DNA from: a virus
Direction: 5' to 3' (one strand)
Length of the DNA: 64,000 bases
Virus record (IMG/VR): IMGVR_UViG_3300037264_004862
Coordinates: 1-64,000 of that record
Positions 1 through 64,000 of the stretch are shown here, one piece after another. Each line of letters begins with the position of its first letter. Positions within the stretch are counted from its first letter, which is position 1. The notes under the pieces were generated by a model that searched no databases, was not told where the DNA came from, and saw nothing but the letters and a program-made list of their open reading frames with translations. The translations under genes were made by a program, and so were the position numbers.

Positions 1-60
1 GTCACGGCATTCGTGATAATCAAGGCAAGGCGCGTGATGTTGTCTTGGTTCGGGTTTCAT
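1..60 (-). CDS. possible partial gene at left edge
   Basis: An open frame starts at an ATG at 58-60 and stays open to the window edge (20 codons, beginning MKPEPRQ). A weak purine-rich stretch (AAGAAGAT) precedes it. Too little is visible to assign anything; it may be chance. Confidence 0.25.
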   Translation of the reverse strand, partial: MKPEPRQHHAPCLDYHECRD

Positions 61-118
61 AACTTTATCTTCTTATATTGAATATTGGGTGTCTTCAACT
101 TAGGGGAAACCGTCTGGG

Positions 119-274
119 TTAGGATTTGGCTTTAATAATAACAAGGTACCTGATGTCAAAGCCACTGATGTTGTCACGGTTAGAATACCACACGTTGGTA
201 CCATCGCCCCAGCTCAGCCATTTAGGAAGGAAACAATCAAATTTGTGCCTGATTAACTCGAAAAGGTTAAACAT
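119..274 (-). CDS. small protein, possible half member of the WL/DPxFF family
   Basis: This is a 51-codon gene whose ATG overlaps the stop of the upstream gene (ATGTTTAA), so it is probably translationally coupled. The start MFNLFELIRHKF followed by a W-x-x-G-D segment resembles the N-terminal half of the small-protein family described for 15-25 kb, but the C-terminal D-P-x-F-F motif is missing. It may be a truncated member. Function unknown. Confidence 0.5.
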   Translation of the reverse strand: MFNLFELIRHKFDCFLPKWLSWGDGTNVWYSNRDNISGFDIRYLVIIKAKS

Positions 275-596
275 ATTTTGTAAAGGACGTAGGCATCGAG
301 CAGACTTTAATTACGTGGTCGACAAGTTCCTTCAAACCATCAATCGATTTTGGGTCGTGTAGTTCTACGCTTCGAACTCGACTTATGTAACGAGTACGGA
401 TGAACGCAGTTACGGTCATCTTGTGAATTTCAAGGATGATATTGAGGCCCCTTGTTCCACCTAGCGGATCGGGCATCAAGGCTTCGAGACGTTCAATCGG
501 GTGATCGCCTTTAGTGGCGCCGCTCCCTACAGACCAGCCCAACTTTGGATAGGCATCCTTGAGCCACTCGAAAATCAAATCACCAATTTCAGTCAC
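267..596 (-). CDS. WL/DPxFF family protein (outlying member)
   Basis: 109 aa. A GTG start at 594-596 lies about 9 nt after AAGGAT; an ATG one base upstream is followed at once by a stop. The N-terminus has DLIFEWLKD (family L-I-x-x-W-L motif) and residues 79-90 have HDPKSIDGLKEL, matching the position and spacing of the family D-P-x-F-F-x-K-L motif but without the phenylalanines. It sits outside the main array, in the GC-richer part, which links the two compositional halves of the window. Function unknown. Confidence 0.65.
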   Translation of the reverse strand: MTEIGDLIFEWLKDAYPKLGWSVGSGATKGDHPIERLEALMPDPLGGTRGLNIILEIHKMTVTAFIRTRYISRVRSVELHDPKSIDGLKELVDHVIKVCSMPTSFTKYV

Positions 597-748
597 ATCA
601 AATCCTTGTGTTTCAGATCTACCTTAAATACTCTACGTTCTGCGCGACGGTGCTTGTGCTTCCACTTGCGTGGGTGGCCTTTGGTACAGCAAGCACACGT
701 GAGCCCCCCCGGCCCCAAACGATATTTTAGGCTCGAACTTGGCTTCAT
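593..748 (-). CDS. small basic Cys-containing protein
   Basis: 51 aa; the ATG follows the upstream stop directly (TAAATG) and the gene ends overlapping the next start. The centre reads LTCACCTKGHPRKWKHKHRR, a short cysteine cluster followed by a strongly basic tail. Small Cys-plus-basic proteins of this type occur in many large phages without known function. Coupling on both sides and good codon continuity support it being real. Confidence 0.6.
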   Translation of the reverse strand: MKPSSSLKYRLGPGGLTCACCTKGHPRKWKHKHRRAERRVFKVDLKHKDLM

Positions 749-1069
749 TTACTCCTCCTCATATTCATTATGCTCAATAACCAGGCCTTTAGGCGGCGCA
801 GGTCGAGGATTCCAATTTGTCAGCCAGCGAAAGAACCTTATGAGCTGTTTTTTAGATTTAGGATCAGCCAAATTGACAGTGATACTACAGTTCCCACAGG
901 CTACCTTTAGGTGCTGATCGTTGATATCCCAGCTAAGACCCCAACCAATCTTGGCGAGACGGGTGTCAATTCCAATACTGTTTCGGTTCTCTTTAATTAC
1001 AACCTTCCAAGATTTGGGAACGACACTTCGGATAGTTTCATTGAGAAACTCTCGGAGGGGGTCTGTCAT
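749..1069 (-). CDS. hypothetical protein, distant relative of the WL/DPxFF family
   Basis: 106 aa. GGAGG lies 7 nt upstream of the ATG at 1067-1069. Residues 62-80 (SITVNLADPKSKKQLIRFF) look like the C-terminal D-P-x-x-x-x-x-L block of the array family, followed by a Pro-rich acidic tail. The N-terminus lacks a clear L-I-x-x-W-L. It heads a coupled group with 593..748, 267..596 and 119..274. Confidence 0.6.
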   Translation of the reverse strand: MTDPLREFLNETIRSVVPKSWKVVIKENRNSIGIDTRLAKIGWGLSWDINDQHLKVACGNCSITVNLADPKSKKQLIRFFRWLTNWNPRPAPPKGLVIEHNEYEEE

Positions 1070-1120
1070 CGTGTTGCCTCCGAAACTTATATGACTTTAA
1101 TGTCCCACCAAACAAAATTT

Positions 1121-1143
1121 GGGGCTCCTATCTCAGGAGCCCC
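1121..1143 (-). terminator. hairpin terminator after the phosphatase-like gene
   Basis: Perfect 9-bp stem GGGGCTCCT / AGGAGCCCC with a 5-nt loop; on the minus strand it is followed by AAATTTTGTTT. It lies 26 nt past the stop of 1169..1627, a position expected for a factor-independent terminator. Similar GGAGCCCC hairpins occur at 4760 and 6429. Confidence 0.65.
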
Positions 1144-1168
1144 AGGAATGGGCGTCGGCCTCCGATAT

Positions 1169-1627
1169 TTACTGAATCGGCTTAAATTCTCTGAGTGCCC
1201 GCCCAAGTACCGAAGCCACATGTATGTTCGGTATTGCCTTCTGATATGGCTCATCGACGTCGCCACCATAGAAACGACGGAAGGCCAAGACGGAACCAGG
1301 GGAACGGGAAATTCCGGCTTCACAATTCACTATAATCAATTCATCAGGACGATAGTGAGCGAATTCGGCCATCAACGTAGCTTGCTCGTCCGTGAGGCAA
1401 CCGCGAATAAAACCTTCGCCCTTCACCGGATCATCAGCATAATGAGGCGTACGCCGAATGGCTTCGGGATCGAGGTCATGGAACCCAAGATATAGAGCAG
1501 GATTTCCGCATTGTGGCGTAACGATTTCGGCCCCCACACTCCTGATGCAGATATGTGAATGTGGAAGCATGAAAGAGGTGAGACACGTCTTGATTACTCC
1601 TTGTGGACACCAAACAAAAGTTTTCAT
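1169..1627 (-). CDS. protein tyrosine phosphatase-like protein
   Basis: 152 aa, counted from the ATG overlapping the upstream stop (TAATG). Residues 98-110 read IIVNCEAGISRSP: a Cys-x5-Arg loop (C102, R108) after a hydrophobic strand, the P-loop of cysteine-dependent phosphatases. E-x-x-x-D-P and the following helix are consistent with the dual-specificity type. Substrate unknown; it might act on host phosphoproteins or nucleotides. The alternative is a catalytically altered pseudophosphatase, but both key residues are present. Confidence 0.7.
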   Translation of the reverse strand: MKTFVWCPQGVIKTCLTSFMLPHSHICIRSVGAEIVTPQCGNPALYLGFHDLDPEAIRRTPHYADDPVKGEGFIRGCLTDEQATLMAEFAHYRPDELIIVNCEAGISRSPGSVLAFRRFYGGDVDEPYQKAIPNIHVASVLGRALREFKPIQ

Positions 1628-2085
1628 TACCATCCTCGAATCGTGCTTTCCAAACTGGCAAGCTTACGCTCTAGTTTCAGCAGGACCGCCTCGATCTTGG
1701 CTCCAGTCTTGTTTTTCCTCGGTTTCCTCTTCATAAGATTCAACTTACCGAGGATACAATCGCCAAGCCGGTATGGGTGAATGCTGGAGCGGTCGTATTC
1801 TGACGCCAACTCCGCCGCGACAAGAATCCCGTAACGGTAACTCGGGCCATCTAGTGATGGTGGGCGCTTGATCTTCATGTCTTTCATCCTTGCACAAATT
1901 TTGGTGTCGGGCACTAGACCCGACACGAAATCCCTTCCCGCAACAGAGGGCTTAACGCCTTGAAGGAGGAGCAGAGCATTTAATATTTGTCTCGCCTCTG
2001 TGGGGGACTCAAATGGTCCTTCCAGCGCACAGAAAAGGCGAGACGAAAAATGCAGGACCGCTCTAGCCTTACCCTCATGCACCAA
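1627..2085 (-). CDS. hypothetical basic protein
   Basis: 152 aa. The start is a non-ATG codon (TTG at 2085, or the GTG after it), with AGAAGG about 7 nt upstream. A central Lys/Arg-rich stretch (LMKRKPRKNKTGAK) is followed by a predicted helix rich in Leu, Lys and Glu. It overlaps the next gene by one stop/start. No family recognised. Confidence 0.55.
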   Translation of the reverse strand: MVHEGKARAVLHFSSRLFCALEGPFESPTEARQILNALLLLQGVKPSVAGRDFVSGLVPDTKICARMKDMKIKRPPSLDGPSYRYGILVAAELASEYDRSSIHPYRLGDCILGKLNLMKRKPRKNKTGAKIEAVLLKLERKLASLESTIRGW

Positions 2086-2262
2086 ATGGTTACCTTCTGA
2101 TCAAGGCTGAGGTTGGCTCGCTGCTTCAGAGGAATCAGCTCCTTCAGCGTGGTTTGGCGGCTTCGCCACGCGGCCCAAAGATTTATTGTTTCATGAAAGT
2201 AAACGGGGTGTCAAAGTCGAGTTTGCGACCTCGATCAGAAGGGATAAAATCGGGCCAATATT

Positions 2263-2538
2263 TTCCGGTGAATTACACTCACCGGAATGAAGGAGGGGGG
2301 TGCGCCATGCAAGCGCCTTGTATGGTTCTCAGGGTTTCCCCATGCGTCGCTAAACGCTACCACTCTGTGCTGAGTGGCCCGAGTTGTCTTGCTGTTCACG
2401 CACATCAGCAAGTTTTGCCGGGCATAAGAGAACCATACGAGACGCTTAAGGCGATTATCTGGTTGCCGTGCGAACTTCGGTCTTCGACCGCTCCGTGTCT
2501 TTACCTCATTAGAGGACACGGCTCATTCACCGGCAACC
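2263..2538. ncRNA. candidate structured noncoding RNA (RNA-1)
   Basis: This stretch of the 2086-2602 gap is dense in inverted repeats: 2263-2271/2279-2287 (9 bp); 2311-2330/2428-2447 (20 positions, all paired but one, counting a wobble); inside it 2344-2347/2354-2357, 2360-2365/2372-2377 and 2389-2394/2406-2411; then 2461-2468/2531-2538 (8 bp) enclosing 2478-2482/2486-2490 and 2493-2499/2515-2521. The helices nest into two multi-branched domains, as expected of folded RNA. Open frames on both strands give low-complexity, unconvincing proteins. Strand is unproved; neighbours are all minus. Confidence 0.6.
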
Positions 2539-2602
2539 AATCAATAACCTTGTCGCTCAAGCGCTAGGCATTGAAGCAACGTGGTCGAGCCTCAACAGAG
2601 GC

Positions 2603-2722
2603 TTAATTTCGCACAATCCAGAACGCCAACCCGACAACCACGAGGGTGGCGAACAAAACCGTCAAACCAAACATCAAAGGTGGAATATCGGTCATCAAGA
2701 TATCCGACGTTCGCTGTCTCAT
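2603..2722 (-). CDS. single-helix membrane microprotein
   Basis: 39 aa. The ATG at 2720-2722 is preceded by GGATAGCGGG. Residues 15-36 form one transmembrane helix (GLTVLFATLVVVGLAFWIV), with a short polar N-terminus and a two-residue tail. The stop codon forms the start of a hairpin AGCCTC/GAGGCT (2588-2603) that may end the transcript. Function unknown; one of several such microproteins in this region. Confidence 0.55.
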   Translation of the reverse strand: MRQRTSDILMTDIPPLMFGLTVLFATLVVVGLAFWIVRN

Positions 2723-2804
2723 CCCGCTATCCTAGCACACGCGATGAACACGCGCCATCATGGTCTTAGTAGACCTCAAGTGGCTTGTCGCATCCACCTG
2801 AGGA

Positions 2805-3215
2805 TCATTCATAGTGAGGTCTTTTGGATGGCCAGTTCTCACCGGGCGTATCATCAACCTGAACTTCAAGAAGCACACCGCCAAGGACCGAATAGATATC
2901 ACCTTGGTTACGATCTTTGTGTTTCTCCAAGAGCTGCACCCTCACTTCGTCGCATTTCTCTTCGGTCGTCTCGATAGTCTCGACAAGCTCACCTGCGTTA
3001 TAATACCAAGCTCCTTCTTCGGGACCTCCGTAGTGACGGGTGACATCATAGACATTGAGATAGACAGGATGCTGAAGTGCATTTTCGATGGTGTTCTGGG
3101 CATTGCTGATATCGAAGCTAAGCTCATTGAACTTATCGGAACAATGGTCGTGTTTGGCGTAAATCATGAATTCCAAAAGGGCCTTAAGTTCGCTGCGGGT
3201 CATTTCAATGTTCAT
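2805..3215 (-). CDS. phage hypothetical protein with GGPEEG motif
   Basis: 136 aa; GGAGAATC precedes the ATG. The centre has HYGGPEEGAWYYNAGE, a motif I recognise from small uncharacterised phage proteins (GGPEEGGWWY type), then an acidic helix and a C-terminal segment ending with Asp/Pro-rich residues. Function unknown. It overlaps the upstream gene 3205..3555 by 11 nt. Confidence 0.65.
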   Translation of the reverse strand: MNIEMTRSELKALLEFMIYAKHDHCSDKFNELSFDISNAQNTIENALQHPVYLNVYDVTRHYGGPEEGAWYYNAGELVETIETTEEKCDEVRVQLLEKHKDRNQGDIYSVLGGVLLEVQVDDTPGENWPSKRPHYE

Positions 3216-3555
3216 GATTCTCCAAAATGGAATTCATCAAACTTTGGAACTGGCGACGCCCGAGATAATCTGAATGTGCCTTTATCAGTGAAATCTCTCC
3301 ACACTCAAAGGCGTTAGGTAATGCTAAATCGATATATTCACGATCTATATGACACTTTGTTGCATTTGCAACAAGTGGGTCAATTATGCAGAGACGAGTG
3401 CTTTCAACTCTAATAAGCGCCGGTAAGCTGCGGTCCATGCAATTACATCTAATCCAACCTTGCCAAACCCCTCTAAGGTATGGTTCCCATACGTAATGGG
3501 CACCAAGTTCCTTCACCCACTCGGCACAAATCGCCTGCAGATCGATCTCATCCAT
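3205..3555 (-). CDS. hypothetical protein, possible WL/DPxFF relative
   Basis: 116 aa. The N-terminus DLQAICAEWVKELGAHY resembles the L-I-x-x-W-L block of the array family; the C-terminus (SDYLGRRQFQSLMNSIL) keeps the final amphipathic helix but not the D-P-x-F-F residues. Membership is tentative. AAGG lies upstream of the ATG. Confidence 0.55.
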   Translation of the reverse strand: MDEIDLQAICAEWVKELGAHYVWEPYLRGVWQGWIRCNCMDRSLPALIRVESTRLCIIDPLVANATKCHIDREYIDLALPNAFECGEISLIKAHSDYLGRRQFQSLMNSILENHEH

Positions 3556-3563
3556 CGCAAAAC

Positions 3564-3671
3564 CTAACCTTCATTATATAGAACCGCCTCTGCCACGGCG
3601 TCGTCTCGCTCGAACACGTACTTCAGCACATTCTTGTCCGAACTCTCTTTGATGCGAACCTGATCCCACAT
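3564..3671 (-). CDS. 35-aa peptide resembling the N-terminus of a radical-SAM methyltransferase
   Basis: A strong ribosome-binding site (GAAGGAGATAAC) precedes the ATG. The sequence ...NVLKYVFERDDAVAEAVLY... resembles the strand-rich segment just before the first cysteines in RlmN-like radical SAM proteins, but the frame stops before any CxxxCxxC motif. It is either a truncated remnant still translated, or an unrelated peptide. Confidence 0.45.
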   Translation of the reverse strand: MWDQVRIKESSDKNVLKYVFERDDAVAEAVLYNEG

Positions 3672-3722
3672 GTTATCTCCTTCTAAGATTTTATGTACTT
3701 AAGAGGGCGCGATCAAAAAGAC

Positions 3723-3905
3723 TCACCGTTTCACCATAGTCCTAAGAATATCGGCAAGTGTCCGACATGCTCCAGCTTGAACCACTTGCTGTTTGGCAAG
3801 ATCTGAGCTCCAAGTCTTATTGGCCGAAATCCTGAGACTACGAGCCCGCAAAAGGGCCAGTCGCCTTGCTGAGCGCAGTCCTTCTTGGTACTGAGTCAAC
3901 TTCAT
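3723..3905 (-). CDS. small basic helical protein
   Basis: 60 aa, ATG preceded by GGAGGTGAAGC. Rich in Arg, Leu and Ala (for example RSARRLALLRARSLR) and probably all helical; possibly nucleic-acid binding. Its start overlaps the stop of 3902..4069 (ATGA). Function unknown. Confidence 0.6.
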   Translation of the reverse strand: MKLTQYQEGLRSARRLALLRARSLRISANKTWSSDLAKQQVVQAGACRTLADILRTMVKR

Positions 3906-4069
3906 GCTTCACCTCCAAGATCAGGTTGTGGAAAATCGTCTAGGCGGTCGATCAAATTGATGTCTCCACACGGACACTCCCAGAAAAGAGCAACGGCGGT
4001 AGGATCGTCATCAATTTGATACTCACTCTTGCATTTCCCACATATCACCTTTAAAACCTCATTTCCCAC
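3902..4069 (-). CDS. zinc-ribbon microprotein
   Basis: 55 aa from a GTG start preceded by TAGGAGATATT. It has CGKC and, 27 residues later, CPC (with WE before it), spacing typical of a small zinc ribbon, followed by an acidic tail. It overlaps 3723..3905 by ATGA and is probably coupled. Role unknown; such ribbons in phages often bind nucleic acid or host proteins. Confidence 0.6.
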   Translation of the reverse strand: MGNEVLKVICGKCKSEYQIDDDPTAVALFWECPCGDINLIDRLDDFPQPDLGGEA

Positions 4070-4093
4070 AATATCTCCTAGTAAGCGGTCATC

Positions 4094-4165
4094 TTACTCT
4101 ATAAAGGTTACACCAATAGTAATCTCTTCAAGGAACTGGACCACTAACTCGAACCAGAAAGCCAT
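4094..4165 (-). CDS. 23-aa hydrophobic/amphipathic peptide
   Basis: Short frame beginning MAFWFELVVQFLEE, ending in TAA, placed between two small genes with CCAGG upstream. Its regular hydrophobic pattern would suit a membrane-associated helix. It could be a chance frame. Confidence 0.3.
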   Translation of the reverse strand: MAFWFELVVQFLEEITIGVTFIE

Positions 4166-4170
4166 CAGTG

Positions 4171-4299
4171 CTACCTGGTAAGTACAAGGACCGTAGCAAG
4201 TGTGATCCCCAGCGCGATCAGCACCAGACAGACGACAGGGCTGTTACAGCCGATTCCCCCATTGAAATCGGCCCCGTTGCTATCTTCGCGACCCGGCAT
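4171..4299 (-). CDS. single-helix membrane microprotein
   Basis: 42 aa. GAAGGAG lies 6 nt before the ATG. A Gly/Asn-rich N-terminus is followed by one transmembrane helix (SPVVCLVLIALGITLATVLV). A GTAACACACC element (4314-4323) lies just upstream. The start lies inside the 3' end of the upstream gene. Function unknown. Confidence 0.55.
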   Translation of the reverse strand: MPGREDSNGADFNGGIGCNSPVVCLVLIALGITLATVLVLTR

Positions 4300-4507
4300 T
4301 CACGTCTCCTTCAGGTGTGTTACGCTTACTACAAGTACCACAACGTTTGAATGTCACGTTGCTGTCGCTGGGCGTGACACGGTATTTAGCCCCACCACAT
4401 GAAAGGCAGAAATCAATGCTATAAACTGTCACCGGTTTTACCATCCATACAGCGGCTGCGGTGCCGATTATAAAGACCAACACCGATCCGATTGCAAGCT
4501 TCCACAC
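4280..4507 (-). CDS. membrane-anchored zinc-ribbon protein
   Basis: 75 aa from GTG with AAGGA upstream. Residues 4-22 form a transmembrane helix; the remainder has CLSCGG and CGTCSK, two CxxC knuckles about 24 residues apart, a classic zinc ribbon that would face one side of the membrane. The recurring GTAACACACC element lies inside its last codons, so the element is not tied to a stop codon here. Confidence 0.6.
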   Translation of the reverse strand: MWKLAIGSVLVFIIGTAAAVWMVKPVTVYSIDFCLSCGGAKYRVTPSDSNVTFKRCGTCSKRNTPEGDVNAGSRR

Positions 4508-4510
4508 GTC

Positions 4511-4711
4511 TTAGTCCTTTTTCTCGAAGAGGTGCTTGACGAGATCGCCTTGGGGATGTGTGCCGTACCAGAGGCACAAAAGAAGCGTGATGCTCCACAG
4601 CGACCAGAACTTCCCCGAATTTGGCGCCACTGGGATCCCAACAGCCCACACGATGGTGCTCCATGCCATCCACAGAACCACCCCGACTGCGAAGCTCACC
4701 CATCTTGACAT
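4511..4711 (-). CDS. two-helix membrane microprotein
   Basis: 66 aa, ATG preceded by GGAGAAAAGT. Two hydrophobic helices (about residues 4-25 and 34-50) and a charged C-terminus ending FEKKD. A longer in-frame reading further upstream exists but lacks a ribosome-binding site and crosses a hairpin at 4760. Function unknown. Confidence 0.6.
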   Translation of the reverse strand: MSRWVSFAVGVVLWMAWSTIVWAVGIPVAPNSGKFWSLWSITLLLCLWYGTHPQGDLVKHLFEKKD

Positions 4712-4759
4712 ACTTTTCTCCTTAACTCCTTGGACCCACCACCTTAGTGAACCCGAGGA

Positions 4760-4777
4760 GGGGCTCCAGGGAGCCCC
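4760..4777 (-). terminator. intergenic GC hairpin
   Basis: GGGGCTC/GAGCCCC stem with a 4-nt loop between 4511..4711 and 4807..5016. No T-run follows on either strand, so it could be a weak terminator or an mRNA-stabilising hairpin. It resembles those at 1121 and 6429. Confidence 0.4.
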
Positions 4778-4806
4778 GAGAAGGAGGGAAACGCCTGCTT
4801 GGGTTT

Positions 4807-5016
4807 CTATTTCTTGCCGTTGCCAATGTTGAAGATCGCCCCGATGCCTATGAGAATCGAACCTACTACCAGACATGCGCCGATCAGCGCGAACGGAGCC
4901 CACAATGGGCACGTTATCCACCAGTATGACCATTGAATGATACCACCGAGTTTGAGCCCGAGAAACAAAAGAAACAAGAGACCCAATAAACCAACCCCAC
5001 CAGATCTTTCTGTCAT
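4807..5016 (-). CDS. two-helix membrane microprotein
   Basis: 69 aa; of two adjacent ATGs the second fits better with GGAGG five bases upstream. It overlaps the stop of the kinase-like gene. Two transmembrane helices (about residues 8-28 and 36-60) are joined by a Trp-rich loop. Ends NIGNGKK. Function unknown. Confidence 0.6.
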   Translation of the reverse strand: MTERSGGVGLLGLLFLLFLGLKLGGIIQWSYWWITCPLWAPFALIGACLVVGSILIGIGAIFNIGNGKK

Positions 5017-5507
5017 CATTCCTCCATGTGTCGATTAAAAGGAGCATCAAGAGAACCGTAATCGTAGATTACAGGAGTCCCATTCACCACACCCCAGTTT
5101 CGGCCGCAATAGGAACCGTAAATGTCCAGGAGATTATAGCGAACTTTGAGACTTTCGATCAGAGCTTGTATGTCAGGTGGAACGCAGTGCATCCATGGAT
5201 TTTCGAAATTGAGATAGCGCTGGGCCACCCAACTCCAATTCATGCCCATGACTTTACCACCATCAACCACTTCCGCAAAATGCTTACGGTCTTCATCCAT
5301 GAGGGTCTGCCAAATTTTAAATTCATTGGTCGACTGGTCCCACCTATTGTCATCGACACTTTCTTGAGTGATCTTGATGACAAGGTTCTTCACAAAAAGA
5401 ATTTTACGAGAGAAGCCACCCTCAGGTCGCAAAAGCCTTTCTTCGCCAGATTCACCGTCGATCAAGATGGTGTGATTCTTGAACCAGTCGTGAGCCGTGA
5501 CTTCCAT
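5016..5507 (-). CDS. kinase-like protein
   Basis: 163 aa, start chosen at the ATG after GGAGGGGCG. Features fit a small phosphotransferase fold: a KNLVIKI strand with Lys near residue 43, a conserved Glu in the next helix (NEFKIW), then near the end D-I-Y-G-x5-N-W-G followed by VIYDYG, which can be read as the catalytic Asp...Asn and the metal-binding D-x-G. It is much shorter than typical protein kinases (about 250 aa). Substrate unknown, function inferred only from these motifs. Confidence 0.55.
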   Translation of the reverse strand: MEVTAHDWFKNHTILIDGESGEERLLRPEGGFSRKILFVKNLVIKITQESVDDNRWDQSTNEFKIWQTLMDEDRKHFAEVVDGGKVMGMNWSWVAQRYLNFENPWMHCVPPDIQALIESLKVRYNLLDIYGSYCGRNWGVVNGTPVIYDYGSLDAPFNRHMEE

Positions 5508-5533
5508 TCGCCCCTCCAACACAAGAAGGTGTG

Positions 5534-5953
5534 TTACGATTTTACCATTAGATGTTTCATGTCGATATAAAAGTCACTCTGTGAACTGGCACGCTCGAAT
5601 CCAAAATTTTGGTACCAAGCAATGAGCTTGCCAACATTCCATGGTTCCGGATAAGCCACGCTCCTGAAGGGACAGGCATTTAAAGATAGTATGATCCCAA
5701 CATCTGCTGCGTTACGGCACATCATAACCATCGCCTCACGCCCACCTCCCTTGACCAAGGCCTGAATTGTGTGAATGTGGACCCGATTGATGCCGAACTC
5801 GTCGTCGGGAAAATTCGATAGTCTAATTTCGGCAATTGAAGGCTTCAATCCCCACGCCACAAGTGTCTTCACCGTAAGTAACCCGATGAACGCAAGATTC
5901 CGACAACACCCACTAATACCCAGAAAGTGTTCAGTAACAAACCAAAGCGCCAA
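5534..5953 (-). CDS. GNAT-like acetyltransferase
   Basis: About 139 aa. The C-terminal half shows a GNAT pattern: a strand INRVHIHTIQALVKGGGREAM with the Gly-rich turn of the acetyl-CoA loop, and a late IAWYQNFGFE, the usual neighbour-to-C-terminus signature. The start is uncertain: only TTG at 5953 is in frame near the upstream stop. It contains PDDEFG, matching a motif shared by several nearby proteins. Confidence 0.55.
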   Translation of the reverse strand: MALWFVTEHFLGISGCCRNLAFIGLLTVKTLVAWGLKPSIAEIRLSNFPDDEFGINRVHIHTIQALVKGGGREAMVMMCRNAADVGIILSLNACPFRSVAYPEPWNVGKLIAWYQNFGFERASSQSDFYIDMKHLMVKS

Positions 5954-5959
5954 CGATGA

Positions 5960-6385
5960 TCATACGCCTCTCCCAATCCCTGGAATTTCAACATCAAGTT
6001 TTATCCCTGTTGGCTTGAAAACTCCATAGGCTGCTGACCATAAAATTGCCGTTGGGATTCCACTTGCCTGTGAAGCTTTATGCATCCTCTGATGACAAGT
6101 TTTATGGCAGAGGTCGAGGTTGTCGACCGTGTTGTGCTTGCGGTCTTCATTGACATGATGAATGCAGATATTGTCTTCATCAACTTGAACGTGAGTGAGC
6201 GTGATGACTTCACGACACCAGTAACAAACGGGTCTGTGGATCTTGAGAAGCTTCTGGAGATGGAGTGTTTGATCAATGATACGCTGGACACCTTCTGTCT
6301 TAACTGGGTTGCCATCAAGACCAAACTTGTACTCGAACCAAGTAATAAACTCCTTCAGTCTCCTGTTGCGGTTGGGAAAATCCAT
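5960..6385 (-). CDS. HNH endonuclease-like protein
   Basis: 141 aa with GGAGGTGAC before the ATG. CYWC, then ICIHHVNEDRKHNTVDNLDL and C-x3-C-x3-H fit an HNH nuclease with a zinc-knuckle: paired His of the beta strand, Asn, and the final His. Such genes in phages are often free-standing homing nucleases or packaging-associated nickases. No intron is evident nearby. Confidence 0.75.
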   Translation of the reverse strand: MDFPNRNRRLKEFITWFEYKFGLDGNPVKTEGVQRIIDQTLHLQKLLKIHRPVCYWCREVITLTHVQVDEDNICIHHVNEDRKHNTVDNLDLCHKTCHQRMHKASQASGIPTAILWSAAYGVFKPTGIKLDVEIPGIGRGV

Positions 6386-6428
6386 GTCACCTCCGTTTCG
6401 GCCCTCGTAGGTCAAGGACCGGAAAGGA

Positions 6429-6449
6429 GCCCCTCCCAACTGGAGGGGC
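6429..6449 (-). terminator. hairpin between HNH gene and upstream gene
   Basis: GCCCCTCC/GGAGGGGC, 8-bp perfect stem with 5-nt loop, 24 nt after the stop of 6473..6664. On the minus strand TCCTTTCC follows; not a strong T-run. Probable terminator or processing hairpin. Confidence 0.5.
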
Positions 6450-6472
6450 AAAAGGCCTTAGCCCCGGCCCTC

Positions 6473-6664
6473 TCAAGTCAGCTCGGCGCTTTTCCACGAC
6501 ATCATCTCTAGGTTGGCCAAAATCATCCATCCAAAGAAAGCGATACGATGATAGGTCTTTCCACCCATGTCGATGGCGTGATACTGGAGATAAACCTCCA
6601 TAAGAGAACAGAGAATGAAAAAGAACACTATGATCAGCCCGAACACTCTCCTGGACGTCGACAT
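6473..6664 (-). CDS. two-helix membrane microprotein
   Basis: 63 aa. GGGGAGGAG precedes the ATG. Residues 7-26 and about 41-55 are hydrophobic. A GTAACACACC element (6684-6693) sits just upstream inside the end of the preceding gene. Function unknown. Confidence 0.6.
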   Translation of the reverse strand: MSTSRRVFGLIIVFFFILCSLMEVYLQYHAIDMGGKTYHRIAFFGWMILANLEMMSWKSAELT

Positions 6665-6667
6665 TCT

Positions 6668-6898
6668 TTAGCTCCTCCCCACAGGTGTGTTACGCCTGGA
6701 CCACGCCTTCTGTTCGATCATCCGCTCCCAAATGGCGGGAGGCTCGCCCTCAGGCGGGTTGACGCGGAGTGTCCGCTCGAAGACCGCCTTGCCCTCCTTC
6801 GCCTTGAAGGTCTGCACAAAATCACCGTTGTTGAGACGCCGCCCGCCAAGAAACGCGATGGCGAGCTGGACCGGGGCCGGACAACGCTTGAACAACAT
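6668..6898 (-). CDS. hypothetical protein
   Basis: 76 aa; AGGAGGACGTGGT precedes the ATG. Sequence includes LNNGDFVQTFKAKEG and FERTLRVNPPEGEPPA; no domain recognised. Its last codons contain the GTAACACACC element and the ribosome-binding site of the next gene. Confidence 0.55.
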   Translation of the reverse strand: MLFKRCPAPVQLAIAFLGGRRLNNGDFVQTFKAKEGKAVFERTLRVNPPEGEPPAIWERMIEQKAWSRRNTPVGRS

Positions 6899-6909
6899 AC
6901 CACGTCCTC

Positions 6910-7029
6910 CTAACTTAGGCCATCAATCTCATGTTTCCAAGCTTTCGGTGGATCGACGGGCAGCCCAGCCTCTAGGCTTTGCCATCCTGGTCCAACCTCG
7001 CCCGCCCCAGGCGCAACGGTGACAAGCAT
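6910..7029 (-). CDS. hypothetical microprotein
   Basis: 39 aa; the ATG immediately follows the upstream stop (TGAATG), and the stop leads into the ribosome-binding site of 6668..6898. Gly/Pro-rich, soluble. The tight fit between neighbours supports it; no family recognised. Confidence 0.4.
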   Translation of the reverse strand: MLVTVAPGAGEVGPGWQSLEAGLPVDPPKAWKHEIDGLS

Positions 7030-7155
7030 TCAAGTGCGCTGGTCAAGCCAGCACACACGATCTTGGCCCTCGTCGTAGAGGCCAACAATCACGGTCCCGT
7101 CCCTCGGGGCGATCTCCATTGAATGCCAGTCACTCAGTGGGTAAACGTGCCTCAA
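7030..7155 (-). CDS. APRDGT-motif small protein
   Basis: 41 aa from TTG, or about 29 aa from the ATG at 7117-7119. It contains WHSMEIAPRDGTVIVGLYDE, the W-x3-E-x-A-P-R-D-G-T pattern of a common small protein found in phages and bacteria; these have no known function. The match favours the longer form, because W lies upstream of the ATG. Confidence 0.55.
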   Translation of the reverse strand: MRHVYPLSDWHSMEIAPRDGTVIVGLYDEGQDRVCWLDQRT

Positions 7156-7173
7156 TCCTTAACTCGCAAAATC

Positions 7174-7368
7174 TTATCTGCTCTCAACCACCAAGACCAG
7201 GCGGGGCCGAAAATGTCGTCTCCGCTCAACCCATGGAGCAACTTTGTAATAGTGAAAGCTGTAGATGCTGCCGTCTACCACTCCGGGTAGAGGATCTTCT
7301 ACCTCAACAACCATTAGATTGACCATGTAGCCTTTGCATGGACGTACTTTATCACCAACCTTAATCAT
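7174..7368 (-). CDS. small beta-rich protein (KOW/SH3-like)
   Basis: 64 aa, start overlapping the upstream stop (TGATG) with GGAG upstream. MIKVGDKVRPCKGY then alternating hydrophobic strands resembles the small SH3-like fold of other proteins in this window (8627..8827, 51959..52648). Function unknown. Confidence 0.55.
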   Translation of the reverse strand: MIKVGDKVRPCKGYMVNLMVVEVEDPLPGVVDGSIYSFHYYKVAPWVERRRHFRPRLVLVVESR

Positions 7369-7715
7369 TCATGGAACTCCACATCGGAAATCTTAATAAG
7401 ATAGCCTCCACGAGATGCCAGTTGGATCAGAAAGGTACCTAACTTAGTTTCGATAGTGTCGGTGCAATCATCAGGGCTGGCTGGTGCCTCGATGGTGGTA
7501 AATTGCGGCAAAGGCCCACCAAGGATTCGCCATGTAACAGTTACTTTCCGCATCTTGGAGGCACCTTCCTTTGAATTTTCTCTCCCACCAGTCGATACTT
7601 CATCTCGACATCCTGGACAAAGAAGGTTATCTCCAAACTCCTGTCGCTGACGATGAAGCACGGCGAATACTTCGTAAAACTTTAGCCCGCACCCCGAGCA
7701 TTGGGCTTCTTCCAT
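7365..7715 (-). CDS. zinc-ribbon protein
   Basis: About 116 aa using the ATG at 7713-7715. The N-terminus has CSGCGLKFYEVF and, about 27 residues on, CPGCRDE: a two-knuckle zinc ribbon. After a polar linker, RKVTVTWRILGG begins a second, strand-rich domain; an internal ATG with a good upstream AAGGAAGG could also start that domain alone. Function unknown. Confidence 0.55.
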   Translation of the reverse strand: MEEAQCSGCGLKFYEVFAVLHRQRQEFGDNLLCPGCRDEVSTGGRENSKEGASKMRKVTVTWRILGGPLPQFTTIEAPASPDDCTDTIETKLGTFLIQLASRGGYLIKISDVEFHE

Positions 7716-7727
7716 GGGTCCACCCAC

Positions 7728-7910
7728 CTAACTGAGCCAACGTTCCTTTGAACGATGAGAAACCATCCACAGGACATAGCTCCCGAACAACAAGATCGTC
7801 CACATCGGTTGCGGGAACCTAAACTCGCTGGCCCAGCCAATGAACGTCAAGATAAGCGTTGTGAGCCACAGACAGAACGTGTAAGGCAAGAAACTACGCA
7901 CGGTGTCCAT
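7728..7910 (-). CDS. two-helix membrane microprotein
   Basis: 60 aa; overlaps the 3' end of 7894..8046, with AAGG next to the ATG. Two transmembrane stretches (about residues 9-27 and 35-50). Ends KERWLS. Function unknown. Confidence 0.55.
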   Translation of the reverse strand: MDTVRSFLPYTFCLWLTTLILTFIGWASEFRFPQPMWTILLFGSYVLWMVSHRSKERWLS

Positions 7911-8046
7911 CCTTGATGAAGCTCCAAATGATAGACGTCTCCGACTTCACGGCCTTCTTGAATTGTTTGATAATACTCTGCCTCGTTCTCTCCATCTTGG
8001 CTTCCTTCTGTTTGCGGCTGGTGAGCTTGCGTCTAAGTTTCGTCAT
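7894..8046 (-). CDS. small basic protein
   Basis: 50 aa with GGAGGTCATAGAG before the ATG. Very basic (MTKLRRKLTSRKQKEAK...), probably helical; could bind nucleic acid. Overlaps the next gene by 17 nt. Confidence 0.6.
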   Translation of the reverse strand: MTKLRRKLTSRKQKEAKMERTRQSIIKQFKKAVKSETSIIWSFIKDGHRA

Positions 8047-8048
8047 CT

Positions 8049-8330
8049 CTATGACCTCCTCGAAAGGTCGCGCAACACCCCATCGCCATCCGCCTTGAGG
8101 ATGAAGTTGGAGATGAGCATCTGCATCTGAAGGAGATCGCCCTTGATCTTGTTGATCTCGTAGATGAACTTGCTGAGATTCTTGGTCGAGAGACCGTGGT
8201 TGTGCTGATCGAACATCAGCTTGAGCACACGCTCATGAAGCGTGGTAGGCTCGGTGAGAATCATGAGTTCTTGATACGACTGCCTGAGACTGAACGCCGC
8301 GTTGCCTTTCTTGTCGCTGATGGTGCGCAT
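8049..8330 (-). CDS. helical hypothetical protein
   Basis: 93 aa; the ATG is preceded by TTTAGGAGGGAGACTTTG. Largely helical with heptad-like Leu/Ile spacing, so perhaps an oligomer. Its start overlaps the stop of the 20-codon frame upstream. No family recognised. Confidence 0.6.
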   Translation of the reverse strand: MRTISDKKGNAAFSLRQSYQELMILTEPTTLHERVLKLMFDQHNHGLSTKNLSKFIYEINKIKGDLLQMQMLISNFILKADGDGVLRDLSRRS

Positions 8331-8392
8331 CAAAGTCTCCCTCCTAAAATCTCTTCACAAAACAGAACCCCGATTACACTTAGCAGTTTCAT
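8330..8392 (-). CDS. 20-aa hydrophobic leader-like peptide
   Basis: AGGAGAATAAG precedes the ATG; the peptide starts MKLLSVIGVLFC and stops overlapping the next start. Good ribosome-binding site and coupling, but no signal cleavage product exists. It may serve as a translated leader for 8049..8330. Confidence 0.4.
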   Translation of the reverse strand: MKLLSVIGVLFCEEILGGRL

Positions 8393-8403
8393 CTTATTCT
8401 CCT

Positions 8404-8445
8404 TTATGGGCTATTCCACCATGGACAACGAGCCCGCGCCATCAT
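8404..8445 (-). CDS. 13-codon frame sharing the MMAR/MMAH start
   Basis: This short frame starts ATGATGGCGC and reads MMARARCPWW before stopping. Its DNA aligns without gaps to 2727-2762 and to the first codons of 10735..10908. It is either a remnant of that gene or a regulatory element; translation is unproved. Confidence 0.3.
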   Translation of the reverse strand: MMARARCPWWNSP

Positions 8446-8466
8446 GGCCTTGATGGATGTGTTACA

Positions 8467-8616
8467 CTAAAAAGTCTCGTCAAGAATGACCTGAATGACA
8501 CGACGGCTGCGCCCTTCCAAGATGAGATTCACCTTAAGACCATGCTCCTGAAGCATGAGCATGATGTTGTCGGCCTCCTTGAGGAGCTTCTTCTTGGTAT
8601 CAGAAGCTTCAAGCAT
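8467..8616 (-). CDS. small helical protein
   Basis: 49 aa from the ATG after AAGGAGAATCGC. A charged helix (KKKLLKEADNIMLML) leads to a basic strand segment. An ATGTGTTAC variant of the recurring element follows its stop. Function unknown. Confidence 0.55.
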   Translation of the reverse strand: MLEASDTKKKLLKEADNIMLMLQEHGLKVNLILEGRSRRVIQVILDETF

Positions 8617-8626
8617 GCGATTCTCC

Positions 8627-8827
8627 TTAAGGTAGCTTTTCGATCTGCGTATGAGCAACGGCGATGGAATAGCCAGAGTCAAGCGTTAGACGCCAAATCT
8701 CAGTGTTACCATGCATTCGATACATCTTGCTAAGAGTTCCAATTTCACCAATTTTGAACGCCCTGTCGCCGTACTGAAGCGTTCTGACGTCTTCAACAAG
8801 ACGTACTCTATCGTTGCGCTTCAACAT
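8627..8827 (-). CDS. small SH3/KOW-like protein
   Basis: 66 aa, GAGG upstream of the ATG. NDRVRLVEDVRTLQYG then FKIGEIGTLSKMY is typical of a small five-stranded barrel with a Gly turn; short barrels of this kind are common in phages and often unassigned. Confidence 0.6.
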   Translation of the reverse strand: MLKRNDRVRLVEDVRTLQYGDRAFKIGEIGTLSKMYRMHGNTEIWRLTLDSGYSIAVAHTQIEKLP

Positions 8828-8919
8828 AAAGCCTCATTTAAGGTCCCAGTACCATGTAGCAAAGAACCCATAAGCCTCTGTGCGCTCACCAACCTGAGCT
8901 CATAGGATCTGGAATCGAG

Positions 8920-9096
8920 TCATAAAACTTCCACCTGGATTGCGTCGAAGGCATCCCTGAGCAAATCGGCCTCATCAAGGAGGTGCACAGCATCGTCCAA
9001 GCCACCAGCATTTTTCAATGCTTTGGCTTCATCGATGCGCTGTTTCATGAGGCCGAGAAGAAATTGCTTGACATCAAGAATTCGGTCGATGGTCAT
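8920..9096 (-). CDS. small helical protein
   Basis: 58 aa; GGAGGAGAA precedes the ATG. It is an acidic, alanine/leucine-rich helical protein (KALKNAGGLDDAVHLLDEAD). No family recognised. Follows the Tat-like gene by 8 nt. Confidence 0.6.
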   Translation of the reverse strand: MTIDRILDVKQFLLGLMKQRIDEAKALKNAGGLDDAVHLLDEADLLRDAFDAIQVEVL

Positions 9097-9104
9097 TTCT
9101 CCTC

Positions 9105-9284
9105 CTAGAACTTGGAGTACCGACAGACGTTGTAACCGATTTTGGTGAGGTGCTGAGCTAACTGGTCGAGCAAATTAGCTCTTGACGAAACCAATGGTGA
9201 GAGCCCGGTCGCCGCGACTGCCATGGCCCCTGCACCTACAACGATCCTCTGCAGGAAAGTTCTGCGTGTTGGTCCTTCGTTCAT
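9105..9284 (-). CDS. small protein with twin-arginine-like signal
   Basis: 59 aa, GGAGGTGCC before the ATG. The N-terminus TRRTFLQRIVVGAGAMAVAA matches the R-R-x-F-L pattern of Tat signal peptides, followed by a weakly hydrophobic helix. The rest is only about 24 residues, so the product could be a signal-anchored peptide. A Tat route would require a host with that system; the alternative is an ordinary signal anchor. Confidence 0.6.
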   Translation of the reverse strand: MNEGPTRRTFLQRIVVGAGAMAVAATGLSPLVSSRANLLDQLAQHLTKIGYNVCRYSKF

Positions 9285-9310
9285 GGCACCTCCAAAGCTG
9301 TCTTATACGC

Positions 9311-9679
9311 CTAGATTTGGGGACGTTTCCGGTGAGCCAAGATACACCGGGCCACGGTTCTCACCTCGGCATCCGTGGCCTCTTGGAGAGCACGGGCGTA
9401 GAAGAGGCCGATGTCAATATCACCCACCTCGATCTCAGGATCGATATCAACAATCCCGCAGGCGCTCAAGGCATCCCCGTGAATGCCCTGGCGCTTAGCT
9501 AGTTCCTCATTGAATCGGGCAACCCCGACTCCGATAACTTGTGGTCAGTATAGACCGTACGCGACGATTGACCCGTTGAGAAGGAATTCTCCTTGGTAAG
9601 CCAGAACCCTCTCCAGCTCTTTGTTCTTAAGTTGCTCAAGCCCTTTGTTCAAAAGGGCCAGCCGAACAATACGCCTCAT
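9311..9679 (-). pseudogene. gene interrupted by an in-frame TGA
   Basis: Reading from the ATG at 9677-9679 (GGAGACACAGAA upstream), 44 codons run to TGA at 9545-9547. The same frame then continues 77 codons to TAG at 9311-9313 without a good new start. The first part is helical and basic; the second is acidic (IDPEIEVGDIDIGLFYARAL). Possible causes: a nonsense mutation, a read error, or programmed TGA readthrough. Other genes here use TGA as a normal stop, so global reassignment is unlikely. Confidence 0.5.
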
Positions 9680-9720
9680 TTCTGTGTCTCCTCTTACCTT
9701 CATCGCTTAACGGGTTGCTT

Positions 9721-9930
9721 TTACATGCACTTCTTGCAATTCTTGTGACTCTTGGGATGGGCTCCATGGACACAACACTTGTGGTGAGCTTCCGCTTCGG
9801 CTCTCTCGTGCTTCTTGAACTTGGCCTTCACCCAAGCCCACATCCCTCCAAGACAACCCAGCATGAGAACAGCCATTGCAGCCTCTTGCTGACAGAAATG
9901 AATCGGGATACCGAAAATGACGAAGTTCAT
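9721..9930 (-). CDS. membrane protein with Cys/His-rich tail
   Basis: 69 aa from the ATG after GGAGGGGTT. One transmembrane helix (about residues 18-34), then a charged stretch and HHKCCVHGAHPKSHKNCKKC, a metal-binding-like tail. A GTAACACACC element (9945-9954) lies just upstream. Function unknown. Confidence 0.6.
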   Translation of the reverse strand: MNFVIFGIPIHFCQQEAAMAVLMLGCLGGMWAWVKAKFKKHERAEAEAHHKCCVHGAHPKSHKNCKKCM

Positions 9931-10031
9931 AACCCCTCCATTTAGGTGTGTTACCTTCATTGGTCCATTACAGCTTTCTTGCTCCCAGTTCGCCTACTAC
10001 TTAATCGTAGATCAGCGCCTGCAAGAAAGCT

Positions 10032-10680
10032 CTAACGAGCCATAGAGCTATCTGCTCAGGCTCAACGCCCGAAGGCGGTTAAAATTGAACGGTCTTGGTT
10101 CATTACGGGATAGTGACTAAGCCCCATATTGGAGCCAACTAGCAGGAAGGCACGGTCAGTCTTTAACTGGCCTCGCCAAGGGAGCGACCCTTGGCTTAAC
10201 CTCGCTACCTGTCACTACCACCTAACGAGCCATAGAGGCTCAACGCCCGAAGGCGTGTTCAGCCGTTAACGCTGGCTGGCGGGGCCTTACGGTCAATAAG
10301 AGGTTATGCCCAGACCTCACCCCGTTTGTCGCTAGGACCTAAGGCTTTACTAGTCGGGGAAACCTAGTAAAGCCAAAGTGAAAGATGTGGCCTCATTTCA
10401 CCTCTTGGGAGTGTTAGGGGCCTCATGATCCCTCAAAAGCACCTCGGCCTCTATCCGTTTCCAGGTCGAGTCAGGGACCAACGCCGTTTCTGTTTAACAC
10501 CCAACCTCTATTCTGTATTGGGCGCAAAGAGCAAGTCACCTCGGGGCTGCCGAGCGGTGCGTGGAGCGAGCTGGCTAAGCCAGACCGTTAAGGTCCCCAA
10601 CGCACGTGTTGACGGGGAAGGAGGCTCCACCGGGAGGTACCTTCGCCCAAGCTCCACACAGGAGCAAGTCAAGCGGTGAA
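10032..10680 (-). ncRNA. candidate large structured noncoding RNA (RNA-2)
   Basis: The 775-base gap 9955-10734 has no convincing gene. It holds strong hairpins: 10343-10353/10364-10374 (11 bp), 10175-10182/10188-10195 (8 bp), a Cys-codon-free CTGGC/GCCAG stem near 10571, and others. A two-hairpin module occurs twice (10032-10077 and 10222-10255): GAGCC...GGCTC followed by CGCC-TTCG-GGCG when read on the minus strand. The c(UUCG)g loop, an unusually stable tetraloop, favours the minus strand, as does the direction of neighbouring genes. Length and setting near phage tRNAs recall large ornate phage RNAs such as GOLLD or ROOL, but I cannot show homology. Confidence 0.6.
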
Positions 10681-10734
10681 ACTCCAAAACCAACGTTACC
10701 GATGCATACTCCACCTCCTCGATTCCAAAGTGTG

Positions 10735-10908
10735 TTACCCTAAGATTTCAAAATGTGCAGGATTCGAAATAACTTCCGCCACTTCCGCCGAAAAATCATC
10801 GTCGACATGAAAGGTCTCTTGGGGAGGTTGCTCGGCGGCGAGGAACCAAATTTGATACCTCGCGTTCGTACCCCTATCCCACCACGGACGGTGAATATGC
10901 GCCATCAT
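10735..10908 (-). CDS. FHVDD-motif small protein
   Basis: 57 aa; the ATG overlaps the upstream stop (GCATGATGG). It begins MMAHIHRPWWDRG and contains ETFHVDDDFSAEV, a motif shared with three neighbours. The C-terminus (SNPAHFEILG) faintly recalls the D-P-x-F-F block. Function unknown. Confidence 0.5.
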   Translation of the reverse strand: MMAHIHRPWWDRGTNARYQIWFLAAEQPPQETFHVDDDFSAEVAEVISNPAHFEILG

Positions 10909-11114
10909 GCGCTTGGTGGCACCTGGTCGTAGAAGCTGGTAAGAGACTCGATGTCACAGGTACGAACGAATGAATCACTTCCCTCCACCAACCAAGCATC
11001 TGAGTGCTCGGGGTGTCTCTCTTTAAGGATAACCAGGCTTCCTAGGTTCAACCCATGCCCAGTTGAATCTGAGACGACCCCAACAACCATTCCAGGCACC
11101 GGATTTTGAATCAT
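10905..11114 (-). CDS. hypothetical beta-rich small protein
   Basis: 69 aa from the ATG after GAGGAGTGAAA. Gly/Val-rich strands (GMVVGVVSDSTGHG) and a segment DAWLVEGSDSFVRTC suggest a small barrel. Its stop overlaps the next start. Unknown function. Confidence 0.55.
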   Translation of the reverse strand: MIQNPVPGMVVGVVSDSTGHGLNLGSLVILKERHPEHSDAWLVEGSDSFVRTCDIESLTSFYDQVPPSA

Positions 11115-11116
11115 TT

Positions 11117-11431
11117 TCACTCCTCGCTGACTTCACTCTCCACAACTATAACACCCCAACCGTTAAGATCATCAACCATACCGAACTCGTCGTCGACATG
11201 AAACTCGGTAAGGGAGTCAGGAGGTGAACACCAACGACACAATCTGATTTCGACATCACATTCACGGTCAATGAGACATTCAGCCTTGTTGTGATACTTC
11301 TTAGCAACTAGGCGCTCGGCCTCATCTTGAGAAGGCTCATGTAAAAGAATTTCTATGAGGTGTGTGTTACTCTCTCCATAATCAACATCTCGCGGGTTCT
11401 TCCAAATTGCGTTCACAATCCAAACTTTCAT
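11117..11431 (-). CDS. FHVDDEFG-motif protein
   Basis: 104 aa from the ATG after GGAGGGAGC. MKVWIVNAIWKN starts a strand, the middle is a charged helix (EPSQDEAERLVAKKYH) with several Cys, and the C-terminal part has TEFHVDDEFGMVDDL. The layout (strand, helix, strands) might be a small ferredoxin-like fold. Function unknown. Confidence 0.6.
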   Translation of the reverse strand: MKVWIVNAIWKNPRDVDYGESNTHLIEILLHEPSQDEAERLVAKKYHNKAECLIDRECDVEIRLCRWCSPPDSLTEFHVDDEFGMVDDLNGWGVIVVESEVSEE

Positions 11432-11502
11432 GCTCCCTCCGAGCCGGTGTCCACGAAATGTTTCATGAGGAGGATCGAGAGGAGCAACATTAGTCTCCGC
11501 AT
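11428..11502 (-). CDS. 24-aa hydrophobic peptide
   Basis: GGAGGTTGTCC precedes the ATG; MRRLMLLLSILLMKHF is a short signal-like helix. The stop overlaps the start of 11117..11431, so it may be a coupled leader peptide. Confidence 0.4.
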   Translation of the reverse strand: MRRLMLLLSILLMKHFVDTGSEGA

Positions 11503-11551
11503 GGACAACCTCCTTGTAAAAAATTTTAGGTTCCTGGCAATTCAAGCAACT

Positions 11552-11665
11552 TCATTGGAGGCTAGACCCGTTGTTCTTGCAACTGGAGCATCCCGGGCAC
11601 TCGATCCAGGTCCAGAGGTCTTCCATCCAGACGAACCCGGCGCCCGAACAAACGTCTGCGTTCAT
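11552..11665 (-). CDS. zinc-finger microprotein
   Basis: 37 aa, TGATG overlap with the upstream gene. C-x-G-x-G-F-V-W followed by WIECPGCSSC matches a known kind of phage/bacterial mini zinc finger (C-x-G-x-G...C-x-x-C). Function unknown. Confidence 0.5.
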   Translation of the reverse strand: MNADVCSGAGFVWMEDLWTWIECPGCSSCKNNGSSLQ

Positions 11666-11964
11666 CACGGCGTGTGAAATACCTCGCATCCTTCGATGGT
11701 GAGGCCGTGGGTGCAGTCCCAACCCCGGTCACTCCAGCTGTGCTCCTTGCGGTGGGGCGCGTGGACGTGAACCGAGTTGTCCTTCATGAAGGCGATGGAG
11801 TACTCGGCCTCCTGAAGAATTGCCGCCAGCTGGATGAGGTCCGAAGCTGACGCCTGTCGGCCTTCGATGGTCACGACCCTGAGGTCGACATCTCCATCGA
11901 ATGACGTGTTTGGGACGAGCCCAAACCGTTTCGCCTGTTCAGCCACGAATTCTTTCGCGGTCAT
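11665..11964 (-). CDS. hypothetical protein
   Basis: 99 aa with GGAGGCAAA before the ATG. A helical N-terminus (TAKEFVAEQAKRFG), strands in the middle, and a His/Trp-rich section HVHAPHRKEHSW. No family recognised. A GTAACACAC element containing the upstream stop precedes it (11975-11983). Confidence 0.6.
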   Translation of the reverse strand: MTAKEFVAEQAKRFGLVPNTSFDGDVDLRVVTIEGRQASASDLIQLAAILQEAEYSIAFMKDNSVHVHAPHRKEHSWSDRGWDCTHGLTIEGCEVFHTP

Positions 11965-11979
11965 TTTGCCTCCTGTGTG

Positions 11980-12270
11980 TTACGCTTTCTTCAAGTGAAG
12001 TTTCAAGTGACGGATATAAACGTAAACTTGAGGTGAGTCCGGCTCAAAACCGTCATCGACATGGAAAACATCAAGATTGATGGAGGTAACGAGCTCAACC
12101 TTATATACGTAGCCTACTAAGAAGGGTGTTGCGAGGTCGATTGGGCCTTCGACTATACGGAGGGAGCTCCCATCAGGAATGTTTCTATACCAGTTGTCTA
12201 TCGAACTTTTCTCACAGACACAGCAACCTTCCTCGCATTTTGTCCAAATGACTAGGTCACCTGTCTTCAT
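11980..12270 (-). CDS. FHVDDGF-motif small barrel protein
   Basis: 96 aa; GGAGGCTTAACA precedes the ATG. MKTGDLVIWTKCEEGC starts a KOW/SH3-like barrel with a Cys cluster (C-x4-C-C-x-C), then LDVFHVDDGFEPDSP. Ends basic (HLKLHLKKA). Function unknown. Confidence 0.6.
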   Translation of the reverse strand: MKTGDLVIWTKCEEGCCVCEKSSIDNWYRNIPDGSSLRIVEGPIDLATPFLVGYVYKVELVTSINLDVFHVDDGFEPDSPQVYVYIRHLKLHLKKA

Positions 12271-12304
12271 TGTTAAGCCTCCAAATGTGAATATGACAGG
12301 TGTG

Positions 12305-12493
12305 TTACTCCGGGACCCCGATCGGCTCCTTGGGGAAGGCTAGCTCATACGTCAGGCTGAACAGGTGGTGGGCGCACCGCTCGATGTCGATGACTCTGTT
12401 GCTTGCTTTGACCATGTTTCCGGCTTTCATTTGTAGTAAGACTTCTTCGCACAGGAGCTTGATCTCTTCGATTCTTTGCTTGGCGGCGTCCAT
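12305..12493 (-). CDS. small helical protein
   Basis: 62 aa from the ATG preceded by TTGGAGGAAAC; a longer upstream reading crosses a GTAACACACC element and is not supported. Amphipathic helices with two Cys. The interval 12494-12681 upstream holds no convincing gene. Function unknown. Confidence 0.6.
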   Translation of the reverse strand: MDAAKQRIEEIKLLCEEVLLQMKAGNMVKASNRVIDIERCAHHLFSLTYELAFPKEPIGVPE

Positions 12494-12681
12494 GTTTCCT
12501 CCAACAAAATACTGAAGGTGTGTTACATCGAATGGCCTGAAATAATGTTTGTTGACGGAAAGGATGAGTGGAAACCATTTTAGGGGAAGCATTATGGCAT
12601 TAAGGTGGTTGGTGGGGAACTTTCGCCTGACCTCACCCTCCCACGAAACCCCTTTCCGCGCGTTTCCTTGGGGCTCCCCTT

Positions 12682-12864
12682 TTACTCGGGAAGTCTGGGG
12701 GCCTCCCAATCAGCCCCGATGAGGTCCAACGTCTCCATCAAATGCCCTGACTCCAAGGCCTCGTACCGGCCACACATGGCCCTGAGTTCATCAAGGATGG
12801 AAAGCAGAGAGCTCCCAAACTCATCATCGGCATGAAAGTTCTCTGGCATTGAAGGTCTGGGCAT
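12682..12864 (-). CDS. FHADDEFG-motif small protein
   Basis: 60 aa with AGGAGAGA upstream of the ATG. After a short Pro-rich start, ENFHADDEFGSSLLSILDEL and a helical remainder. Shares the F-H-x-D-D-x-F motif with neighbours. Function unknown. Confidence 0.55.
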   Translation of the reverse strand: MPRPSMPENFHADDEFGSSLLSILDELRAMCGRYEALESGHLMETLDLIGADWEAPRLPE

Positions 12865-12885
12865 TTTTGGGGTCTCTCCTAAGAA

Positions 12886-13320
12886 TTAAACTCTCTTCGG
12901 CTTCCGACCGATCGACACAACCTGAAATGGCTTGGAGCTCTTCATCCACTCAGCGTACGGCAAGGGGCCAGGCCTGAGACCGTCCAACACCGCATCAGGG
13001 TCGTAGACCATGCCATCGTGAAACGCAACGGCATGAGAGCAGCTGCAGAAGGTAACAAGCAAAATTCCGCGTCCACTCAAGTTTGGTGAGGCTGTGCTTG
13101 CGGGGAGAGGTAAGGCCCCCCGGAATAATTGCAACAGTTTGGTTGTCCACGGGAACAACTCCGCTGCTTGATCGTTCGCTTTAGTCAGACCAAGCGTCTG
13201 TTCTATGCGGTTGAACTCACGCTCAAGGTCCTCGTAGTCACGCTGGGACACGTCTTCTACAGCGCAGATCGCCGCAAGGTAGCATGCGTTGTTACGTGCA
13301 GACTTCTTAATGTCCTGCAT
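12886..13320 (-). CDS. putative papain-like cysteine protease fold protein
   Basis: 144 aa; TTGGAGGGGAGAC precedes the ATG. N-terminal NNACYLAAICAV gives a Cys at the start of a helix; later SHAVAFHDGMVYDPD gives His in a strand followed by Asp, the Cys-His-Asp order of papain-like peptidases. The family is not identified and activity is inferred. It lies just after the two tRNAs. Confidence 0.5.
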   Translation of the reverse strand: MQDIKKSARNNACYLAAICAVEDVSQRDYEDLEREFNRIEQTLGLTKANDQAAELFPWTTKLLQLFRGALPLPASTASPNLSGRGILLVTFCSCSHAVAFHDGMVYDPDAVLDGLRPGPLPYAEWMKSSKPFQVVSIGRKPKRV

Positions 13321-13353
13321 GTCTCCCCTCCAATGTGTGGTACCAAATTCAAA

Positions 13354-13429
13354 TGGTGCCTTGGGTGAGAATTGAACTCACAACTCCTTGGTTAAAAGCC
13401 AAGTACTCTACCAATTGAGTTACCAAGGC
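13354..13429 (-). tRNA. tRNA-Lys (anticodon TTT)
   Basis: 76 nt. Acceptor GCCTTGG/CCAAGGC, discriminator A and encoded CCA; D arm with GG; anticodon stem CTTGG/CCAAG with loop CTTTTAA; T arm GTGAG/CTCAC with TTCAATT. All parts are canonical. One base separates it from the upstream tRNA. Confidence 0.95.
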
Positions 13430-13430
13430 A

Positions 13431-13516
13431 TGGTGGACCTGGAGGGATTCGAACCCCCGATGTCTTGCGACGGCGGCTTATGAGGCCGCTGCTCTTGGCC
13501 ACTGAGCGACAGGTCC
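13431..13516 (-). tRNA. tRNA with CAT anticodon and long variable arm
   Basis: 86 nt. Acceptor GGACCTG/CAGGTCC, discriminator A, CCA encoded; anticodon stem GCGGC/GCCGC with loop CTCATAA, so anticodon CAT (Met, or Ile if the C becomes lysidine). The variable region is 14 nt with its own stem (GTC-GCAA-GAC), a class II feature normal for Leu, Ser and Tyr tRNAs. The D arm is class-I-like, while the variable and T arms resemble bacterial tRNA-Tyr. Confidence 0.9.
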
Positions 13517-13621
13517 GTGTGTGTTACGCTCTTGGGGGCCACTTACGTTATAGGAAAGCTCGAAGTCATCGTGGGGAGGGGAATCCTATAGAGGCTACCT
13601 GTGTGTTACATCGAAGTCAAA

Positions 13622-13846
13622 CATCTTGTAAGAAGTCTAAATTAAGACTTCAAGTTCAAGATGCGATAAAAGGTGGCAGGCCAGTTCCCTTGGCTTCAAG
13701 GGACACTCTTCTGAGGTCCTTCCTCACCTGCCACCCTCTCCTCCACTCCGGGTTCAGGCTCTTCCCTCCCCGGCCAGCTTTCAAAATATTTCGTGGGTGA
13801 GATATCGGTCACCCACGCCGGGTTCGGGTCATGAGCACCTACCCGG
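13622..13846 (-). ncRNA. candidate structured RNA segment (RNA-3)
   Basis: The gap between tRNA (13516) and 13884..14087 holds nested inverted repeats: 13622-13628/13657-13663 around 13632-13638/13645-13651; 13672-13680/13727-13735 (9 bp) around 13686-13692/13697-13703; 13793-13800/13809-13816 (8 bp); 13818-13823/13841-13846. On the minus strand the 9-bp helix is followed by TTTTAT. It may be one RNA, or a leader plus terminators. No gene is evident. Confidence 0.5.
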
Positions 13847-13883
13847 AAGATTTCTGACCACATGTGTGGTACATCAAATTTTA

Positions 13884-14087
13884 CTAAGAAAGTTTCTGTG
13901 AGGGGGCCTGATACTGCGTGATCGAGGTGTAGGTGTCCAGAGTCGGGTTGAAGCAGCCGCTGATTTGTTCGCTGACACGCTTCTTGGCCTTGATGATGGC
14001 CTTGCTCAGGGCCTCATTGGAGTCTTCTGCCTCCACCGATTCAGACACCCGAACCTTGAAAACCAGAGAGACGCTGAAGGATGGCAT
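13884..14087 (-). CDS. small beta-alpha protein
   Basis: 67 aa from the ATG after GGAGGGAAGAC. MPSFSVSLVFKVRVSESVEA then a helix (DSNEALSKAIIKAKKRV), like small dodecin or ferredoxin-like folds. Function unknown. Confidence 0.6.
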   Translation of the reverse strand: MPSFSVSLVFKVRVSESVEAEDSNEALSKAIIKAKKRVSEQISGCFNPTLDTYTSITQYQAPSQKLS

Positions 14088-14213
14088 GTCTTCCCTCCAA
14101 ATATGAAAGCAAGTAGAAAGCGGATGTTGCCGGAAGGATGCCAAGGTGAACGAAGTTCAGGTGTGGTACTGAAATGCCCTCTGAGCCCATCCAAGCGGGT
14201 GAGCTTAAAGGAC

Positions 14214-14235
14214 GGGGGGTCCTTGCGGACCCCCC
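14214..14235 (-). terminator. GC-rich hairpin terminator
   Basis: Perfect 9-bp stem GGGGGGTCC/GGACCCCCC; the minus-strand loop is GCAA, a GNRA tetraloop. It lies 26 nt beyond the stop of 14261..14707, after a GTAACACACC element. Followed by GTCCTTTAAGC, so only a short T-run. Confidence 0.6.
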
Positions 14236-14260
14236 ATCAGGAGCATCAGGTGTGTTACGA

Positions 14261-14707
14261 CTACTCCGCCTCGACCTCCTCGGCGACCTCCTCGGCGACT
14301 TCGGCGTCGGCCTCGGGCTTCGCGGCCAGCTGCTTGGCCTTGAAGTCCGCGAGGAGCTTCTTCTGGGCGTCTCGGGTCGCCTTGCGCGCCGCCGACTTGC
14401 AGCCCTCGCAGGTGCTCACCTGGAAGAGATCGCTGGTGAACACCTCGCGGGTCGCCTCGCACCCCTTGTCCTCGGGGTCCGTGCAGGTGATCGTCGCCAC
14501 CTGCTTGTTCTTGATCGCGTCGAAGCGCACGGAGCCCTTGATCACGTGCGGGTACTTCGCCTCGATTTCCGCCGCGCCCATCCGCCGCGAGCGACCCTCG
14601 CTCTTGATCGCGGACTTGAGCTGCTTGACCTGCGCCTCGCTCAGCCCCATCGACTTCGCCACGGAGTCGATGTCCTGCGAGGTCTTCGCGACCTGCGCGC
14701 TGTCCAT
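14261..14707 (-). CDS. Cys-containing protein with acidic tail
   Basis: 148 aa from the ATG after GGAGGTTGGC. N-terminal helices (VAKSMGLSEAQVKQLKSAI), then a central part with C-x7-C and CEGC (possible zinc site), a basic helix, and an acidic tail of EVAEE repeats encoded by a short GC-rich repeat. GC content is high even for this half of the window. Function unknown. Confidence 0.65.
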   Translation of the reverse strand: MDSAQVAKTSQDIDSVAKSMGLSEAQVKQLKSAIKSEGRSRRMGAAEIEAKYPHVIKGSVRFDAIKNKQVATITCTDPEDKGCEATREVFTSDLFQVSTCEGCKSAARKATRDAQKKLLADFKAKQLAAKPEADAEVAEEVAEEVEAE

Positions 14708-15065
14708 GCCAACCTCCACAAAAAGGGAACACCAAAAACCCGACCGCGACATGCAAGCCGGGACGCACGATCTTTCGCCAAGAGCCACCCTATCCGGGCG
14801 GGACAGGGCGCGGAATCATGGGCGAGAATCCCCGCCGCTCGGTCACCCCCCACGGCCCAAGGCCGCGTGGGTGCGTTGTTGACCTAATCACCCCATCACG
14901 GGCGAACGACGCCACAATCATATGCACACATCTATGCTTGGGGGCGCGGGGGATTATCGCGTATACTATGGGGGGACCCGTAAGGGAGTATGGGGGGAGG
15001 GGGGTCGGATTGCTCCTTCGTACGCGATATATTTCCGCGCCGAATCTTCAGAATGTTGTGGGGGA
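14708..15065. other. GC-rich gene-free stretch with G-quadruplex-like tract at the composition boundary
   Basis: No credible gene. At 14970-15004 the plus strand has four G-runs (6, 3, 6 and 6 bases) with loops of 1-8 nt, fitting a G-quadruplex motif. Immediately to the right the sequence turns AT-rich and stays so. Open frames here run on both strands only because GC is high. Confidence 0.5.
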
Positions 15066-15111
15066 TTAAACTGCTATTACCTTAGTAATCTCAGGAATAG
15101 AAGTCATAATC

Positions 15112-15231
15112 TCATTCTCGATACCCATCTTCAGCGTGCGCACCAATTTCCACAAAAAAGCCGTGCCGTATTTTGTTATATTGTTTTAGTACCCATTCAT
15201 CTTGACCATGTGATGATTTAGAATTATTCAC
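15112..15231 (-). pseudogene. N-terminal remnant of an FkbM-type methyltransferase
   Basis: 39 codons from a GTG, then a stop. The reading SSHGQDEWVLKQY...HGFFVEIGAHAEDG matches the start of FkbM-family SAM methyltransferases (S-x-x-G-Q-D...G-F-F-V-D-I-G-A), including the first part of the SAM-binding loop. Nothing downstream continues it; another frame runs only to 15066. The break lies at the AT/GC boundary. Confidence 0.55.
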
Positions 15232-15254
15232 AAAAATTTTTTAATAAAAATGTA

Positions 15255-15557
15255 TTACTTAATATTATTAAATCTTATGTGATGGAACCAACTTAAATAC
15301 AGTTCAAGTTTATTAAAGAATTTGGGGTCAGCCGCCATTAACTGTCCTGGAGAATAATTTATGCAAGGAGTGGCCCCCATCCTAAGATATACACTATCAT
15401 CCTTAATAATCACTAAACTAAAAGTATCATACCCCTTAATTATACTAAAGATAGCTGGAATGTTATCGTCGTAGCCACATGCATAGGCTTGGTTTAATGA
15501 ATTATCTTTCAACCAATTACTAATAATATTTGGAAGCAACTCACGATAATGAAACAT
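15255..15557 (-). CDS. WL/DPxFF family protein 1
   Basis: 100 aa. NIISNWLKDNS near the start and DPKFFNKLELYL near the end carry both family motifs; between them are alternating hydrophobic strands. First member of the array on this side, and separated from the next by a plus-strand gene. Function unknown for the whole family. Confidence 0.75.
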   Translation of the reverse strand: MFHYRELLPNIISNWLKDNSLNQAYACGYDDNIPAIFSIIKGYDTFSLVIIKDDSVYLRMGATPCINYSPGQLMAADPKFFNKLELYLSWFHHIRFNNIK

Positions 15558-15592
15558 GTACGTTTCATATACTGTAGAAGAGTATATAAATT

Positions 15593-15820
15593 ATGAAGAC
15601 AAAATCTCGATTCGAAATTTTCTCGCGCAGGTCGAACAGAGGGTGGCAACGTCTACTACCGGCGATTCTCCGTAAAACTTGTTGGTATTGGCGACTTGTC
15701 GCCGCTAACGGTGAAATTATAGCTGTGGGGACTGAACCATTCGCATCCAAAGAGAATACAGAACGCGCCATTGAAGTTGTACGCCACCACGTCGCTAAGG
15801 CGGAAGTCATGGTGAACTAA
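15593..15820 (+). CDS. YegP/DUF1508-like protein
   Basis: 75 aa, divergent from the array. FEIFSRR...WYWRLVAANGEIIAVG followed by SKENTERAIEVVRHH matches the YegP (DUF1508) repeat: a strand with R-W-R-L-x-A-x-N-G-E-I-I, then a helix. One repeat only, where bacterial YegP has two. Family function is unknown. GTATATAAATT lies just upstream and may be a promoter part. Confidence 0.75.
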   Translation: MKTKSRFEIFSRRSNRGWQRLLPAILRKTCWYWRLVAANGEIIAVGTEPFASKENTERAIEVVRHHVAKAEVMVN

Positions 15821-16061
15821 GGAGTGCTTCCAACTTATTGAAGCATTCTGGATCACTGACCTCGAGTTTGTAACATATCGTGCAATCCCCCACGAACCTT
15901 GATACTTCTATTTGGGTATTCTCAGGTCTTGTTAATACAAGCCAAGGCTGAGAAACATTTTTAGGTACCCAAAATGCATAATCCAGAAAGCAGCAGGCCG
16001 TTATTAAAATTCCTCTCTCTTGAAGCCATTGTCTGAGAAGGGTGTCTAGTTCAAGACTCAT
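15807..16061 (-). CDS. WL/DPxFF family protein 2
   Basis: 84 aa. TLLRQWLQERGI and DPECFNKLEALL. The first Phe of the C-terminal motif is Cys here. Overlaps the upstream member by 11 nt and the plus-strand gene at its 3' end by 14 nt. Confidence 0.75.
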   Translation of the reverse strand: MSLELDTLLRQWLQERGILITACCFLDYAFWVPKNVSQPWLVLTRPENTQIEVSRFVGDCTICYKLEVSDPECFNKLEALLSSP

Positions 16062-16356
16062 TCAATACTCTTTTTAGTTTAGGAAAACATTCTGGATCCC
16101 TACTATCTAAGATGGTACGCGTGACATATGTATAATCTTTATGTCTGGCACAAATACAACAAGGGCAAGATACCATTATCTCTATATCGGGGTTTAAAGA
16201 CCAAGTTCTGATCATTTTAGATTCGTTTTTGTGGACCTTAAACAATTGGTAGTTGGTGGGCGTTTGATCTATAGTAAAGGTATAATCATTTTCTGTGAGC
16301 CAGTCACGCATTAGCTCCCACATCTCAATGGTATCTTTATACTTGTCTGTCTTCAT
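16051..16356 (-). CDS. WL/DPxFF family protein 3
   Basis: About 101 aa from the ATG at 16356 (a longer reading starts upstream). ELMRDWLTENDY and DPECFPKLKRVL. The middle has CPCCICARH, a Cys cluster not seen in other members. Starts inside the end of 16337..16609. Confidence 0.7.
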   Translation of the reverse strand: MKTDKYKDTIEMWELMRDWLTENDYTFTIDQTPTNYQLFKVHKNESKMIRTWSLNPDIEIMVSCPCCICARHKDYTYVTRTILDSRDPECFPKLKRVLNES

Positions 16357-16609
16357 ATATGTCGCATTTAGTACAGGCTGTCTGGAGATGGAGCGTAGCA
16401 TTATCTAGCTGCTTTATTAGAAGCCCCCCACATCCAAGATGCTCAGGATAATATCTCCGGGCTATCTCACTATCAGGAGCTATATAGGTACCTTTTCCGC
16501 ATTTCTTACAGGGCTTGGTAATTTGGCGGGTAATGAAATTGAATGTTAGAGTACGAGTCCACGGGTGCGAACACGACGAAGATTGTTCCTGTGCCCTTGA
16601 TAGGTCCAT
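16337..16609 (-). CDS. zinc-ribbon protein inside the array
   Basis: 90 aa. C-x-H in the N-terminus, then CKKCGKGTY and a late CTKC suggest a zinc ribbon. It overlaps members on both sides (20 nt at its 3' end; about 100 nt at its 5' end with 16506..17078), so one start may be later. Not a family member by sequence. Confidence 0.55.
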   Translation of the reverse strand: MDLSRAQEQSSSCSHPWTRTLTFNFITRQITKPCKKCGKGTYIAPDSEIARRYYPEHLGCGGLLIKQLDNATLHLQTACTKCDIYEDRQV

Positions 16610-17078
16610 TTATTTTATATCCGTTAAATAAACAATTATAAAAGTTGATGGAGGGACCACCTTGTGGTGATAGAATCTGTAAACCGCCGTCTGTAGGAGC
16701 ATAATTTATAGGTGGCTGAGGGTCCCTATTTAAATACTGCTCCATCTCTTCGAAGAAGGTGGGGTGCCCTGCCATAATAGTTTTAACGGGTGGTCCAGTG
16801 AAGGTGAGGTCCTGGAGCCCCATGAAATTTGAAATTTCTATTTTAGTTGAAGTAATCTGGACTTTGTTGGTAGTGATTAACATATATGAAATACACTTTG
16901 GGCTATAGCTAGGCTCTACCTGGTATATGGGGTAACCGTCCATCTTGGGGTCATAAGGCTCTACCTGGTATATGGGGTAGCCATCAACGACTGCGATTGT
17001 CTTAAAATTGAAATTTTTCTCTATTAACCACCCTATGACAATGTCCCATAACAGATGGTCGTTATTCCAGTCACTCAT
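16506..17078 (-). CDS. WL/DPxFF family protein 4, with internal repeat and long tail
   Basis: 190 aa, the longest member. DIVIGWLIEKNF at the start; HPTFFEEMEQYL at about residue 110. DGYPIYQVEP occurs twice, 16 residues apart, from a recent tandem DNA duplication (near 16905-16990). After the family domain come about 65 extra residues rich in Pro, Gly and Tyr, overlapping the next gene. Confidence 0.7.
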   Translation of the reverse strand: MSDWNNDHLLWDIVIGWLIEKNFNFKTIAVVDGYPIYQVEPYDPKMDGYPIYQVEPSYSPKCISYMLITTNKVQITSTKIEISNFMGLQDLTFTGPPVKTIMAGHPTFFEEMEQYLNRDPQPPINYAPTDGGLQILSPQGGPSINFYNCLFNGYKINGPIKGTGTIFVVFAPVDSYSNIQFHYPPNYQAL

Positions 17079-17386
17079 GATAAATATGCCTTAAGTTGTT
17101 CGAAGATGGTGGGGTCCCAAGCCTGAATTTCAACAATTCCGGGCCGTGGGGGTCCAGGAAGCCCTATCTGTATCTTGTCTTTTAGAATCATCATCCCACG
17201 TTTTTCTACCCCAGCTGACAATGCAATAGGGAAAGAGACTGGGACCACCGCCTTGAGTCCATTAAGTGGACATTGAACATAAAGGAGCACGAAATCTGAG
17301 TAATTTTCAAATTCGTAATTATAGCCATTATCGTCCAACCATAAGTCTATTAAGTCAAATAAATTATATTTCTCGCTACTCAGCAT
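17075..17386 (-). CDS. WL/DPxFF family protein 5
   Basis: 103 aa. DLIDLWLDDNGY and DPTIFEQLKAYL; ends directly at the motif helix. Its stop overlaps the next start (ATGA). Confidence 0.75.
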   Translation of the reverse strand: MLSSEKYNLFDLIDLWLDDNGYNYEFENYSDFVLLYVQCPLNGLKAVVPVSFPIALSAGVEKRGMMILKDKIQIGLPGPPRPGIVEIQAWDPTIFEQLKAYLS

Positions 17387-17606
17387 TTAGACCCTGCTTG
17401 GCGTGCCACACTGCAATAGATGGTTCCCAAGCAACCTCGGCGCATTTTGCATGAGCTGGGGCTACAAACAATTCTATGCCTTGAAGCTTAGGGAATTTAG
17501 TAAAGCGTATTGCCAATAGGCAGCATTCTTCATCTTTTAAAAAGTCTGCTTTACAGATAAGACACGACTTTATGGCTTCGTCATCTTCATATTTAAATGT
17601 TTTCAT
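17376..17606 (-). CDS. small Cys-rich protein
   Basis: 76 aa. CLICKADFLKDEECCLL and a later H-x-K-C suggest a zinc-binding treble-clef-like unit. It overlaps the next member by 11 nt, so it is part of the same operon, but lacks the family motifs. Confidence 0.6.
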   Translation of the reverse strand: MKTFKYEDDEAIKSCLICKADFLKDEECCLLAIRFTKFPKLQGIELFVAPAHAKCAEVAWEPSIAVWHAKQGLNAE

Positions 17607-17683
17607 ATTTTGCGCCTCGGGTCACTAAGGAGCTCTTTACATTCTTTATGGGCGTTTTCGTAGTTCAGTCGTCTAATCAAATA

Positions 17684-18427
17684 TTACTTGATTTCCGTGA
17701 GCGCACGGACGTTCGACGCGTCGGCGTTCGCGGCGTGCAGCGCGTAGAGCCGCGCGCTGCCGGTGACGATCGTCACGCGGTAGTCGCGGCGCGCGTCGTT
17801 GTCCGATTCGCGGAGCAGGTCCAGCATGTATCGCGCGAACGCGTCCGCGAGCGTCGCGCGATAACGCCGCGCGTAGCCGTCCATCGTTTCCTTCGTGTAT
17901 GCGCCGTCGTTGTCGACGTGCCACGAGCAGTTGTCGCCCATCGGACACATCGGATCGCCGCACGACCAGCTGATGCGTGCCGTCGGGTCCAGGCAGAAGC
18001 GCAGGTCGACGTCCCGTCCCGCGTGGACGTTCTCCGCGCGAAGGCGTAGGAGGTACCACCGCGCCTTCTTCTCGTCCAACGGATGCGCGGTGCGCGTCGC
18101 AGGGTTCCAGTAGTCCACCCACGCGTCGTACGGCGCGAGATAGCGGTCGACGAGCGCCTCGCCGAGCAGCGCGCGGGCGTCCACGACGTCCCGGCGGATC
18201 TCCTCGCGGCGCGATAGCGAAGTCGGTGCAAGCTGCGCCGGGTGTAGCGCGTAGGGCGCTGATTGCTTTACTCGCTCGGCTTCCCAATCAATCGCCGCTT
18301 CCTGCGCGGCCTTCGCCTTGCGCGGCTTCACCACGCCGAGGATTAGATACATCATGCCGCCGAGCGTCACGACGACCGCGAGGGTCGTCAATAGCTCCTT
18401 CCACGCGCGTTTTAGGTCGGGAGACAT
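17684..18427 (-). CDS. membrane-anchored protein of a GC-rich island
   Basis: 247 aa; GAGGAGGACAC precedes the ATG. Residues 11-32 form a transmembrane helix; the large remainder is Arg/Ala-rich with a Cys cluster (SCGDPMCPMGDNC). Base and codon use (strong GC third positions) is wholly unlike the AT-rich neighbours, so recent acquisition is likely. Family not recognised. Confidence 0.65.
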   Translation of the reverse strand: MSPDLKRAWKELLTTLAVVVTLGGMMYLILGVVKPRKAKAAQEAAIDWEAERVKQSAPYALHPAQLAPTSLSRREEIRRDVVDARALLGEALVDRYLAPYDAWVDYWNPATRTAHPLDEKKARWYLLRLRAENVHAGRDVDLRFCLDPTARISWSCGDPMCPMGDNCSWHVDNDGAYTKETMDGYARRYRATLADAFARYMLDLLRESDNDARRDYRVTIVTGSARLYALHAANADASNVRALTEIK

Positions 18428-18600
18428 GTGTCCTCCTCGTCTAAAAATCCGATCGGCAGTTCGCCGGGCTTACAGGCGAGCCGTGCGCCGCGATAGCAGC
18501 CGAGCGAGAAGCGGTGCGTCTTCATCGCCCAATGGTGCCGGTGCAACCGGTCGATGAACGCGTTCGCGTCGTACAGCTCGATCGGACGGACAGTAAGCAT
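18412..18600 (-). pseudogene. truncated XF1762-like acetyltransferase
   Basis: 62 codons. The start, with V-R-P-I, then a D-A-N-A-F-I-x5-R-H-H segment and H-R-F-S-L-G, resembles the N-terminus of the GNAT-related XF1762 family, which is usually about twice as long. After about 42 residues the match is lost and the frame ends overlapping 17684..18427. It begins within the 3' tail of the tRNA-like sequence. It may be a deletion remnant, still translatable. Confidence 0.5.
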
Positions 18601-18673
18601 AGAGCGGGGCGCCCGAGTTGAACGGACATCTCCCCGATGGAATCAGGGTGCGTTGACGTTACGCCAGCCCCGC
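18600..18673 (-). tRNA. tRNA-like gene, probable Gly (TCC), atypical
   Basis: Acceptor GCGGGGC/GCCCCGC, D stem GCGT/ACGC, anticodon stem CCCTG/CGGGG (one wobble) with loop ATTCCAT, T stem GTCCG/CGGGC with TTCAACT. The cloverleaf is complete, but the D loop lacks GG, the discriminator is T and the tail is CTA instead of CCA. It may be a decayed tRNA marking an integration point. Confidence 0.55.
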
Positions 18674-18687
18674 TCTACGACTACGAT

Positions 18688-19011
18688 CTATCCTGTCGAC
18701 TCATGCATTTGGACTAGTAATTTTTCAAGTTTGTTAAAAAACTTTGGGTCCTCTACTATTAAAGCTTTCAGTTCTAAAAGATTCCTATCCCAATTTTTAA
18801 TCCCATTATTGTTAATGTAGAGGCGCATCCCCATGTCGCCGTGCTTGGTCCAATAGCGATTTGGGCATGAATAAGTGATATAATGCGTGGGAAAGCGTGC
18901 TTCATTATCATCAATTTGACGATCTATGACAATGAAATGATCACGAAGAATTGGATGTTCACAAATCCAGCCCTCAATCAGATGCGGCAGCTTTATAATT
19001 TCGGTTATCAT
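18688..19011 (-). CDS. WL/DPxFF family protein 6
   Basis: 107 aa. HLIEGWICEHPILRDHF and DPKFFNKLEKLL. The spacing P-I-L-R-D-H-F after the W motif is shared with members 8, 9 and 12, which suggests a subgroup. Overlaps the upstream member by 38 nt. Confidence 0.75.
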   Translation of the reverse strand: MITEIIKLPHLIEGWICEHPILRDHFIVIDRQIDDNEARFPTHYITYSCPNRYWTKHGDMGMRLYINNNGIKNWDRNLLELKALIVEDPKFFNKLEKLLVQMHESTG

Positions 19012-19261
19012 ATGGAAAATATTTCCCTAAATGTTCAAATAGATTAGGGTCACTTATATTATATGTCTTAGCAGTCATGTCCGTATAAACATCTATATTT
19101 TGAGATACTATGACATAAGTGTTGTTTTCTTCATACCACAAATACAGACCTGGCCCTTTTGGTGGACGGACCCAATGTAATCGACCACTTATACACCAAA
19201 TGTTAGTAAGACTGTATCCGCGCTCCTGTAACCAAAACTGAATGAGTCCTGCTGCAGTCAT
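18974..19261 (-). CDS. WL/DPxFF family protein 7
   Basis: 95 aa. GLIQFWLQERGY and DPNLFEHLGKYF, plus a polar tail. It has the L-Q-E-R-G spacer seen in member 2. Overlaps the upstream member by 4 nt. Confidence 0.75.
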   Translation of the reverse strand: MTAAGLIQFWLQERGYSLTNIWCISGRLHWVRPPKGPGLYLWYEENNTYVIVSQNIDVYTDMTAKTYNISDPNLFEHLGKYFPYDNRNYKAAASD

Positions 19262-19608
19262 GCGGTATTTAAGAATCGTAAAATAAGCTTTTCGAGTTTC
19301 TTGAAGAATTTTGGATCTTCTGCTTTAATTATGTTGTTTCCATAAATAGACCTGATCGGTCCAGGCTGAAGAGCCATAAGATCCCAACGAAAAATCACTC
19401 TTGTCAACTCAATGGTTGCTATCCAGGTTTCTGGATCGTATATGTCATGCGGACGATGTTTCATTCTGATTTGGCCGACATCAGGTGGATAAAATAGGCT
19501 TCTATAATCTACGTTTTCCGTGTCTATGATAGATATGCGATCTCGTAACTTCGGTCGTGCCATCACCCAATCATGAATTAGATGACTTAAGTTCACAGCT
19601 TTTACCAA
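19258..19608 (-). CDS. WL/DPxFF family protein 8
   Basis: 116 aa; start TTG or a nearby GTG, both before HLIHDWVMARPKLRD. C-terminal DPKFFKKLEKLI. Subgroup with members 6 and 9. Confidence 0.7.
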   Translation of the reverse strand: MVKAVNLSHLIHDWVMARPKLRDRISIIDTENVDYRSLFYPPDVGQIRMKHRPHDIYDPETWIATIELTRVIFRWDLMALQPGPIRSIYGNNIIKAEDPKFFKKLEKLILRFLNTA

Positions 19609-19981
19609 ATTCCACCTTATGCATTAAGTACATTATGCGCTTTAGTTTAGTAAAAAATTCTGGATCACTCGATGGTATCTCTGCGGTCTTTTTAAGACCA
19701 ATCGAATTACCGGCATGCAGTTTAATGCGGTCATCAAGTATGAATGCTATTGGACGTCGACATAACTCTCCAGTAAAAATATATCGTTGAAACGCGGAGG
19801 TGCTGTGAACTGGACAGCAAATCATATTAAGTGAAGAAACTACAGTTGCTTGGTCGGTTAGTTTATTGATAGCATTATCGATTACAACAGAAAAATGCTC
19901 TACCAACAAAACATCAGCTATTAACCAATCATATATTAAATAATCTAAAGTAACCACAAACTTATTTCCCGTCGTTTTCAT
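19571..19981 (-). CDS. WL/DPxFF family protein 9
   Basis: 136 aa. YLIYDWLIADVLLVEHF near the start and DPEFFTKLKRIM, with a longer middle and tail than most. Overlaps the next gene by 38 nt. Confidence 0.75.
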   Translation of the reverse strand: MKTTGNKFVVTLDYLIYDWLIADVLLVEHFSVVIDNAINKLTDQATVVSSLNMICCPVHSTSAFQRYIFTGELCRRPIAFILDDRIKLHAGNSIGLKKTAEIPSSDPEFFTKLKRIMYLMHKVEFGKSCELKSSNS

Positions 19982-20354
19982 CCCATTTACCTAATATGTT
20001 GAAATAAGTTGAACTGGATGGCGGAGACGACAATATCGTTAAAAGGCGCTCAAAAAAGTCTGGTTCGCAACAACTAAGAACTACAACATTAACTCCTATG
20101 GCCCATGTGCTATCTTCAAACTTATGGGCTGGTAAACAGTTCAATTTTTGTATACCTTCTTTATTAAAGACTCCAGTAGTCAAAATAATTATACTATTAA
20201 TATCATTGTTGTCTTCAGTAATATTAATAGTATATTTTGGATCTATATTAGGTAAATCAATATTAATGTTTTTTTTGTTAAAAGTAAATGTATATCCCCC
20301 GTTAGTAAGCCAATTAACAATAAGTTCAAGTAAATTAGGTACTTCAGGCTCCAT
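19962..20354 (-). CDS. WL/DPxFF family protein 10
   Basis: 130 aa. ELIVNWLTNGGY and EPDFFERLLTIL (Asp replaced by Glu in the first position). Very Asn/Ile-rich middle. Overlaps the next by 20 nt. Confidence 0.75.
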   Translation of the reverse strand: MEPEVPNLLELIVNWLTNGGYTFTFNKKNINIDLPNIDPKYTINITEDNNDINSIIILTTGVFNKEGIQKLNCLPAHKFEDSTWAIGVNVVVLSCCEPDFFERLLTILSSPPSSSTYFNILGKWDENDGK

Positions 20355-20589
20355 CTATAAACCTCTTCATTTTTTCAAATAGCTTCGGATCAGTCCAACT
20401 AAAAGACTCTATTACACCAGGCTTAGTCATCCACACAAAAACATTATCAACGGTAACGTCAATGCGTATCGAATATTTTCCAACAAACATGATTAAATAA
20501 TCATTTCTTATTTGTTGTATTAAATACGAAGTTTTATAGGTTTCTTGAATCCATGCGCGTATGATTTCTATTTCTTCGGATGTGTCCAT
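20344..20589 (-). CDS. WL/DPxFF family protein 11
   Basis: 81 aa, one of the shortest. EIIRAWIQETY and DPKLFEKMKRFI. Shows the minimal family architecture: helix, about five strands, helix. Confidence 0.75.
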   Translation of the reverse strand: MDTSEEIEIIRAWIQETYKTSYLIQQIRNDYLIMFVGKYSIRIDVTVDNVFVWMTKPGVIESFSWTDPKLFEKMKRFIDGA

Positions 20590-20945
20590 TTAGGTCTACA
20601 ATATTTATTATAATGATGATGGATTTCATATAATAGGCGTCTTAAATCGTCGAAAAAAGTAGGACTAGCCGCATTGATAGAGATCCACCGGTCGGAAAAT
20701 GAAGTGATCATCTCATCACCTATATCACTTTCTACGCTATCAATGCTTATCCAACAAGCAAATTGATCATATGAATGATAATTATTATCATGATAACATG
20801 AAAGATTTATAGAAGTAACAACACTATTAATAGAACGTTTAATTATGAAATGATTATTTAAGAATAAATCTTCTTTTAGCCAATTCTCTATGATATCAAC
20901 TAGCTTCGGATATTGGTCTATGGGCGTTTGTAGGTCAGAATTCAT
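20568..20945 (-). CDS. WL/DPxFF family protein 12
   Basis: 125 aa. DIIENWLKEDLFLNNHF and SPTFFDDLRRLL, then a basic, His-rich tail. Subgroup with members 6, 8 and 9. Confidence 0.75.
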   Translation of the reverse strand: MNSDLQTPIDQYPKLVDIIENWLKEDLFLNNHFIIKRSINSVVTSINLSCYHDNNYHSYDQFACWISIDSVESDIGDEMITSFSDRWISINAASPTFFDDLRRLLYEIHHHYNKYCRPKWTHPKK

Positions 20946-21017
20946 ATAATCGATATCGAATCTGGAGGCGTTGAAAACCCAATTTCACTAGTGTAACATC
21001 GATCATAACTTCATATT

Positions 21018-21146
21018 TCATAAGATCGATATACATAATTTGGTCATATTTCCATATCCCACTTTGATTAGATTTGGATATAAAAAATCATTGAAATCTT
21101 TTTGATTTCGTAGCCACTCGTTCACTATGTTAGCAAGGTCATTCAA
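21018..21146 (-). pseudogene. truncated WL/DPxFF family member
   Basis: 42 codons from a TTG that overlaps the upstream stop: LNDLANIVNEWLRNQKDF carries the N-terminal motif, but the frame ends before the C-terminal half. The remaining 70 bases before the next gene give no D-P-x-F-F in any frame. Read as a decaying copy. Confidence 0.5.
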
Positions 21147-21384
21147 TACGCAATCCAACTATAAGTCTTTTCTTCAAAAGACTAAAAAATTTTGGGTTAC
21201 TAGCATACAAAGTACCTTTACTGGTAGTTATATAATTATCATTTACTACAAGCAATAACATTTTATGAGGATTGTTAACAAGACTTACTATTATGATACA
21301 CAGATTAGTTTTAGATAATTTAGCAATGCATTTAAATTCTAGTTGGTCAGCTAGCCATTGTTTAACTAGATCAAATAAGCTCAT
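21139..21384 (-). CDS. WL/DPxFF family protein 13
   Basis: 81 aa. DLVKQWLADQLEF and NPKFFSLLKKRL. A 12-bp palindrome GTATTTAAATAC lies 19 nt upstream of the ATG (21403-21414) and may be a promoter or operator. Confidence 0.75.
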   Translation of the reverse strand: MSLFDLVKQWLADQLEFKCIAKLSKTNLCIIIVSLVNNPHKMLLLVVNDNYITTSKGTLYASNPKFFSLLKKRLIVGLRIE

Positions 21385-21402
21385 AAATCTTTCGCAAGTT
21401 TG

Positions 21403-21414
21403 GTATTTAAATAC
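21403..21414 (-). promoter_or_regulatory. GTATTTAAATAC palindrome upstream of member 13
   Basis: Perfect 12-bp palindrome. Similar GTATTTAA-like sequences lie 10-45 nt upstream of the starts at 23009 (23042-23054), 24047 (24081-24090), 25395 (25414-25423) and 26540 (26550-26558). Candidate phage promoter core; AT-rich background makes chance matches possible. Confidence 0.35.
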
Positions 21415-21423
21415 TTTCAGGCA

Positions 21424-21621
21424 TCACTTTGTGTGTGATTTGATTTGTTTTATTATGACTTGTATCAAAAAGTTAGTTTTACGTTTTTTTGGTTCCCACT
21501 CTGCTGGATTTATAGTCACATGTGGATCAAAAGCCGTCAAAAAGAAATAAAACATACCTACAAATAGGACGAAAAATATTGCCAATCCTTTTATAGGGAG
21601 CCAAAATTTTTTATAGGTCAT
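21424..21621 (-). CDS. single-helix membrane protein
   Basis: 65 aa. Residues 9-30 form a transmembrane helix (IKGLAIFFVLFVGMFYFFL); the C-terminus is basic. Overlaps the stop of member 14. Lies inside the array but is unrelated by sequence. Confidence 0.6.
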   Translation of the reverse strand: MTYKKFWLPIKGLAIFFVLFVGMFYFFLTAFDPHVTINPAEWEPKKRKTNFLIQVIIKQIKSHTK

Positions 21622-21890
21622 TTGTGTCGTTTAGATACTTTATCTATAAATGCCTTGAATTTTTCAAAGAATTCAGGGTCACCTATCGGAAGTGGCTTTG
21701 ATAGCTCTTTATAATCTGTAGTAGGTATGATTTTATAGTTGACTATGGCAGCTATTAATACTTCATTTTCGCTGTGGATTATATAGGCTCTTATAGCCCA
21801 ATGTGGGTAAGCAGGATCTGGAATACTCCAAACAAAATAAGTTGGGCAGTGCTCGGCTAGCCAATTATCAATAATAAGCTCAAGATTCAT
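21618..21890 (-). CDS. WL/DPxFF family protein 14
   Basis: 90 aa. LIIDNWLAEHCP and DPEFFEKFKAFI. Middle strands include HWAIRAYIIHSENEVLIA. Overlaps member 15 by 11 nt. Confidence 0.75.
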   Translation of the reverse strand: MNLELIIDNWLAEHCPTYFVWSIPDPAYPHWAIRAYIIHSENEVLIAAIVNYKIIPTTDYKELSKPLPIGDPEFFEKFKAFIDKVSKRHK

Positions 21891-22188
21891 AGTATGTCAT
21901 TGTCCCAAACTCGTCTCGATCTAACACATAGACACAAAGCTTGAGGAATTTTTCCAGTTCATCAAAGAAATTGGGTCTCATGACTGATAACGGTCTAATA
22001 TAATCTATATCTGGCAATAAAATTGGAGAGACGCCATCTTTTTCAATATAAGCTATAAACGCTCTTGTATCTTTATGGTATATGATGTATGGTCTATGCT
22101 GGCCTCTATTATGTAATTGGAGTACTGAGAAGCCACTAATATCTTCTTCTTTCAACCATTCAGATATGAGTTCATCTAACGTAATCAA
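21880..22188 (-). CDS. WL/DPxFF family protein 15
   Basis: 102 aa. ELISEWLKEEDI and RPNFFDELEKFL. N-R-G before the first central strand is shared with member 16, suggesting recent common origin. Overlaps member 16 by 4 nt (ATGA). Confidence 0.75.
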   Translation of the reverse strand: MITLDELISEWLKEEDISGFSVLQLHNRGQHRPYIIYHKDTRAFIAYIEKDGVSPILLPDIDYIRPLSVMRPNFFDELEKFLKLCVYVLDRDEFGTMTYYES

Positions 22189-22460
22189 TGGTGGTACTCT
22201 TTATAATGGTTATCTAGGATATGCCAGAGTTTATCTAGAAATAAAGGGTCACCTGCCTGAACTTCTATGATGGGTCTTGTAAATGCTGCGATATGATCTG
22301 TGAAAATGGCGACAATATAGTCGTCGCCTTCAATCATCGGCCAACTGTGTTCACGACAAAAAACATAATCACAAAGTCCCCTATTTGGATATCGATAAAC
22401 GCCCCAGCCAATTGCTGGCTTTGACCGTAACCATGTCTCGATTAGGTCAGTAAGGGACAT
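22185..22460 (-). CDS. WL/DPxFF family protein 16
   Basis: 91 aa. DLIETWLRSKPAIGW and DPLFLDKLWHIL. Stop overlaps the next start. Confidence 0.75.
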   Translation of the reverse strand: MSLTDLIETWLRSKPAIGWGVYRYPNRGLCDYVFCREHSWPMIEGDDYIVAIFTDHIAAFTRPIIEVQAGDPLFLDKLWHILDNHYKEYHH

Positions 22461-22471
22461 CTATAGTATGT

Positions 22472-22645
22472 TCACTTATAAATAGTTTCACCACACTTAG
22501 GGCATGTTGGATTCCAAAATTCACGAGTAGGCCATTTCTTAGATAGGAGAAGCTGCCACTCTAAACCGCAACACTCCCATATCCGTAATCTAAATATCCA
22601 TTTCTTGACTTCTGGGTGTTGCCATCGTTCTGTTCTAATTGTCAT
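22472..22645 (-). CDS. zinc-ribbon microprotein
   Basis: 57 aa. ECCGLEWQ and, about 26 residues later, CPKCGE form a two-knuckle zinc ribbon. It fits exactly between members 16 and 17. Function unknown. Confidence 0.6.
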   Translation of the reverse strand: MTIRTERWQHPEVKKWIFRLRIWECCGLEWQLLLSKKWPTREFWNPTCPKCGETIYK

Positions 22646-22652
22646 AATTGTC

Positions 22653-23009
22653 TTAGATATTTCTTAGAACTACTTTTGCCTCAGTGGTGCGATTTTCTAT
22701 ATGCCTAATTTGCTTATTAATTTCATCTTCAAGCTTTTCAAAAAATTCGGGATCATGTGCATTGATAGTATGCCTTACTTTATGGATATCTGAGTAACTG
22801 ACCTCGAATTCTGAAACATCTATTATCTCATAAAATAACCATTCAGGAAAATAGGGTCCATTTCCAGCACTCAAAAGACGTGTGTGATGGTATCTTATAG
22901 TGCAAGATACCGATTGGTCTCCGTCTCCCCAGTTGGTGAACCTGTGGATAGTGAGTTTGTCCATTTTCTTGGTTTCAAACCATTTCTCTATAAGGTCAGC
23001 TATAGTCAT
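22653..23009 (-). CDS. WL/DPxFF family protein 17
   Basis: 118 aa. DLIEKWFETKKM and DPEFFEKLEDEI, then a charged tail. One of the clearest matches to the consensus. Confidence 0.8.
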   Translation of the reverse strand: MTIADLIEKWFETKKMDKLTIHRFTNWGDGDQSVSCTIRYHHTRLLSAGNGPYFPEWLFYEIIDVSEFEVSYSDIHKVRHTINAHDPEFFEKLEDEINKQIRHIENRTTEAKVVLRNI

Positions 23010-23078
23010 TTATAAATCTATCTATGCAAATAGTTCACGATGTAGTTTAAATACGATCAACAAATAATCTTAGACTAA

Positions 23079-23366
23079 TCAAATTTCTATGATGAAATAA
23101 TGAAGTCGACGATTAGCGCATTGTTCACACAAGATAGTCAAAAGTTTATCAAAGAAGTCTGGATCTGCTATGTTAAGTACAACCTTATTGAATTCACCAT
23201 GTTTGGGGGACCAATAATAAGCCGTATCATCGACGATCCTAATCCGATTTATACCAGAACTGTGGTAGTACTGGCACTCAATCATACTGCTGAGATCATT
23301 AACCTTATAGTGCGAACTCAACTTATTTTCTTTGAGCCATGCTTTAATGAGATCGTTTGTTTCCAT
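23079..23366 (-). CDS. WL/DPxFF family protein 18
   Basis: 95 aa. DLIKAWLKENKL and DPDFFDKLLTIL. Start shares one base with the stop of member 19. Confidence 0.8.
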   Translation of the reverse strand: METNDLIKAWLKENKLSSHYKVNDLSSMIECQYYHSSGINRIRIVDDTAYYWSPKHGEFNKVVLNIADPDFFDKLLTILCEQCANRRLHYFIIEI

Positions 23367-23680
23367 TATTTAATTGGTGTTTTACACCATTGTGTTTTAT
23401 TATGTGCTTTTATAATTGTTTCTCTCAAACATTCAAAAAAATTAGGTTGACTCGCTATTAATGTTACTATTTTAAGTGATCCTACGGATGGGCCGGTATA
23501 AAGATCTATGCCGTTAGAATAAATTTCGCCATAAATGAGCCCATTTAACGATACAAGATATGGGATGGGCCGTCGGCATAGGCCCATAATACAACAATTG
23601 CTCATAATAAAGTGCTTTGAGAGTTCGCTGTCGTCTTCGATCCACTTGCCGATCAATTCTTGTAGATTCAACATACTCAT
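23366..23680 (-). CDS. WL/DPxFF family protein 19
   Basis: 104 aa. ELIGKWIEDDSELSKHF and QPNFFECLRETI; Cys-containing middle. An internal ATG two codons in could also be the start. Confidence 0.75.
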   Translation of the reverse strand: MSMLNLQELIGKWIEDDSELSKHFIMSNCCIMGLCRRPIPYLVSLNGLIYGEIYSNGIDLYTGPSVGSLKIVTLIASQPNFFECLRETIIKAHNKTQWCKTPIK

Positions 23681-23726
23681 TTGTATATCAAATTTCGATA
23701 GATGTAATGTCTTATCTAAGATTCTA

Positions 23727-24047
23727 TTAAGTTTTTTGTGGCGTCTCTGGCGTTAGCTTCTCTTGAGCTCTTTTAGTTGATTGTCTTGTAAATTTGCGTT
23801 TTAAGGCTATGTCGTCTTTGTGAGTTTCGTTATGTCGACGTAATTTTTCTTTGGCTTCTTTAGACATTGGATGATGAATGCCTAATACTTTTCTAATCAG
23901 TTTTTCGGCTTGTCCATCATTTCCAGCTTTACGGGCGTCGATAACTTGTTGCCAGCCATCATTAGATAAGCAATCTTTTGAATGCCAATGGGCTTTTAAG
24001 TCAGCTATTTTATGGTAACCTGACTTTTTACAACTTCCGCAAACCAT
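23727..24047 (-). CDS. zinc-finger protein, basic
   Basis: 106 aa. CGSCKKSGYHKIADLKAHWH followed by C fits a single C2-H-C type zinc finger, then a long basic helix (KEKLRRHNETHKDD...). Possibly DNA-binding, and a candidate regulator of the adjoining array. Not a family member. Confidence 0.6.
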   Translation of the reverse strand: MVCGSCKKSGYHKIADLKAHWHSKDCLSNDGWQQVIDARKAGNDGQAEKLIRKVLGIHHPMSKEAKEKLRRHNETHKDDIALKRKFTRQSTKRAQEKLTPETPQKT

Positions 24048-24089
24048 GACCTATTTCTCCATCAGGCTATAAACACTATTAATTAAATA

Positions 24090-24350
24090 CTAAAAAATAT
24101 TCTCTACACCTTCAATTGCTATTTCAAGTTTATTAAAGAATTCAGGGTCAGCCACTTCAAGTTCTAGTCCAGGATCTACAACTACCCAAGTATCACCAAT
24201 AGCTCCGAATTTATAATCATAACCAGTACTACGTGTAATAATAGTTAAATCATGACAATTTGCAGCAACATTTTTGGATATGAATATTCTGCTATGCTTG
24301 GTGCTACTACCAAGCCATGCAGCAATAGCACGAGGTAAATCTAATTCCAT
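24090..24350 (-). CDS. WL/DPxFF family protein 20
   Basis: 86 aa. RAIAAWLGSSTK and DPEFFNKLEIAI. Confidence 0.75.
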   Translation of the reverse strand: MELDLPRAIAAWLGSSTKHSRIFISKNVAANCHDLTIITRSTGYDYKFGAIGDTWVVVDPGLELEVADPEFFNKLEIAIEGVENIF

Positions 24351-24356
24351 ATTATA

Positions 24357-24641
24357 TTATGGCCATATTTGATGACGCGCCTTTTTAAACTTGTCTTGGT
24401 ACCAAGCGGCATTCGAAAAATACTTGCGCAATAAATATTGATCTAATTTCGCAAAAAATTCTGGATCTGATGCACTTATGCCTGCAACGCTATCGTCTGC
24501 GATAGTTACATAAAGGTTGCTACCGATATAGATATGTGACATGGCTCGTCCTGGGCGTATGGAATTATCGACAACTCTAAGTCTTATCCATCCTGCAGTA
24601 GGAAGCCAATCACTAATTAATTGTGATAACGACACTGTCAT
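24357..24641 (-). CDS. WL/DPxFF family protein 21
   Basis: 94 aa from the ATG after GGAGCTCAGTCCC (a TTG upstream is less likely). QLISDWLPTAGW and DPEFFAKLDQYL, then a basic tail. Its start lies within the end of the Thg1-like gene. Confidence 0.75.
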   Translation of the reverse strand: MTVSLSQLISDWLPTAGWIRLRVVDNSIRPGRAMSHIYIGSNLYVTIADDSVAGISASDPEFFAKLDQYLLRKYFSNAAWYQDKFKKARHQIWP

Positions 24642-25395
24642 GGGACTGAGCTCCAATTAGATCTAAAATCAGCTTTTTATATTCGTCTTTAGTCGGAAGA
24701 TTCTCATCAAGCTTGACTTGTCTACGTACAACTTTAACAACTTTATTTTCTCGCGGATTGAAACCGTCTTTAACATAGTTCTCCCAATATAGACCAGTAC
24801 CATGTTTCTGCCAAGCAGGAACCATATTAAAATCGACATTGCGTGCAGAGAGCACATGGAGCTTGTCGTCTACAGTTTTATTTTTAAGCATGGAAGATGC
24901 CTGACTAGAAGAATAGCCATGCGATCTGAGTGTCCAATATGCCCAACCGTTTAGAGCGCAACGCTCTGCGTCTGTCTGTCTCCATCGGAAGTAATCTACA
25001 ACCTTTGGTTCGGTAGTACCAACCCAAATACGGCTATCGAAATGGCCTCTTAAGTTTGCTTGTTCGCTAAAAGCAACGCTTGCAATGCTTGCAGATAACG
25101 AAACCAGTTTTTCGAGCTCACGATCAAAAATTTTGAAGTTCTTATCTAACAGTATGGAAATTTCATCGCTTTCAGTAAATGCATAAATGCCATTGAATTC
25201 AACAAGTAGCATTTGAGCTACATGGACCATTATTCTATGGAACTCTATATCAAATGGTTTTGCAAAATGCTTTTCAGTAAGACCAGAAAAACCTCTGCCA
25301 TCTACACGAATAACAGGATATAAATCTGATCCGACTTTAATAGAATGAAAAACTTCGAATTTCCGCATTTCTTCTTCGAATTTGGTGTTGTTCAT
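24613..25395 (-). CDS. thg1: Thg1-like tRNA(His) guanylyltransferase / 3'-5' nucleotidyltransferase
   Basis: 260 aa from the ATG at 25393-25395. Thg1 enzymes add nucleotides in the 3'-5' direction; eukaryotic forms place G-1 on tRNA-His, bacterial and phage Thg1-like proteins repair tRNA 5' ends. RVDGRGFSGLT (D32) and FTESDEISILL (D77, E78) are the metal-binding Asp and Asp-Glu of the polymerase-like palm. No tRNA-His gene is seen here, so a repair role is as likely as G-1 addition. Confidence 0.85.
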   Translation of the reverse strand: MNNTKFEEEMRKFEVFHSIKVGSDLYPVIRVDGRGFSGLTEKHFAKPFDIEFHRIMVHVAQMLLVEFNGIYAFTESDEISILLDKNFKIFDRELEKLVSLSASIASVAFSEQANLRGHFDSRIWVGTTEPKVVDYFRWRQTDAERCALNGWAYWTLRSHGYSSSQASSMLKNKTVDDKLHVLSARNVDFNMVPAWQKHGTGLYWENYVKDGFNPRENKVVKVVRRQVKLDENLPTKDEYKKLILDLIGAQSHDSVVITIN

Positions 25396-25428
25396 ATAGC
25401 CTATATAGACCATGTTAAAATACTGTAG

Positions 25429-25785
25429 ATGTATCAATCATTTTATGAGCAAGGGGAAAATCTTACAGATGCCAAACTTATCGCAAATACCATAGACCAC
25501 GCATTAATGGCTCAGAAAATACAACTAGAAATGACTGTTCATTTCATGAACACAGGCTGTTTTATTACAATATTATTAGGAAATGGCCACGGTGCGTCAT
25601 GGAACATTAATTGGGCATTAAATAGCCCATATCAATTAGACACAGGTGTTGGGTTTTTGTCTTTGGCTGATCCAAACTTCGAGGCCAAACTGGCCGATCA
25701 TATCACTAAGATTGCGATGGTCATGACCCGGTTTTGTGGGTGCTCGGAGTGTGATCGGAGGGTGGTATTTGATTTTGGATATTAA
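25429..25785 (+). CDS. possible divergent WL/DPxFF family protein on the plus strand
   Basis: 118 aa, divergent from the Thg1-like gene. The C-terminal SLADPNFEAKLADHI matches the D-P-x-F-x-x-K-L block; the N-terminal LIANTIDHAL takes the place of L-I-x-x-W-L. A Cys pair (CGCSEC) lies in the tail. Membership is tentative. Confidence 0.6.
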   Translation: MYQSFYEQGENLTDAKLIANTIDHALMAQKIQLEMTVHFMNTGCFITILLGNGHGASWNINWALNSPYQLDTGVGFLSLADPNFEAKLADHITKIAMVMTRFCGCSECDRRVVFDFGY

Positions 25786-25924
25786 ACATCTCAGCAAGCT
25801 GCATACGGATTGTCATAAGATCAAAAGGCGTTCTAGCTGGGTCCATAGCATACGTAAGTAGCTCTAAAGACACAGACGCTAATTCTTTATAATGCTCACA
25901 GTTTGGACACTTTGTCGATTCCAT
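25721..25924 (-). CDS. small Cys-pair protein
   Basis: About 67 aa from the ATG reading MESTKCPNCEHYKEL; a longer start lies upstream. One CxxC knuckle then a helical remainder. It overlaps the end of 25896..26540 and runs antisense into 25429..25785 for 65 nt, so the C-terminus is uncertain. Confidence 0.45.
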   Translation of the reverse strand: MESTKCPNCEHYKELASVSLELLTYAMDPARTPFDLMTIRMQLAEMFNIQNQIPPSDHTPSTHKTGS

Positions 25925-26540
25925 GTTGTTGACATTGTCTTTTTGATCCACAAAAGCACTCCTTTTTAAGATATTGCTCTAATGTAATTGGGTCAGAAAT
26001 AATTTTTAATAACTCATTATATTTATCTTGTGCTTGAAAAAGGCGCTCTTCTAAATTAGCCATTCTCATGATTCCATTAGAAGTCATATCACGTGATAAA
26101 ATTTCTTTCGAAAAGGAGATAAGTCCACTTAAGCTGCCTTCTTTATATGGACAAACTGCCATATGGTCTTCACATCCTTCGACAAGGTGTTTCAAAGCTT
26201 TGTTTACTAATGCTGACGCTGCATCGTTAGGTACAATTATTAACTGATTGTTTGTGCTCCATGGGAAAAATTGAATTGGGCTATAAGTGGTGCCACGAAT
26301 TTGACGTACAAATTGTAAGGCCACATAAACTATGAACCCCAATACTAATAAGGGCCAAACTAGAGCCGATAATTGGGTGCCCAACATAAGAAAATCGCCC
26401 CAAATTGTTGAGCACCAACATTCCATAAATGATTTGTGGTCATGGTGCGCCTTAATGTGTGCAGAGAGCTTTACGTTACAATATAAGCCTAACATTAGTC
26501 CTATTATGATATAAACAACAGACCAAAAAAGAATAATCAT
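25896..26540 (-). CDS. two-helix membrane protein
   Basis: 214 aa. Transmembrane segments at about residues 2-22 and 53-78; then a soluble region with a long helix (MANLEERLFQAQDKYNELL) and a C-terminal CFCGSKRQC knuckle. GTATTTATC lies 10 nt upstream. Possibly an inner-membrane protein; function unknown. Confidence 0.65.
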   Translation of the reverse strand: MIILFWSVVYIIIGLMLGLYCNVKLSAHIKAHHDHKSFMECWCSTIWGDFLMLGTQLSALVWPLLVLGFIVYVALQFVRQIRGTTYSPIQFFPWSTNNQLIIVPNDAASALVNKALKHLVEGCEDHMAVCPYKEGSLSGLISFSKEILSRDMTSNGIMRMANLEERLFQAQDKYNELLKIISDPITLEQYLKKECFCGSKRQCQQHGIDKVSKL

Positions 26541-26607
26541 TCAATACCCGATAAATACCATTTTATGGTTTTCATAAGGCCATAAGAACAGTAGTTGCTT
26601 TAAATTT

Positions 26608-27306
26608 TTAAAATACGCTCTGCCTTGGAGATGGGCGATGTGGGCATATTCCATTATTTATGTGCTTGCCCCAATTACAACTCATACACAATACTTGATA
26701 ACCAAGTGGGAAATTATTTTGTCTTAGATATCGATATATTTTAATGCCTGTCCCAGTTCCTTTTAATGTACGACGGTGATTTGCCCCATTTTCGTTAATA
26801 TGATCGATTGTAAGTAATGTAATATTATTTATATTACAACACCTGCATGATCCACCATAATTATTAATAACTTCAGTTTTTACTCGTAATGCTTCATTAT
26901 TTCGTCTGATACATCGCAAATCGTCTTTTAAATTAAACGAATTAATATATTTAAGATAATTACAGTTCCAACATAATATTTGAAATCCTGGCGGAAAGTT
27001 ATTTATAACAAGCCATCTACATAAACTAGTCAGACCAAGTTTCTGTCGGTGTGCTTTACCATTCATGTTAATATGGTCGACAGTTAATAATATTGGATTG
27101 GCTTCTCCACATATGCATTTACTATTATAATGTTCTAATATTGCTGATTTGGCGTTATATCGTGTTTTTCGTGCACATCGATTATCATTGTCAACACATA
27201 TTTCACATTTTGCATGATTTAGTTTTAATATTCTACTACATCTACAGCGTCCTATAAGACGATATTTCTGTCTAGACTTTAACGAATATTTATATTGTGG
27301 TGTCAT
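26608..27306 (-). CDS. tandem HNH-like endonuclease
   Basis: 232 aa from the ATG that overlaps the upstream stop (ATGA). Two repeats, each C-x-C near Y-x-S/G, then LLT-V/I-DHIN-x-N-G, R, and F-P-x-G-x-Q-x-L-C-x-x-C-N: a zinc-stapled HNH nuclease fold. Tandem doubling is uncommon. Related single-domain gene at 39766. Role probably in DNA cleavage or homing. Confidence 0.7.
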   Translation of the reverse strand: MTPQYKYSLKSRQKYRLIGRCRCSRILKLNHAKCEICVDNDNRCARKTRYNAKSAILEHYNSKCICGEANPILLTVDHINMNGKAHRQKLGLTSLCRWLVINNFPPGFQILCWNCNYLKYINSFNLKDDLRCIRRNNEALRVKTEVINNYGGSCRCCNINNITLLTIDHINENGANHRRTLKGTGTGIKIYRYLRQNNFPLGYQVLCMSCNWGKHINNGICPHRPSPRQSVF

Positions 27307-28235
27307 GTTTTGTTCTGGCGATACCATGCAATTGTATCTAGTAATCCGGTCTGTAAATTAATGCTTGGTGTAAAATTTAACAACGACTTAGCACGATCAA
27401 TATTTAAACATCTTCTCATCTGTCCGTTTGGGTTCGTAGTATCCCATTTAATATCACCATTATAACCGACAAGTTTTGCAATAAGTGTAGACAATTCTGT
27501 CATTGATATTTCGTATCCAGAGCCTATGTTGATAAATTCATTTGTATTTGGTATATATATTGCATTCATTATCGCACGTGATAAATCTGTTGCATGTATA
27601 AATTCTCTAGTTGGTGTACCATCTCCCCATAGTACTACAGAGTCCATATTTGAATCAACTGCATCTATAAATTTCTTGATGAATGCTGGTATGACATGTG
27701 AGGTATTAATATTAAAATGATCATATGGCCCATAAGTATTAACTGGTATTAAACATGTAACATTTAAATTATATTGTTTAGAATATGCGATTGCACCAAA
27801 TAATGCATTCAACTTGGCAATCCCGTAGAAAGCATTGGTTTTTTCTGGATTGCCATAACACATAAGATCAGTTTCCTTAAATGGCACTGGTGTATCTGCT
27901 CCATACGAACACACAGACCCTATCATAACAACTTTCTGTATATTGGCTAAAATCGATGCTTCAAGTACAGTATGCGATATACTAGTTGTTGATGCCCATA
28001 AATTTGCTGGTTCTTGTTGATTTAATCCTATACCTCCGCATTCTGCTGCCAAATTTACGATGTGACAAATATCATATTTCTTAATCCAATCAAGCAATGA
28101 ATTTAATTTCGTGGCGTCGACACCGTTTCGACGGCTTGCTCCAACACATTTAATATTGTTGGCTGACAATGTATACATTAAATTAGAGCCAATAAACCCA
28201 TTTGCACCCAGAACACCAACTATCCCATCAACCAT
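27303..28235 (-). CDS. NAD-dependent epimerase, GDP-L-fucose synthase type
   Basis: 310 aa, the normal length. G-A-N-G-F-I-G near the start is the NAD(P)-binding glycine motif; Y-G-I-A-K gives the catalytic Tyr and Lys; GDGTPTREFIHATDLSRAI is characteristic of GDP-fucose synthase-like SDR enzymes. With the glycosyltransferases at 37-40 kb it may supply a sugar for decorating virion or DNA, or for altering the host surface. Confidence 0.85.
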   Translation of the reverse strand: MVDGIVGVLGANGFIGSNLMYTLSANNIKCVGASRRNGVDATKLNSLLDWIKKYDICHIVNLAAECGGIGLNQQEPANLWASTTSISHTVLEASILANIQKVVMIGSVCSYGADTPVPFKETDLMCYGNPEKTNAFYGIAKLNALFGAIAYSKQYNLNVTCLIPVNTYGPYDHFNINTSHVIPAFIKKFIDAVDSNMDSVVLWGDGTPTREFIHATDLSRAIMNAIYIPNTNEFINIGSGYEISMTELSTLIAKLVGYNGDIKWDTTNPNGQMRRCLNIDRAKSLLNFTPSINLQTGLLDTIAWYRQNKT

Positions 28236-28246
28236 GTTATTTTATA

Positions 28247-28303
28247 TCATTCTACAACATTTTTGCCAACGAAACCTGTTGATCCGAGAACACCTATCTT
28301 CAT
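28247..28303 (-). pseudogene. 18-codon remnant of a second SDR epimerase
   Basis: MKIGVLGSTGFVGKNVVE followed by a stop: a Rossmann start with G-x-x-G-x-x-G, placed directly before the intact epimerase. Most likely the leftover of a second epimerase gene. Confidence 0.5.
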
Positions 28304-28395
28304 ACGCTATCTAACAATATTTATAATATCTTTGAAACTCTAAATTTACTATACGAAATAGGCGGTATTATTCGTGAGATATTCAAAGATAATGA

Positions 28396-29334
28396 ATGAG
28401 AGCTTTATTAATTGAAGATTTAGCGGCTGTAGTTGAACGCCATACGAATAAGCTTTATAAGAAGAAGAATGTAGTCGGAGTAGGCACGGGATTAAAACAC
28501 AAAAATGGAAAGTCTACCGGCGAAATGGCGATTCTCATTTTTGTTTCTAAAAAGGAGCATCCCGATAGACTTCGTAGACACGATCTTATTGAATCAGAGC
28601 TTGATGGTATTAAAACTGATGTAGTCGGAAAAGTGGGCCAACTCAAAATTCAAAACATTGTTGCTCAAGCGCGAGCTGTGAATAGTAAATTAGAACGGCC
28701 AGTACATGTAGGAACAAGCATAAGCCATTTATATGTAACAGCTGGAACTCTTGGTGGGTTCTTTCTTGACAAAGACGATGAAGTAGTTATATTATCAAAC
28801 CAACATGTTATAGCTGGTGATCCCATGAAAGGCCCATACGGCAAGGCCCCAAAAAAAGGCAACGTTACAATTCAACCTGGTACATACGACGGTGGTACAA
28901 TAAAGAATACAATTGGCCACCTTAAAGCATGGGTACCATTAAAGAAACGTGATAATACCGAGGACTCAGCTATATCTAAAATAGATGATGTGTCTCAAAT
29001 AGTAAATGAAATAAAGGGCCTTGGTAAAATCAATGGTTTTGAAAAAGCTCGTATTGGCCAAGCAGTGCATAAAGTCGGCCGTTCTACAGGCCATACTAAC
29101 GGTAAAATTATATCCGTTAATACGTCAATCTGTGTCGATTATAGTGGTCTTATAAGATGCTTTAATAATTGTATTGTGACGACCCAAATGTCAGCAGGTG
29201 GTGATTCTGGCTCAGTTTTACTGAACAAAAACATGAACGCAGTGGGGTTGCTTTTTGCTGGATCTGATACTGTAACGATCTACAACCCCATTTTTTACCC
29301 GGTGAAAACTTATGGGCTCAAGATTTGGAAATAA
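28396..29334 (+). CDS. chymotrypsin-like serine protease
   Basis: 312 aa. After an N-terminal helical region (about 100 aa), VVILSNQHVIAG supplies the His, EDSAISKID the Asp, and AGGDSGSVLLN the catalytic Ser: a complete triad in trypsin-fold order. No signal peptide, so probably cytoplasmic or virion-bound. Overlaps the next protease gene by 23 nt. Confidence 0.8.
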   Translation: MRALLIEDLAAVVERHTNKLYKKKNVVGVGTGLKHKNGKSTGEMAILIFVSKKEHPDRLRRHDLIESELDGIKTDVVGKVGQLKIQNIVAQARAVNSKLERPVHVGTSISHLYVTAGTLGGFFLDKDDEVVILSNQHVIAGDPMKGPYGKAPKKGNVTIQPGTYDGGTIKNTIGHLKAWVPLKKRDNTEDSAISKIDDVSQIVNEIKGLGKINGFEKARIGQAVHKVGRSTGHTNGKIISVNTSICVDYSGLIRCFNNCIVTTQMSAGGDSGSVLLNKNMNAVGLLFAGSDTVTIYNPIFYPVKTYGLKIWK

Positions 29335-30016
29335 TGTCTTATTGTTGGCATTAGTTTTTTTATGCTGTGCAGGATATACTCGTGATTATATTTATGCATT
29401 TAAACCAACCAAACCAATCCAAGATATAAACGAGATCTATGAAAGCAGTGTTTGGGTTCATTTTACCACAACAAATGATGGGGGGACTACATTCGCAGGC
29501 ACCGGATGGGCTGTAGCCTATGATGAAAATTTAGGCGTAACTTTTATTTCAACTGCAGGCCATGTGGTAGACCATGATGCGGGAACCGTACGTGTTTACT
29601 ATTGGCTCAAAAATGGCGATTGGAAAATTACTGCTGGTGTTGTCTTCTATAGCGCTAATCGTGAAAATGGTGACATAGCAATCATAGCCATACCAGTTAA
29701 AATCCCTACGCTTCCAGTGGCCACTAAAGAAGAATATAACATTAATGACGAAGTGATACTAGCTGGTGTTCAACACCAAGCACCACCAGCATTAGTATCA
29801 ATCGGGGTCATCAAAAAAATCACTACTACTAAGATTTATATCGATGCGTGGTCATGGCGTGGACATAGTGGTGGTCCGTTAATTCATCGTAAGACTAATA
29901 GAGTTATTGGTTTTGTTACCGCATTTGGGTCGGACGACACCACCAATGCTAGTTTTACTGTATGCTCTAACTTTAGAGTAATTGGAATTGCACTTCATAA
30001 GGCCGGAATACAATGA
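29312..30016 (+). CDS. secreted trypsin-like serine protease
   Basis: 234 aa. A hydrophobic N-terminus (LLLALVFLCCAGY) is a signal peptide or lipoprotein-like anchor. STAGHVVD, NGDIAIIAI and RGHSGGPLI give His, Asp and Ser in HtrA/V8-like order. A second protease next to a cytoplasmic one suggests they act in different compartments. Confidence 0.8.
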   Translation: MGSRFGNNVLLLALVFLCCAGYTRDYIYAFKPTKPIQDINEIYESSVWVHFTTTNDGGTTFAGTGWAVAYDENLGVTFISTAGHVVDHDAGTVRVYYWLKNGDWKITAGVVFYSANRENGDIAIIAIPVKIPTLPVATKEEYNINDEVILAGVQHQAPPALVSIGVIKKITTTKIYIDAWSWRGHSGGPLIHRKTNRVIGFVTAFGSDDTTNASFTVCSNFRVIGIALHKAGIQ

Positions 30017-30023
30017 GATCTAT

Positions 30024-30347
30024 ATGAAAAAGTCAGGGTTGGCTTATTACTCACTACGCCGTAGACATTTTTGTACGCCTGTAGCAGATAAACGATATAG
30101 AGATCTGACGATTGGCGATGAATTTGACGAACATGATGATAACGCTATTCGCCAAGTCATGCCAGAGGACTTGTTAGATGCCACAATCCTAGTTGAATCT
30201 ACCGAAGACAATAGATCGCATTACATACGTGTATCTTACTGTGATGTTCAGGAATCCAAGGCTATCAATGACCTAGTCACAATTGATATTGACAAAAATG
30301 GAAAACTAGTCGGCGTGAAGCTAAATTATTCTTGGCCTTCAAGGTAG
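30024..30347 (+). CDS. DUF2283-like protein
   Basis: About 107 aa from the ATG at 30024. The C-terminal half, HYIRVSYCDVQESK...VTIDIDKNGKLVGVKL, matches the DUF2283 pattern (strand, acidic strand D-x-D-x-x-G-x-L-V-G). Family function unknown. Overlaps 30339..30677 convergently by 9 nt. Confidence 0.65.
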   Translation: MKKSGLAYYSLRRRHFCTPVADKRYRDLTIGDEFDEHDDNAIRQVMPEDLLDATILVESTEDNRSHYIRVSYCDVQESKAINDLVTIDIDKNGKLVGVKLNYSWPSR

Positions 30348-30677
30348 ATATAAGTACCGAGGAATCATTCCTAGGTACTTATTTATAGCACATTCAAATT
30401 CCACAAAGAACTTGGGATCAGCAGCGTAAAGTTGTGTTGCTTCATTAGATTTAATGCCAGATGCTGTCTCGGCTACGATTTCTAAGTTCTTGACTACAAA
30501 GACGCAATTATTTAAAATATAAATACAAGGCCACATATCGTAGTCTATAGCTGCTTCAATAGGGTAATCTGAAGCATGGCGCACATAACTGCGCACTTGA
30601 AATGGATGAAGCGGCCATGTTTCCATTACTAAGTCTCTAACGATCTGCGTTAGAGAAAGATTTTCATGCCCCATCAT
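30339..30677 (-). CDS. WL/DPxFF family protein (isolated member)
   Basis: 112 aa. QIVRDLVMETWPLHPF takes the place of the N-terminal motif; DPKFFVEFECAI is a clear C-terminal motif. Lies 5.7 kb from the array among unrelated genes. Confidence 0.7.
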   Translation of the reverse strand: MMGHENLSLTQIVRDLVMETWPLHPFQVRSYVRHASDYPIEAAIDYDMWPCIYILNNCVFVVKNLEIVAETASGIKSNEATQLYAADPKFFVEFECAINKYLGMIPRYLYLP

Positions 30678-30705
30678 TGGACAACCTTGGGGGTGACAAA
30701 CATAA

Positions 30706-31503
30706 TTATAGAGATACTTTTATATCCCAGCGTTTAGAGCTTAACTCTAACTTGATAGCCCCACGTATCGAGGGGGCGTACCCTGCTCTCTCTGCATAAC
30801 TATCGTCCCATTTCATAAAGGAGCCAGTTACACCATAAACTCTCATCTTTTCAACTGGTTTGAGTTCGCCTTTAGGCCAAGCGAAATACAAATCCTGGTC
30901 TATTACTTTACGATGCGCATGTCCCATCATATAGATGTCACATTGATGAATCATCGCCTGGGACCGACATTTGTTTAATACGCCAGCTGGAGTTCCCGCG
31001 CTCCCTGAACCATGCCAACTATGCATTGTGTAAGTCTGTTTATCAACATTAATTTTGGTCATAGCTTGCCATTGGCCCCATACAGGAGCACGGGATTTCG
31101 CATCTTTAGCCATCTGTTTCATAAATATGTTCATGTTTTTTGCCACACTAATGCCAGTGACAGCTTGGCTGCGCCAAAAATGATTAGAATCGTGTGTTAG
31201 AAGCAATTTGCCAGCTTTCACTACTGGTTCCCAATATTTAAGTGCTGCATCAAATTGTTCTTGGGGTTGCATGTTTTGGTCAAACATCATCGAACCGTGT
31301 AATGCGTCTGTTGGAATTGCATTCTCTAGGTCATCACCTAAGTCCAGCGCATATGTATCTGGCGCGCTCAAGATGTAATCACGATAAGACAATGCTTTCT
31401 CTTGGTCGTGATTTTTACTGCCAATATGTAAGCAGCACAAGCTAAAGACAGAAACATATTCACCTTTCTTAGGTTTAGGTAAGGTAATTTCATATGATTG
31501 CAT
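30706..31503 (-). CDS. calcineurin-like metallophosphoesterase
   Basis: 265 aa. Motifs in order: C-L-H-I-G (usual D-x-H-x-G, with the Asp replaced by Cys), LDLGDDLEN, THDSNHF, MHSWHGSG, and MMGHAHRK. Four of five metal-binding blocks are intact, so a phosphodiesterase fold is confident though activity may be altered. Phage members often act on DNA or nucleotides. Confidence 0.75.
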   Translation of the reverse strand: MQSYEITLPKPKKGEYVSVFSLCCLHIGSKNHDQEKALSYRDYILSAPDTYALDLGDDLENAIPTDALHGSMMFDQNMQPQEQFDAALKYWEPVVKAGKLLLTHDSNHFWRSQAVTGISVAKNMNIFMKQMAKDAKSRAPVWGQWQAMTKINVDKQTYTMHSWHGSGSAGTPAGVLNKCRSQAMIHQCDIYMMGHAHRKVIDQDLYFAWPKGELKPVEKMRVYGVTGSFMKWDDSYAERAGYAPSIRGAIKLELSSKRWDIKVSL

Positions 31504-31515
31504 TATTTTGTCTCC

Positions 31516-31914
31516 TTATTGTTTATGTTTAGCTTTTGGTCTTTTTGTTTTACCAATCGTTACAGCATCATTTAATAATTCAGATAATTGATTTTTAATG
31601 GCTTCATGGCCCAATTTAACAACTTCGTAAGATTGAATAATTGTTGGTGTCCATCCCGCATCTCGTAATATTTCAGCCTTCTTTTGATTCCATGATCCAG
31701 AGCTCTCGAAGAGAATGGCCAACTTACATTTTTTTATAGTAAAGTGGACTACAGTTTCATTAATAATTCCTGGGCTTTGATAATCAAGTCCAAGAGACTT
31801 ACAAGCTCGCTTAATAATATCGAAAGCTGGGCCTTCTTTGCGAATGTTGCCCATTGCTTTTTTAATATGACTGGGAATGCTATTATTGAAGAGCGTCTGT
31901 CTATTTCTAGGCAT
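31516..31914 (-). CDS. putative restriction-fold nuclease-like protein
   Basis: 132 aa. VVHFTIKKCKLAILFESSGSW followed by a helix and GWTPTII resembles the beta-hairpin plus helix of Vsr/DUF559-type nucleases (here with E and S in place of the usual E-x-D/K residues). Basic C-terminus. The assignment is weak. Confidence 0.45.
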   Translation of the reverse strand: MPRNRQTLFNNSIPSHIKKAMGNIRKEGPAFDIIKRACKSLGLDYQSPGIINETVVHFTIKKCKLAILFESSGSWNQKKAEILRDAGWTPTIIQSYEVVKLGHEAIKNQLSELLNDAVTIGKTKRPKAKHKQ

Positions 31915-31919
31915 CAGAA

Positions 31920-32570
31920 TTACTTACTCACCGATAACTCAAGCGGTTCATAAGACCACTCTAATACTCGAGCTGGCGGCGATGCTGGAACGTTAATGAA
32001 AGATAATTCTTTACCAGTAAACCGCTTTACAATGCCACGAGCTAAACGATAAATTCCACCTTCTTCGTAGTATTGGCCTGGACTGTGTTTGCAAAACTTC
32101 ATGTCTTTACCGTCTAGAGGACAAATGATTTTATCAGTTGTGAAACCAATGCTTATTTTTTTAAATAGACCTTGTTTAATCTTTTCGATAGCTTCTTCAC
32201 TTTTAATTTCTAAAATCATTTCGATGTAAAACTGTTTTGATTCTTTATCGTAACGCAAAGAAGATGCGCTGATAACACCAATTGTGGCATTTGGGTTTAC
32301 CCAATCATGGCCCATTAATACCGGACAACCGACGAAAGAAGCGGCATCTTCTTTCATCGCGTCCTTTTCAAATAGGAAACGATTATCCATCTTTCCTTCA
32401 TAAACTGCACCAGCCCTAACGTATAGCGTTGGATAAGCTGAGTAATCATGGCGACATGGGCCGGTGCGATCCATTACAAGAGGTACAGCCACACACGCTA
32501 TTGTACTAAGACTAATAATAAGTATTGGAAACCACAAATGTCGGAGCAATGATGCAATTTTATATCTCAT
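31920..32570 (-). CDS. prohead-protease-like protein with N-terminal membrane segment
   Basis: 216 aa. GHDWVNPNATIGVI (H88), KKISIGF (S140) and SFINVPASPPA fit the herpesvirus/phage prohead protease fold, which cuts scaffold and capsid proteins. Unusually, residues 11-32 are a transmembrane or signal segment (possible lipobox around C26), not expected for a capsid protease. No capsid or scaffold gene adjoins it. Confidence 0.6.
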   Translation of the reverse strand: MRYKIASLLRHLWFPILIISLSTIACVAVPLVMDRTGPCRHDYSAYPTLYVRAGAVYEGKMDNRFLFEKDAMKEDAASFVGCPVLMGHDWVNPNATIGVISASSLRYDKESKQFYIEMILEIKSEEAIEKIKQGLFKKISIGFTTDKIICPLDGKDMKFCKHSPGQYYEEGGIYRLARGIVKRFTGKELSFINVPASPPARVLEWSYEPLELSVSK

Positions 32571-32580
32571 AAAACCTCTT

Positions 32581-32904
32581 TTATATCTCTGTTAGTACCT
32601 TTTCGATGATACACTCTAATTGAGGCCCTATTTCATCTACTAACGAAAAATTGAATTCTTGCAGATCGTCGCTAGATGGTAAACTCTTTTCAGTAAGTGA
32701 ATATACCAATCCATTCAGCAGCAACAGAGTTTGGGCATGAACAGCATCCCAAGGGCGGGGTCCCGAATTAGAGATTTCTAATAATAACCCAATTCGATAT
32801 TGGGGATCAGCAATCAAGGCGGCACTAAGTATGACGAGATTATATTCAACTTGCGTTGAAGTCACCGCTACTACTTTACGCTCAATTAATTGGTATCGCC
32901 TCAT
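32581..32904 (-). CDS. hypothetical protein
   Basis: 107 aa. N-terminal strands then long Leu-rich helices (LLLLNGLVYSLTEKS). No family recognised. Follows a small gap from the divergent 32950..33144. Confidence 0.55.
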   Translation of the reverse strand: MRRYQLIERKVVAVTSTQVEYNLVILSAALIADPQYRIGLLLEISNSGPRPWDAVHAQTLLLLNGLVYSLTEKSLPSSDDLQEFNFSLVDEIGPQLECIIEKVLTEI

Positions 32905-32949
32905 CTATACGTATTTTTGGGTAAATAAGAGTATAGATATAGGTGAAAT

Positions 32950-33144
32950 GTGAAAAAAGCTCAGTTTAGAGACCCAAAAGGAAAGTGGCAAGCTATAAAT
33001 GTGCTTAGTCCAACCGCTGACCCAGTAAGGGCAGCCTATGACCACTGCGTAAAATTCGGCCTTGCTACTCGCGTTATTGAATTAGACGGAGACAAGGAAG
33101 CAATAGTACGCGAGTTCCGTTGTCAGAAGAAGAGCTCTCGGTGA
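32950..33144 (+). CDS. hypothetical small protein
   Basis: 64 aa from GTG with AGGTG upstream; divergent from 32581..32904. Basic, with a small alpha-beta pattern (WQAINVLSPTADPVRAAYDH). The stop overlaps the next start (GTGA). Function unknown. Confidence 0.55.
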   Translation: MKKAQFRDPKGKWQAINVLSPTADPVRAAYDHCVKFGLATRVIELDGDKEAIVREFRCQKKSSR

Positions 33145-33314
33145 GCAGGCGTAAACCCGAAGAACCTAAGAAGCAAATTCCCGTACCCAAAAATTTATAC
33201 CGTTCAGTGGACCACACTGATGATGGGCGAGCGGGGTGGGAAGGCTGCATAATTCTTGTATACATAATCTTAATATTTTTAGTAGGATTGACTATAGGCT
33301 ATGGGTGCAAATAA
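33141..33314 (+). CDS. C-terminal-anchored membrane protein
   Basis: About 57 aa from GTG at 33141 (an earlier TTG is possible). A charged N-terminus leads to a hydrophobic helix (CIILVYIILIFLVGLTIG) at the very end. Overlaps the start of the lyase gene. Confidence 0.5.
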   Translation: MSRRKPEEPKKQIPVPKNLYRSVDHTDDGRAGWEGCIILVYIILIFLVGLTIGYGCK

Positions 33315-34704
33315 TATGAATAACACTTATACTAGCCCCTTTGCTGATCGGTACTCTTCGAGAGCAATGCTTTCACTTTTCTCTGCTGATAGGAAATTTC
33401 AGACTTGGCGTGAATTATGGGTGGCACTAGCTGAATCAGAACAAGCGCTAGGTCTTAATATCACCAACGAACAAATTGAAGAACTTCGCTTTAGCGTTCA
33501 TGATATCAATTATGATGTTGCTAATTCATATGAAGCCAAGCTCCAGCATGATGTTATGGCACATATTAAAGCATATGGCGAGCAATGCCCTAAAGCGAAA
33601 GGCATTATCCATCTGGGCGCTACGAGTGCTTATGTTGTGGATAACACTGATCTTATTGTAATTAGAGAAGGCCTTGATCTAATTGAACGTCAGCTTACTA
33701 GTCTAATAGTGGCGTTATCGGACTTTGCAGAAAAATATGCGAGCACCCCTACAGTGGCGTTTACACACTTCCAGGCTGCTCAATTCACTTCAGTGGGGAA
33801 ACGTGCTTGTTTGTGGATCCAAGATCTCTTACTGGACCTTGAAGAAGTACAAACACGCAAGCAAAATCTTCGATTCTTAGGTGTAAAAGGTACTACTGGA
33901 ACACAAGCTAGCTTTTTGACATTATTCAATGGCGACGACAATAAAGTAAAAATTCTAGACCAAATGGTCGCTCATAAAATGGGCTTTAGTAGCACTTATA
34001 TGGTGAGCGGCCAGACTTACTCGCGCAAAATCGACGCACAAATTCAGGCCACGCTATCTGGAATTGCGGAGTCAGCCCACAAGTTCGCCAATGATATGCG
34101 ACTTCTCCAACATCTCCGTGAGATCCAAGAACCGTTCGGGAAAGACCAAGTTGGATCAAGTGCGATGGCCTACAAACGCAATCCGATGAAGAGCGAGCGC
34201 ATTACATCATTAGCGCGTTTAGTGATTTCTTTGAATACTAATGCGGCTTTTACGGCCGCATCACAATGGTTTGAAAGAACGCTTGACGATTCTGCTGGTA
34301 AACGTATTGCTCTACCAGAGGCGTTCTTGGGTGTTGATGCAATTTTGCAACTCTACTTGAACATTGTGTCAGGCATCATTGTCAATACAAACATTATCAA
34401 TACACACGTGCTAGAAGAACTTCCAGATATCGCTTCTGAGAATTTGCTCATGGAAGCAGTGAAAGCCGGTGGCGATCGTCAAGAGCTGCATGAGACAATT
34501 CGTCGTCATAAAATGTCTGGTGTTAATCTTTTAGAGGCACTTCAGAATGAAGCTCAGTTCAAAGCTGTGTGGTCGAAAGTGTCTACGCACCCATCTGAAT
34601 ATATTGGACGCTCGGCAGTACAAGTGGCAGAGTTCCTAAGTAGTCTTCTGTTATTGGAAATCCGGCGTACTGCACCAACCATAAAGTCTGAAGTCCGCGT
34701 ATAA
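33301..34704 (+). CDS. purB: adenylosuccinate lyase
   Basis: 467 aa, near the usual length. The enzyme cleaves adenylosuccinate (and SAICAR) in purine synthesis. SSAMAYKRNPMKSE is the signature loop with the catalytic Ser; TTGTQASF and HLGATSAYV are further conserved blocks. A second ATG five codons in is an alternative start. Rare in phages: it may boost purine supply, or serve diaminopurine (Z-DNA) synthesis if a PurZ gene lies outside the window. Confidence 0.9.
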   Translation: MGANNMNNTYTSPFADRYSSRAMLSLFSADRKFQTWRELWVALAESEQALGLNITNEQIEELRFSVHDINYDVANSYEAKLQHDVMAHIKAYGEQCPKAKGIIHLGATSAYVVDNTDLIVIREGLDLIERQLTSLIVALSDFAEKYASTPTVAFTHFQAAQFTSVGKRACLWIQDLLLDLEEVQTRKQNLRFLGVKGTTGTQASFLTLFNGDDNKVKILDQMVAHKMGFSSTYMVSGQTYSRKIDAQIQATLSGIAESAHKFANDMRLLQHLREIQEPFGKDQVGSSAMAYKRNPMKSERITSLARLVISLNTNAAFTAASQWFERTLDDSAGKRIALPEAFLGVDAILQLYLNIVSGIIVNTNIINTHVLEELPDIASENLLMEAVKAGGDRQELHETIRRHKMSGVNLLEALQNEAQFKAVWSKVSTHPSEYIGRSAVQVAEFLSSLLLLEIRRTAPTIKSEVRV

Positions 34705-34718
34705 GCCAAACATATTGT

Positions 34719-35147
34719 ATGTGGATACTTCATAAAGAGACCACAGGTCTCCTTTGGTTAGAATTGGAATATAAAGATGTCAGTCACTTCATACTTCCAG
34801 TATTCACAAGCCCCGATACTGCAATGGATTTCGTACAAGAAATTGAACATGAAGGTGAACGTATCGAGATGCAACACATCGAAACAACAGAAGAGCTTGC
34901 TGAAATGTTAATTATGATCCAAACTCAACCCGCTAGTGCTGTAATATTAGATCCACCACATCCTGAATCTATAACGTCTGAAAATGAGCTGTCTGAAAAT
35001 GAGCTTACATATTGGACATCAGTAGAGTTCTGTGATATTGCTGCTACTCTAGTTATGATGTCGGACACATATGACGATAAACTTATCATCGATCTCTTAA
35101 ACAGATATTTACACAACAAATTAGACCAAAGATCTACAGCTGATTAG
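34719..35147 (+). CDS. hypothetical acidic protein
   Basis: 142 aa. Strand-rich N-terminus, acidic helix (TTEELAEMLIMI), then SAVILDPPHPE, somewhat like SseB-type domains. Repeated S-E-N-E-L. Function unknown. Convergent overlap of 4 nt with the next gene. Confidence 0.6.
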   Translation: MWILHKETTGLLWLELEYKDVSHFILPVFTSPDTAMDFVQEIEHEGERIEMQHIETTEELAEMLIMIQTQPASAVILDPPHPESITSENELSENELTYWTSVEFCDIAATLVMMSDTYDDKLIIDLLNRYLHNKLDQRSTAD

Positions 35148-35503
35148 GCGTTATGGCCATCTAGTCCATCATATTTGGGCACCCAAGGCTCTGCACTTAT
35201 GGTTTTTGCAACTTCATTAGAATCGATTTTCTTATCGGGTGAGCGTATGTCCACTACTTTTTTGGCGCTTGGGCCGATATCTACGAGCTTCTTAGGTTCT
35301 TTAATTAGTTCAACTTGCGCAAGCTTACGTCTCTTAACGAGTGCGACATGTGCTCGTTTTAATACTAATATGATGCCATCTTTGGTGAATTCGATGCTAT
35401 CAATGATGTGTGGCAAAGAAGGCCCGCGAGCCGTCCTAAAGGAGGCTTTCTTACCTACCATGGCTTTGATTTCTTTCAGTTCTACGTCGTCTTTAAGTTT
35501 CAT
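35144..35503 (-). CDS. hypothetical basic protein
   Basis: 119 aa. N-terminal small barrel-like part (MVGKKASFRTARGPSL...ILVLKRAHV) and a Lys-rich, low-complexity C-terminus. Function unknown. Confidence 0.6.
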   Translation of the reverse strand: MKLKDDVELKEIKAMVGKKASFRTARGPSLPHIIDSIEFTKDGIILVLKRAHVALVKRRKLAQVELIKEPKKLVDIGPSAKKVVDIRSPDKKIDSNEVAKTISAEPWVPKYDGLDGHNA

Positions 35504-35865
35504 ACATCAAATGGCGTTACATGATTAACGCTAAATTCTATTGTATCTACTAACTCTGTCATTAGATCTGGGGCAGCTACATTAATTCCTGCATCAATAA
35601 ATTTTTCGCCTTCCATATGTCTACATATTAATGTCGGATGAGTAGTTTTAGGTTGCCAAAAAAATTTAAATCTGATCGCGTTTACTGCAAAATCTAACTC
35701 GCCATATTGAGCATTATATATAATACAGCATCGGCCAGTTTTTACTTCTAGTACGTATTTTAAAGCAGCAATGAATGGACCGACTTCTACTACCTTATGT
35801 TCCATCACTCGTTCTAAATGCCGTCTGCATTTAGCATATTTATCAAGATATTCTTCTCTATCCAT
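35500..35865 (-). CDS. hypothetical protein
   Basis: 121 aa. Alpha-beta pattern; the part INVAAPDLMTELVDTI distantly recalls the C-terminal block of the array family but lacks FF. Divergent from 35877..36755 with an 11-nt gap. Confidence 0.55.
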   Translation of the reverse strand: MDREEYLDKYAKCRRHLERVMEHKVVEVGPFIAALKYVLEVKTGRCCIIYNAQYGELDFAVNAIRFKFFWQPKTTHPTLICRHMEGEKFIDAGINVAAPDLMTELVDTIEFSVNHVTPFDV

Positions 35866-35876
35866 TTGAGGCCCTC

Positions 35877-36755
35877 ATGAATGCGAACAAACTGTTTAAA
35901 CTTTTAGAAAACGGCGAAGATTCATTTAATAGATTGCCACAATATAAGACGATTTTAGAGCAATCATCACGAGTGGTAATTGACTTTTCACAGTTCAAAG
36001 CTCTTGATGCATTTAGCGAGCGCGCAACAGAAACGGCGCGCGACAAAGGAATTGTTTCCCCATTTGATAACGTCTTATTAGATCTACCAGGCATTGAAGC
36101 TCCATCCATTTCAAATAGCGCTACTATTAAACAAGATTTGCTATTGCATTTGATTCCGATTCAATTAGCCACTGATATATCTACATTTAGCGTGATGTTA
36201 GTTCAAGATTTAAGAGTTATATGTAAAGACGTTTATCCACGTAGCCACCTTGTTAGTTTGAGCAAGAATGAATTGGCATCGATGCCAGTGGTAGATGAAG
36301 GGATGGCAATGCTGGGGTGCAAATGTAGTATTAAAAATCCATTTTCACATAGCCCGATTTTTAAACAGGTTCAATCGTTTACTCCAGGATTTAAAGCCGA
36401 CACTGGCTATGCAGCCTTCAATTGTCCATCTAATTTAGCTTGCTGCAAACAATTGCGTGGTAATTCTGATACTATTACTTGTATTGCAATAGCTAGTATG
36501 ATTTATATGACAATGCCGTGCCATACAATTTTACAAGTCACCGACATCGGACATCGTGAACGCCAAGGCCTGAAACAAATGCCATATTTTATCATAGTTG
36601 ATAAAGACGCAGTGGAAAACCTTAAAAACAACAAACCAACCGGACAATTAGCCTTTAATGACGGAAATGATTTTGATAAGTTTAATACAACTGAAAAGTT
36701 TGTGGTAGATAAATTTATGGTTGGTAAGACATCATACGAACAGGTTACCAAATGA
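35877..36755 (+). CDS. hypothetical protein
   Basis: 292 aa. Contains several Cys (GCKCSIKN, NCPSNLACCKQ) and no membrane segment. No family recognised. First of three overlapping plus-strand genes ending in a glycosyltransferase. Confidence 0.65.
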   Translation: MNANKLFKLLENGEDSFNRLPQYKTILEQSSRVVIDFSQFKALDAFSERATETARDKGIVSPFDNVLLDLPGIEAPSISNSATIKQDLLLHLIPIQLATDISTFSVMLVQDLRVICKDVYPRSHLVSLSKNELASMPVVDEGMAMLGCKCSIKNPFSHSPIFKQVQSFTPGFKADTGYAAFNCPSNLACCKQLRGNSDTITCIAIASMIYMTMPCHTILQVTDIGHRERQGLKQMPYFIIVDKDAVENLKNNKPTGQLAFNDGNDFDKFNTTEKFVVDKFMVGKTSYEQVTK

Positions 36756-37054
36756 TATGGTATGTAAGTGCGCCCCTAGCGATCGGAAATATGCCTCAAG
36801 GCCATTATGCTGAAATAGTGGGGCGCTTAAAAGATATGCTTGTCACTATCGAAGTAGAATATCACACTCCTGAGCATCGGTCGAACATCATTGAATTCTT
36901 AAAGACTTTAGGTACAGTCCAATATGACATTAATTACGATGATATTAGAATGAAATATTGGAACAAGGTCATCAAGATATTTAATAAACATGATAGAATG
37001 ACGTTCCAAGAGTGGTATAAATATTTTAATTCTAAAAATCCCAAAACTTTATGA
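36752..37054 (+). CDS. hypothetical protein
   Basis: 100 aa; ATGA overlaps at both ends. Aromatic and basic helical C-terminus (RMTFQEWYKYFNSK). Function unknown; operon position suggests a link with the following glycosyltransferase. Confidence 0.6.
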   Translation: MIWYVSAPLAIGNMPQGHYAEIVGRLKDMLVTIEVEYHTPEHRSNIIEFLKTLGTVQYDINYDDIRMKYWNKVIKIFNKHDRMTFQEWYKYFNSKNPKTL

Positions 37055-38031
37055 TTATACGCATTTGCAACCCAGACGGCGGTGCTTTTAAATATGTTAC
37101 TGAAGGTTTGATTAATAGTTTACGCTTGGCTGACAATGATGTAGGTCGAGTAACCACTAAAGATGTCCCACAAGACTTTGATTTGTATCTTGGATGTTCT
37201 GGCTGGAGACAACGCATTCCATCAAAAGACAAACGAAATGGAAAAATAGGTATTCATGTCAACCCATATGGACCCAAGAAAGTTGGAAATATTGACAAAG
37301 GTCCTACAATTGATGAAAGTAAAGAGGCCATTCAATGGACATTGGCGCAAAATCCGGACTTCGTATACTGTTACTGTAGTGCGACGTTTATACCAGAATA
37401 TTTCGGATATTGGACCAGCAAGCATGGCATCCCTGTCGTGCCGGTCCCTACGGCAGCCGATGTCACTATCTATAAACCTTACCAAGCCGAAGAAAGATTC
37501 AAGTGCGAAATAGGGTGGGTTGGCGGTAGGTGGCCCTATAAAGCTGTAATGTTAGAGAAATATTTAGTACCTCTAATTAAATCAAAGAAATGTATGATTT
37601 ATGGCTGGGGCAACACCTGGGGCAATAATAAAGCTATAAGCGACAAAGAAGTACCAATTTTGTTTTCATCTGCCAAAATCTGCCCTAGTATATCAGAAGG
37701 ACACACAACCGCCCACCCTGTAGACGTTCCTGAACGAGTTTTTAAAATTCCTGCGAGTGGTGGTTTCACTATCCACACTCCTAGTCCTGCTATCAATGAT
37801 TTGTTTGGGGATGTTATTCCTATGGCAAAAAACCAGAAACACTGGATGGAATTGATTGAGTTCTACCTGAAAAACGACAAAGAACGCATTACTCAAGCCG
37901 CAATGGAGCGTGCGTTGATTTTAGAAAAGCACACTTATTTCAATAGATGTTTAGAAATCGCCAATGTTATCAGCAACACAACTCTTACTGCCAATATAAT
38001 AAAAGCTAAGCAAGCTTACTTAAAGCTATAA
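37051..38031 (+). CDS. GT-B glycosyltransferase, CgeB-like
   Basis: 326 aa. After an N-terminal half typical of DUF3880/CgeB proteins, GWVGGRWPYKAVMLEKYL, the cell-wall-type ICPSISEGH and FKIPASGGFTIHTPSPAI make up the nucleotide-sugar-binding C-terminal Rossmann domain. It would transfer a sugar from a nucleotide donor to an unknown acceptor. Confidence 0.75.
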   Translation: MIIRICNPDGGAFKYVTEGLINSLRLADNDVGRVTTKDVPQDFDLYLGCSGWRQRIPSKDKRNGKIGIHVNPYGPKKVGNIDKGPTIDESKEAIQWTLAQNPDFVYCYCSATFIPEYFGYWTSKHGIPVVPVPTAADVTIYKPYQAEERFKCEIGWVGGRWPYKAVMLEKYLVPLIKSKKCMIYGWGNTWGNNKAISDKEVPILFSSAKICPSISEGHTTAHPVDVPERVFKIPASGGFTIHTPSPAINDLFGDVIPMAKNQKHWMELIEFYLKNDKERITQAAMERALILEKHTYFNRCLEIANVISNTTLTANIIKAKQAYLKL

Positions 38032-39875
38032 CGTTTGCTAAACAATCCGTTAAGAATATCACAACGCTCCTTTAAGTTAAATCTACTCTGAATATCGGCA
38101 AAATAGTTCTTATTATTTTTATGTAATACATCCCAACCTGGAGTACGGTCGTGCCATAAATGGACCATCGTAACGGTGCGACTTTCAGAAAATTTAGTGC
38201 ATTCTTTTATGCGTTGGTAAAATTCACAATCCTCGACTCCATATCCCACAAAGCGTTCATCAAATCCACCTATTTTGATATAGGCACTTTTATTGATAGC
38301 TAATGAGCCGCCTTCAAAATAATCTATAGCATTTTCACATTGCTTATTGTGAGCTAATGATTGTTGTTGGTTAACTTCATTAGTAGATGACAATGTCAAG
38401 TATAGTACTTGTTTGCCAATGTGGCAACTATCATAGTTATCCAAAATCTTTGATATTTTACTAGCGTACCAACCAGGAACTACTATATCGGCATCATGCA
38501 ACAATATTTTATCATATTTCGCTTTAGAGACGCCTACATTAAAAGCATGAGCTTTATTAAATGGTGTCGCCGGTGGTGCTCCAGCTAATTTATGCCTACA
38601 TGGATAAACCATCTCGTCAGCTATGCGCAAAATTTTGTCTTGTTCAATAACTAAGATATCAATATTTGGAAATCGTTGTGCTCTAATGTTGTTGATTACT
38701 GTAGGAATTGAAGATGTTCGAAGCGGTGACATCCTGCATGGAATTACGACTGATATAGATGGCACTTCAGAAGCATTAGTGGGCTGCACATATATTTTGT
38801 TTTCTGCTAAAATTTTACGATAAATCTCTTTACTTTTAATAAAATGTGCAGTCCTGTCTTCTACGGCTGATTCTTCATTCCAAATTTTAAAATATTTTTC
38901 AGAACCCATAACATCATGGTGCCCTGCTGTTTGAATTCCAGACTTAATAACTCGTTTAGACCAATCGACATGTTCCGTACCATATATACCAAAGCGCTCG
39001 TCGAAGTAACCTACAGTCTCAAAAGCCAATTCATCAAAAGCCATAACGGAACCTTGCGGTTTGTCTTGAATTGTTTTAATATGAAGGCCTTTATGGTCAC
39101 TTTGAGCCTCATCGTGTCCTGTTGCCCCATAAATCCCAAGTTGCCTAAAACAGAAATGGTGCATCTTTGATCTGCGCATGGCATCAAAATAGAATGAGTC
39201 CCAACCTTTGCTTAATATTTCAACATCATCATTCAATAATAATTTATACTTAAATCGTGATAGACATCTTAGTAATCTGTTTGAGTTTCCGGCAATGCCT
39301 AATCTCTGATTGTTCAATAAGTATACAACATCAGTCTGTTGACTCAGCCATTCTTTGACATCGGCTGAAGTAGATTCGTCACTTATGAAAACAGTTGTAC
39401 GGTGTAAGTTAGTGTATTTGCGGATTGAATTTACTAATCGTTGAATACTACCTAGCCTATTGTAGCTCAATATGCCAATGCCAATACCATTTGAGATAGG
39501 ATAAATGTCATCTTCAATGGCTTGTTGGAATATCTTAGTGGCATTGCCACTAGCTTTATGTCCTACTGGTTTACCAGGTGTTCTAATTGATCGGTTAATA
39601 AGCCCTGCTCTCCGTACGCCTAATCTTGGTACTGTAAGGTGAGCTTTTCGAGCTGGCAATACTCGACTAGGTGTAGCCACAGCTATTTGTACACCTACTG
39701 CTTCTGATGCATTAAGATACCTTATAACTTTTAGGTATTTGGGGGTATATTTGGCTATAAACCAATCAGACAAGACGACGCGACTGTATCTTGGCACTCT
39801 TATTGGTTTTTTGTCCGGACCTATTAATTGAACCGCGAAGGGATTGGGGTTGAGATATTCGACAAGTTTTGCCAT
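38016..39875 (-). CDS. two-domain GT2 glycosyltransferase
   Basis: 619 aa. A short N-terminal region (about 100 aa) precedes two GT-A domains. Domain 1: GIGILSYNRLGSIQRLV ... KYKLLLNDDVEIL (D-D-x). Domain 2: ISVVIPCRMSP ... ILLHDADIVVPGW, then GGFDERFVGYGVEDCEFYQR, the galactosyltransferase-like E-D site. Probably makes a disaccharide step. Convergent 16-nt overlap with the CgeB-like gene. Confidence 0.8.
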   Translation of the reverse strand: MAKLVEYLNPNPFAVQLIGPDKKPIRVPRYSRVVLSDWFIAKYTPKYLKVIRYLNASEAVGVQIAVATPSRVLPARKAHLTVPRLGVRRAGLINRSIRTPGKPVGHKASGNATKIFQQAIEDDIYPISNGIGIGILSYNRLGSIQRLVNSIRKYTNLHRTTVFISDESTSADVKEWLSQQTDVVYLLNNQRLGIAGNSNRLLRCLSRFKYKLLLNDDVEILSKGWDSFYFDAMRRSKMHHFCFRQLGIYGATGHDEAQSDHKGLHIKTIQDKPQGSVMAFDELAFETVGYFDERFGIYGTEHVDWSKRVIKSGIQTAGHHDVMGSEKYFKIWNEESAVEDRTAHFIKSKEIYRKILAENKIYVQPTNASEVPSISVVIPCRMSPLRTSSIPTVINNIRAQRFPNIDILVIEQDKILRIADEMVYPCRHKLAGAPPATPFNKAHAFNVGVSKAKYDKILLHDADIVVPGWYASKISKILDNYDSCHIGKQVLYLTLSSTNEVNQQQSLAHNKQCENAIDYFEGGSLAINKSAYIKIGGFDERFVGYGVEDCEFYQRIKECTKFSESRTVTMVHLWHDRTPGWDVLHKNNKNYFADIQSRFNLKERCDILNGLFSKRYSFK

Positions 39876-40236
39876 TTATATTATGTGGACAATATCCATA
39901 CACTCCAATTGATGAATTGCAGTTCCAGCACAATAATCTATGTCTATCTTTTGGATAACCATTTCTTCTTAAATGCCTATAAATGCCAGAGCCTGCACCG
40001 TATTTTTTACGTTCTTCAGCACCATCACCAAATATGTGGTCTATCGTAAGAAATTCGATTTCATCTTCTTTACAACATACACATTTACCACCATATGCAT
40101 CGATTGTTTCGAATTTAACTTTCCATTTTTTAACGCATAGCTTACACCATGAATTAAATCCAGATTTGCGACTAGAGCGTTTATGAAATTGATTAGTTGA
40201 TTGGTTTGAACCACATTTAGAACATTGTCTAATCAT
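39766..40236 (-). CDS. HNH-like endonuclease
   Basis: 156 aa. N-terminal CSKCGSNQSTNQFHKRSS with a second C-x-x-C is a zinc module; YGGKCVCCKEDEIEFLTIDH, R, and LLCWNCNSSIGVYGYCPH form the HNH-like core, closely matching either repeat of 26608..27306. Its C-terminal 36 residues overlap the glycosyltransferase start by 110 nt. Confidence 0.7.
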   Translation of the reverse strand: MIRQCSKCGSNQSTNQFHKRSSRKSGFNSWCKLCVKKWKVKFETIDAYGGKCVCCKEDEIEFLTIDHIFGDGAEERKKYGAGSGIYRHLRRNGYPKDRHRLLCWNCNSSIGVYGYCPHNINGKTCRISQPQSLRGSINRSGQKTNKSAKIQSRRLV

Positions 40237-40850
40237 TTAATTCTTACTTTAGTTGGCTTTAGTTGTTTTGGTTTTAATTTAGTGACCACTTTTAAAGGTG
40301 GTTTAGTTGCTTGGCCATTTAATATAACCTTCGCAATTTTCTGAGCGGATAATACTAACCCTGTTTTAATGAGATCATTTTTATTTTTAATGAAGAAAAA
40401 TTTAGAACTTAAATCTTTAAGCTTAGGTATTGAATCAAGAAAATCCTTGCCATAGCCTTTAATAACATCTTGTGGTGGCCACTTTATCCCTGCACGTTGC
40501 TTACATTCAGAAAGAGCAGCGCCGACAAACACATACACCACGTCATGTTTATGAACTTTGGCATCAATAAAATGTGGTATCATTGATGATGCTTTAGCAG
40601 CACAAGTGTCGAATATCACTAAAGTTGAATTAGATTCCTTTGTTGCGTCCGTAAGCATGGTCTGACCTACTTCCCAAGCTGCTATGCGTGCTTGTTTTTG
40701 GTCGTCTGGCGGCATTGTTTCATATTCTGGCGGCCGTAATGAAGTAGGATCAATATTAATCACTTTGTGGTCATTAAAGTTAGTCATTAAAGCCTGAACA
40801 AAAGTGCTCTTACCTGACCATGGGTAGCCTGCAGTGAAAAGGACCGTCAT
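40233..40850 (-). CDS. P-loop kinase-like protein
   Basis: 205 aa. GYPWSGKSTF is a Walker A; TLVIFDTCA a Walker B-like strand; R near IKWPPQDV may be the lid. Layout matches the AAA_33/polynucleotide-kinase group. Tail is Lys/Pro-rich. Could phosphorylate nucleotides or RNA/DNA 5' ends. Confidence 0.65.
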   Translation of the reverse strand: MTVLFTAGYPWSGKSTFVQALMTNFNDHKVINIDPTSLRPPEYETMPPDDQKQARIAAWEVGQTMLTDATKESNSTLVIFDTCAAKASSMIPHFIDAKVHKHDVVYVFVGAALSECKQRAGIKWPPQDVIKGYGKDFLDSIPKLKDLSSKFFFIKNKNDLIKTGLVLSAQKIAKVILNGQATKPPLKVVTKLKPKQLKPTKVRIK

Positions 40851-40865
40851 GATTTTACTTACTAT

Positions 40866-41531
40866 TTAGCGCTGTACGACGTATTGCAAATACCAGCGCC
40901 GCTTTTTACGAGGCAAGACTTCGGAATCAGCTTTGCGCTGGCCACCTAATACAGCTGGTCTCATTGCGATAGCCCCAGTTGACACTGAATCTAACAATAA
41001 CTTATCAAATGCGTAGGCTACATCAGTAATTGATTCCGAAATAGGTGGTTTAAAATGGCTCCCGACATGTTTTTCTAATATAGTAACATTTTTATAGATT
41101 TGATAACTAATATTTAAAAAATTTGCTGATTCTTCTAACATCTGGGTGAAATCTCCGCTATCAGTCCATCCACGGATAGCATCACCAAGTTTATATGCCA
41201 TGTAGTTAATGCTCAGATCACTAACTGGCATAATTTCGTGCTCAGCAAGCTCAACGGGCTCAGCATTGGGCACATTTGCTACAGCGCTAATCAGAGCGTC
41301 TATATCTATCGCAGCATTCAATAACGCTTCAACGCTCTCATTTAGTACTATAAGGGTTGTTTGGCCATTAATAAAATCATATAGAGTTGCATTGAGTTTG
41401 ATAGATGGGATCATAAATCCATCTTGAGAATTTTTAGCAGATTTATTGATTAATAAATTAACGGCTTCACCAATTGACAATATGTGTGACTCTGGTTGGC
41501 TTATACTATTAGCAATGCGTTCTATGTTCAT
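40866..41531 (-). CDS. hypothetical protein
   Basis: 221 aa. Mostly helical, acidic, with a basic C-terminal end (RKKRRWYLQYVVQR). No family recognised; may be structural. Overlaps 41528..41959 by ATGA. Confidence 0.6.
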   Translation of the reverse strand: MNIERIANSISQPESHILSIGEAVNLLINKSAKNSQDGFMIPSIKLNATLYDFINGQTTLIVLNESVEALLNAAIDIDALISAVANVPNAEPVELAEHEIMPVSDLSINYMAYKLGDAIRGWTDSGDFTQMLEESANFLNISYQIYKNVTILEKHVGSHFKPPISESITDVAYAFDKLLLDSVSTGAIAMRPAVLGGQRKADSEVLPRKKRRWYLQYVVQR

Positions 41532-41959
41532 TGTCCTAAACCAAGCCAGGTGGCCATTTCTTGTTTGGCTTCAGGCGAATTAGTTGAACTACGAGCGATG
41601 TGTTCTTTAGTCTTGCCTATAATAGTGACTAATTCTTGTTTAAGGTAATCAAGCTTCTTAGCTAAAGTAAAATCACTATATTCTTGTTGGATAGTAAACC
41701 TAGCAGCCTCAAGGTCGGCAGCGGCCCTTTGCAATTTCTCAACGGCTTTCAAAGCCGAGCGTACTCGTTCAGCATCTGAAGTGCCCATGGTGCCGTCTTC
41801 TTGGCCATCTCCTGACATTTCCGCATTCAAGGCAGGTTCTAGGGCCGGTGTTTGTTTCACAGGCGCAGAAGAAGCATCTCCAGCCATAGGGGCTGTTTTA
41901 AGTGTTTCTTCTTGCTCTTTTAAGAGTCGGCGCTGGGCAGATGTTAATTGTGCTATCAT
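41528..41959 (-). CDS. coiled-coil protein
   Basis: 143 aa. Helical N-terminus, a flexible Ala/Pro/Ser/Asp linker (about residues 22-60), and a long heptad-patterned helix (VRSALKAVEKLQRAAADLEA). Possibly structural or scaffold-like; unknown. Confidence 0.6.
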   Translation of the reverse strand: MIAQLTSAQRRLLKEQEETLKTAPMAGDASSAPVKQTPALEPALNAEMSGDGQEDGTMGTSDAERVRSALKAVEKLQRAAADLEAARFTIQQEYSDFTLAKKLDYLKQELVTIIGKTKEHIARSSTNSPEAKQEMATWLGLGQ

Positions 41960-42062
41960 TGCTTAATTTATTTTTGCGCATCTCTTTGTATATTTCACCA
42001 TAAAGCCAAGACATCAATATGCCAGATATTAATCCAAGCCCATACCACATAGCATATATCAT
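41898..42062 (-). CDS. single-helix membrane microprotein
   Basis: 54 aa, ATG overlapping the stop of the upstream gene (TAATG). Residues 5-24 are a transmembrane helix (MWYGLGLISGILMSWLYG) with a basic tail. Its 3' third overlaps 41528..41959 in another frame by 62 nt. Confidence 0.5.
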   Translation of the reverse strand: MIYAMWYGLGLISGILMSWLYGEIYKEMRKNKLSNDSTINICPAPTLKRARRNT

Positions 42063-42631
42063 TATCTTACCTTAGCATACATAGGATACATCATTAATTT
42101 AGGTGTATTGCCTCTAGTGACAGTTTTAAATACTGATGTTTTTAATATAAGACCGCCCTTATAGGTACCAGTACCTTTCTTAATGGCCTCGATAGTCTCT
42201 GAGTTTAATTGGATGGTTTTTAAAACTTCTTGAGTGTCTATAATTTTCCCATATAAATCACGAAGCATGCCTGGGCCAGCGAATTTATTTAGTGATACAC
42301 GCACGTCTACCAAACGCATCGCATCATTTTCAATAACTACATAATAAATGGCTTGAGGGATTCTAGCAGTTGTCATCAATCCTACGAACTTAGCTGAATA
42401 CTTTTCCATAAATAGTTTGATATGTTTATTGTTAGTAGGGTTGGCTATTTTACCTGCGAAATCTCCAAATTTGAAGTAGACATACTCATCTTTACGATAA
42501 ATCAGGATAGTGAGTCCTTTATTGGGATATGATTTTATCACGTATACAAATTGATCGATGATCTCTGGGAGCAAATCAAATTTTTGGATCTCAGGGTATG
42601 CTAATATAGCCGGAAGTGTCGGTAAGGTCAT
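42062..42631 (-). CDS. hypothetical protein
   Basis: 189 aa from the ATG at 42631. Alpha-beta pattern with many strands (YVYVIKSYPNKGLTILIYR); no motif recognised. Member of a compact four-gene group 42-43.6 kb. Confidence 0.6.
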   Translation of the reverse strand: MTLPTLPAILAYPEIQKFDLLPEIIDQFVYVIKSYPNKGLTILIYRKDEYVYFKFGDFAGKIANPTNNKHIKLFMEKYSAKFVGLMTTARIPQAIYYVVIENDAMRLVDVRVSLNKFAGPGMLRDLYGKIIDTQEVLKTIQLNSETIEAIKKGTGTYKGGLILKTSVFKTVTRGNTPKLMMYPMYAKVR

Positions 42632-42927
42632 ATATACCAAATTTGAGTATTCGCAATATTTTGAAGTACAGCATATTTACCTGCCCTAGACTGACGAATA
42701 GATGATGTACTCATTTTCTTCGTGTTTTTCTCAAAATCTAATTCATCCATTGCCAGTAATAAAACTGGCAATCCTGCCTGCACTACTGACAGGACTCCAC
42801 CATCTATGGCATTAATTAATCCAAATGAATGGGTGAACCACCCATGACAAATTATCATATCACCTAATTGTGGCTCCCACTTCAACAATGGTTTATATTG
42901 AGCCAATTGGACTGTTATGTTTTTCAT
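42628..42927 (-). CDS. hypothetical protein
   Basis: 99 aa. Strand-rich central part (LGDMIICHGWFTHSFGLI) with small hydrophobic residues, then a charged helix. It might be an NlpC/P60-like remnant from GDxIxxHGWxT, but the Cys is offset and the fit is weak. Confidence 0.5.
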   Translation of the reverse strand: MKNITVQLAQYKPLLKWEPQLGDMIICHGWFTHSFGLINAIDGGVLSVVQAGLPVLLLAMDELDFEKNTKKMSTSSIRQSRAGKYAVLQNIANTQIWYI

Positions 42928-43283
42928 TAGCTAATCTTGTCCAACTTTTGGGTCCATGGATCAAATTCGTATTGGCCATCAGACAAGCTCCATGTTACTT
43001 TAAGTCCGTTACGCTTACCATCTAAGCGGCGATCAATAAGAGTATCAACCCATGAATATCTGTGGCCGCCCTTAGGACGAGCTGGCGGAAACCCACCATA
43101 ATCTATGTCTTTTACGCTATCACTCTTTGTAATAAACTCGTCCTGGCGCTTAACGATATCCATCCCTTCTATAAGAAGTTTACGGATAGTAGTTTCAGCC
43201 ATGAATGGCTCGAGAGCTTTCACAAGTTGGTCGTGGCTTTTAACTACTACCTTCTCGAGCTCATTTAAGTCCTTCTTGGTCAT
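42927..43283 (-). CDS. hypothetical helical protein
   Basis: 118 aa from the ATG at 43283. Helical N-terminal half (LNELEKVVVKSHDQLVKAL), then Gly/Pro-rich YGGFPPARPKGGHRYSW and a short strand domain. Function unknown. Confidence 0.6.
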   Translation of the reverse strand: MTKKDLNELEKVVVKSHDQLVKALEPFMAETTIRKLLIEGMDIVKRQDEFITKSDSVKDIDYGGFPPARPKGGHRYSWVDTLIDRRLDGKRNGLKVTWSLSDGQYEFDPWTQKLDKIS

Positions 43284-43623
43284 TGTGGTCACCTATTTTA
43301 TGTAAAACACATGTCCATGGATGGCGGCTAAACCATCTAGACATTAATTCATGAAACCAATTTGCCAATCTATGTACCGCGAAAGTTTTTATAACTATAT
43401 CAGCCCACCAATACCCTGTTAATGAAAGTGGTACTGACCACGCTAATGCCGCAGATACCCAAACAGAACAACAATACCCGCATGTTATTAGTCTTGATAC
43501 AAGATTTAATATGATATTGTTTTGACGGGAGAACCAACCTCTACATTCAAGCAATAGATCACTTGCCACTATAATCTCAGTAATCGCCTCTACTGCTAAT
43601 ATTATAAACAAAAGTGTAATCAT
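43261..43623 (-). CDS. DUF1360-like membrane protein
   Basis: 120 aa. Hydrophobic N-terminus, then LITCGYCCSVWVSAALAW, the C-x-x-C-x-x-x-W membrane motif of DUF1360 proteins found in phages and sporulating bacteria, and a third helix. Function unknown. Confidence 0.65.
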   Translation of the reverse strand: MITLLFIILAVEAITEIIVASDLLLECRGWFSRQNNIILNLVSRLITCGYCCSVWVSAALAWSVPLSLTGYWWADIVIKTFAVHRLANWFHELMSRWFSRHPWTCVLHKIGDHNDQEGLK

Positions 43624-43796
43624 ATGGATACGTACCTACATTCTCTGTTTATACATGCCGAGCTTACTATATATTGTTTGGTTTTAGTACTATAACTTTT
43701 GACGGTTCTAGTAGGCCAACTACATTTTAAGCATCGCTTCTGATTTGGTGGATATCGATTTTTGCCACTACCACAGCCACCACAATCTTTCGCCAT
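43620..43796 (-). CDS. zinc-ribbon microprotein A
   Basis: 58 aa. C-G-G-C-G-S-G-K, CLKCSW and C-x4-C late in the chain. Paralogue of the next gene: both share C-x-x-C-x-W-x3-R-x-V and the late C-I/T-N-x-x-C-x-Y. Stop overlaps 43261..43623 (ATGA). Confidence 0.6.
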   Translation of the reverse strand: MAKDCGGCGSGKNRYPPNQKRCLKCSWPTRTVKSYSTKTKQYIVSSACINRECRYVSI

Positions 43797-43799
43797 GCA

Positions 43800-43973
43800 T
43801 TATTTAGACTTGGAGTACTTACAAGATGCATTAGTACAAACTAACATTGTCTCATTTTTACGTGTCTTGAGATTATATTTTACCACCGATCGCATATACC
43901 AATTACATTTAGGGCATGATGTACCATTATGTGCAGTTCTTAACGTACCCTTCTTATTGCACCCACATCCCAT
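43800..43973 (-). CDS. zinc-ribbon microprotein B
   Basis: 57 aa. CGCNKKG, CPKCNWYMRSV and CTNASCKY. Tandem paralogue of 43620..43796, 3 nt apart. Function unknown. Confidence 0.6.
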   Translation of the reverse strand: MGCGCNKKGTLRTAHNGTSCPKCNWYMRSVVKYNLKTRKNETMLVCTNASCKYSKSK

Positions 43974-44500
43974 TATTTTAGCCTTTTGCGCAATAACTCA
44001 ATTTGATGTTTGAAACTATTTGGATAAGGTAGAATTTCCAGCTTCTTCTTTGTGAAACGCTTTAAGCCTTTGCGAATGATTGTTAAGTCTTGGCATTTAT
44101 TAAGCTTAGTAATAATGTTTTGTTCTTCTTTAAGTCTCCGATTAATCCATTCTATATTGGTTTTTTTGCGGTGGCATTCGTTGCACGACTTTTGCAAATT
44201 AGATTTATCACACCACATTCGCCTAAAATAAGTATTAAAATCAACAAACCCAACTTTAGGGTCTACTACAGGTTGAATATGATCTATTACAACTTTAGAA
44301 CCTTTGGTGGAACGTTTCCATTCACCACAAATATTACATAGGTGCTCATTTGCGTCAACTTTATGTCGTGAACCATCTTTATTATAACGAGAAACTTTGC
44401 GTCTATTTTCTTTCATTAACTCTACCACCATTGGTGAGCGCGAAAAGGCACGCCGCCAAGCTTGTCGGGCAGCCATTATCGGATCGTAGTTTCTAGGCAT
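43973..44500 (-). CDS. HNH endonuclease
   Basis: 175 aa. CNICGEW, VVIDHIQPVVDP and the later N-L-Q-x-S-C-N-E-C-H-R-K-K-T-N make a full zinc-stapled HNH domain: D-H, N, H in order. Basic tail. Probably free-standing homing nuclease or terminase-partner nickase. Confidence 0.8.
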   Translation of the reverse strand: MPRNYDPIMAARQAWRRAFSRSPMVVELMKENRRKVSRYNKDGSRHKVDANEHLCNICGEWKRSTKGSKVVIDHIQPVVDPKVGFVDFNTYFRRMWCDKSNLQKSCNECHRKKTNIEWINRRLKEEQNIITKLNKCQDLTIIRKGLKRFTKKKLEILPYPNSFKHQIELLRKRLK

Positions 44501-44874
44501 TATATTGGTGCTTTAATATTACAAAAGACTGGTATTTCAAAGACTCGTCCTTTATAAGCTACTAATATTTTAACTTTCAATATTTTGCCATGCAATCCTT
44601 CAGGAAACATGCCTTCAAGGTGGATGTTGTTTTTAGCGTTAATACAAATGTTATCTACTGATCCGTCTTTAAAATAAGTAGTAACACTTATGATAACTGC
44701 CTCTGCTTCCTTGAATTTGATATGCAAATGTCTACGATTAGGGTTTTCTTCCCAGATTGGCTGGTGGCTACACCAAGCATAAACTTCCGGTTCCCAAATA
44801 GTCTGGGCGACATTAGTACAAGGTGCACTAAAGCAACCCGCCACTAGGAGGAGCGCTATGATAAACGATCTCAT
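44500..44874 (-). CDS. lipoprotein
   Basis: 124 aa. The signal peptide ends in LLLVAGC, a good lipobox. The mature part is a strand-rich domain (about 105 aa) with two Cys pairs at most. First of three successive lipoproteins or signal-bearing genes; may act in the periplasm or outer membrane. Confidence 0.7.
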   Translation of the reverse strand: MRSFIIALLLVAGCFSAPCTNVAQTIWEPEVYAWCSHQPIWEENPNRRHLHIKFKEAEAVIISVTTYFKDGSVDNICINAKNNIHLEGMFPEGLHGKILKVKILVAYKGRVFEIPVFCNIKAPI

Positions 44875-45143
44875 AATAAGACTTTTCCGGCAATATTTAG
44901 AATAATACCGGCGTACATTTCAATGTTAGCAAGAATTTGAGCCTTTTTATCGTTGTCGCTGGCCGTGCTTCGAACAATCTGTATTAGACCCAAAAGTTTA
45001 TTCTTGTCTTCTATAGTTGGGGCAATCTTCTGGAGTTCCGTCACTGTCAACTTAGTGAGCGAGGCTATCTTATCTTTAAGCTGTTCATTTGTATTCTTTT
45101 CAGCTTCGTTTAAGACATCATCAAATTCGTCGTCAGTCATCAA
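44871..45143 (-). CDS. small helical protein
   Basis: 90 aa. Acidic N-terminus, helices (LKDKIASLTKLTVTELQKIA), and a hydrophobic C-terminal helix (MYAGIILNIAGKVLL) that might contact the membrane. Lies between lipoprotein genes. Confidence 0.6.
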   Translation of the reverse strand: MMTDDEFDDVLNEAEKNTNEQLKDKIASLTKLTVTELQKIAPTIEDKNKLLGLIQIVRSTASDNDKKAQILANIEMYAGIILNIAGKVLL

Positions 45144-45730
45144 TCACCAAGCGCTTTCTGTAACGCTCCGTTAAGCATATTATTAACGTCAGTTACGCTA
45201 CCCATCAGTTTATTCTCAAGATCCTTCGATTGTACACCAAATTGAGATGTAAAATCGTTGATCAGCTTACTTCTAGTATTTTCTACGCCAGCCGCAGACC
45301 TTATAAGATTGGTCACTTCTGTATTGGCCTGTTCCATTAATGCATAATAATCTTCAAGAGATTTTAAAACAGTTTGCTTGTTGGTCCAAACCGCCTTCAG
45401 CCATCCCATGCGAGCACTCATAATTCTATTAATAGCAGCATCGTACTGAGCTGGTGTCAAATCAGTGAAGTTTGGGTCTTTCTGTTTCATAATCTTACGA
45501 ACATTATCCATGAAAGCTGGTTTATATTCGTTAATGGCGAACTTGTCGACTTGTAGAGCAAGGCTATCAAAATGTTGGTCAACCATGCTAATATGTGCGG
45601 CCTTAGCTTTGGATATCATTTGACCCAAGGTTTTTGAAAGCTCTATGGCTTCCGGTGGAATAGTTACGCAGCTGGTCATCGCCGCCGTGATGGCGATGAC
45701 CAGCATGCTTAGTTTTTTAAATCTATTCAC
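45140..45730 (-). CDS. helical lipoprotein
   Basis: 196 aa. Signal peptide with lipobox AAMTSC. The mature part is almost all helix (LGQMISKAKAAHISMV...), like a long alpha-helical periplasmic protein. Could be part of a spanin-like or adsorption-blocking system; no proof. Confidence 0.7.
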   Translation of the reverse strand: MNRFKKLSMLVIAITAAMTSCVTIPPEAIELSKTLGQMISKAKAAHISMVDQHFDSLALQVDKFAINEYKPAFMDNVRKIMKQKDPNFTDLTPAQYDAAINRIMSARMGWLKAVWTNKQTVLKSLEDYYALMEQANTEVTNLIRSAAGVENTRSKLINDFTSQFGVQSKDLENKLMGSVTDVNNMLNGALQKALGD

Positions 45731-46291
45731 TTAGTTTTTTGGCCAAACCAAAGTCTGTTTTGGTTGAACCTTCGCCCATTCAACGGCACTCTTTGAAGCA
45801 CTACCAGTTGGAGTAGGAACAGGAACAGATGCCATTCCGGCTTCTGCACCATCCGCTAAACCATTAAATAACGCAAGTAGAGCGCCTTTAGTACGTGAGT
45901 CGAGCTTCGCTGCAGGATTCTCAGGCAAGTTAATCTGACCGGCGGCAACATTAATAGTCAATCTCAAGATGTCAACCATAGTAGAAGACAATTGACTCGC
46001 AGCATTTTCAAGAATTGCATCAACAGTACTGCGCAGAACTTCTACGGTTGTAGAAGAGAAAAGTGGAACCACATTCTCTCTGATCAATTTAATGGCCAAT
46101 TGAGCATCTGCTCTAATCGTAGCGTCATCAGCTGGGACCTTTTCTAACGCAACTTTTAGAGCGACCTTCGCCGTGCGTTTTGAGCCATTATAGATAGTAT
46201 TCGCCAAGTCTTCATCTGACATGTTCCTTAACAAGGAACAACCACCTAGCGTCATACAAAACGCCAGTGCTAGAAATGCGGCTAATTTCAT
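45731..46291 (-). CDS. helical lipoprotein
   Basis: 186 aa; GGAGGTAAT precedes the ATG. Signal peptide ends TLGGC. Mature part is helical with an Ala/Pro-rich tail (SVPVPTPTGSAS). Stop abuts the next lipoprotein start, so the two are probably made together. Confidence 0.75.
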   Translation of the reverse strand: MKLAAFLALAFCMTLGGCSLLRNMSDEDLANTIYNGSKRTAKVALKVALEKVPADDATIRADAQLAIKLIRENVVPLFSSTTVEVLRSTVDAILENAASQLSSTMVDILRLTINVAAGQINLPENPAAKLDSRTKGALLALFNGLADGAEAGMASVPVPTPTGSASKSAVEWAKVQPKQTLVWPKN

Positions 46292-46303
46292 ATTACCTCC
46301 AAA

Positions 46304-47188
46304 TTATTGTAAATTTTTAAATGGCAGTGACAAATTATCAATGTCTGCCATTAATCCGCGTAGTTTATATTTAAATATTACTGATTTAACTATTCCTATA
46401 TTAAATGATATTGGTACTAATTGTTGGGATGTAATGTAGTCTACATTCTCTTGTAAATGAGGGTTCATACCAAGATCGATGATTTGTTTATTGCGCTCAA
46501 AGATGGTGTCACCTACTAATTGTTTTTGGCCATCTTGCATGATAAACGCTTTATCGGACGCAAAGAATTCAGCCCTAATTTTTTCATCCAAGATTAACGG
46601 CTTGACTTTAACCTTACCAACACCATAATATCCTCCAATATTATCAGATTTATCACCAGTTAACGCTTTAACCAAGATCGGATCAAGGCTTGGAGTATCT
46701 TCAAACCCAAGTTTCTTAGATAAGGGGTTATATATTTTAATATGAGAGTGTCTGAAAGTGATCTGTTTAAAATCTCCGTCACCAGACAAAATAATCGACT
46801 CAGCATTGATGTTATTCTTAATAAAAGCATAAATTAGATCATCTGCTTCCTGGTTGTGATTAAAGTATTGTCTAACATTAAGGTACCTTAAAGTTTCAAT
46901 GGCAATAATCATTTGACGACGTAATTCGGCTGGAACATCAAATCCACGATCAATATATTGGTCTTTTCGTTGCGCTTTATATTCATGGTATATTGTTTTA
47001 CGCCAAGACCTCTTAGCGTCCCAGAATATATGAACTGATTTCGGTCTGAATTTGTTTATATAATTATTGATAAAACGTAGGAATATCAAGAAATAATCGT
47101 GGCCGAGCTGTTTAAATCTAGGATCTACAAAACCAGCAAATACGCTACGATAAAGACTATTTTTCCCATCGATTAACAAGTTATCCAT
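46304..47188 (-). CDS. 5'-3' exonuclease / flap nuclease
   Basis: 294 aa. FEN/PIN fold motifs: LLIDGKNSLYRS, IFWDAKRSWRK, EADDLIYAF, ILSGDGDFKQI and LTGDKSDNIGGYYGVGKVK with the helix-hairpin-helix. The acidic residues for two metals are in place. It resembles T4 RNase H and the 5'-nuclease domain of Pol I, removing RNA primers or flaps; the Pol I-like gene at 49109 lacks its own nuclease domain. Confidence 0.85.
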   Translation of the reverse strand: MDNLLIDGKNSLYRSVFAGFVDPRFKQLGHDYFLIFLRFINNYINKFRPKSVHIFWDAKRSWRKTIYHEYKAQRKDQYIDRGFDVPAELRRQMIIAIETLRYLNVRQYFNHNQEADDLIYAFIKNNINAESIILSGDGDFKQITFRHSHIKIYNPLSKKLGFEDTPSLDPILVKALTGDKSDNIGGYYGVGKVKVKPLILDEKIRAEFFASDKAFIMQDGQKQLVGDTIFERNKQIIDLGMNPHLQENVDYITSQQLVPISFNIGIVKSVIFKYKLRGLMADIDNLSLPFKNLQ

Positions 47189-47237
47189 GGTTAATGTCGT
47201 TCTTATATCTTCAAGGCCTCAAGAACCTATTTACAGA

Positions 47238-47270
47238 ACGACCCGGTAGTTTCTTAGGCTACCGGGTCGT
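47238..47270 (-). terminator. strong hairpin terminator
   Basis: Perfect 12-bp stem ACGACCCGGTAG/CTACCGGGTCGT with a 9-nt loop, 5 nt beyond the stop of the ssDNA-binding-protein gene. Followed on the minus strand by TCTGT only. Probably reduces transcription into the exonuclease gene. Confidence 0.7.
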
Positions 47271-47275
47271 CAAAA

Positions 47276-48322
47276 TTAGTTACCCTTGCGAATATCGTCC
47301 AGTAATTTATTCAGCTCATCATCAGAATCATTAGAAACTGGTGTCGGAGCTTGTGTCACTGGCTTCTCGACAAAGGTAGCAGATGTTGCCTTAACGGCCG
47401 GTTTTGTTACTGGCTTGGCAGCCGTAGCAGTTGATGTTGCGGATTTACCCGCAACATGAACAACCTTGACATCACTAGGTTCTTCAATGAGAGTTGTCGC
47501 GGAGCCATCAACTAACTTATCCTCGGCGGGAGCTGGCTTACGCTGAACTTCACCACTAAGCACTTCGCGGGCGCGCTCTGCAAGCTTTGCAGCATCGCGA
47601 GGCGCGAACTTAGTGAACAGATCATGACGTTGATTGAGTATTTCAGCAATCTTCGTGTCATCTGGTTCATTACCCTTCTTGATCATTGGCCCCTTAGATG
47701 CAGGAAGGAATTTGGATGACTTATAATCATTGTAATCACCTTGATGCTTCACTTCCAGCTGGAAAGTATAAGCATCATTTGGATCATAGAACAAGCCATA
47801 CGCCTGAGGGTCTTGCTCATCGTTGGAAGCATCACGCATAATGGTGCTTTCCATGATGTCGTAAACCGTCTTCTGTAAGGCATACCACATCACTTTCCCA
47901 CGGAGCTCCACAGGGGTGCTCTCGAATGGTGGGAAATAGATATTAACAGCCCATGACTGCTTGGGGAAGTACGTCTTAATGATGTTCTTTCTTGTATCCT
48001 CGTCATCAGTGTCCTTCAATAGATCAAAACCTAATTGACAGAAGGCACATTCTTTACCGTCATGGATGCGGGGACATTCATAGGGCTTCTGATTGATCCA
48101 GTGAGTACCAGCCATGACATACCATAGGTCCATGGTCCGTGACGCTTGGCCACTAGCACATTGGTCGTCGACCTGAAGAGGAGGTAGCACATAGAACTTC
48201 AGTTTAAAGGTTTCATTTTCTTTAACCTGAGGTGGAATGTACTGCATTGGGTCGCGTGCGCGACCGCCCTTCTTTTCCCGCATCTTGCGGCGTACTTCTT
48301 CTAGCGCGGCATTTCGATCCAT
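47276..48322 (-). CDS. ssDNA-binding protein, gp32-like
   Basis: 348 aa. Basic N-terminus (RRKMREKKGGRARD), then a core with H-x-x-C-P...GKECAFC, the zinc loop known from T4 gp32-type proteins, and many aromatic residues. A long Ala/Thr/Pro linker ends in an acidic tail (SNDSDDELNKLLDDIRKG), typical for contacts with other replication proteins. It would coat single-stranded DNA at the fork. Confidence 0.8.
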   Translation of the reverse strand: MDRNAALEEVRRKMREKKGGRARDPMQYIPPQVKENETFKLKFYVLPPLQVDDQCASGQASRTMDLWYVMAGTHWINQKPYECPRIHDGKECAFCQLGFDLLKDTDDEDTRKNIIKTYFPKQSWAVNIYFPPFESTPVELRGKVMWYALQKTVYDIMESTIMRDASNDEQDPQAYGLFYDPNDAYTFQLEVKHQGDYNDYKSSKFLPASKGPMIKKGNEPDDTKIAEILNQRHDLFTKFAPRDAAKLAERAREVLSGEVQRKPAPAEDKLVDGSATTLIEEPSDVKVVHVAGKSATSTATAAKPVTKPAVKATSATFVEKPVTQAPTPVSNDSDDELNKLLDDIRKGN

Positions 48323-48382
48323 AACAATTCACCTTTCAAAAAAATGCACCAATCATACACAATGATCGCGGCGCAATAATAT

Positions 48383-48865
48383 TTACAAGTCGGAATCTCT
48401 AAGTTCTTGTTTTTTAAATCCCGCTAGTGATCGTAGATGCTCAGATTTCATTCTGATGGCATCGACGGCGGCATAGACCTTGCTAACGGTTCTTTCCGCC
48501 CCAATTAGCTTTGATTCTAGAGCTAATATGTTTTCATCACTATCTAGTAATATTTCAATGTCTGAAGCACGCAATTTCACAGCATCATTCTTAGATGCTT
48601 CATATAATTCTCTGGCTAGTTTAGCGCGACGATATTTAACCGTCCGCTCGAGGGTTGCAACTTGCTTCTTCGCTTCTGCAAGCATAGATGAATAAAATAA
48701 AAAGGCAGCTGGGGTCTCATCAAGCTGGTGCTCAAGCTGGTCATAATTGATAATTACATCGGGTCGCATATCGCGCTCAATGACATTTTCGCCATCAGTA
48801 AACTTAATCCTCAGGAGTTGTTTGGCAATATCGTCGCCAATGTTGTTATCTTCAAACCAGGACAT
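48383..48865 (-). CDS. coiled-coil protein, possible UvsY-like mediator
   Basis: 160 aa, largely helical. Size, helical content and position between the SSB and recombinase genes resemble UvsY-type recombination mediators, which load RecA/UvsX on SSB-coated DNA. Sequence evidence is only suggestive (long basic helix, then LDSDENILALESKL). Confidence 0.45.
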   Translation of the reverse strand: MSWFEDNNIGDDIAKQLLRIKFTDGENVIERDMRPDVIINYDQLEHQLDETPAAFLFYSSMLAEAKKQVATLERTVKYRRAKLARELYEASKNDAVKLRASDIEILLDSDENILALESKLIGAERTVSKVYAAVDAIRMKSEHLRSLAGFKKQELRDSDL

Positions 48866-49112
48866 TTTTTTCCTCTAAAATTGAGAACATCCAAGCACCA
48901 TTAATAAGTTTAGCTCTAACCCAAATAAGTACCGTCTCAGGGCTTTCATTGCTAAAAATACTTACTGCAATTGTCTTTTTTGAGGGGCCATTTAAACTAA
49001 GCTTATCCATAATTCTGTCGATTGAATAGATATTCTTTGAATGAATCCAATCGCCTCTACATGATTCGAGTTCGATAAGATTCAACCAGTGAATACCGCT
49101 GTCGTCGGTCAT
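48852..49112 (-). CDS. hypothetical protein
   Basis: 86 aa. Alpha-beta pattern (KKTIAVSIFSNESPETVLIW). Overlaps both neighbours by a few bases. No family recognised. Confidence 0.55.
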   Translation of the reverse strand: MTDDSGIHWLNLIELESCRGDWIHSKNIYSIDRIMDKLSLNGPSKKTIAVSIFSNESPETVLIWVRAKLINGAWMFSILEEKNVLV

Positions 49113-50278
49113 ACTCTATATACTCTGAGCTCTTTCCAATGTTTCCATTTACTACCTACTGACACCCGCAACGGGAAAACAGGATTGTTTTCTAAAAGTC
49201 CATCAAATGGTCTGAGCATGACGCCTGTAACATCTTTGATGAGTTGTGAGACCATTTGTGATTTACAGCAAAGAATAATCGAATCGTGAAGTTCAGTTAA
49301 GACACAATTAGGGTATTTTTTATGAATCTTAACTAGTGAATTCTGCATGGCATGGGCCACTGAGCCTTGCATTTGAGCATTAAAAACTTGCCTACGAGAC
49401 TCCAATAATTGCTGTTCGTTATCACCATGCATATAAAATTTACGGTTCAACATTGATGTTAGATAACCTTGGGTGTCCATTTTTTCAATAGTGGCTTCAG
49501 CCCATTGTTTTAAAACTTTATAATGTCTAAATATGTCACTATTTAGATTGAATGAATATAATCCTGGTAATACTCGGCCTTTACATTCTGCACGGCTGAT
49601 GTTATTGATTTTAGCTAGATCTGTATATGGGTCCGAATTTATAAATGATTGTTGTAGCTCAATGTCACCAGAGATAAGAGACGCAGCCCTTAAATCTGCC
49701 GAAATCCAATCAACGCTAATAAAAACATCGTAGTCAGGGCGGAAATGGGTTATACTAGTATCATTACCAGTGCCTTGAATATTAAAACCCGACGTTGATG
49801 ACCTACCAGTAATCTTGAATTGATAATTTGGGTGGATAGGGTCAATATTTCCTTCATAAATTATGCCACGCTTTTCTAGATCACAATAAACTATAGTAGC
49901 TCTAGCCATAAGTTCTTGCCACTTGTCACCGTCAGATCTCATAATAAGGTTGGCGAGCCGCTCTTTGGCAAAACTTTCAAGGAACGCCCACTCCTTAGTA
50001 ATAATTAAGTCTTCAGTTGGAGTTTCTTTTACTTTATAGTCTTGATCTAGAGGTAAACTAAGTGCTAGAATATGGGCCTTGAAGTCATTTATCGTGACTT
50101 GCTGGGTAGTAATGACATCTCTCAGATATCGCGCTTTTTCACGAGTCGTTATAGCTTGTTCGCTATTGCCTTTGACGTACATTGGATATACATCAATTAC
50201 GCCTTCATCATCTTGAACTGCGACAACTAATATTTTTGGTATCGGTTTTGATTTATCGAAAACTGTGTAGATGAACAT
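49109..50278 (-). CDS. Pol I-like (family A) DNA polymerase domain
   Basis: 389 aa, shorter than Klenow (about 600). Motif A: FISVDWISADLRAASL (Asp kept, usual Q-I-E-L-R changed to S-A-D-L-R). Motif B: RAECKGRVLPGLYSF. Motif C: VLTELHDSIILCC, where HDE has become HDS. No exonuclease domains. Catalytic Asp residues remain, so it may be active as a small repair or gap-filling enzyme alongside the polymerase III-like genes. Confidence 0.75.
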   Translation of the reverse strand: MFIYTVFDKSKPIPKILVVAVQDDEGVIDVYPMYVKGNSEQAITTREKARYLRDVITTQQVTINDFKAHILALSLPLDQDYKVKETPTEDLIITKEWAFLESFAKERLANLIMRSDGDKWQELMARATIVYCDLEKRGIIYEGNIDPIHPNYQFKITGRSSTSGFNIQGTGNDTSITHFRPDYDVFISVDWISADLRAASLISGDIELQQSFINSDPYTDLAKINNISRAECKGRVLPGLYSFNLNSDIFRHYKVLKQWAEATIEKMDTQGYLTSMLNRKFYMHGDNEQQLLESRRQVFNAQMQGSVAHAMQNSLVKIHKKYPNCVLTELHDSIILCCKSQMVSQLIKDVTGVMLRPFDGLLENNPVFPLRVSVGSKWKHWKELRVYRV

Positions 50279-50646
50279 TATTTCTTCGGAATTTTCTTCT
50301 TCCTTAATCTACGCTTCAAATCATCTACCTCTCCAGGTTGCCGCATATAGCCATAGGGATCATCTCCTTTAGTTTCGAGGAGACGCAAATCCATCTGGCG
50401 CTTAGCATCGGCGCGGTTTAGATAGCAATTGCCTCTAGTCCAGCCTATGAAGGAAGCGCCGTGCCACGTACGCTCAGTTGCACCAGCGCATATAGGACAT
50501 TTAATGTCAGGCCTGTCATTCATTCCGTGTTGTTCAGTCCAGACTAAGATGCCTTTTGGGTGTTTCTCAATAGCCAACTTCTCTTTCAGTTCTTTACTGA
50601 GGAGTTTAGCCTTGCATAGTTTCAGACAGACGTAGTTATAAAACAT
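50278..50646 (-). CDS. zinc-binding basic protein
   Basis: 122 aa. CPICAGATERTWHG and a later C form a zinc site; the tail is very basic (LKRRLRKKKIPKK). Between helicase and polymerase, so perhaps a primosome or DNA-binding accessory. Not identifiable. Confidence 0.6.
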   Translation of the reverse strand: MFYNYVCLKLCKAKLLSKELKEKLAIEKHPKGILVWTEQHGMNDRPDIKCPICAGATERTWHGASFIGWTRGNCYLNRADAKRQMDLRLLETKGDDPYGYMRQPGEVDDLKRRLRKKKIPKK

Positions 50647-51951
50647 TTATATGAAATCCTGCGGTGTACACCGCATTGTTTTGTAGTTCACTCTAATTTT
50701 TACTTGTTGTAAGCTAGGCCCCTTACGATTTTTGGCGATGTACAATCTAAATTGTGGTAGTGCTAAATTATGTTCATCTTCAGTTTGATTGATTGTTACA
50801 CAATAATCAATCGGCATCATTTTACCGAATGATTGTGCTGTTTTGTTCAATCCAATTAATTCAGCCTCACCATTAAGACCATCACGGTTAGTTTGCGTGG
50901 CTGTAAGTACTAATACATGTTGAGTTTTAGCTAGTCCACAAAGCTGGGTGGCCGTCTTACCTTGGCGTAGATATTCGTCTTTGTTGTCACTAGCGTTTCG
51001 CGATAACATCAAGTCTAGATAGTCAACTATAACCACATCAGGCTTCCAATTCTTGGTGCGCTTCATCATATCAATGAACTGTGAGATTGTATCTACAGTG
51101 ATTTCTTCTGGTGGCCATTCAGCTACTATCAGTTTACCATTGGTTGAATTGTGGATCTTGCGTAGTTTCTGTTCGATGACTTCTTTACGATTGGTTCGAT
51201 CAGCAATAATCTCATCGGTGAAGGAACCCATATAGCGCAACATCGTATCAGTAGTGGAATTTTCAAGTGTTATATGTAAGACATTAAGGCCACGTTCAAC
51301 TGACATACGACCACCATGGACCAATAAGATCGATTTTCCTCTACCAGTAGGCGCCATCCACACGAAAACTTCACCACGCCCAGGTCCCCCATTATTTAGG
51401 AAGATGTCAAGGCCTATGAATCCTGTAGTCAGGCGTTCAGCGACATCGTTTACGAAAAGTTTGTCAATGTTATTAAAGAAATCGACCCCCACATTTGATA
51501 TGTCAGTAATTCTTCTTGCCTTTTCAAACACGCCTTCTAAGGTTTCATAATCTTTCCGCATCCAGGCCTGGTGCGCTACATCACCATAAAGCTCGCCATA
51601 TGCTCTATTACGCACCCATTCTAATAACGCTTCTTTGATGATCGGGATTTCCCTAAAATTGGATTTACGATGGATGACTTCAAGCACTAGATCTAAATCG
51701 TCATCCTCGGCCTTCAACATCTTCAATGCAATATCTTCTACAACCTCGCGGGTTGATATGACTCCGTGTTTCTTATATTGTTGTTCAATGATACCATAAA
51801 CAAATTGATGATGCGCTTTGTGGAAATACTTAAAATCTAAAAATTGTCCAACTTGTGAAAAGAATTCAGGCATATCAAAAGCCAATGAGATGATTGCTTT
51901 TTCTTCGTTTATGCCGAATGGTTTCTCACCTAGTATTTCGTTGTCGGCCAT
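50647..51951 (-). CDS. dnaB: replicative DNA helicase, DnaB-like
   Basis: 434 aa. N-terminal helical domain (about residues 1-110) and RecA-like motor: WMAPTGRGKSILLVHGG (Walker A), ITLENST, VVIVDYLDLM (Walker B), LVLTATQTNRDG. Length fits the DnaB family. Unwinds DNA ahead of the fork. Confidence 0.9.
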   Translation of the reverse strand: MADNEILGEKPFGINEEKAIISLAFDMPEFFSQVGQFLDFKYFHKAHHQFVYGIIEQQYKKHGVISTREVVEDIALKMLKAEDDDLDLVLEVIHRKSNFREIPIIKEALLEWVRNRAYGELYGDVAHQAWMRKDYETLEGVFEKARRITDISNVGVDFFNNIDKLFVNDVAERLTTGFIGLDIFLNNGGPGRGEVFVWMAPTGRGKSILLVHGGRMSVERGLNVLHITLENSTTDTMLRYMGSFTDEIIADRTNRKEVIEQKLRKIHNSTNGKLIVAEWPPEEITVDTISQFIDMMKRTKNWKPDVVIVDYLDLMLSRNASDNKDEYLRQGKTATQLCGLAKTQHVLVLTATQTNRDGLNGEAELIGLNKTAQSFGKMMPIDYCVTINQTEDEHNLALPQFRLYIAKNRKGPSLQQVKIRVNYKTMRCTPQDFI

Positions 51952-51958
51952 ATCCTAT

Positions 51959-52648
51959 TTATGCTGATCCCATACAATGAACAGCTTTTAATGCTAGCAA
52001 TCGTGATATCTTGCGCTGAAGAGCAGCCATAATCAATGTCACCGCTTCACATTTAGTGATAAGTTCTCGTTCCTTGAAGAAAATATCCATCTTAAACCTT
52101 GGTTTGCCGCCTTGAGTTACTTGGGGCGCAAGTTTTTCAGTCGTGAGATCTAAATCATAAATGAATTCACGACTATTAGGCTGTTTATTTATAGTAGTAA
52201 CCTTATAAGCCTCTAAGAACCCTACATTAGCAGAATTCTTAATGAAGACTGTATCATTAATGTTATAGCGGGGTTCGTTCGGTCCCGGATTAGGTTGAGG
52301 CACAGGAATTGGATCGATATAGGTGGTTTCGACTTGACCGAGGCATTCATCAATTTGAAATTGAGTACGATTAATTCTAATAGTCAGATTATTGATAGCT
52401 GTTTGGACAGCTTCGCATAATGTGAAGATTTCAGTTTCTTCATAAAACATCTCGCGTGGCTCTTTAAGGTCAACGCGATCCCCCACGGTCTGTTCAGTCG
52501 GGGGCTTCTGTTCAATATAGATTTGATATACCCAGATACCAGGAGTCGCTTGACTCAATCCACCTATCTTGTAAGCTTCTAACTCACCTAAGGCTGCGGA
52601 TTCTACCAAGTAAACAACATCACCAATTTTAAATGTAGGGGCGGCCAT
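51959..52648 (-). CDS. tandem-repeat barrel protein
   Basis: 229 aa made of two similar halves (about residues 5-97 and 127-222): F-K-I-G-D-V-V-Y-L-V / Y-N-I-N-D-T-V-F-I-K, then G-x-L-E-A-Y-K, and a final helix with LCEAVQTAI / KCEAVTLIM. Each half looks like a small KOW/SH3-like barrel plus helix. Pro-rich linker. Placed between helicase and recA; function unknown. Confidence 0.65.
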   Translation of the reverse strand: MAAPTFKIGDVVYLVESAALGELEAYKIGGLSQATPGIWVYQIYIEQKPPTEQTVGDRVDLKEPREMFYEETEIFTLCEAVQTAINNLTIRINRTQFQIDECLGQVETTYIDPIPVPQPNPGPNEPRYNINDTVFIKNSANVGFLEAYKVTTINKQPNSREFIYDLDLTTEKLAPQVTQGGKPRFKMDIFFKERELITKCEAVTLIMAALQRKISRLLALKAVHCMGSA

Positions 52649-53719
52649 TTAGTTGTTCTCAACCACTAACGTATCTTCAGGCGCAGCTAGTTCCTCTTCA
52701 ACTACTTCTACCGGTTTTAATTTTAACTGGTTACGCAAAGTCGTGACAATAGCCTTAAATTGGTCTGGATTAGTATTCAAGAACTCTTCAAACTTGGCAT
52801 ATCCATTGAAACTCTTACCGTCATACTTCAGCATAGATCCTGCCTTCTTGATAATATTAAAATTAATGGCAGTATTAACGACATCGCCAACTTCATCAAT
52901 CCCTTTACCAAAAATGATATCAAATTCAGCGATCTTAAATGGTGATGCCACTTTATTTTTCACAACCTTGACTTTAACACGGTTGCCAGTGGGGGCTTCG
53001 TCTTTGCTGGTCTTAATAGATTCTAACTTCCTAATGTCAAGGCGTACACTGCAATAATACTTCAGCGCTTTTCCCCCACTAGTGGTCTCAGGCGAACCAA
53101 ACATGACGCCAATTTTCTCTCTCAGCTGATTTACGAAGACAATGGCTGTGTTAGTCTTACTTACTATGGCTGTAAGCTTACGTAGTGCCTTACTTAAAAG
53201 TTTGGCTTGAGCTCCAATATTAGCATCGCCCATCTCGCCATCAAGTTCAGCCTGCGGAACTAAAGCGGCCACAGAGTCAATTACAATGATATCGACTTCA
53301 CCAGTCTTAGTGAGCCTTTCTACAATTGTGAGTGCTTGCTCGCCAGAATCTGGCTGTGAGAAAATTAACTTATCAAAATCAACGCCAATACCGTTTTTTG
53401 CATAGTCTGGATCAAGAGCATGCTCGACATCAATAAATGCAGCCCGACCACCAGCACGCTGAACATTAGCAACCAGTTCTAGACAAAGAGTGGTCTTCCC
53501 ACTGGCTTCTGGCCCGTAAATTTCAGTTACTCGACCACGTGGGATGCCGCCGACACCTAGGGCCATATCTAGTGAAATGGAACCAGTGGAGATTCCCACT
53601 ACGCCTTTTACTACAAGATTACCTAAAATTACACATCCTTCGCCGAATTCCTTCCGAAGATCAGCTAAAGTTGTATCTAGATTCTTAGGCTCATTATTCT
53701 TTTCTTTTACCATCTTCAT
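52649..53719 (-). CDS. recA: RecA recombinase (bacterial type)
   Basis: 356 aa, normal length. GPEASGKTT (Walker A), [22 protein letters not shown] (Walker B), [20 protein letters not shown] (L2 loop) and [15 protein letters not shown] are all canonical. Promotes strand exchange and repair. A bacterial-type RecA rather than UvsX. Confidence 0.95.
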
Positions 53720-54128
53720 TCTCCGGTTTTAATATCTCAGCCAATTTTTTTAAAGCCTTGTCTACGTATACACGGGATTCAACTTTGAGAGGTATTTTGT
53801 GTCTCTTGCATAATTCTATGGCTTTCTCAGAGCTAATCTCAAACATTTTACTTACTACCTGAACGACATCTAAATTAGCATTACCAACCTCAAATAGTTT
53901 TTTGTCAAAAGTTTGCATACTATATGATGCAATTAATATTACATCCGATGGGGGCACTCTTACTATAGTAGATTGTTTAGCCAATATACAATCACTATCT
54001 ACAAAGCCCACTACAGTCCAATCACCTTTGGGGGCTGTGGCTCGACCATTTGGTCCAGATAAATATTTTATGTTCTTTGTATGAACTAAACGTACTACGT
54101 CAAACTGATTGAGCGTATTATATTGCAT
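53694..54128 (-). CDS. hypothetical protein
   Basis: 144 aa from the ATG at 54128. N-terminal barrel ([17 protein letters not shown]...[12 protein letters not shown]), similar in style to other small barrels here, and a helical C-terminal part with basic end. Overlaps recA start by 26 nt. Confidence 0.6.
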
Positions 54129-54177
54129 GATTAACCCGGTCAAAAGTAATAATGAGCGTTAATATAGGAAGGCATGT

Positions 54178-54696
54178 ATGGCATTGAATAAGATTGAAAA
54201 GGCTATTGTCGAAGCAGTCAATGGTATGCTGCAACAGGACGCCAAGCTCGGGCTTGGAATGCACACTAGTTCGACTGGATTTGGGCAAACTACTGATCAT
54301 TATTCTCAATTCAGATGGGAAGGCATAGACGACTTATTTACGCTGAAGGTATCAGGCAGTCCATTTAAAGATGCACTTACTTCTGCCTTCTTCACAGTAC
54401 ATAGCCACAAGTATATCGATAATCCGACATTCAAGCTTTCATTCGAAAAGGAAATGAAAGCTCGTGCTATTCCCACACATGTCCGTGAAGAGAGCCTTAA
54501 GCATGTTGATAGTATTATTGAGGATTTGTCTGCTAAAAAGCCTTCTGAGCTTGACGCAGGCTGGAACCCAAATCTCGCAGATATTGTTGATGTTACCACT
54601 AACGCCCATGACCGTAAGGCTAAAATGACCGAGCCATTCACTGGTGGCGGCCCCAGCCCAGAAGGCAAACATGATATAGGCAAGTTACCTGGATAA
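54178..54696 (+). CDS. hypothetical protein
   Basis: 172 aa, divergent from 53694..54128; AGGAAGG precedes the ATG. Alpha-beta N-terminal part, helical middle, disordered Gly/Pro tail (FTGGGPSPEGKHDIG). Function unknown; virion-associated possible. Confidence 0.6.
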   Translation: MALNKIEKAIVEAVNGMLQQDAKLGLGMHTSSTGFGQTTDHYSQFRWEGIDDLFTLKVSGSPFKDALTSAFFTVHSHKYIDNPTFKLSFEKEMKARAIPTHVREESLKHVDSIIEDLSAKKPSELDAGWNPNLADIVDVTTNAHDRKAKMTEPFTGGGPSPEGKHDIGKLPG

Positions 54697-54698
54697 CA

Positions 54699-55418
54699 AT
54701 GTTAACAACAGCACATTGTATTGCTTGCGGTAAAATTCTCAGAATAGATCCTGAGAAAGAACAGGCTATGTGTCCAAAATGCCTAGGAAAAGTACACCAA
54801 CCAGGGCTTCAACAAAAACCAGAATTGAAAGATTTAGCACTTATGGCTAGACCAGATATGAAACTTTCTGTCGAAAACGCCATCTATCGCCTGACGACTG
54901 AATCGGACACTAAACGCAATTTAGGGTCGTACCTCAGTTGTCTCTATAAGATTCTGGCGTCGGCTGGAATTAGAGGTAACGTGAATGAATGGTGCCAGCG
55001 TGTAGGTGCGGATAAGTTCCACGAAGGCGTCAAGAATAATATTTTGGTTCAAGAAGACCAAACATATGGTGATGACATGGAACATCGTGGGGAAGGCTAT
55101 CTTATTAAAGAACAACCACCTCAGGCGCCTGTGCCAACACCAGATGACCTCTCGGTTGATAAAATTATTAGAATGGGGCAAAGCACTCTTACAGCACAAA
55201 TTAGCTATCATGGCCAAACAGGACTATTAAGAATTCAACGTTTGGGTGATAGAGAAGAGTGGACAACTGATAACCTAGATATGATTGACCCAGAATTCTG
55301 TGGACGTCTCACTCAAATTGAGTCAGAAATGCATTCGATGTCTTATCCACGTAGCGCCATAGAACCTGATATTGGGTCATTGAAATATCATCTCAGGTCG
55401 AAGTGTTCTACTCTATGA
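54699..55418 (+). CDS. zinc-ribbon protein with WL/DPxFF-like C-terminus
   Basis: 239 aa. CIACGKILRI...CPKCLGK at the N-terminus is a zinc ribbon; a helical middle follows. Near the end, strands then LDMIDPEFCGRLTQIESEM match the C-terminal block of the array family (D-P-E-F-C in place of D-P-E-F-F). It may be a fusion of a ribbon to half a family domain. Confidence 0.6.
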   Translation: MLTTAHCIACGKILRIDPEKEQAMCPKCLGKVHQPGLQQKPELKDLALMARPDMKLSVENAIYRLTTESDTKRNLGSYLSCLYKILASAGIRGNVNEWCQRVGADKFHEGVKNNILVQEDQTYGDDMEHRGEGYLIKEQPPQAPVPTPDDLSVDKIIRMGQSTLTAQISYHGQTGLLRIQRLGDREEWTTDNLDMIDPEFCGRLTQIESEMHSMSYPRSAIEPDIGSLKYHLRSKCSTL

Positions 55419-55816
55419 AGCTTAAATTCTTACACGAAAGCCTTGAAGATAATATTAAGAAACAATTAGGGCTAGCTTACTTTAAGAAGTTAGAAGACCC
55501 AAACCGTTTGAGCTCGTTAGATAGACTCAATCAAAACCAGCCTGAACGCTCTGGCAACCAAGATACTCCGTTAACACCTCGGCTACGTCGTTTCTTCAAC
55601 GCTCCTACTGGAGCTACTGTTGGGAAGATTGGATTCCAAGATAACGACGATGCCGAATCAAAGCACGCCCGTGATAGTTCTTTAGATGATGAGAAAGTTT
55701 CGTCTCTCGATTATCCGAAGGACGAAGATGAATTAGAGAAAGAAATCTCTGTGCGTGCTCGTAAAGAATTCGGATACCTCGCCGTAGCCGGAGCCAAACC
55801 CCATCTACAGTTATAG
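55415..55816 (+). CDS. hypothetical acidic protein
   Basis: 133 aa from the internal ATG overlapping the upstream stop (TATGAAG). Polar and probably flexible in the middle. Overlaps 55614..56120 antisense by about 200 nt. Confidence 0.55.
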   Translation: MKLKFLHESLEDNIKKQLGLAYFKKLEDPNRLSSLDRLNQNQPERSGNQDTPLTPRLRRFFNAPTGATVGKIGFQDNDDAESKHARDSSLDDEKVSSLDYPKDEDELEKEISVRARKEFGYLAVAGAKPHLQL

Positions 55817-56120
55817 GAATTGTATCAGGATATAAGTCCCAATATCTAAGTTCAGTGTGGTCCAAATGTTCGCCTAACTTTTCCAGCATATCCTGATTAT
55901 ATATATTTAAACTGTTGGAGTACCAACCAGATGGGGTTGGTATCCAGCAAACGACATCATTAGATTTTGTATAAATATGGACCACTGATTCATATGTGGA
56001 CTTGAATTTCCTACCAATGCGACGAATATAGCGGATATCATTTGTAGTTGACTCAACAACTTCATAATTAAAACCACTTTCAAGGAGCCAATCCGCTAAG
56101 AGTTGGTGTAGTTTAATCAT
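55614..56120 (-). CDS. WL/DPxFF family protein with antisense-overlapping tail
   Basis: 168 aa from the ATG at 56120. QLLADWLLESGFNY and NIYNQDMLEKLGEHL carry family motifs (aromatics of the second replaced). Past residue 95 the frame runs on into a basic tail (RALIRHRRYLGI) through the antisense of 55415..55816; the stop expected of a normal member is absent. Confidence 0.55.
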   Translation of the reverse strand: MIKLHQLLADWLLESGFNYEVVESTTNDIRYIRRIGRKFKSTYESVVHIYTKSNDVVCWIPTPSGWYSNSLNIYNQDMLEKLGEHLDHTELRYWDLYPDTIPITVDGVWLRLRRGIRILYEHAQRFLSLIHLRPSDNRETKLSHHLKNYHGRALIRHRRYLGIQSSQQ

Positions 56121-56884
56121 TAAATAGTACCAGTACCGCCGCATTTAACGCACTGTTGATTATTGATCTTGGTGATGCCACACCCTTTACAGAGCGGACA
56201 TTCACGAGCACTATAACCGCCTGCCATCAAGGCACGCTCACATGCACTTTTAGATACTATACTGGCTTGAACAGCCTGCTTAAGGCGTGCCTGTAGAGCT
56301 TTATCGCCACCTGTGTTTACGATAGTGACATCAGTCGTGCCAGTATTGCCAACCACTTTCTTAGGGATAACCATTGGCTTACCATCACGACCCATGATGA
56401 CTTGTTCTTCATGTTCAGTAACAATAGGAGCTTCAATGGTACCTTTTTTAGTTTGCATAGATTGGGTTGTATCATATGACTGATGAGATCCAAGGTCCAT
56501 ATCTTGACCAGTAGATGTTTTAGCGACAGTAGGCACAACAATTGGCATGATCTTCTTGGCCCTCACTGTTGGTGCAAAAAGCTTTGGACTATCTTGGTCG
56601 ACTGACGGTGCCGGAGAGGGCGATGGCGTTGGTATTGCCTTAGCTGCTTCAATAAGACCACCTTTACCCATAGGAACCAAAGTATAGCCTAATTCTTTAG
56701 CTTGCTTCTCAAATTCTTCAATCATTAAATTCTTTTTTTCGACTAATTCCCGCACTTTCTTAGGGGAAGCGTCATCTTCGTGTTCATTACAAATCCAAAC
56801 AGTTGAGATACCTTTGGAAGTGGTGACTTGCATTGAAATAGTAAGATCTTCTACCTTACTACAGAATATACACTGATTCGCCAT
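56120..56884 (-). CDS. protein with N-terminal and DnaJ-like zinc fingers
   Basis: 254 aa. N-terminal CIFCSKVEDL and a C-x-E-H form one zinc site, a Pro/Ser-rich linker follows, and the end reads CPLCKGCG...CVKCGGTGT, like the DnaJ C-x-x-C-x-G-x-G finger. Possibly binds unfolded protein or nucleic acid. Overlaps the next gene by one base. Confidence 0.65.
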   Translation of the reverse strand: MANQCIFCSKVEDLTISMQVTTSKGISTVWICNEHEDDASPKKVRELVEKKNLMIEEFEKQAKELGYTLVPMGKGGLIEAAKAIPTPSPSPAPSVDQDSPKLFAPTVRAKKIMPIVVPTVAKTSTGQDMDLGSHQSYDTTQSMQTKKGTIEAPIVTEHEEQVIMGRDGKPMVIPKKVVGNTGTTDVTIVNTGGDKALQARLKQAVQASIVSKSACERALMAGGYSARECPLCKGCGITKINNQQCVKCGGTGTI

Positions 56885-56911
56885 AACTACTCCTTTTTAC
56901 GTACTTAAAGT

Positions 56912-57313
56912 ATGACCAACTCCAAAAAGAAGATCGAAATTTACAATGTAGATTTGGACATAAATTTAGATAACGAAATTAAAAAACATGCTACTCTAGA
57001 TACCGATACTAAAGATAGGATAGCCAGCATAATAAATATTGCTCGTGAGCGAGCTAAAAAGCCAATTGATCCTGAAGAGCTTATCTGGAATGAGAAATTT
57101 GAGAAATTGTTTGTCATTATTACTAATAACCCATATTTAGCTGCCACTAAGCAAATTACTATGGACATTTTAAGTATTTCGGCCCCAGACTTAGGTAAGA
57201 TCATTGCGAAATTTAAAAAGTTCCTAAGAGTTAACAAGGACAACAAATGGTCATTGATTATCGGCCAAGACAATAAAAATGAGCGTATTTATAGTTTAAA
57301 GAGGTCTATATGA
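56912..57313 (+). CDS. hypothetical protein
   Basis: 133 aa. Helical, charged; the C-terminal half may be a winged-helix (ISAPDLGKIIAKFKKFLRV...WSLIIGQ). Divergent from 56120..56884. Function unknown; DNA binding possible. Confidence 0.6.
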   Translation: MTNSKKKIEIYNVDLDINLDNEIKKHATLDTDTKDRIASIINIARERAKKPIDPEELIWNEKFEKLFVIITNNPYLAATKQITMDILSISAPDLGKIIAKFKKFLRVNKDNKWSLIIGQDNKNERIYSLKRSI

Positions 57314-57438
57314 GCGAGCAACCTAAAGTAGTTCTTAAGAAAACGTCCCGTAAAGGTATTGAGATTGGTACTAAGGTAAAACAGATTAGGAAGCCTGAGG
57401 TGCCGATCGTTGTACCTCAGAGGAAGAAATCCTTATAA
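57310..57438 (+). CDS. small basic protein
   Basis: 42 aa, ATGA overlap with the upstream gene. Lys/Arg/Val-rich (VVLKKTSRKGIEIGTKVK). Convergent overlap of 53 nt with the glycosylase gene. Function unknown. Confidence 0.5.
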   Translation: MSEQPKVVLKKTSRKGIEIGTKVKQIRKPEVPIVVPQRKKSL

Positions 57439-58102
57439 TCAGCTCACATATCGCTTTGATGTCTGCTTCAAATCGTGTCTTCCTACCTGGGTCAGCCATA
57501 TTCTGAGGTGATGGGTGGTAAATTGGGTAGACATTTACATCAAATTTCTCAGATTTCAAGAATTTACCAAGATTTGCAGAGAAGGTCAACTTGGGACAAA
57601 GCGCTTCGAAAGCTACTGCACCTAGCGCTATTACGAATTTGGGTCTAATGGTTTTGATCTCAATTTGTAAAAAAGCCTGGCACGCATCAAACTCGTCGCC
57701 TTCAGGTTTACGATTTTCAGGCGTATGACATTTAACGGCATTAGTAATATAGAACACTTCACGTTGTACACCAAATTTGGCAAGTGCCTGGTTAAAAAAT
57801 TCGCCTGCTTCTCCCACGAAAGGCTCATCTTTCATACACTCATTAAAACCAGGATTCTGACCAACCACCATAAACTTAGTGGGATTCATGTTACTGAATA
57901 CATGATGATCGGATATAGGTTTTCCATTATGCTCATGGTCCATTCTACCCAAACGGCACATTCGACATTCTTTACAAGTGGCTTTTAAAGGCCGCAAAGT
58001 TTTGAGGAGTTGATTTTGTTCATCGGTCATAGGTCGCCTTTCGGACCAATCATAGTAGATGATATCACGAATTACTTGATCATGATTGGCATCGTAGATC
58101 AT
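57386..58102 (-). CDS. udg: uracil-DNA glycosylase, family 4 (Fe-S) type
   Basis: 238 aa. CKECRMCRLG, then VVGQNPGFNE (motif 1), FVGEAGEFFNQAL, YITNAVKCHTPENRKP, C in ACQAFL, and YPIYHPSP (motif 2). The Cys set would bind a 4Fe-4S cluster. Removes uracil from DNA. The last residues overlap 57310..57438 antisense. Confidence 0.85.
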   Translation of the reverse strand: MIYDANHDQVIRDIIYYDWSERRPMTDEQNQLLKTLRPLKATCKECRMCRLGRMDHEHNGKPISDHHVFSNMNPTKFMVVGQNPGFNECMKDEPFVGEAGEFFNQALAKFGVQREVFYITNAVKCHTPENRKPEGDEFDACQAFLQIEIKTIRPKFVIALGAVAFEALCPKLTFSANLGKFLKSEKFDVNVYPIYHPSPQNMADPGRKTRFEADIKAICELIIRISSSEVQRSAPQAS

Positions 58103-59016
58103 ATACTACGCAGTTTTAACAATCTTCTTATTGATGCACCAACATCCATGAAATAGTCCCATTGTCCATGCTGGCCAACAGGATAAATACCTACTTTTTC
58201 TAAATCATTAAGTTTAGGTGGTGTGCCAACCGGAAATGCTTTCTGCATATTAGTGGCATTTATGACATCTAATCTACTGTTCGTGAATGCACCAAGATAT
58301 GACATTGGATTTCCAAGATCACACCTACAATGGAAAACATATTGATCCCCAGACACTCTATCGACTTTAAAGAAATCGAAAGCTGTATCAGCAACAAAAA
58401 CCTGTTGTGCACCTTCAAAGTTCAATGCCGGTGTAGCGATATGGTAATACCAAACATCAACCGCTGGAAGGCTGTGTGTTTCACCTATAAAATCTAACAA
58501 TGCATCTAGGGGAATAGTACTTATTATCTTGTTATATTCGTACGTTCCTGTAGATGTTTGGATTGTATGGTCTTGGTACGAAATTTTACTAACGGTGCCA
58601 TATTGTTGACGAGCTTTATCAATTTCTAATTTATAACGTGTTTGTAATGAACTATAAATTTCAGTAGCAGTAACATGTTTATAAACATTTAATTCAAGAC
58701 GCAATAGCATCTTAGCTGCTGGATGTATATTGTCGCCAAACAATTTAGAAATATATGCATCTTTCGCAAACGATGCATCAGCAAACAGCAACTGCCCACC
58801 ATATGAACTGGCTCTGAATAATCTATCAGTTTTAGGGATGGCTGTAAATTCTCTTATAATTGGATCGATTGAATCATGAGCAACGATAAAATTATCTGCC
58901 GTAGGTGGATTAAATGAATAGAAACGTGATCTACCAAATGGTATCAGCTGCCAGTTCTCACCTAATATAGATTTAGCTAGGAGGCCAGTTATTCCACTAC
59001 CTAATATGAAGTTCAC
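58099..59016 (-). CDS. FAD-dependent oxidoreductase-like protein
   Basis: 305 aa. MNFILGSGITGLLAKSIL is a dinucleotide-binding start (G-x-G-x-x-G), and the C-terminal VGIYPVGQHGQWDYFMDVGAS resembles the FAD-contacting end of UDP-galactopyranose mutase and amine-oxidase-like flavoproteins. ATGA overlap with udg. In phages such flavoproteins are unusual; a role in sugar or DNA-base modification is speculation. Confidence 0.6.
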   Translation of the reverse strand: MNFILGSGITGLLAKSILGENWQLIPFGRSRFYSFNPPTADNFIVAHDSIDPIIREFTAIPKTDRLFRASSYGGQLLFADASFAKDAYISKLFGDNIHPAAKMLLRLELNVYKHVTATEIYSSLQTRYKLEIDKARQQYGTVSKISYQDHTIQTSTGTYEYNKIISTIPLDALLDFIGETHSLPAVDVWYYHIATPALNFEGAQQVFVADTAFDFFKVDRVSGDQYVFHCRCDLGNPMSYLGAFTNSRLDVINATNMQKAFPVGTPPKLNDLEKVGIYPVGQHGQWDYFMDVGASIRRLLKLRSI

Positions 59017-59411
59017 AGAATGTAGTTATCAGTTGAGATCCGACCCTCTGCAATTGGATCCACAAATGGGCCAGTACCTTCAATTGAAGCAGGTGCTTTT
59101 AGGTGCAAAATAATCTCGGGCGGAGCGGCCATTTCTTGTTCGATAGTCTGAACTTGTGGCATTGATGCAGGTGTACAAGACTTGCACTCTGGGCACTTTA
59201 AATCGACACCATCATATAAATCTGCAGGGCTAAATTTAATCAATTGAGCACAATGAGGACAAGTCGTCATATATTTAGATGGTTTGGCTGGATCTCCAGA
59301 CGAATCACGACCAAAAGAGTCAATAGGAACCTTTTCCCACTCGATTGGACGCGCTTGAACCGACTCTTCTTTAATGATTATAGTTATAAGATCGAAAGTA
59401 ACATTACTCAT
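59013..59411 (-). CDS. zinc-ribbon protein
   Basis: 132 aa. CPHCAQLIKF...LKCPECKSC: two CxxC knuckles 22 residues apart. Flanking segments are low complexity. Overlaps neighbours by ATGA. Confidence 0.6.
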   Translation of the reverse strand: MSNVTFDLITIIIKEESVQARPIEWEKVPIDSFGRDSSGDPAKPSKYMTTCPHCAQLIKFSPADLYDGVDLKCPECKSCTPASMPQVQTIEQEMAAPPEIILHLKAPASIEGTGPFVDPIAEGRISTDNYIL

Positions 59412-59848
59412 GACCAGTCTCCTTTACTCTTTGCGGCTTTTCTGGTTTCCATTGCCATATTTGCAAATTGGCCGAAACAAGTATCGTCTGCATTAAAATC
59501 CATATAATTACGGGAAACCTTGGGCTTCTCTACATTACGGTCAACATCCACTCTATGTATCAACATCCTATGATAATTAAACTTGCCCCTTAGGACTGCA
59601 GTACAGAAATCACATTTGATAGTATTTGGCGATATAGCCTTAGCTATGTTTTGTTTAACCTTATCTTCAGCATTAGTATAGCATTTTTCACAAACATCGA
59701 CATCAAGGTCTTTAGCACCCTGAACAACTCGCAAAACCGCAGAGTCAACCGAAACAATACTAGATTCAAATGAATAATAAATGAATTGGTCCTTGTAGGT
59801 CGTTCCACAAATATCACAACAAATACCGTCTTTAGTCTTTAATAGCAT
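59408..59848 (-). CDS. zinc-binding protein
   Basis: 146 aa. C-C-D-I-C-G, CEKC, and CDFC: three Cys pairs in the first 100 residues suggest two zinc sites, followed by NADDTCFGQFANMA. Sits directly after the polymerase gene. Function unknown. Confidence 0.6.
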   Translation of the reverse strand: MLLKTKDGICCDICGTTYKDQFIYYSFESSIVSVDSAVLRVVQGAKDLDVDVCEKCYTNAEDKVKQNIAKAISPNTIKCDFCTAVLRGKFNYHRMLIHRVDVDRNVEKPKVSRNYMDFNADDTCFGQFANMAMETRKAAKSKGDWS

Positions 59849-62262
59849 TATGCATTCGACCTATCCAACGGAATCACAATGCTTCCATTTTTAAGATTGA
59901 AACTTTTAAATTTTTCTTTCCAGACTACCCTCATACGTACACCATGCCCTTCTTTGAAGGCGTCCTCGCCATTAGATGCAAGGTCGTCGCGCCAGACCAT
60001 CACTCTAACATTTTCAACGCCGTCTGTGACAATAAGCTCACCGAATTCGGTGTTTTTACGTCTTAACGAAAATTTATCGATATAAACTTCTAAAATGCCA
60101 GATTTTTTAGCCGAGGCTATAGAAGCTTCAGTATCATGTACATATAAATCCATCGGAGAATGACAAGTATAACCAAGATAAGCTCGTTCAAAAGTCAATA
60201 GTTCTTCTAAGTTGAAATCATCAGATATTGCCATAACTTGGTCACGCGTAAGCTGCAAATTTTTAGCGATTTCCCAAGTAGCTTCATCATAGCTATCTGG
60301 AAGTTTGAGTTCTGCTTTTGGCCATGGCGTTTTTGGCGTCCATTTTGCAATTTTAGGCGGCAATACTTTACGTTTGGGGTATTGTGTATAAAATTCTTTA
60401 GCTTGACGCTGCCGTTCGGTTTCAATGGCCGTTAACGGCCAAGCATACGTACATTTAATAAGTTTTCTTATTTGTTTGCTGTCTTCATCGGTGCCATACT
60501 CATATTGATACCAAAGCCATGTAGCTTTACGATTTTTGTGTTGCTTATCGAATGCGCCTAGTTTAATTAGGCGCTCACATACAGTTTTACCTTTACCATT
60601 TTTAACAATAAAGTCGTCAATGTCAGTGTAAATACTACGGTTGGCTGCCATTGTTTCAGCCATCTTCCCATCCATGTTCTTAATGCTCGTTAGACCTGGA
60701 GTAACAACTTCTTCGTTCACTGAGAACTTAAGAGTAAGCTTATCACAATCAATAGATCCGAATTTGACACCTTCAGCGCGCGCATTACCCATATACTTGG
60801 CTAGCTTCATGCTGTCACAATCAGACATAACCGCTGCCCACCACTCAGCTGGATAATAAGCTTTTAAATATAAGCATCGTTGTGCTATAATGATGTAAGC
60901 AGTAGCGTGGGATTTATTAAAGGCATATCGGCCGAATGTTTCCATTTTATCCCACCATTCAGCCGCTTTTTCTTTGCCAAGAGTATTACATGCGCCTGCA
61001 AGCCACTTTTCTTTAACTGCCGGAAGTTTTTCTTTAATTTTCTTAGCGACGGCTTTTCTTGCCGCTTCAGCCTCTGGTACAGTAAATCCTCCTAAACCAC
61101 GCCAAATATCAGCTAATTGCTCCTGGTATACAACTACGCCAAAAGTACTTTTCAGCTTTTCTTTAATAGTTGGATCCTCACCATTTTCCCATTCCTCCTC
61201 ACCATCACGTCTCTTAACGTAGGTCTCAATCATCGGCATAGGGCCCGGACGGCCCAATGACGTATAGACAACCAAATCGTCAAAACTTTTAACGCCATTC
61301 ATGAGAATACGTTTCGCTAGTTCCGTTTCGAACTGGAAGACGGTTTCTGTTCTTAATTGCCTAGCTAACTCTAATGCGCCTTGGTCATTAAGTAAGATTG
61401 GATTTTTATTACCATCAACATCAATTTTCCAACCTGCGCGGTCCACTTCAGGATCAATATCAGTCCATTCAATAGTTACACCACGATTGGCTTTAATTAG
61501 TTCTAGACATGTTTTGATCCATAACAACGTCCTCAATCCTAGAATATCGAATTTTACGAATCCCATCTTCGAGAGCTGTGATGAAATGCTTTCAGTCCAA
61601 GCACTGGTCCAGCGCCCGCTGCATAAAGTCAAAGGTACATGATCCTTAATTGGCACATTTGATATAATAATACCACCCGCGTGGCGACCTTGTGCCTTGA
61701 TACCACCTACCATTCGGTAAGCCATATCAACTATCTCTTTATGTTCAATGGCGTACTTATGGAATTCCTGATAGTCTTTAATAGCATCTGTTAATTTTAA
61801 GTCGTCAAATTCGTCTGGCAAAATTTTAGTGAGGGCCATAATGGCGTCGAGGTCGCCCCCGAGGGCACGTACTGTGTCTTGTAAGGCCAATTTTGGTTTA
61901 TAGGTCTGCCACAACCCTACGCTGCAGACCTTATCGTGACCATAAACACTTGCGGCATATGTCTCAACTTTTTCTCGAGTACCAGGCAAAAGATCAATGT
62001 CAACATCCGGAAAGTCAGTCTCATACTTGATATTATGTGGAATGTTTTCTTTAATTGGGTCGATAGAAGTGATACCCAATAGGTAAGGCAAAACCATACC
62101 ATTCTTATTATGATTATATTTATTTTTTGAGAAACTAAGCCACTTGTCCTCAGCGCCTTGTTTTTCAATTTCTGAGAATTCGAATTTTAGGCGATCATGA
62201 TAGACTTTAGATAATGGCTTACATTTAGTTTCAGCTTCAATTTTAAGCTCTGTCCAAGTCAT
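59848..62262 (-). CDS. dnaE: DNA polymerase III alpha, catalytic part (family C)
   Basis: 804 aa. LPYLLGITSIDP and DFPDVDIDLLP hold the two first catalytic Asp; KFDILGLRTL the third. GRHAGGIIISN, RPGPMPMIETYVKR and FNKSHATAYIIIAQRCLYLKA are conserved finger/palm blocks; an OB-type region ends the chain. It has no PHP domain, and the usual G-x-G-R-G-S-A-A-G-S loop before YLLGI is degenerate (NHNKNG). Those parts lie in 63080..64000. Confidence 0.85.
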   Translation of the reverse strand: MTWTELKIEAETKCKPLSKVYHDRLKFEFSEIEKQGAEDKWLSFSKNKYNHNKNGMVLPYLLGITSIDPIKENIPHNIKYETDFPDVDIDLLPGTREKVETYAASVYGHDKVCSVGLWQTYKPKLALQDTVRALGGDLDAIMALTKILPDEFDDLKLTDAIKDYQEFHKYAIEHKEIVDMAYRMVGGIKAQGRHAGGIIISNVPIKDHVPLTLCSGRWTSAWTESISSQLSKMGFVKFDILGLRTLLWIKTCLELIKANRGVTIEWTDIDPEVDRAGWKIDVDGNKNPILLNDQGALELARQLRTETVFQFETELAKRILMNGVKSFDDLVVYTSLGRPGPMPMIETYVKRRDGEEEWENGEDPTIKEKLKSTFGVVVYQEQLADIWRGLGGFTVPEAEAARKAVAKKIKEKLPAVKEKWLAGACNTLGKEKAAEWWDKMETFGRYAFNKSHATAYIIIAQRCLYLKAYYPAEWWAAVMSDCDSMKLAKYMGNARAEGVKFGSIDCDKLTLKFSVNEEVVTPGLTSIKNMDGKMAETMAANRSIYTDIDDFIVKNGKGKTVCERLIKLGAFDKQHKNRKATWLWYQYEYGTDEDSKQIRKLIKCTYAWPLTAIETERQRQAKEFYTQYPKRKVLPPKIAKWTPKTPWPKAELKLPDSYDEATWEIAKNLQLTRDQVMAISDDFNLEELLTFERAYLGYTCHSPMDLYVHDTEASIASAKKSGILEVYIDKFSLRRKNTEFGELIVTDGVENVRVMVWRDDLASNGEDAFKEGHGVRMRVVWKEKFKSFNLKNGSIVIPLDRSNA

Positions 62263-62648
62263 TTAGCCTCTGCTTTTACCATTTCCTGTAATGCTTTCAT
62301 TGTAGTTGCTTTGCCAATCGTAACTTTCAGATTTGTAAATGGATCGGCGGCCTTCCGTGTACGCTCTACTAAATCGATATTACGCTCAGCTTTGGCTTTA
62401 TAGTTACCTTTCTCATTCTTCTCCATAAGCCGAGGAACATAAGAATTACAAGATTCTAATTCTATTTCTGGCTTGTTATCTTTAATGGCCTTTAAAGCAT
62501 ATTCTAATGCATAAAGCTCAGCTAGATTAGTGGTAGCCTTATTTAGTTTAATTGTTTTGATATATTCTTGGTCGCCACTCTTTAACCATATACCAAAGGC
62601 AGCCTTATCTTTAGAGGCATAACCATAAAACTGTCCTGTGATCTTCAT
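62259..62648 (-). CDS. degenerate RNase H-like protein
   Basis: 129 aa. TTNLAELYALEYALKAI is the RNase HI helix with its Glu; the first strand lacks the usual Asp, and SCNSYV replaces T-D-S-x-Y-V (Asp to Asn). The fold is probable, the nuclease activity doubtful. Placed between the two polymerase parts. Confidence 0.6.
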   Translation of the reverse strand: MKITGQFYGYASKDKAAFGIWLKSGDQEYIKTIKLNKATTNLAELYALEYALKAIKDNKPEIELESCNSYVPRLMEKNEKGNYKAKAERNIDLVERTRKAADPFTNLKVTIGKATTMKALQEMVKAEAK

Positions 62649-63073
62649 TTTCTTTCCTTTTCCTTTACTTCTTTAAGCACTGCCATGCATTTACTAACAT
62701 AATCAAGTGCCCATTGTTTGTAAGCAAATACTTCGTTTGGAGCTGGTGTAACTACTGGTAGTACTACATTTAGCTGTTTCGCATATGCCTGTATAGCTTC
62801 CTGCATTCCACGCAATGGTACAGTAATTAACCTTACCAAATCGTCGGCCATTAAAGCTTTCACATTAACTGGGGTATTTTCATCGAGATTTTCTACGGCA
62901 AGCTTAGCTACGTCTATCCATTTGAAATAATATTTTGTCAATGCAATATCAGTCTGGTCATTAGACGGAAGATTGCCTACCCATAGAGATGACATAGCAG
63001 TTACTTGGGCAGCTTCGGCCAATAACGTCATCAGCATCTCTTTGTTAATTTCTTGCTGCTGTTGGTTTTCCAT
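62645..63073 (-). CDS. helical hypothetical protein
   Basis: 142 aa. GAGGAATT precedes the ATG. All-helical, with Gln-rich start and charged end (LKEVKEKERK). Encoded between the polymerase halves; may help join them, but nothing in the sequence proves this. Confidence 0.6.
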   Translation of the reverse strand: MENQQQQEINKEMLMTLLAEAAQVTAMSSLWVGNLPSNDQTDIALTKYYFKWIDVAKLAVENLDENTPVNVKALMADDLVRLITVPLRGMQEAIQAYAKQLNVVLPVVTPAPNEVFAYKQWALDYVSKCMAVLKEVKEKERK

Positions 63074-63079
63074 AATTCC

Positions 63080-64000
63080 TCACATATCAACCTTCAACAT
63101 GAATCCACCTCGACTTGGTGACAAAAAGCGGTCGAAACTCAAACCCCATTTCAGTGGATCCATATCATGTATGCCCAGAAGGTAACATACTAAGCTACCT
63201 CCAGCCGACCCTCGCGCAGGACCAACATCCCAACTGTTATCTCTGGCGTGTTGAACAAGATTACGGGTGATCAAGAAGTATGATGAGAATTTCTTCTCAA
63301 TAATCCTACTAAGCTCTATGCGTATTTGCTCTTTATAGGTTACCATTTTACTATCAATTAAATAACGATTTTCACACTTATGAAGCCCTTTATGTATGAG
63401 AGATTGGGCTACAAGTTTTTGGATCATCTCATCGGCGCCTTGAATTTCTGGAAGCTTAGGTGATAGATCAGGCGCAAAAGCTGAACACTTTTCTGAAATG
63501 GCCATCGTATTATCACAGACTCGCTCGAACCAGTTTATGTTGTCGTATTTATCATATCCCTGTTCAACATAAATCTGCCTAAACTGAGCTCGATTCTTGA
63601 AAAACCCTTCATCAGAATCAACATGGAACAAATTCGGATCAGTAACCAAAGTATTCTGTTCAACTGCCATCATTGTCTTTTGTAGTTCAAAATCACGGCG
63701 ATGAAGGTAATGCAAATCGCCTGTCATTACCGCTGGAATTTCAAGCTTTTTAGATATATCAGACATCTGATAGAAGACCTCTCGAGCGCCTTCGATTGAT
63801 TCTCCTGGAATTTGAAGTTCAATATAGAAATCATCACCAAAGACATCACGCATTTTCTTAGTATAATCAATTGCTTTCCGGTAATAGTTTATCGTGCCAA
63901 TTTTATTGTTCTTAGCTTTTTCTTTATGGGCAAGACGGAGCTCATGACAAATTGGACCATTCAAACATCCCGACAATACTATCAAACCTTCACGGTACTT
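63080..64000 (-). CDS. dnaE: DNA polymerase III alpha, N-terminal part (continues past the right edge)
   Basis: Open from the window edge. REGLIVLSGCLNGPI, AVMTGDLHYL and HRRDFE are PHP-domain features; GPARGSAGGSLVCYLLGI is the palm loop. The frame ends RFLSPSRGGFMLKVDM then stop, exactly where the catalytic P-D-x-D-x-D should be. It therefore carries the PHP domain and nucleotide loop but no catalytic Asp; these are in 59848..62262. Confidence 0.85.
   Translation of the reverse strand, partial: KYREGLIVLSGCLNGPICHELRLAHKEKAKNNKIGTINYYRKAIDYTKKMRDVFGDDFYIELQIPGESIEGAREVFYQMSDISKKLEIPAVMTGDLHYLHRRDFELQKTMMAVEQNTLVTDPNLFHVDSDEGFFKNRAQFRQIYVEQGYDKYDNINWFERVCDNTMAISEKCSAFAPDLSPKLPEIQGADEMIQKLVAQSLIHKGLHKCENRYLIDSKMVTYKEQIRIELSRIIEKKFSSYFLITRNLVQHARDNSWDVGPARGSAGGSLVCYLLGIHDMDPLKWGLSFDRFLSPSRGGFMLKVDM

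Follow-up and report, generated by a model that had tools for sequence, protein, structure and literature searches.

Positions 9955-10735 of the window analysed here (bases 1 to 64,000 of a record of 122,824 bases, from a bacterial virus known through environmental DNA only) raise the question of whether a stretch without an obvious gene gives rise to a large folded RNA and, if so, whether this RNA belongs to the GOLLD or ROOL type, which the original prediction found it to resemble while allowing for a new class. We conclude that the locus most likely makes a folded RNA, part of which consists of two copies of a single module. A number of large, abundant and unexplained RNAs occur in phages, and the RNA of this locus would add one outside GOLLD and ROOL.

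A duplicated module with a maintained helix

The predicted duplication was confirmed: on the minus strand, to which all module coordinates refer, the module is present as copy B at 10095-10255 (161 nt) and as copy A at 9960-10077 (118 nt). Each copy reads, from 5' to 3', CGCC-UUCG-GGCG, UU, GAGCC...GGCUC, GUUAG, an 11-nt arm, an apical part, the second 11-nt arm and GUAAUGRACCAA, with the GAGCC/GGCTC element and the UUCG hairpin that had been proposed for each module present in both. Module B has its UUCG hairpin at 10244-10255, GAGCC at 10237-10241, UGGCUCGUUAG at 10222-10232, the long helix formed by 10211-10221 with 10107-10117, and the foot GUAAUGAACCAA at 10095-10106. The corresponding elements of module A are the UUCG hairpin at 10066-10077, GAGCC at 10059-10063 (accompanied by a 12-nt insert), UGGCUCGUUAG at 10032-10042, the long helix of 10021-10031 with 9972-9982, and the foot GUAAUGGACCAA at 9960-9971. 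The apical part measures 93 nt in module B versus 38 nt in module A, and in B it contains the anticipated 8-bp hairpin (10175-10195, arms 10175-10182 and 10188-10195, seen in the sequence). Apart from the 11-bp helix, the apical part, the insert in A and a single A/G change, the copies are identical. Exact repeats of 20 nt (10058-10077 = 10236-10255) and 16 nt (10032-10047 = 10222-10237) result, the former being the longest in the locus, compared with a maximum of 12 nt in 500 mononucleotide shuffles. A module of 118 to 161 nt is a natural test object, small enough to make, to probe and to use in a search for partners.

The 11-nt arms of the long helix differ between the copies and still pair at 11 of 11 positions in A and 10 of 11 in B. 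Between A and B, three base pairs are unchanged, seven carry double compensatory changes and one is broken in B. Two 11-mers drawn at random from this RNA form at least 10 pairs at a rate of ~0.0008 (200,000 draws). In a joint count over the UUCG stem and the complete helix, foot included, 97.9% of cells are paired, a level reached by 2 of 500 shuffles in what is a coarse control on two sequences only; sliding the register by 1-3 columns lowers it to 30-50%. The maintained pairing is covariation within one molecule, between its two copies; it rests on these two copies because no homologue was found in the collections searched, and the internal duplication thereby yields covariation evidence from a single sequence. 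Of the first interpretation, the structured RNA and its duplicated module are supported in this way.

The foot of the helix offers a choice of partners. UGGCUCGUUAG pairs with GUAAUGRACCA except for a C-A and a G-G mismatch, which fall in the same places in both copies, and this foot pairing competes with the local GAGCC-GGCUC hairpin, as the GGCUC of each module can pair either with GAGCC or with the GRACC below the long helix. In RNAfold predictions module B favours the extended helix; for module A the local hairpin appears in the minimum-energy fold and the extended helix in the centroid. Under the criteria applied, no kissing loop-loop interactions of at least 6 Watson-Crick pairs were seen.

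Fold z-scores from dinucleotide shuffles place the structural signal mainly in the module region. The whole locus (9955-10735, minus strand) scored -4.46, with 0 of 40 shuffles as low, compared with -1.73 to +1.44 in five coding control windows. The two-module region, 9961-10255, reached -5.85 on the minus strand (0 of 100 shuffles as low), and its halves scored -4.49 (10078-10255, containing module B) and -4.33 (9961-10077, module A). Further upstream on the same strand, the predicted 11-bp hairpin at 10343-10374 has a perfect stem (arms 10343-10353 and 10364-10374) and a 10-nt loop, and 10330-10390 gave a z of -3.40 (2 of 100 shuffles as low). The 5' part as a whole (10256-10735, minus strand), which has no supported gene, shows no fold excess (z -0.73, 16 of 60 shuffles as low). 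The description "large" is half supported: ~300 of the 775 nt plus one hairpin fold beyond chance, and the other ~480 nt, taken together, are not unusually stable. The locus of the published ~800-nt RNA of phage ICP1, used as a yardstick, scored only -2.14 against -4.46 here, so the weak score of the 5' part is still compatible with a long RNA.

The same inverted repeats could act as DNA, in a binding, recombination or replication site. Being long, they would form in single-stranded DNA too, and the plus strand of 9961-10255 also beats its shuffles (z -4.32); this is less fold excess than on the minus strand, and the UUCG caps, as well as a G-U pair present in each copy, agree with an RNA made from the minus strand. 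We consider a DNA element very improbable. The RNA reading is further supported by the strand of the neighbouring genes, which is minus like that of the UUCG caps.

No ORF of at least 85 aa is present on either strand of 9955-10735, and the two shorter ones considered, of 68 aa (10508-10714, minus) and 84 aa (10425-10679, plus), have no Pfam match; the original prediction had named a strong match to a coding gene as evidence against it, and the ORFs of the locus gave no protein family match. Their codon scores of -0.021 and -0.007, respectively, lie below those of 20 hand-picked ORFs presumed to be genes (0.031 to 0.272, each scored when left out of training). "Gene-free" is a likely description of the stretch and an unproven one. 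Coding in 10256-10735 is not supported, though conceivable. A small protein gene for the 68-aa product, with a structured element of ~300 nt in its 3' untranslated region, would account for the 5' part without fold excess and for the AGGAGG near the 5' end (10714-10719, minus), which stands behind a nonamer repeat (described below) an arrangement also seen ahead of further small genes in the block. However, the 68-aa ORF starts at a GTG that overlaps this AGGAGG, and the well-placed ATG meets a stop after three codons (M-H-R-stop, 10696-10707, visible in the sequence, the whole feature spanning 10696-10719). The codon score of the 68-aa ORF is under that of every gene ORF, and it lacks a Pfam match, and we regard such a gene as unlikely.

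Relation to known large phage RNAs

Covariance-model searches gave no match to either family proposed. GOLLD (RF02032) was matched neither within 9800-10900 (E up to 5) nor anywhere in the record (E up to 10); in control genomes the same search gave matches in 5 of 14, none over the cut-off. ROOL (RF03087) likewise had no match, whether at the locus or over the entire record with E up to 10, a weak test as no control genome was matched. At gathering level the sole Rfam matches in the window were two tRNAs, nothing relevant appeared within 9800-10900 when E was allowed to reach 5, and the locus exceeded no family's cut-off, riboswitches included. Weak matches to MIR396, SNORD2, Ysr224 and TUG1_3 were far below their cut-offs and were treated as chance. 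The closeness to tRNAs that had been put forward proved loose: tRNA-Lys and tRNA-Met (13354-13516) lie on the same strand 2.6 kb upstream of the RNA, with several small ORFs between. A tRNA-Gly was called at 18602-18673 (minus) by ARAGORN and not by Rfam at gathering score.

PMC12286853 describes GOLLD as phage-borne, often near tRNA genes, with a strong 3' domain and a less conserved 5' part, and ROOL as large, phage- or prophage-borne and near tRNA islands; both form RNA-only cages whose use is unexplained. The GOLLD cage is a 14-mer. Set against this description, the locus RNA is like GOLLD in size range, phage carriage and a strong 3' domain with a weaker 5' part, and unlike it in having no covariance-model match and its nearest tRNA 2.6 kb off; a tandem duplicated module does not figure in that description of GOLLD. 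It is like ROOL, as characterised there, in size and phage location, again without a covariance-model match. Resemblance to the two families is confined to size, phage location and loose tRNA proximity.

Two other phage systems were considered. According to PMC7567579, ICP1 produces an abundant noncoding RNA of ~800 nt that is not tied to tRNAs and whose transcription is supported by RNA-seq, whereas that of the locus RNA is predicted; the ICP1 sequence (L063) gave no match to R1, a model of the module. Long noncoding RNAs of phage K are likened by their authors to GOLLD and ROOL in place and abundance, as stated in PMC9241854; the comparison here extends to a blastn search of 50,697 phage records, where nothing similar to the locus appeared.

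That blastn search of the locus returned only a 27-nt chance match. Among viral contigs, exact CGCCTTCGGGCGTTGAGCC occurred 0 times and the pattern TTGAGCCN{3,22}GGCTCGTTAG in 34 stretches, of which a single one was chosen by eye for follow-up (L040, 4600-5560, minus); it shares only words at chance level with the locus and has no R1 match. That stretch, from an unrelated viral contig, is ORF-poor and contains several hairpins. The pattern TTGAGCCTN{0,16}ATGGCTCGTTAG was found in two stretches of genome contigs, one inside an open frame and one at the end of such a frame, and both were rejected. Over 58 sources and L063, R1 recovered its two source copies plus one chance match (E 0.79). The neighbouring proteins at 9721-9960 and 14261-14707 have no relative in the viral contigs, and no description of the RNA or of the nonamer was found in the open PMC literature. 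As the covariance models were not matched, we place the locus among large phage RNAs in a broad sense only: it is most likely an orphan structured phage RNA of the general GOLLD/ROOL kind and a member of neither family.

Flanking nonamers and possible roles of the RNA

The RNA is bordered by a repeated nonamer. GTA[AC]CACA[CT] has 16 matches in the 122,824 bases of the record, all on the minus strand, all at 4323-14258 (span 4315-14258) and one of them with a final T; with up to one mismatch, GTGTGTTAC has 23 matches in the window versus 10.1 expected. These nonamers (GTRMCACAC) sit at or near gene borders, before ribosome-binding sites and often with the TAA stop of the upstream gene within them, and one stands 2 nt before tRNA-Met. 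At the 5' border of the RNA, GTAACACAC occupies 10730-10738 (minus), its TAA being the stop of the upstream ORF 10735-10908. A second GTAACACAC follows directly after the RNA (9946-9954, minus) and precedes the ribosome-binding site of the next ORF, 9721-9930 (minus), which codes for 69 aa from the ATG at 9930, with a hydrophobic stretch, a His/Cys-rich end and no family match. Three mutually similar stretches (repeat D1) are found at 8445, 10908 and ~2733 (minus strand), two of which read as ORF starts of the MMA[HR]..[RC].PWW type.

The nonamer may be either a promoter-like start or a signal for RNA processing, and in each case it would provide a handle on expression of the phage block. No promoter-like site was found on the minus strand in or near the locus, and no terminator-like site between 10738 and 9700. 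Complementarity of the RNA to the nonamer extends to at most 7 nt, against the GTACCACAC variant. Nine contigs carried a nonamer followed by a Shine-Dalgarno pattern, none with a similar nonamer series or with similarity to the RNA beyond chance. Integron attC sites carry GTTRRRY. By eye, neither GTTAG nor the nonamer fits an attC site or a phage nick site (consensus as given in PMC3517423).

We suggest, with moderate confidence, that the locus specifies a phage noncoding RNA, made from the minus strand and with a two-module 3' domain, which works as a stand-alone, trans-acting scaffold with a constant junction as its docking surface. The RNA would be transcribed together with a block of small accessory genes, and the flanking nonamers (10738 and 9954) probably mark its ends, exactly or approximately. 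In each of the two paralogous modules of the 3' domain, a UUCG-capped hairpin and the constant junction are placed at the base of a long helix, which may change in sequence as long as it stays paired. Presented twice, the junction could be the surface on which a protein, or a second molecule of the RNA, docks. The duplication, the conserved flanks, the maintained pairing and the nonamers are seen in the sequence, whereas transcription, the ends, action in trans and docking are inferred. Points against this reading are the 5' part without fold excess, the failure to find a homologue in the collections searched or a promoter-like or terminator-like site on the minus strand, and the absence of the RNA from a related phage (below).

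The main rival is a cis-acting leader of the 9721-9930 gene, in which the modules would be tandem sensor domains, comparable to tandem riboswitches, that control access to the ribosome-binding site. This reading stays alive because only about 25 nt separate the end of module A (9960), just ahead of GGAGGGG and the ATG, from the following start codon; furthermore, predicted folds allow GGAGG-GGUUA to pair with UAACC-G-CCUUC, which comes from the foot and UUCG hairpin of module A. Such a sequestering pairing was matched by 18 of 200 shuffles of module A and 64 of 200 of the whole RNA, however, and a nonamer (9946-9954) separates the RNA from the gene. The lack of a terminator-like site and of an Rfam riboswitch match also speaks against a leader, which we treat as possible, at a tentative level.

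A bolder version of the scaffold reading would make the RNA a new class of large phage RNA outside every Rfam family, with the duplicated docking module driving self-assembly or assembly with phage proteins. GAGCC strands freed by the alternative pairing could then bridge modules or molecules, and the nonamers would be processing or start signals that release both the RNA and the adjacent tRNA. We think this combination unlikely.

The 15-kb end of the record

The record codes for a DnaE-like polymerase, a UvsX-like recombinase and a DnaB-like helicase, as well as tail sheath, baseplate and Volactin-like proteins, which together indicate a contractile-tailed phage. The DNA polymerase has one relative, at 24%, and the Volactin-family (actin-like) protein at 71335-72612 of the record (E 2.5e-56) shares 37% identity with one from an uncultured phage of 595 kb. 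One related phage was found, G010 (125,263 bases), whose Volactin is 75% identical and which shows inverted synteny with 42-122.8 kb of the record. The RNA-bearing 15-kb end has no counterpart in this relative: the RNA is absent (R1 gave no match either) and GTRMCACAC has 0 matches. The RNA is therefore dispensable for this type of phage. At the corresponding end, 1-6000, the relative carries a tmRNA (1983-2329) and 11 Rfam tRNAs.

GC content is 0.51 in 1-15 kb versus 0.38-0.40 in 19-122 kb, with an abrupt shift at ~14.9-15.1 kb in both GC (from about 0.64 to 0.38) and tetranucleotide profile; a further GC-rich island occurs at 17.7-18.7 kb. The boundary at ~15 kb may reflect either a misassembly or an accessory block or recent acquisition. 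If the end was misassembled from another phage, the RNA would be real and its neighbourhood not, an explanation that is compatible with the other readings. It is consistent with the higher GC, the distinct tetranucleotide profile, the confinement of the nonamers to 4-14 kb with none in the other ~108 kb, and the absence of anything syntenic in G010. Against it stands the peptide motif FH[VA]DD[EDG]F, which recurs in six otherwise different small ORFs, four of them in the block (window 10812, 11203, 12066 and 12837, minus) and two in the G010-syntenic part (record 68088 and 69908, plus), and which does not occur in G010 itself. We view a misassembly as conceivable and on balance doubtful. In other contigs, the FHADDEF pattern was found in one, within a different protein.

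A second gene-poor stretch of the 15-kb end, 2180-2610, folds far more stably than its shuffles, with a z of -9.14 on the minus strand (0 of 60 shuffles as low) and -6.45 on the plus strand. It contains 20-nt arms at 2311-2330 and 2428-2447, has no Rfam match, and probably represents a further structured RNA within this phage block.

What the first reader, a model, noticed from the sequence alone, without database searches (positions are those of the whole stretch)
15255..24641. Tandem array of a highly diversified small-protein family (WL/DPxFF)
About 21 intact genes and one remnant share one architecture: N-terminal helix with L-I-x-x-W-L, a strand-rich variable middle, and a C-terminal D-P-x-F-F-x-K-L helix. 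Identity outside the motifs is very low, yet the motifs and their spacing hold. Genes overlap by 4-40 nt. I know no described family with these motifs. Such expansion suggests diversifying roles, for example counter-defence, host-factor binding or immunity-like recognition.
Basis: partly seen in the sequence, partly recalled or inferred. Interest (0 to 1): 0.92.

Follow-up and report, generated by a model that had tools for sequence, protein, structure and literature searches.

The report
Phage array of diversified small proteins
A phage known only from environmental DNA carries about two dozen side-by-side copies of a small protein that share a predicted shape but almost no sequence; related phages carry different sets in the same place, which looks like a virus growing its own toolkit of binding proteins, probably to handle host defences, though the function is untested.

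Summary
Twenty-one intact genes plus one remnant on the minus strand (15255-24656) encode one homologous family; two more copies lie at 30339-30677 and 55614-56120. Leave-one-out profiles recover 21/21; reversed and shuffled DNA give none.

The record is a 122.8-kb contractile-tailed phage contig. About 115 copies occur in nine uncultivated viral contigs. In three colinear relatives the array starts at the same place, just downstream of a Thg1-like gene, but copy number (21, about 24, at least 31) and sequences differ. Only 7 of 21 copies have a detectable counterpart in the closest relative (median 46% identity; 35 core genes 62%).

Two AlphaFold models agree on helix, five strands, helix. 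Foldseek finds no confident match. Pfam, PHROGs, NCBIfam, PADLOC and 50,697 phage records gave no relative. Conserved residues look structural; the rest is nearly random. A subset shows coupled Cys/His positions, suggesting a zinc site.

Best explanation: one scaffold radiated into binding proteins for host takeover or counter-defence. Family, arrays and rapid divergence are shown; binding and role are inferred. Positive selection was untestable because synonymous sites are saturated.

The parts
24357..24656 (-). Array member 1, at the Thg1 end; syntenic counterparts in G002 (14354-14680) and G001 (27751-28125)
24090..24350 (-). Array member 2; counterparts in G002 and G001
23366..23680 (-). 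Array member 3; Cys/His variant; counterpart in G002
23079..23366 (-). Array member 4; AlphaFold model pLDDT 84, pTM 0.75, H-EEEEE-H; counterpart in G002
22653..23009 (-). Array member 5
22185..22460 (-). Array member 6; counterpart in G002 (54% identity)
21880..22188 (-). Array member 7
21618..21890 (-). Array member 8; counterpart in G002 (48% identity)
21139..21384 (-). Array member 9
21021..21158 (-). Remnant: N-terminal half of a copy (NDLANIVNEWL...) cut by a stop
20568..20945 (-). Array member 10; Cys/His variant
20344..20589 (-). Array member 11
19962..20354 (-). Array member 12
19571..19981 (-). Array member 13; Cys/His variant
19258..19608 (-). Array member 14
18974..19261 (-). Array member 15
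18688..19011 (-). Array member 16; Cys/His variant
17075..17386 (-). Array member 17; counterpart in G002 (5229-5546)
16506..17078 (-). Array member 18, with a C-terminal extension
16051..16401 (-). Array member 19
15807..16061 (-). Array member 20
15255..15557 (-). Array member 21
30339..30677 (-). Outlying family member
   Evidence: E 4.5e-4 with array-only profile
55614..56120 (-). Outlying family member with a C-terminal extension
   Evidence: E 2.5e-3 with array-only profile
24613..25437 (-). Thg1-like tRNA-His guanylyltransferase; conserved neighbour that marks the array boundary in three phages
23727..24047 (-). Unrelated small Cys/His-containing gene inside the array, conserved in G001 (44%) and G002 (53%)

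Best explanation
The array is an operon-like set of paralogues of one small soluble phage protein (about 80-135 aa) with a predicted alpha-beta(5)-alpha fold. Duplication and very rapid divergence have kept only the residues that hold the fold and freed the rest of the surface. Most likely each copy binds a different host macromolecule, for example a defence protein or a takeover target, so that the array works as a replaceable repertoire of binding proteins. Shown here: homology, shared predicted fold, a conserved locus, copy-number and sequence turnover, faster divergence than core genes, and purifying selection on the protein. Inferred: cytoplasmic location, binding as the activity, different targets for different copies, and host takeover or counter-defence as the role.
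For: (1) One family: leave-one-out recovery 21/21, controls empty, profile-profile match between the window and G001 arrays (probability 98.4, E 4.9e-15). (2) One fold: models from a mixed 72-sequence alignment and from an alignment of G001 copies alone give the same H-E5-H order at pLDDT 84 and 92.5. (3) The constrained columns (L6, L9, I10, W13, L14, I53, D56, V58, L74, A76, D78, P79, F81, F82, K84, L85, L89) are mostly hydrophobic or helix-capping; most other columns have 3.5-4.2 bits of entropy. No conserved polar set suggests an active site, which favours a scaffold over an enzyme. (4) Same locus next to Thg1 in G000, G001 and G002 with different copy numbers; only 7/21 copies have a BLAST counterpart in G002 (median 46% identity) against 62% for 35 core genes, Mann-Whitney p = 6e-4 on those that match. 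(5) pN is below pS in seven syntenic pairs, so these are real proteins under constraint. (6) In G001, similarity falls with distance along the array (Spearman -0.30, permutation p = 0.0005), the mark of tandem duplication. (7) pI runs from 4.4 to 9.9, as expected if partners differ. (8) Precedent for the role: the 26-gene SPO1 host takeover module, whose products shut down separate host processes (PMC6873191).
Against: No target, host, expression timing or assay is known. No anti-defence or takeover family matches by sequence. Similarity does not fall with distance in G000 or G002 (p = 0.54 and 0.36), so tandem duplication is visible only in G001. Diversifying selection could not be tested. 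Viral contigs with a 42-44% identical exonuclease (G014, G015) show no copy, so the array is dispensable or lineage-specific, although those contigs are fragments.
Confidence: 0.5

Rival explanations
1. The copies are subunits of a hetero-oligomeric phage assembly (structural, compartment or replication-associated), with each paralogue filling one position.
For: One shared fold, with an overlapping operon-like layout at many junctions; one ORF in G001 fuses two domains.
Against: Copy number varies from 3 to at least 31 between records, and most copies have no counterpart in the closest relative. A fixed assembly should keep its parts.
Confidence: 0.1
2. The copies bind nucleic acid, for example as small transcription or RNA regulators, or mimic DNA.
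For: Small size, alpha/beta fold, a Cys/His subset that could bind zinc, and a position near tRNA and tRNA-processing genes.
Against: Net charge at pH 7.2 ranges from about -11 to +14.5 with median about -2, neither uniformly basic (binder) nor uniformly acidic (mimic). No nucleic-acid-binding family matches the members as a group.
Confidence: 0.12
3. The array is a set of immunity-type proteins against toxins of host competitors or superinfecting phages, like polyimmunity loci of polymorphic toxin systems.
For: Arrays of diverged small immunity proteins are known for polymorphic toxin systems (own knowledge; the review PMC3482391 surfaced and was not read further).
Against: No known immunity family in Pfam matches beyond a single weak hit (one Tsi6 hit at E 0.007 among 72 members). 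No cognate toxin was recognised among the neighbours scanned.
Confidence: 0.1
4. The array is mostly neutral: a duplication-prone locus whose copies drift with weak or no function.
For: One remnant copy, fewer ribosome-binding sites before array genes (2 of 24 against 13 of 37 core genes), high turnover, absence from some relatives.
Against: 21 open frames keep the motifs at a maximum pairwise identity of 31%, and pN is below pS in every syntenic pair. Neutral copies would have decayed long before diverging this far.
Confidence: 0.12

Closest known systems
SPO1 host takeover module (Bacillus phage SPO1; PMC6873191)
   Same: Cluster of 26 phage genes whose products target separate host processes; the role proposed here is the same.
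   Different: As far as I know its genes are mostly unrelated to each other; here nearly all copies share one fold. Early expression and targets are unknown here.
Expanded multigene families of large eukaryotic DNA viruses (poxvirus Bcl-2-like proteins, asfarvirus MGFs; own knowledge)
   Same: Tandem paralogues at variable copy number in a fast-evolving region, used against host defence.
   Different: Different proteins, hosts and locus; no sequence relation was tested or is expected.
Polyimmunity arrays of polymorphic toxin systems (own knowledge; review PMC3482391)
   Same: Arrays of small diverged proteins.
   Different: Known immunity domains (Pfam) not found; no toxin recognised; located in a phage.
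YbjN / type III secretion chaperone-like fold (PDB 6vu7, 2bsh)
   Same: Small alpha/beta proteins; among the higher TM-scores in the fold searches.
   Different: TMq only 0.40 (E 1.7) and 0.30 (E 6.6); not a match.
Mll2253 (PDB 3q63; SRPBCC/AHSA1-like by own knowledge)
   Same: Weak profile hit, E 0.02, with matching end motifs (LIEEWL, PxFFEKLE).
   Different: Best stretch i-Evalue 0.27, larger protein (151 aa), not among the listed fold matches; read as chance.

Membership tests
Any described family in Pfam, PHROGs, NCBIfam or PADLOC | Profile match of the members as a group to one family | tested here: not met
   72 members scanned; only isolated weak hits by single members to different families
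SPO1-type host takeover module | Cluster of small genes in one transcriptional direction | tested here: met
   21 small genes on one strand, overlapping at 11 of 20 junctions
SPO1-type host takeover module | Early expression and inhibition of host processes | not testable with these tools
   No transcriptome, host or assay available
Polymorphic-toxin immunity proteins | Known immunity domain | tested here: not met
   No Pfam immunity family shared by members
Polymorphic-toxin immunity proteins | Cognate toxin encoded nearby | tested here: inconclusive
   None recognised among the neighbouring ORFs that were scanned; not all ORFs were scanned
YbjN / T3SS chaperone-like fold | Significant structural similarity | tested here: not met
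   TMq 0.40 and 0.30 with E above 1
SRPBCC / AHSA1 superfamily | Sequence or fold match | tested here: inconclusive
   PDB profile hit E 0.02, best stretch E 0.27; no supporting fold match listed
Diversity-generating retroelement targets | Near-identical template and variable repeats | tested here: not met
   Maximum pairwise identity between array members 31%
Diversity-generating retroelement targets | Associated reverse transcriptase | not tested
   No dedicated search was made

The most novel reading that the evidence does not exclude
A previously undescribed protein fold that phages use as a general evolvable binding scaffold, comparable to an antibody-mimetic framework: the core is fixed, the surface is free to change, and arrays gain and lose specificities as hosts and defences change, with a zinc-stabilised sub-branch.
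Probability: 0.35. Interest if true: 0.92.

Novelty: new variant of a known kind. Interest (0 to 1): 0.75.

Why it matters
If the reading holds, a phage lineage has evolved its own multigene family of binding proteins on one scaffold, something well known in large animal viruses but, to my knowledge, not described in phages. Each array would be a ready-made list of candidate inhibitors of unknown host or defence proteins, and the shared fold with free surfaces would be a natural system for studying how binding specificity evolves. The family also lacks any match in the databases and structure libraries searched.

Tried and rejected
The motif pattern in the collection of 84,980 prokaryote genomes gave nine hits, none of them members. 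Thg1 as bait found six unrelated phages without the family. Exonuclease and baseplate baits found more relatives, of which only G017 was a new record with the family. tblastn with four members against 50,697 phage records and profile search of six large named phages found no convincing relative (one Atu_ph07 hit at E 0.07 has ten stops). The gene at 25429-25785 (+) was first aligned as a member and then dropped: an array-only profile does not recover it (E 9.6). Because it was in the seed profile, G002's count of 25 includes its counterpart; 24 is safer. DNA-mimic and nucleic-acid-binder readings lost weight on charge. Positive selection: saturated. Promoter scan: not above shuffles. Literature searches for phage paralogue arrays found nothing relevant; only open-licence papers were searched.
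Full report
WHAT IS THERE. The window is the first 64 kb of a 122,824-bp IMG/VR virus record. It encodes a DnaE-type polymerase, a DnaB-like helicase, a Thg1-like tRNA-His guanylyltransferase and, outside the window, baseplate hub, baseplate wedge and ribonucleotide reductase, so it is a contractile-tailed phage. Between 15255 and 24656 on the minus strand lie 21 intact small genes of one family and a decayed copy at 21021-21158. Eleven of 20 junctions overlap by 1-38 nt; several of the rest are interrupted by unrelated small ORFs and one by a tRNA-Gly gene. Two more copies lie at 30339-30677 and 55614-56120.

IS IT MORE THAN CHANCE. Leave-one-out profiles recover all 21 array members at E <= 2e-4. 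A profile search of the reversed window and of five triplet-shuffled windows gives nothing. A DNA pattern for DP[DE]FF[DE]KL[DE], scanned over 2.9 million viral contigs, hit just three contigs, and each carries multiple copies.

DISTRIBUTION. Iterated profiles give these domain counts per record at E <= 1e-3: G000 (this phage) 23, G001 31, G002 24-25, G003 9, G004 7, G005 6, G006 (408 kb) 5, G007 3, G017 8-9, about 115 in nine records. Several records are fragments and some were only partly read, so counts are lower bounds; the G001 array runs into its contig end. No member was found in the prokaryote genomes hit by the pattern, in 50,697 phage records by tblastn with four members, or in six large named phages by profile. 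Single-sequence searches are weak for so diverged a family, so absence is provisional.

LOCUS AND TURNOVER. G000, G001 and G002 are colinear over some 27 kb of core genes, and in all three the array begins directly downstream of Thg1. The Thg1-proximal copies keep their order between G000 and G002; farther away, most counterparts vanish. Seven of 21 window copies have a BLAST counterpart in G002 (33-54% identity, median 46), against a median of 62% for 35 core genes. The 14 copies without an accepted counterpart are not in that comparison, so the true contrast is larger. In seven syntenic pairs pN is 0.30-0.48 and pS 0.67-0.85; pS is saturated, so dN/dS has no meaning as a test of positive selection, but pN below pS shows constraint on the protein. 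Similarity decays with distance along the array in G001 only.

STRUCTURE. AlphaFold2 on window 23082-23366 with 72 family sequences gives pLDDT 84, pTM 0.75; on a G001 copy with G001 sequences alone it gives pLDDT 92.5, pTM 0.82. Both are helix, five short strands, helix. The alignments are not fully independent, since the first also contains the G001 sequences. Foldseek against PDB finds nothing at E <= 0.001 for either model (best E 0.48 and 1.2; highest TMq in the listed rows 0.40 and 0.31), and nothing at that level in BFVD for the first. Foldseek is insensitive for small domains and no library of cellular AlphaFold models was available, so 'no confident match' is the claim, not 'proven new fold'.

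CONSERVATION. Across 107 domains the constrained columns are mostly core hydrophobics and the DP helix cap; most other columns have 3.5-4.2 bits of entropy. A coupled pair stands out: Cys in the second-strand region goes with His or Cys exactly 14 residues after the Pro of the DP motif (Fisher p = 1.6e-5, best of 28 offsets tested, about 4.5e-4 after correction; paralogues are not independent). In G001 many copies carry CxC plus this His, some with an additional His before the first strand. A zinc site in a sub-branch is likely; metal binding is not shown.

MECHANISM. A fixed core, a free surface, variable copy number, a conserved genomic slot and fast divergence fit a repertoire of binding proteins. 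The closest working parallel is the SPO1 host takeover module (PMC6873191), with the difference that here one fold supplies nearly all the genes. Few ribosome-binding sites before array genes (window 2 of 24, G002 locus 4 of 24, G001 locus 4 of 20, core 13 of 37) and overlapping ends suggest translational coupling. Starts were chosen by rule, so this is a soft observation.

NOVELTY. The protein family is undescribed as far as these libraries and the open-licence literature show. I file it as a new variant of a known kind, because the proposed role (host takeover or counter-defence by small proteins) is known while the single-fold array is not. If the binding-scaffold reading were demonstrated it would deserve more.

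Noticed in passing
window 1-15000: G+C is about 0.48-0.53 against about 0.39 in the rest of the window beyond 20 kb, with few long ORFs; parts are syntenic with the left end of G002, so it appears to be genuine phage sequence.
   Followed up: partly
window 13884-14144: An ORF 98.6% identical over 74 aa to one in G002 (1306-1692), although core genes of the two phages are about 62% identical; suggests recent exchange.
   Followed up: no
window 17684-18427: An ORF in a stretch of higher G+C than its surroundings sits inside the array region, with no Pfam match; possibly recently acquired.
   Followed up: partly
window 25429-25785 (+): Conserved gene beyond Thg1 (52% identity in G002, 37% in G001) with a DPNFEAKL motif, not recovered by an array-only profile; possible very distant relative.
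   Followed up: yes
window 15593-15820 (+): DUF1508 protein (Pfam E 3.2e-13) at the far end of the array, opposite strand, with a counterpart in G002.
   Followed up: partly
window 24613-25437 (-): Phage Thg1-like tRNA-His guanylyltransferase; six otherwise unrelated viral contigs carry relatives (40-53% identity) without the array.
   Followed up: partly
L039:13716-14366 (G001 33716-34366): A single ORF of about 217 aa that fuses two family domains.
   Followed up: no
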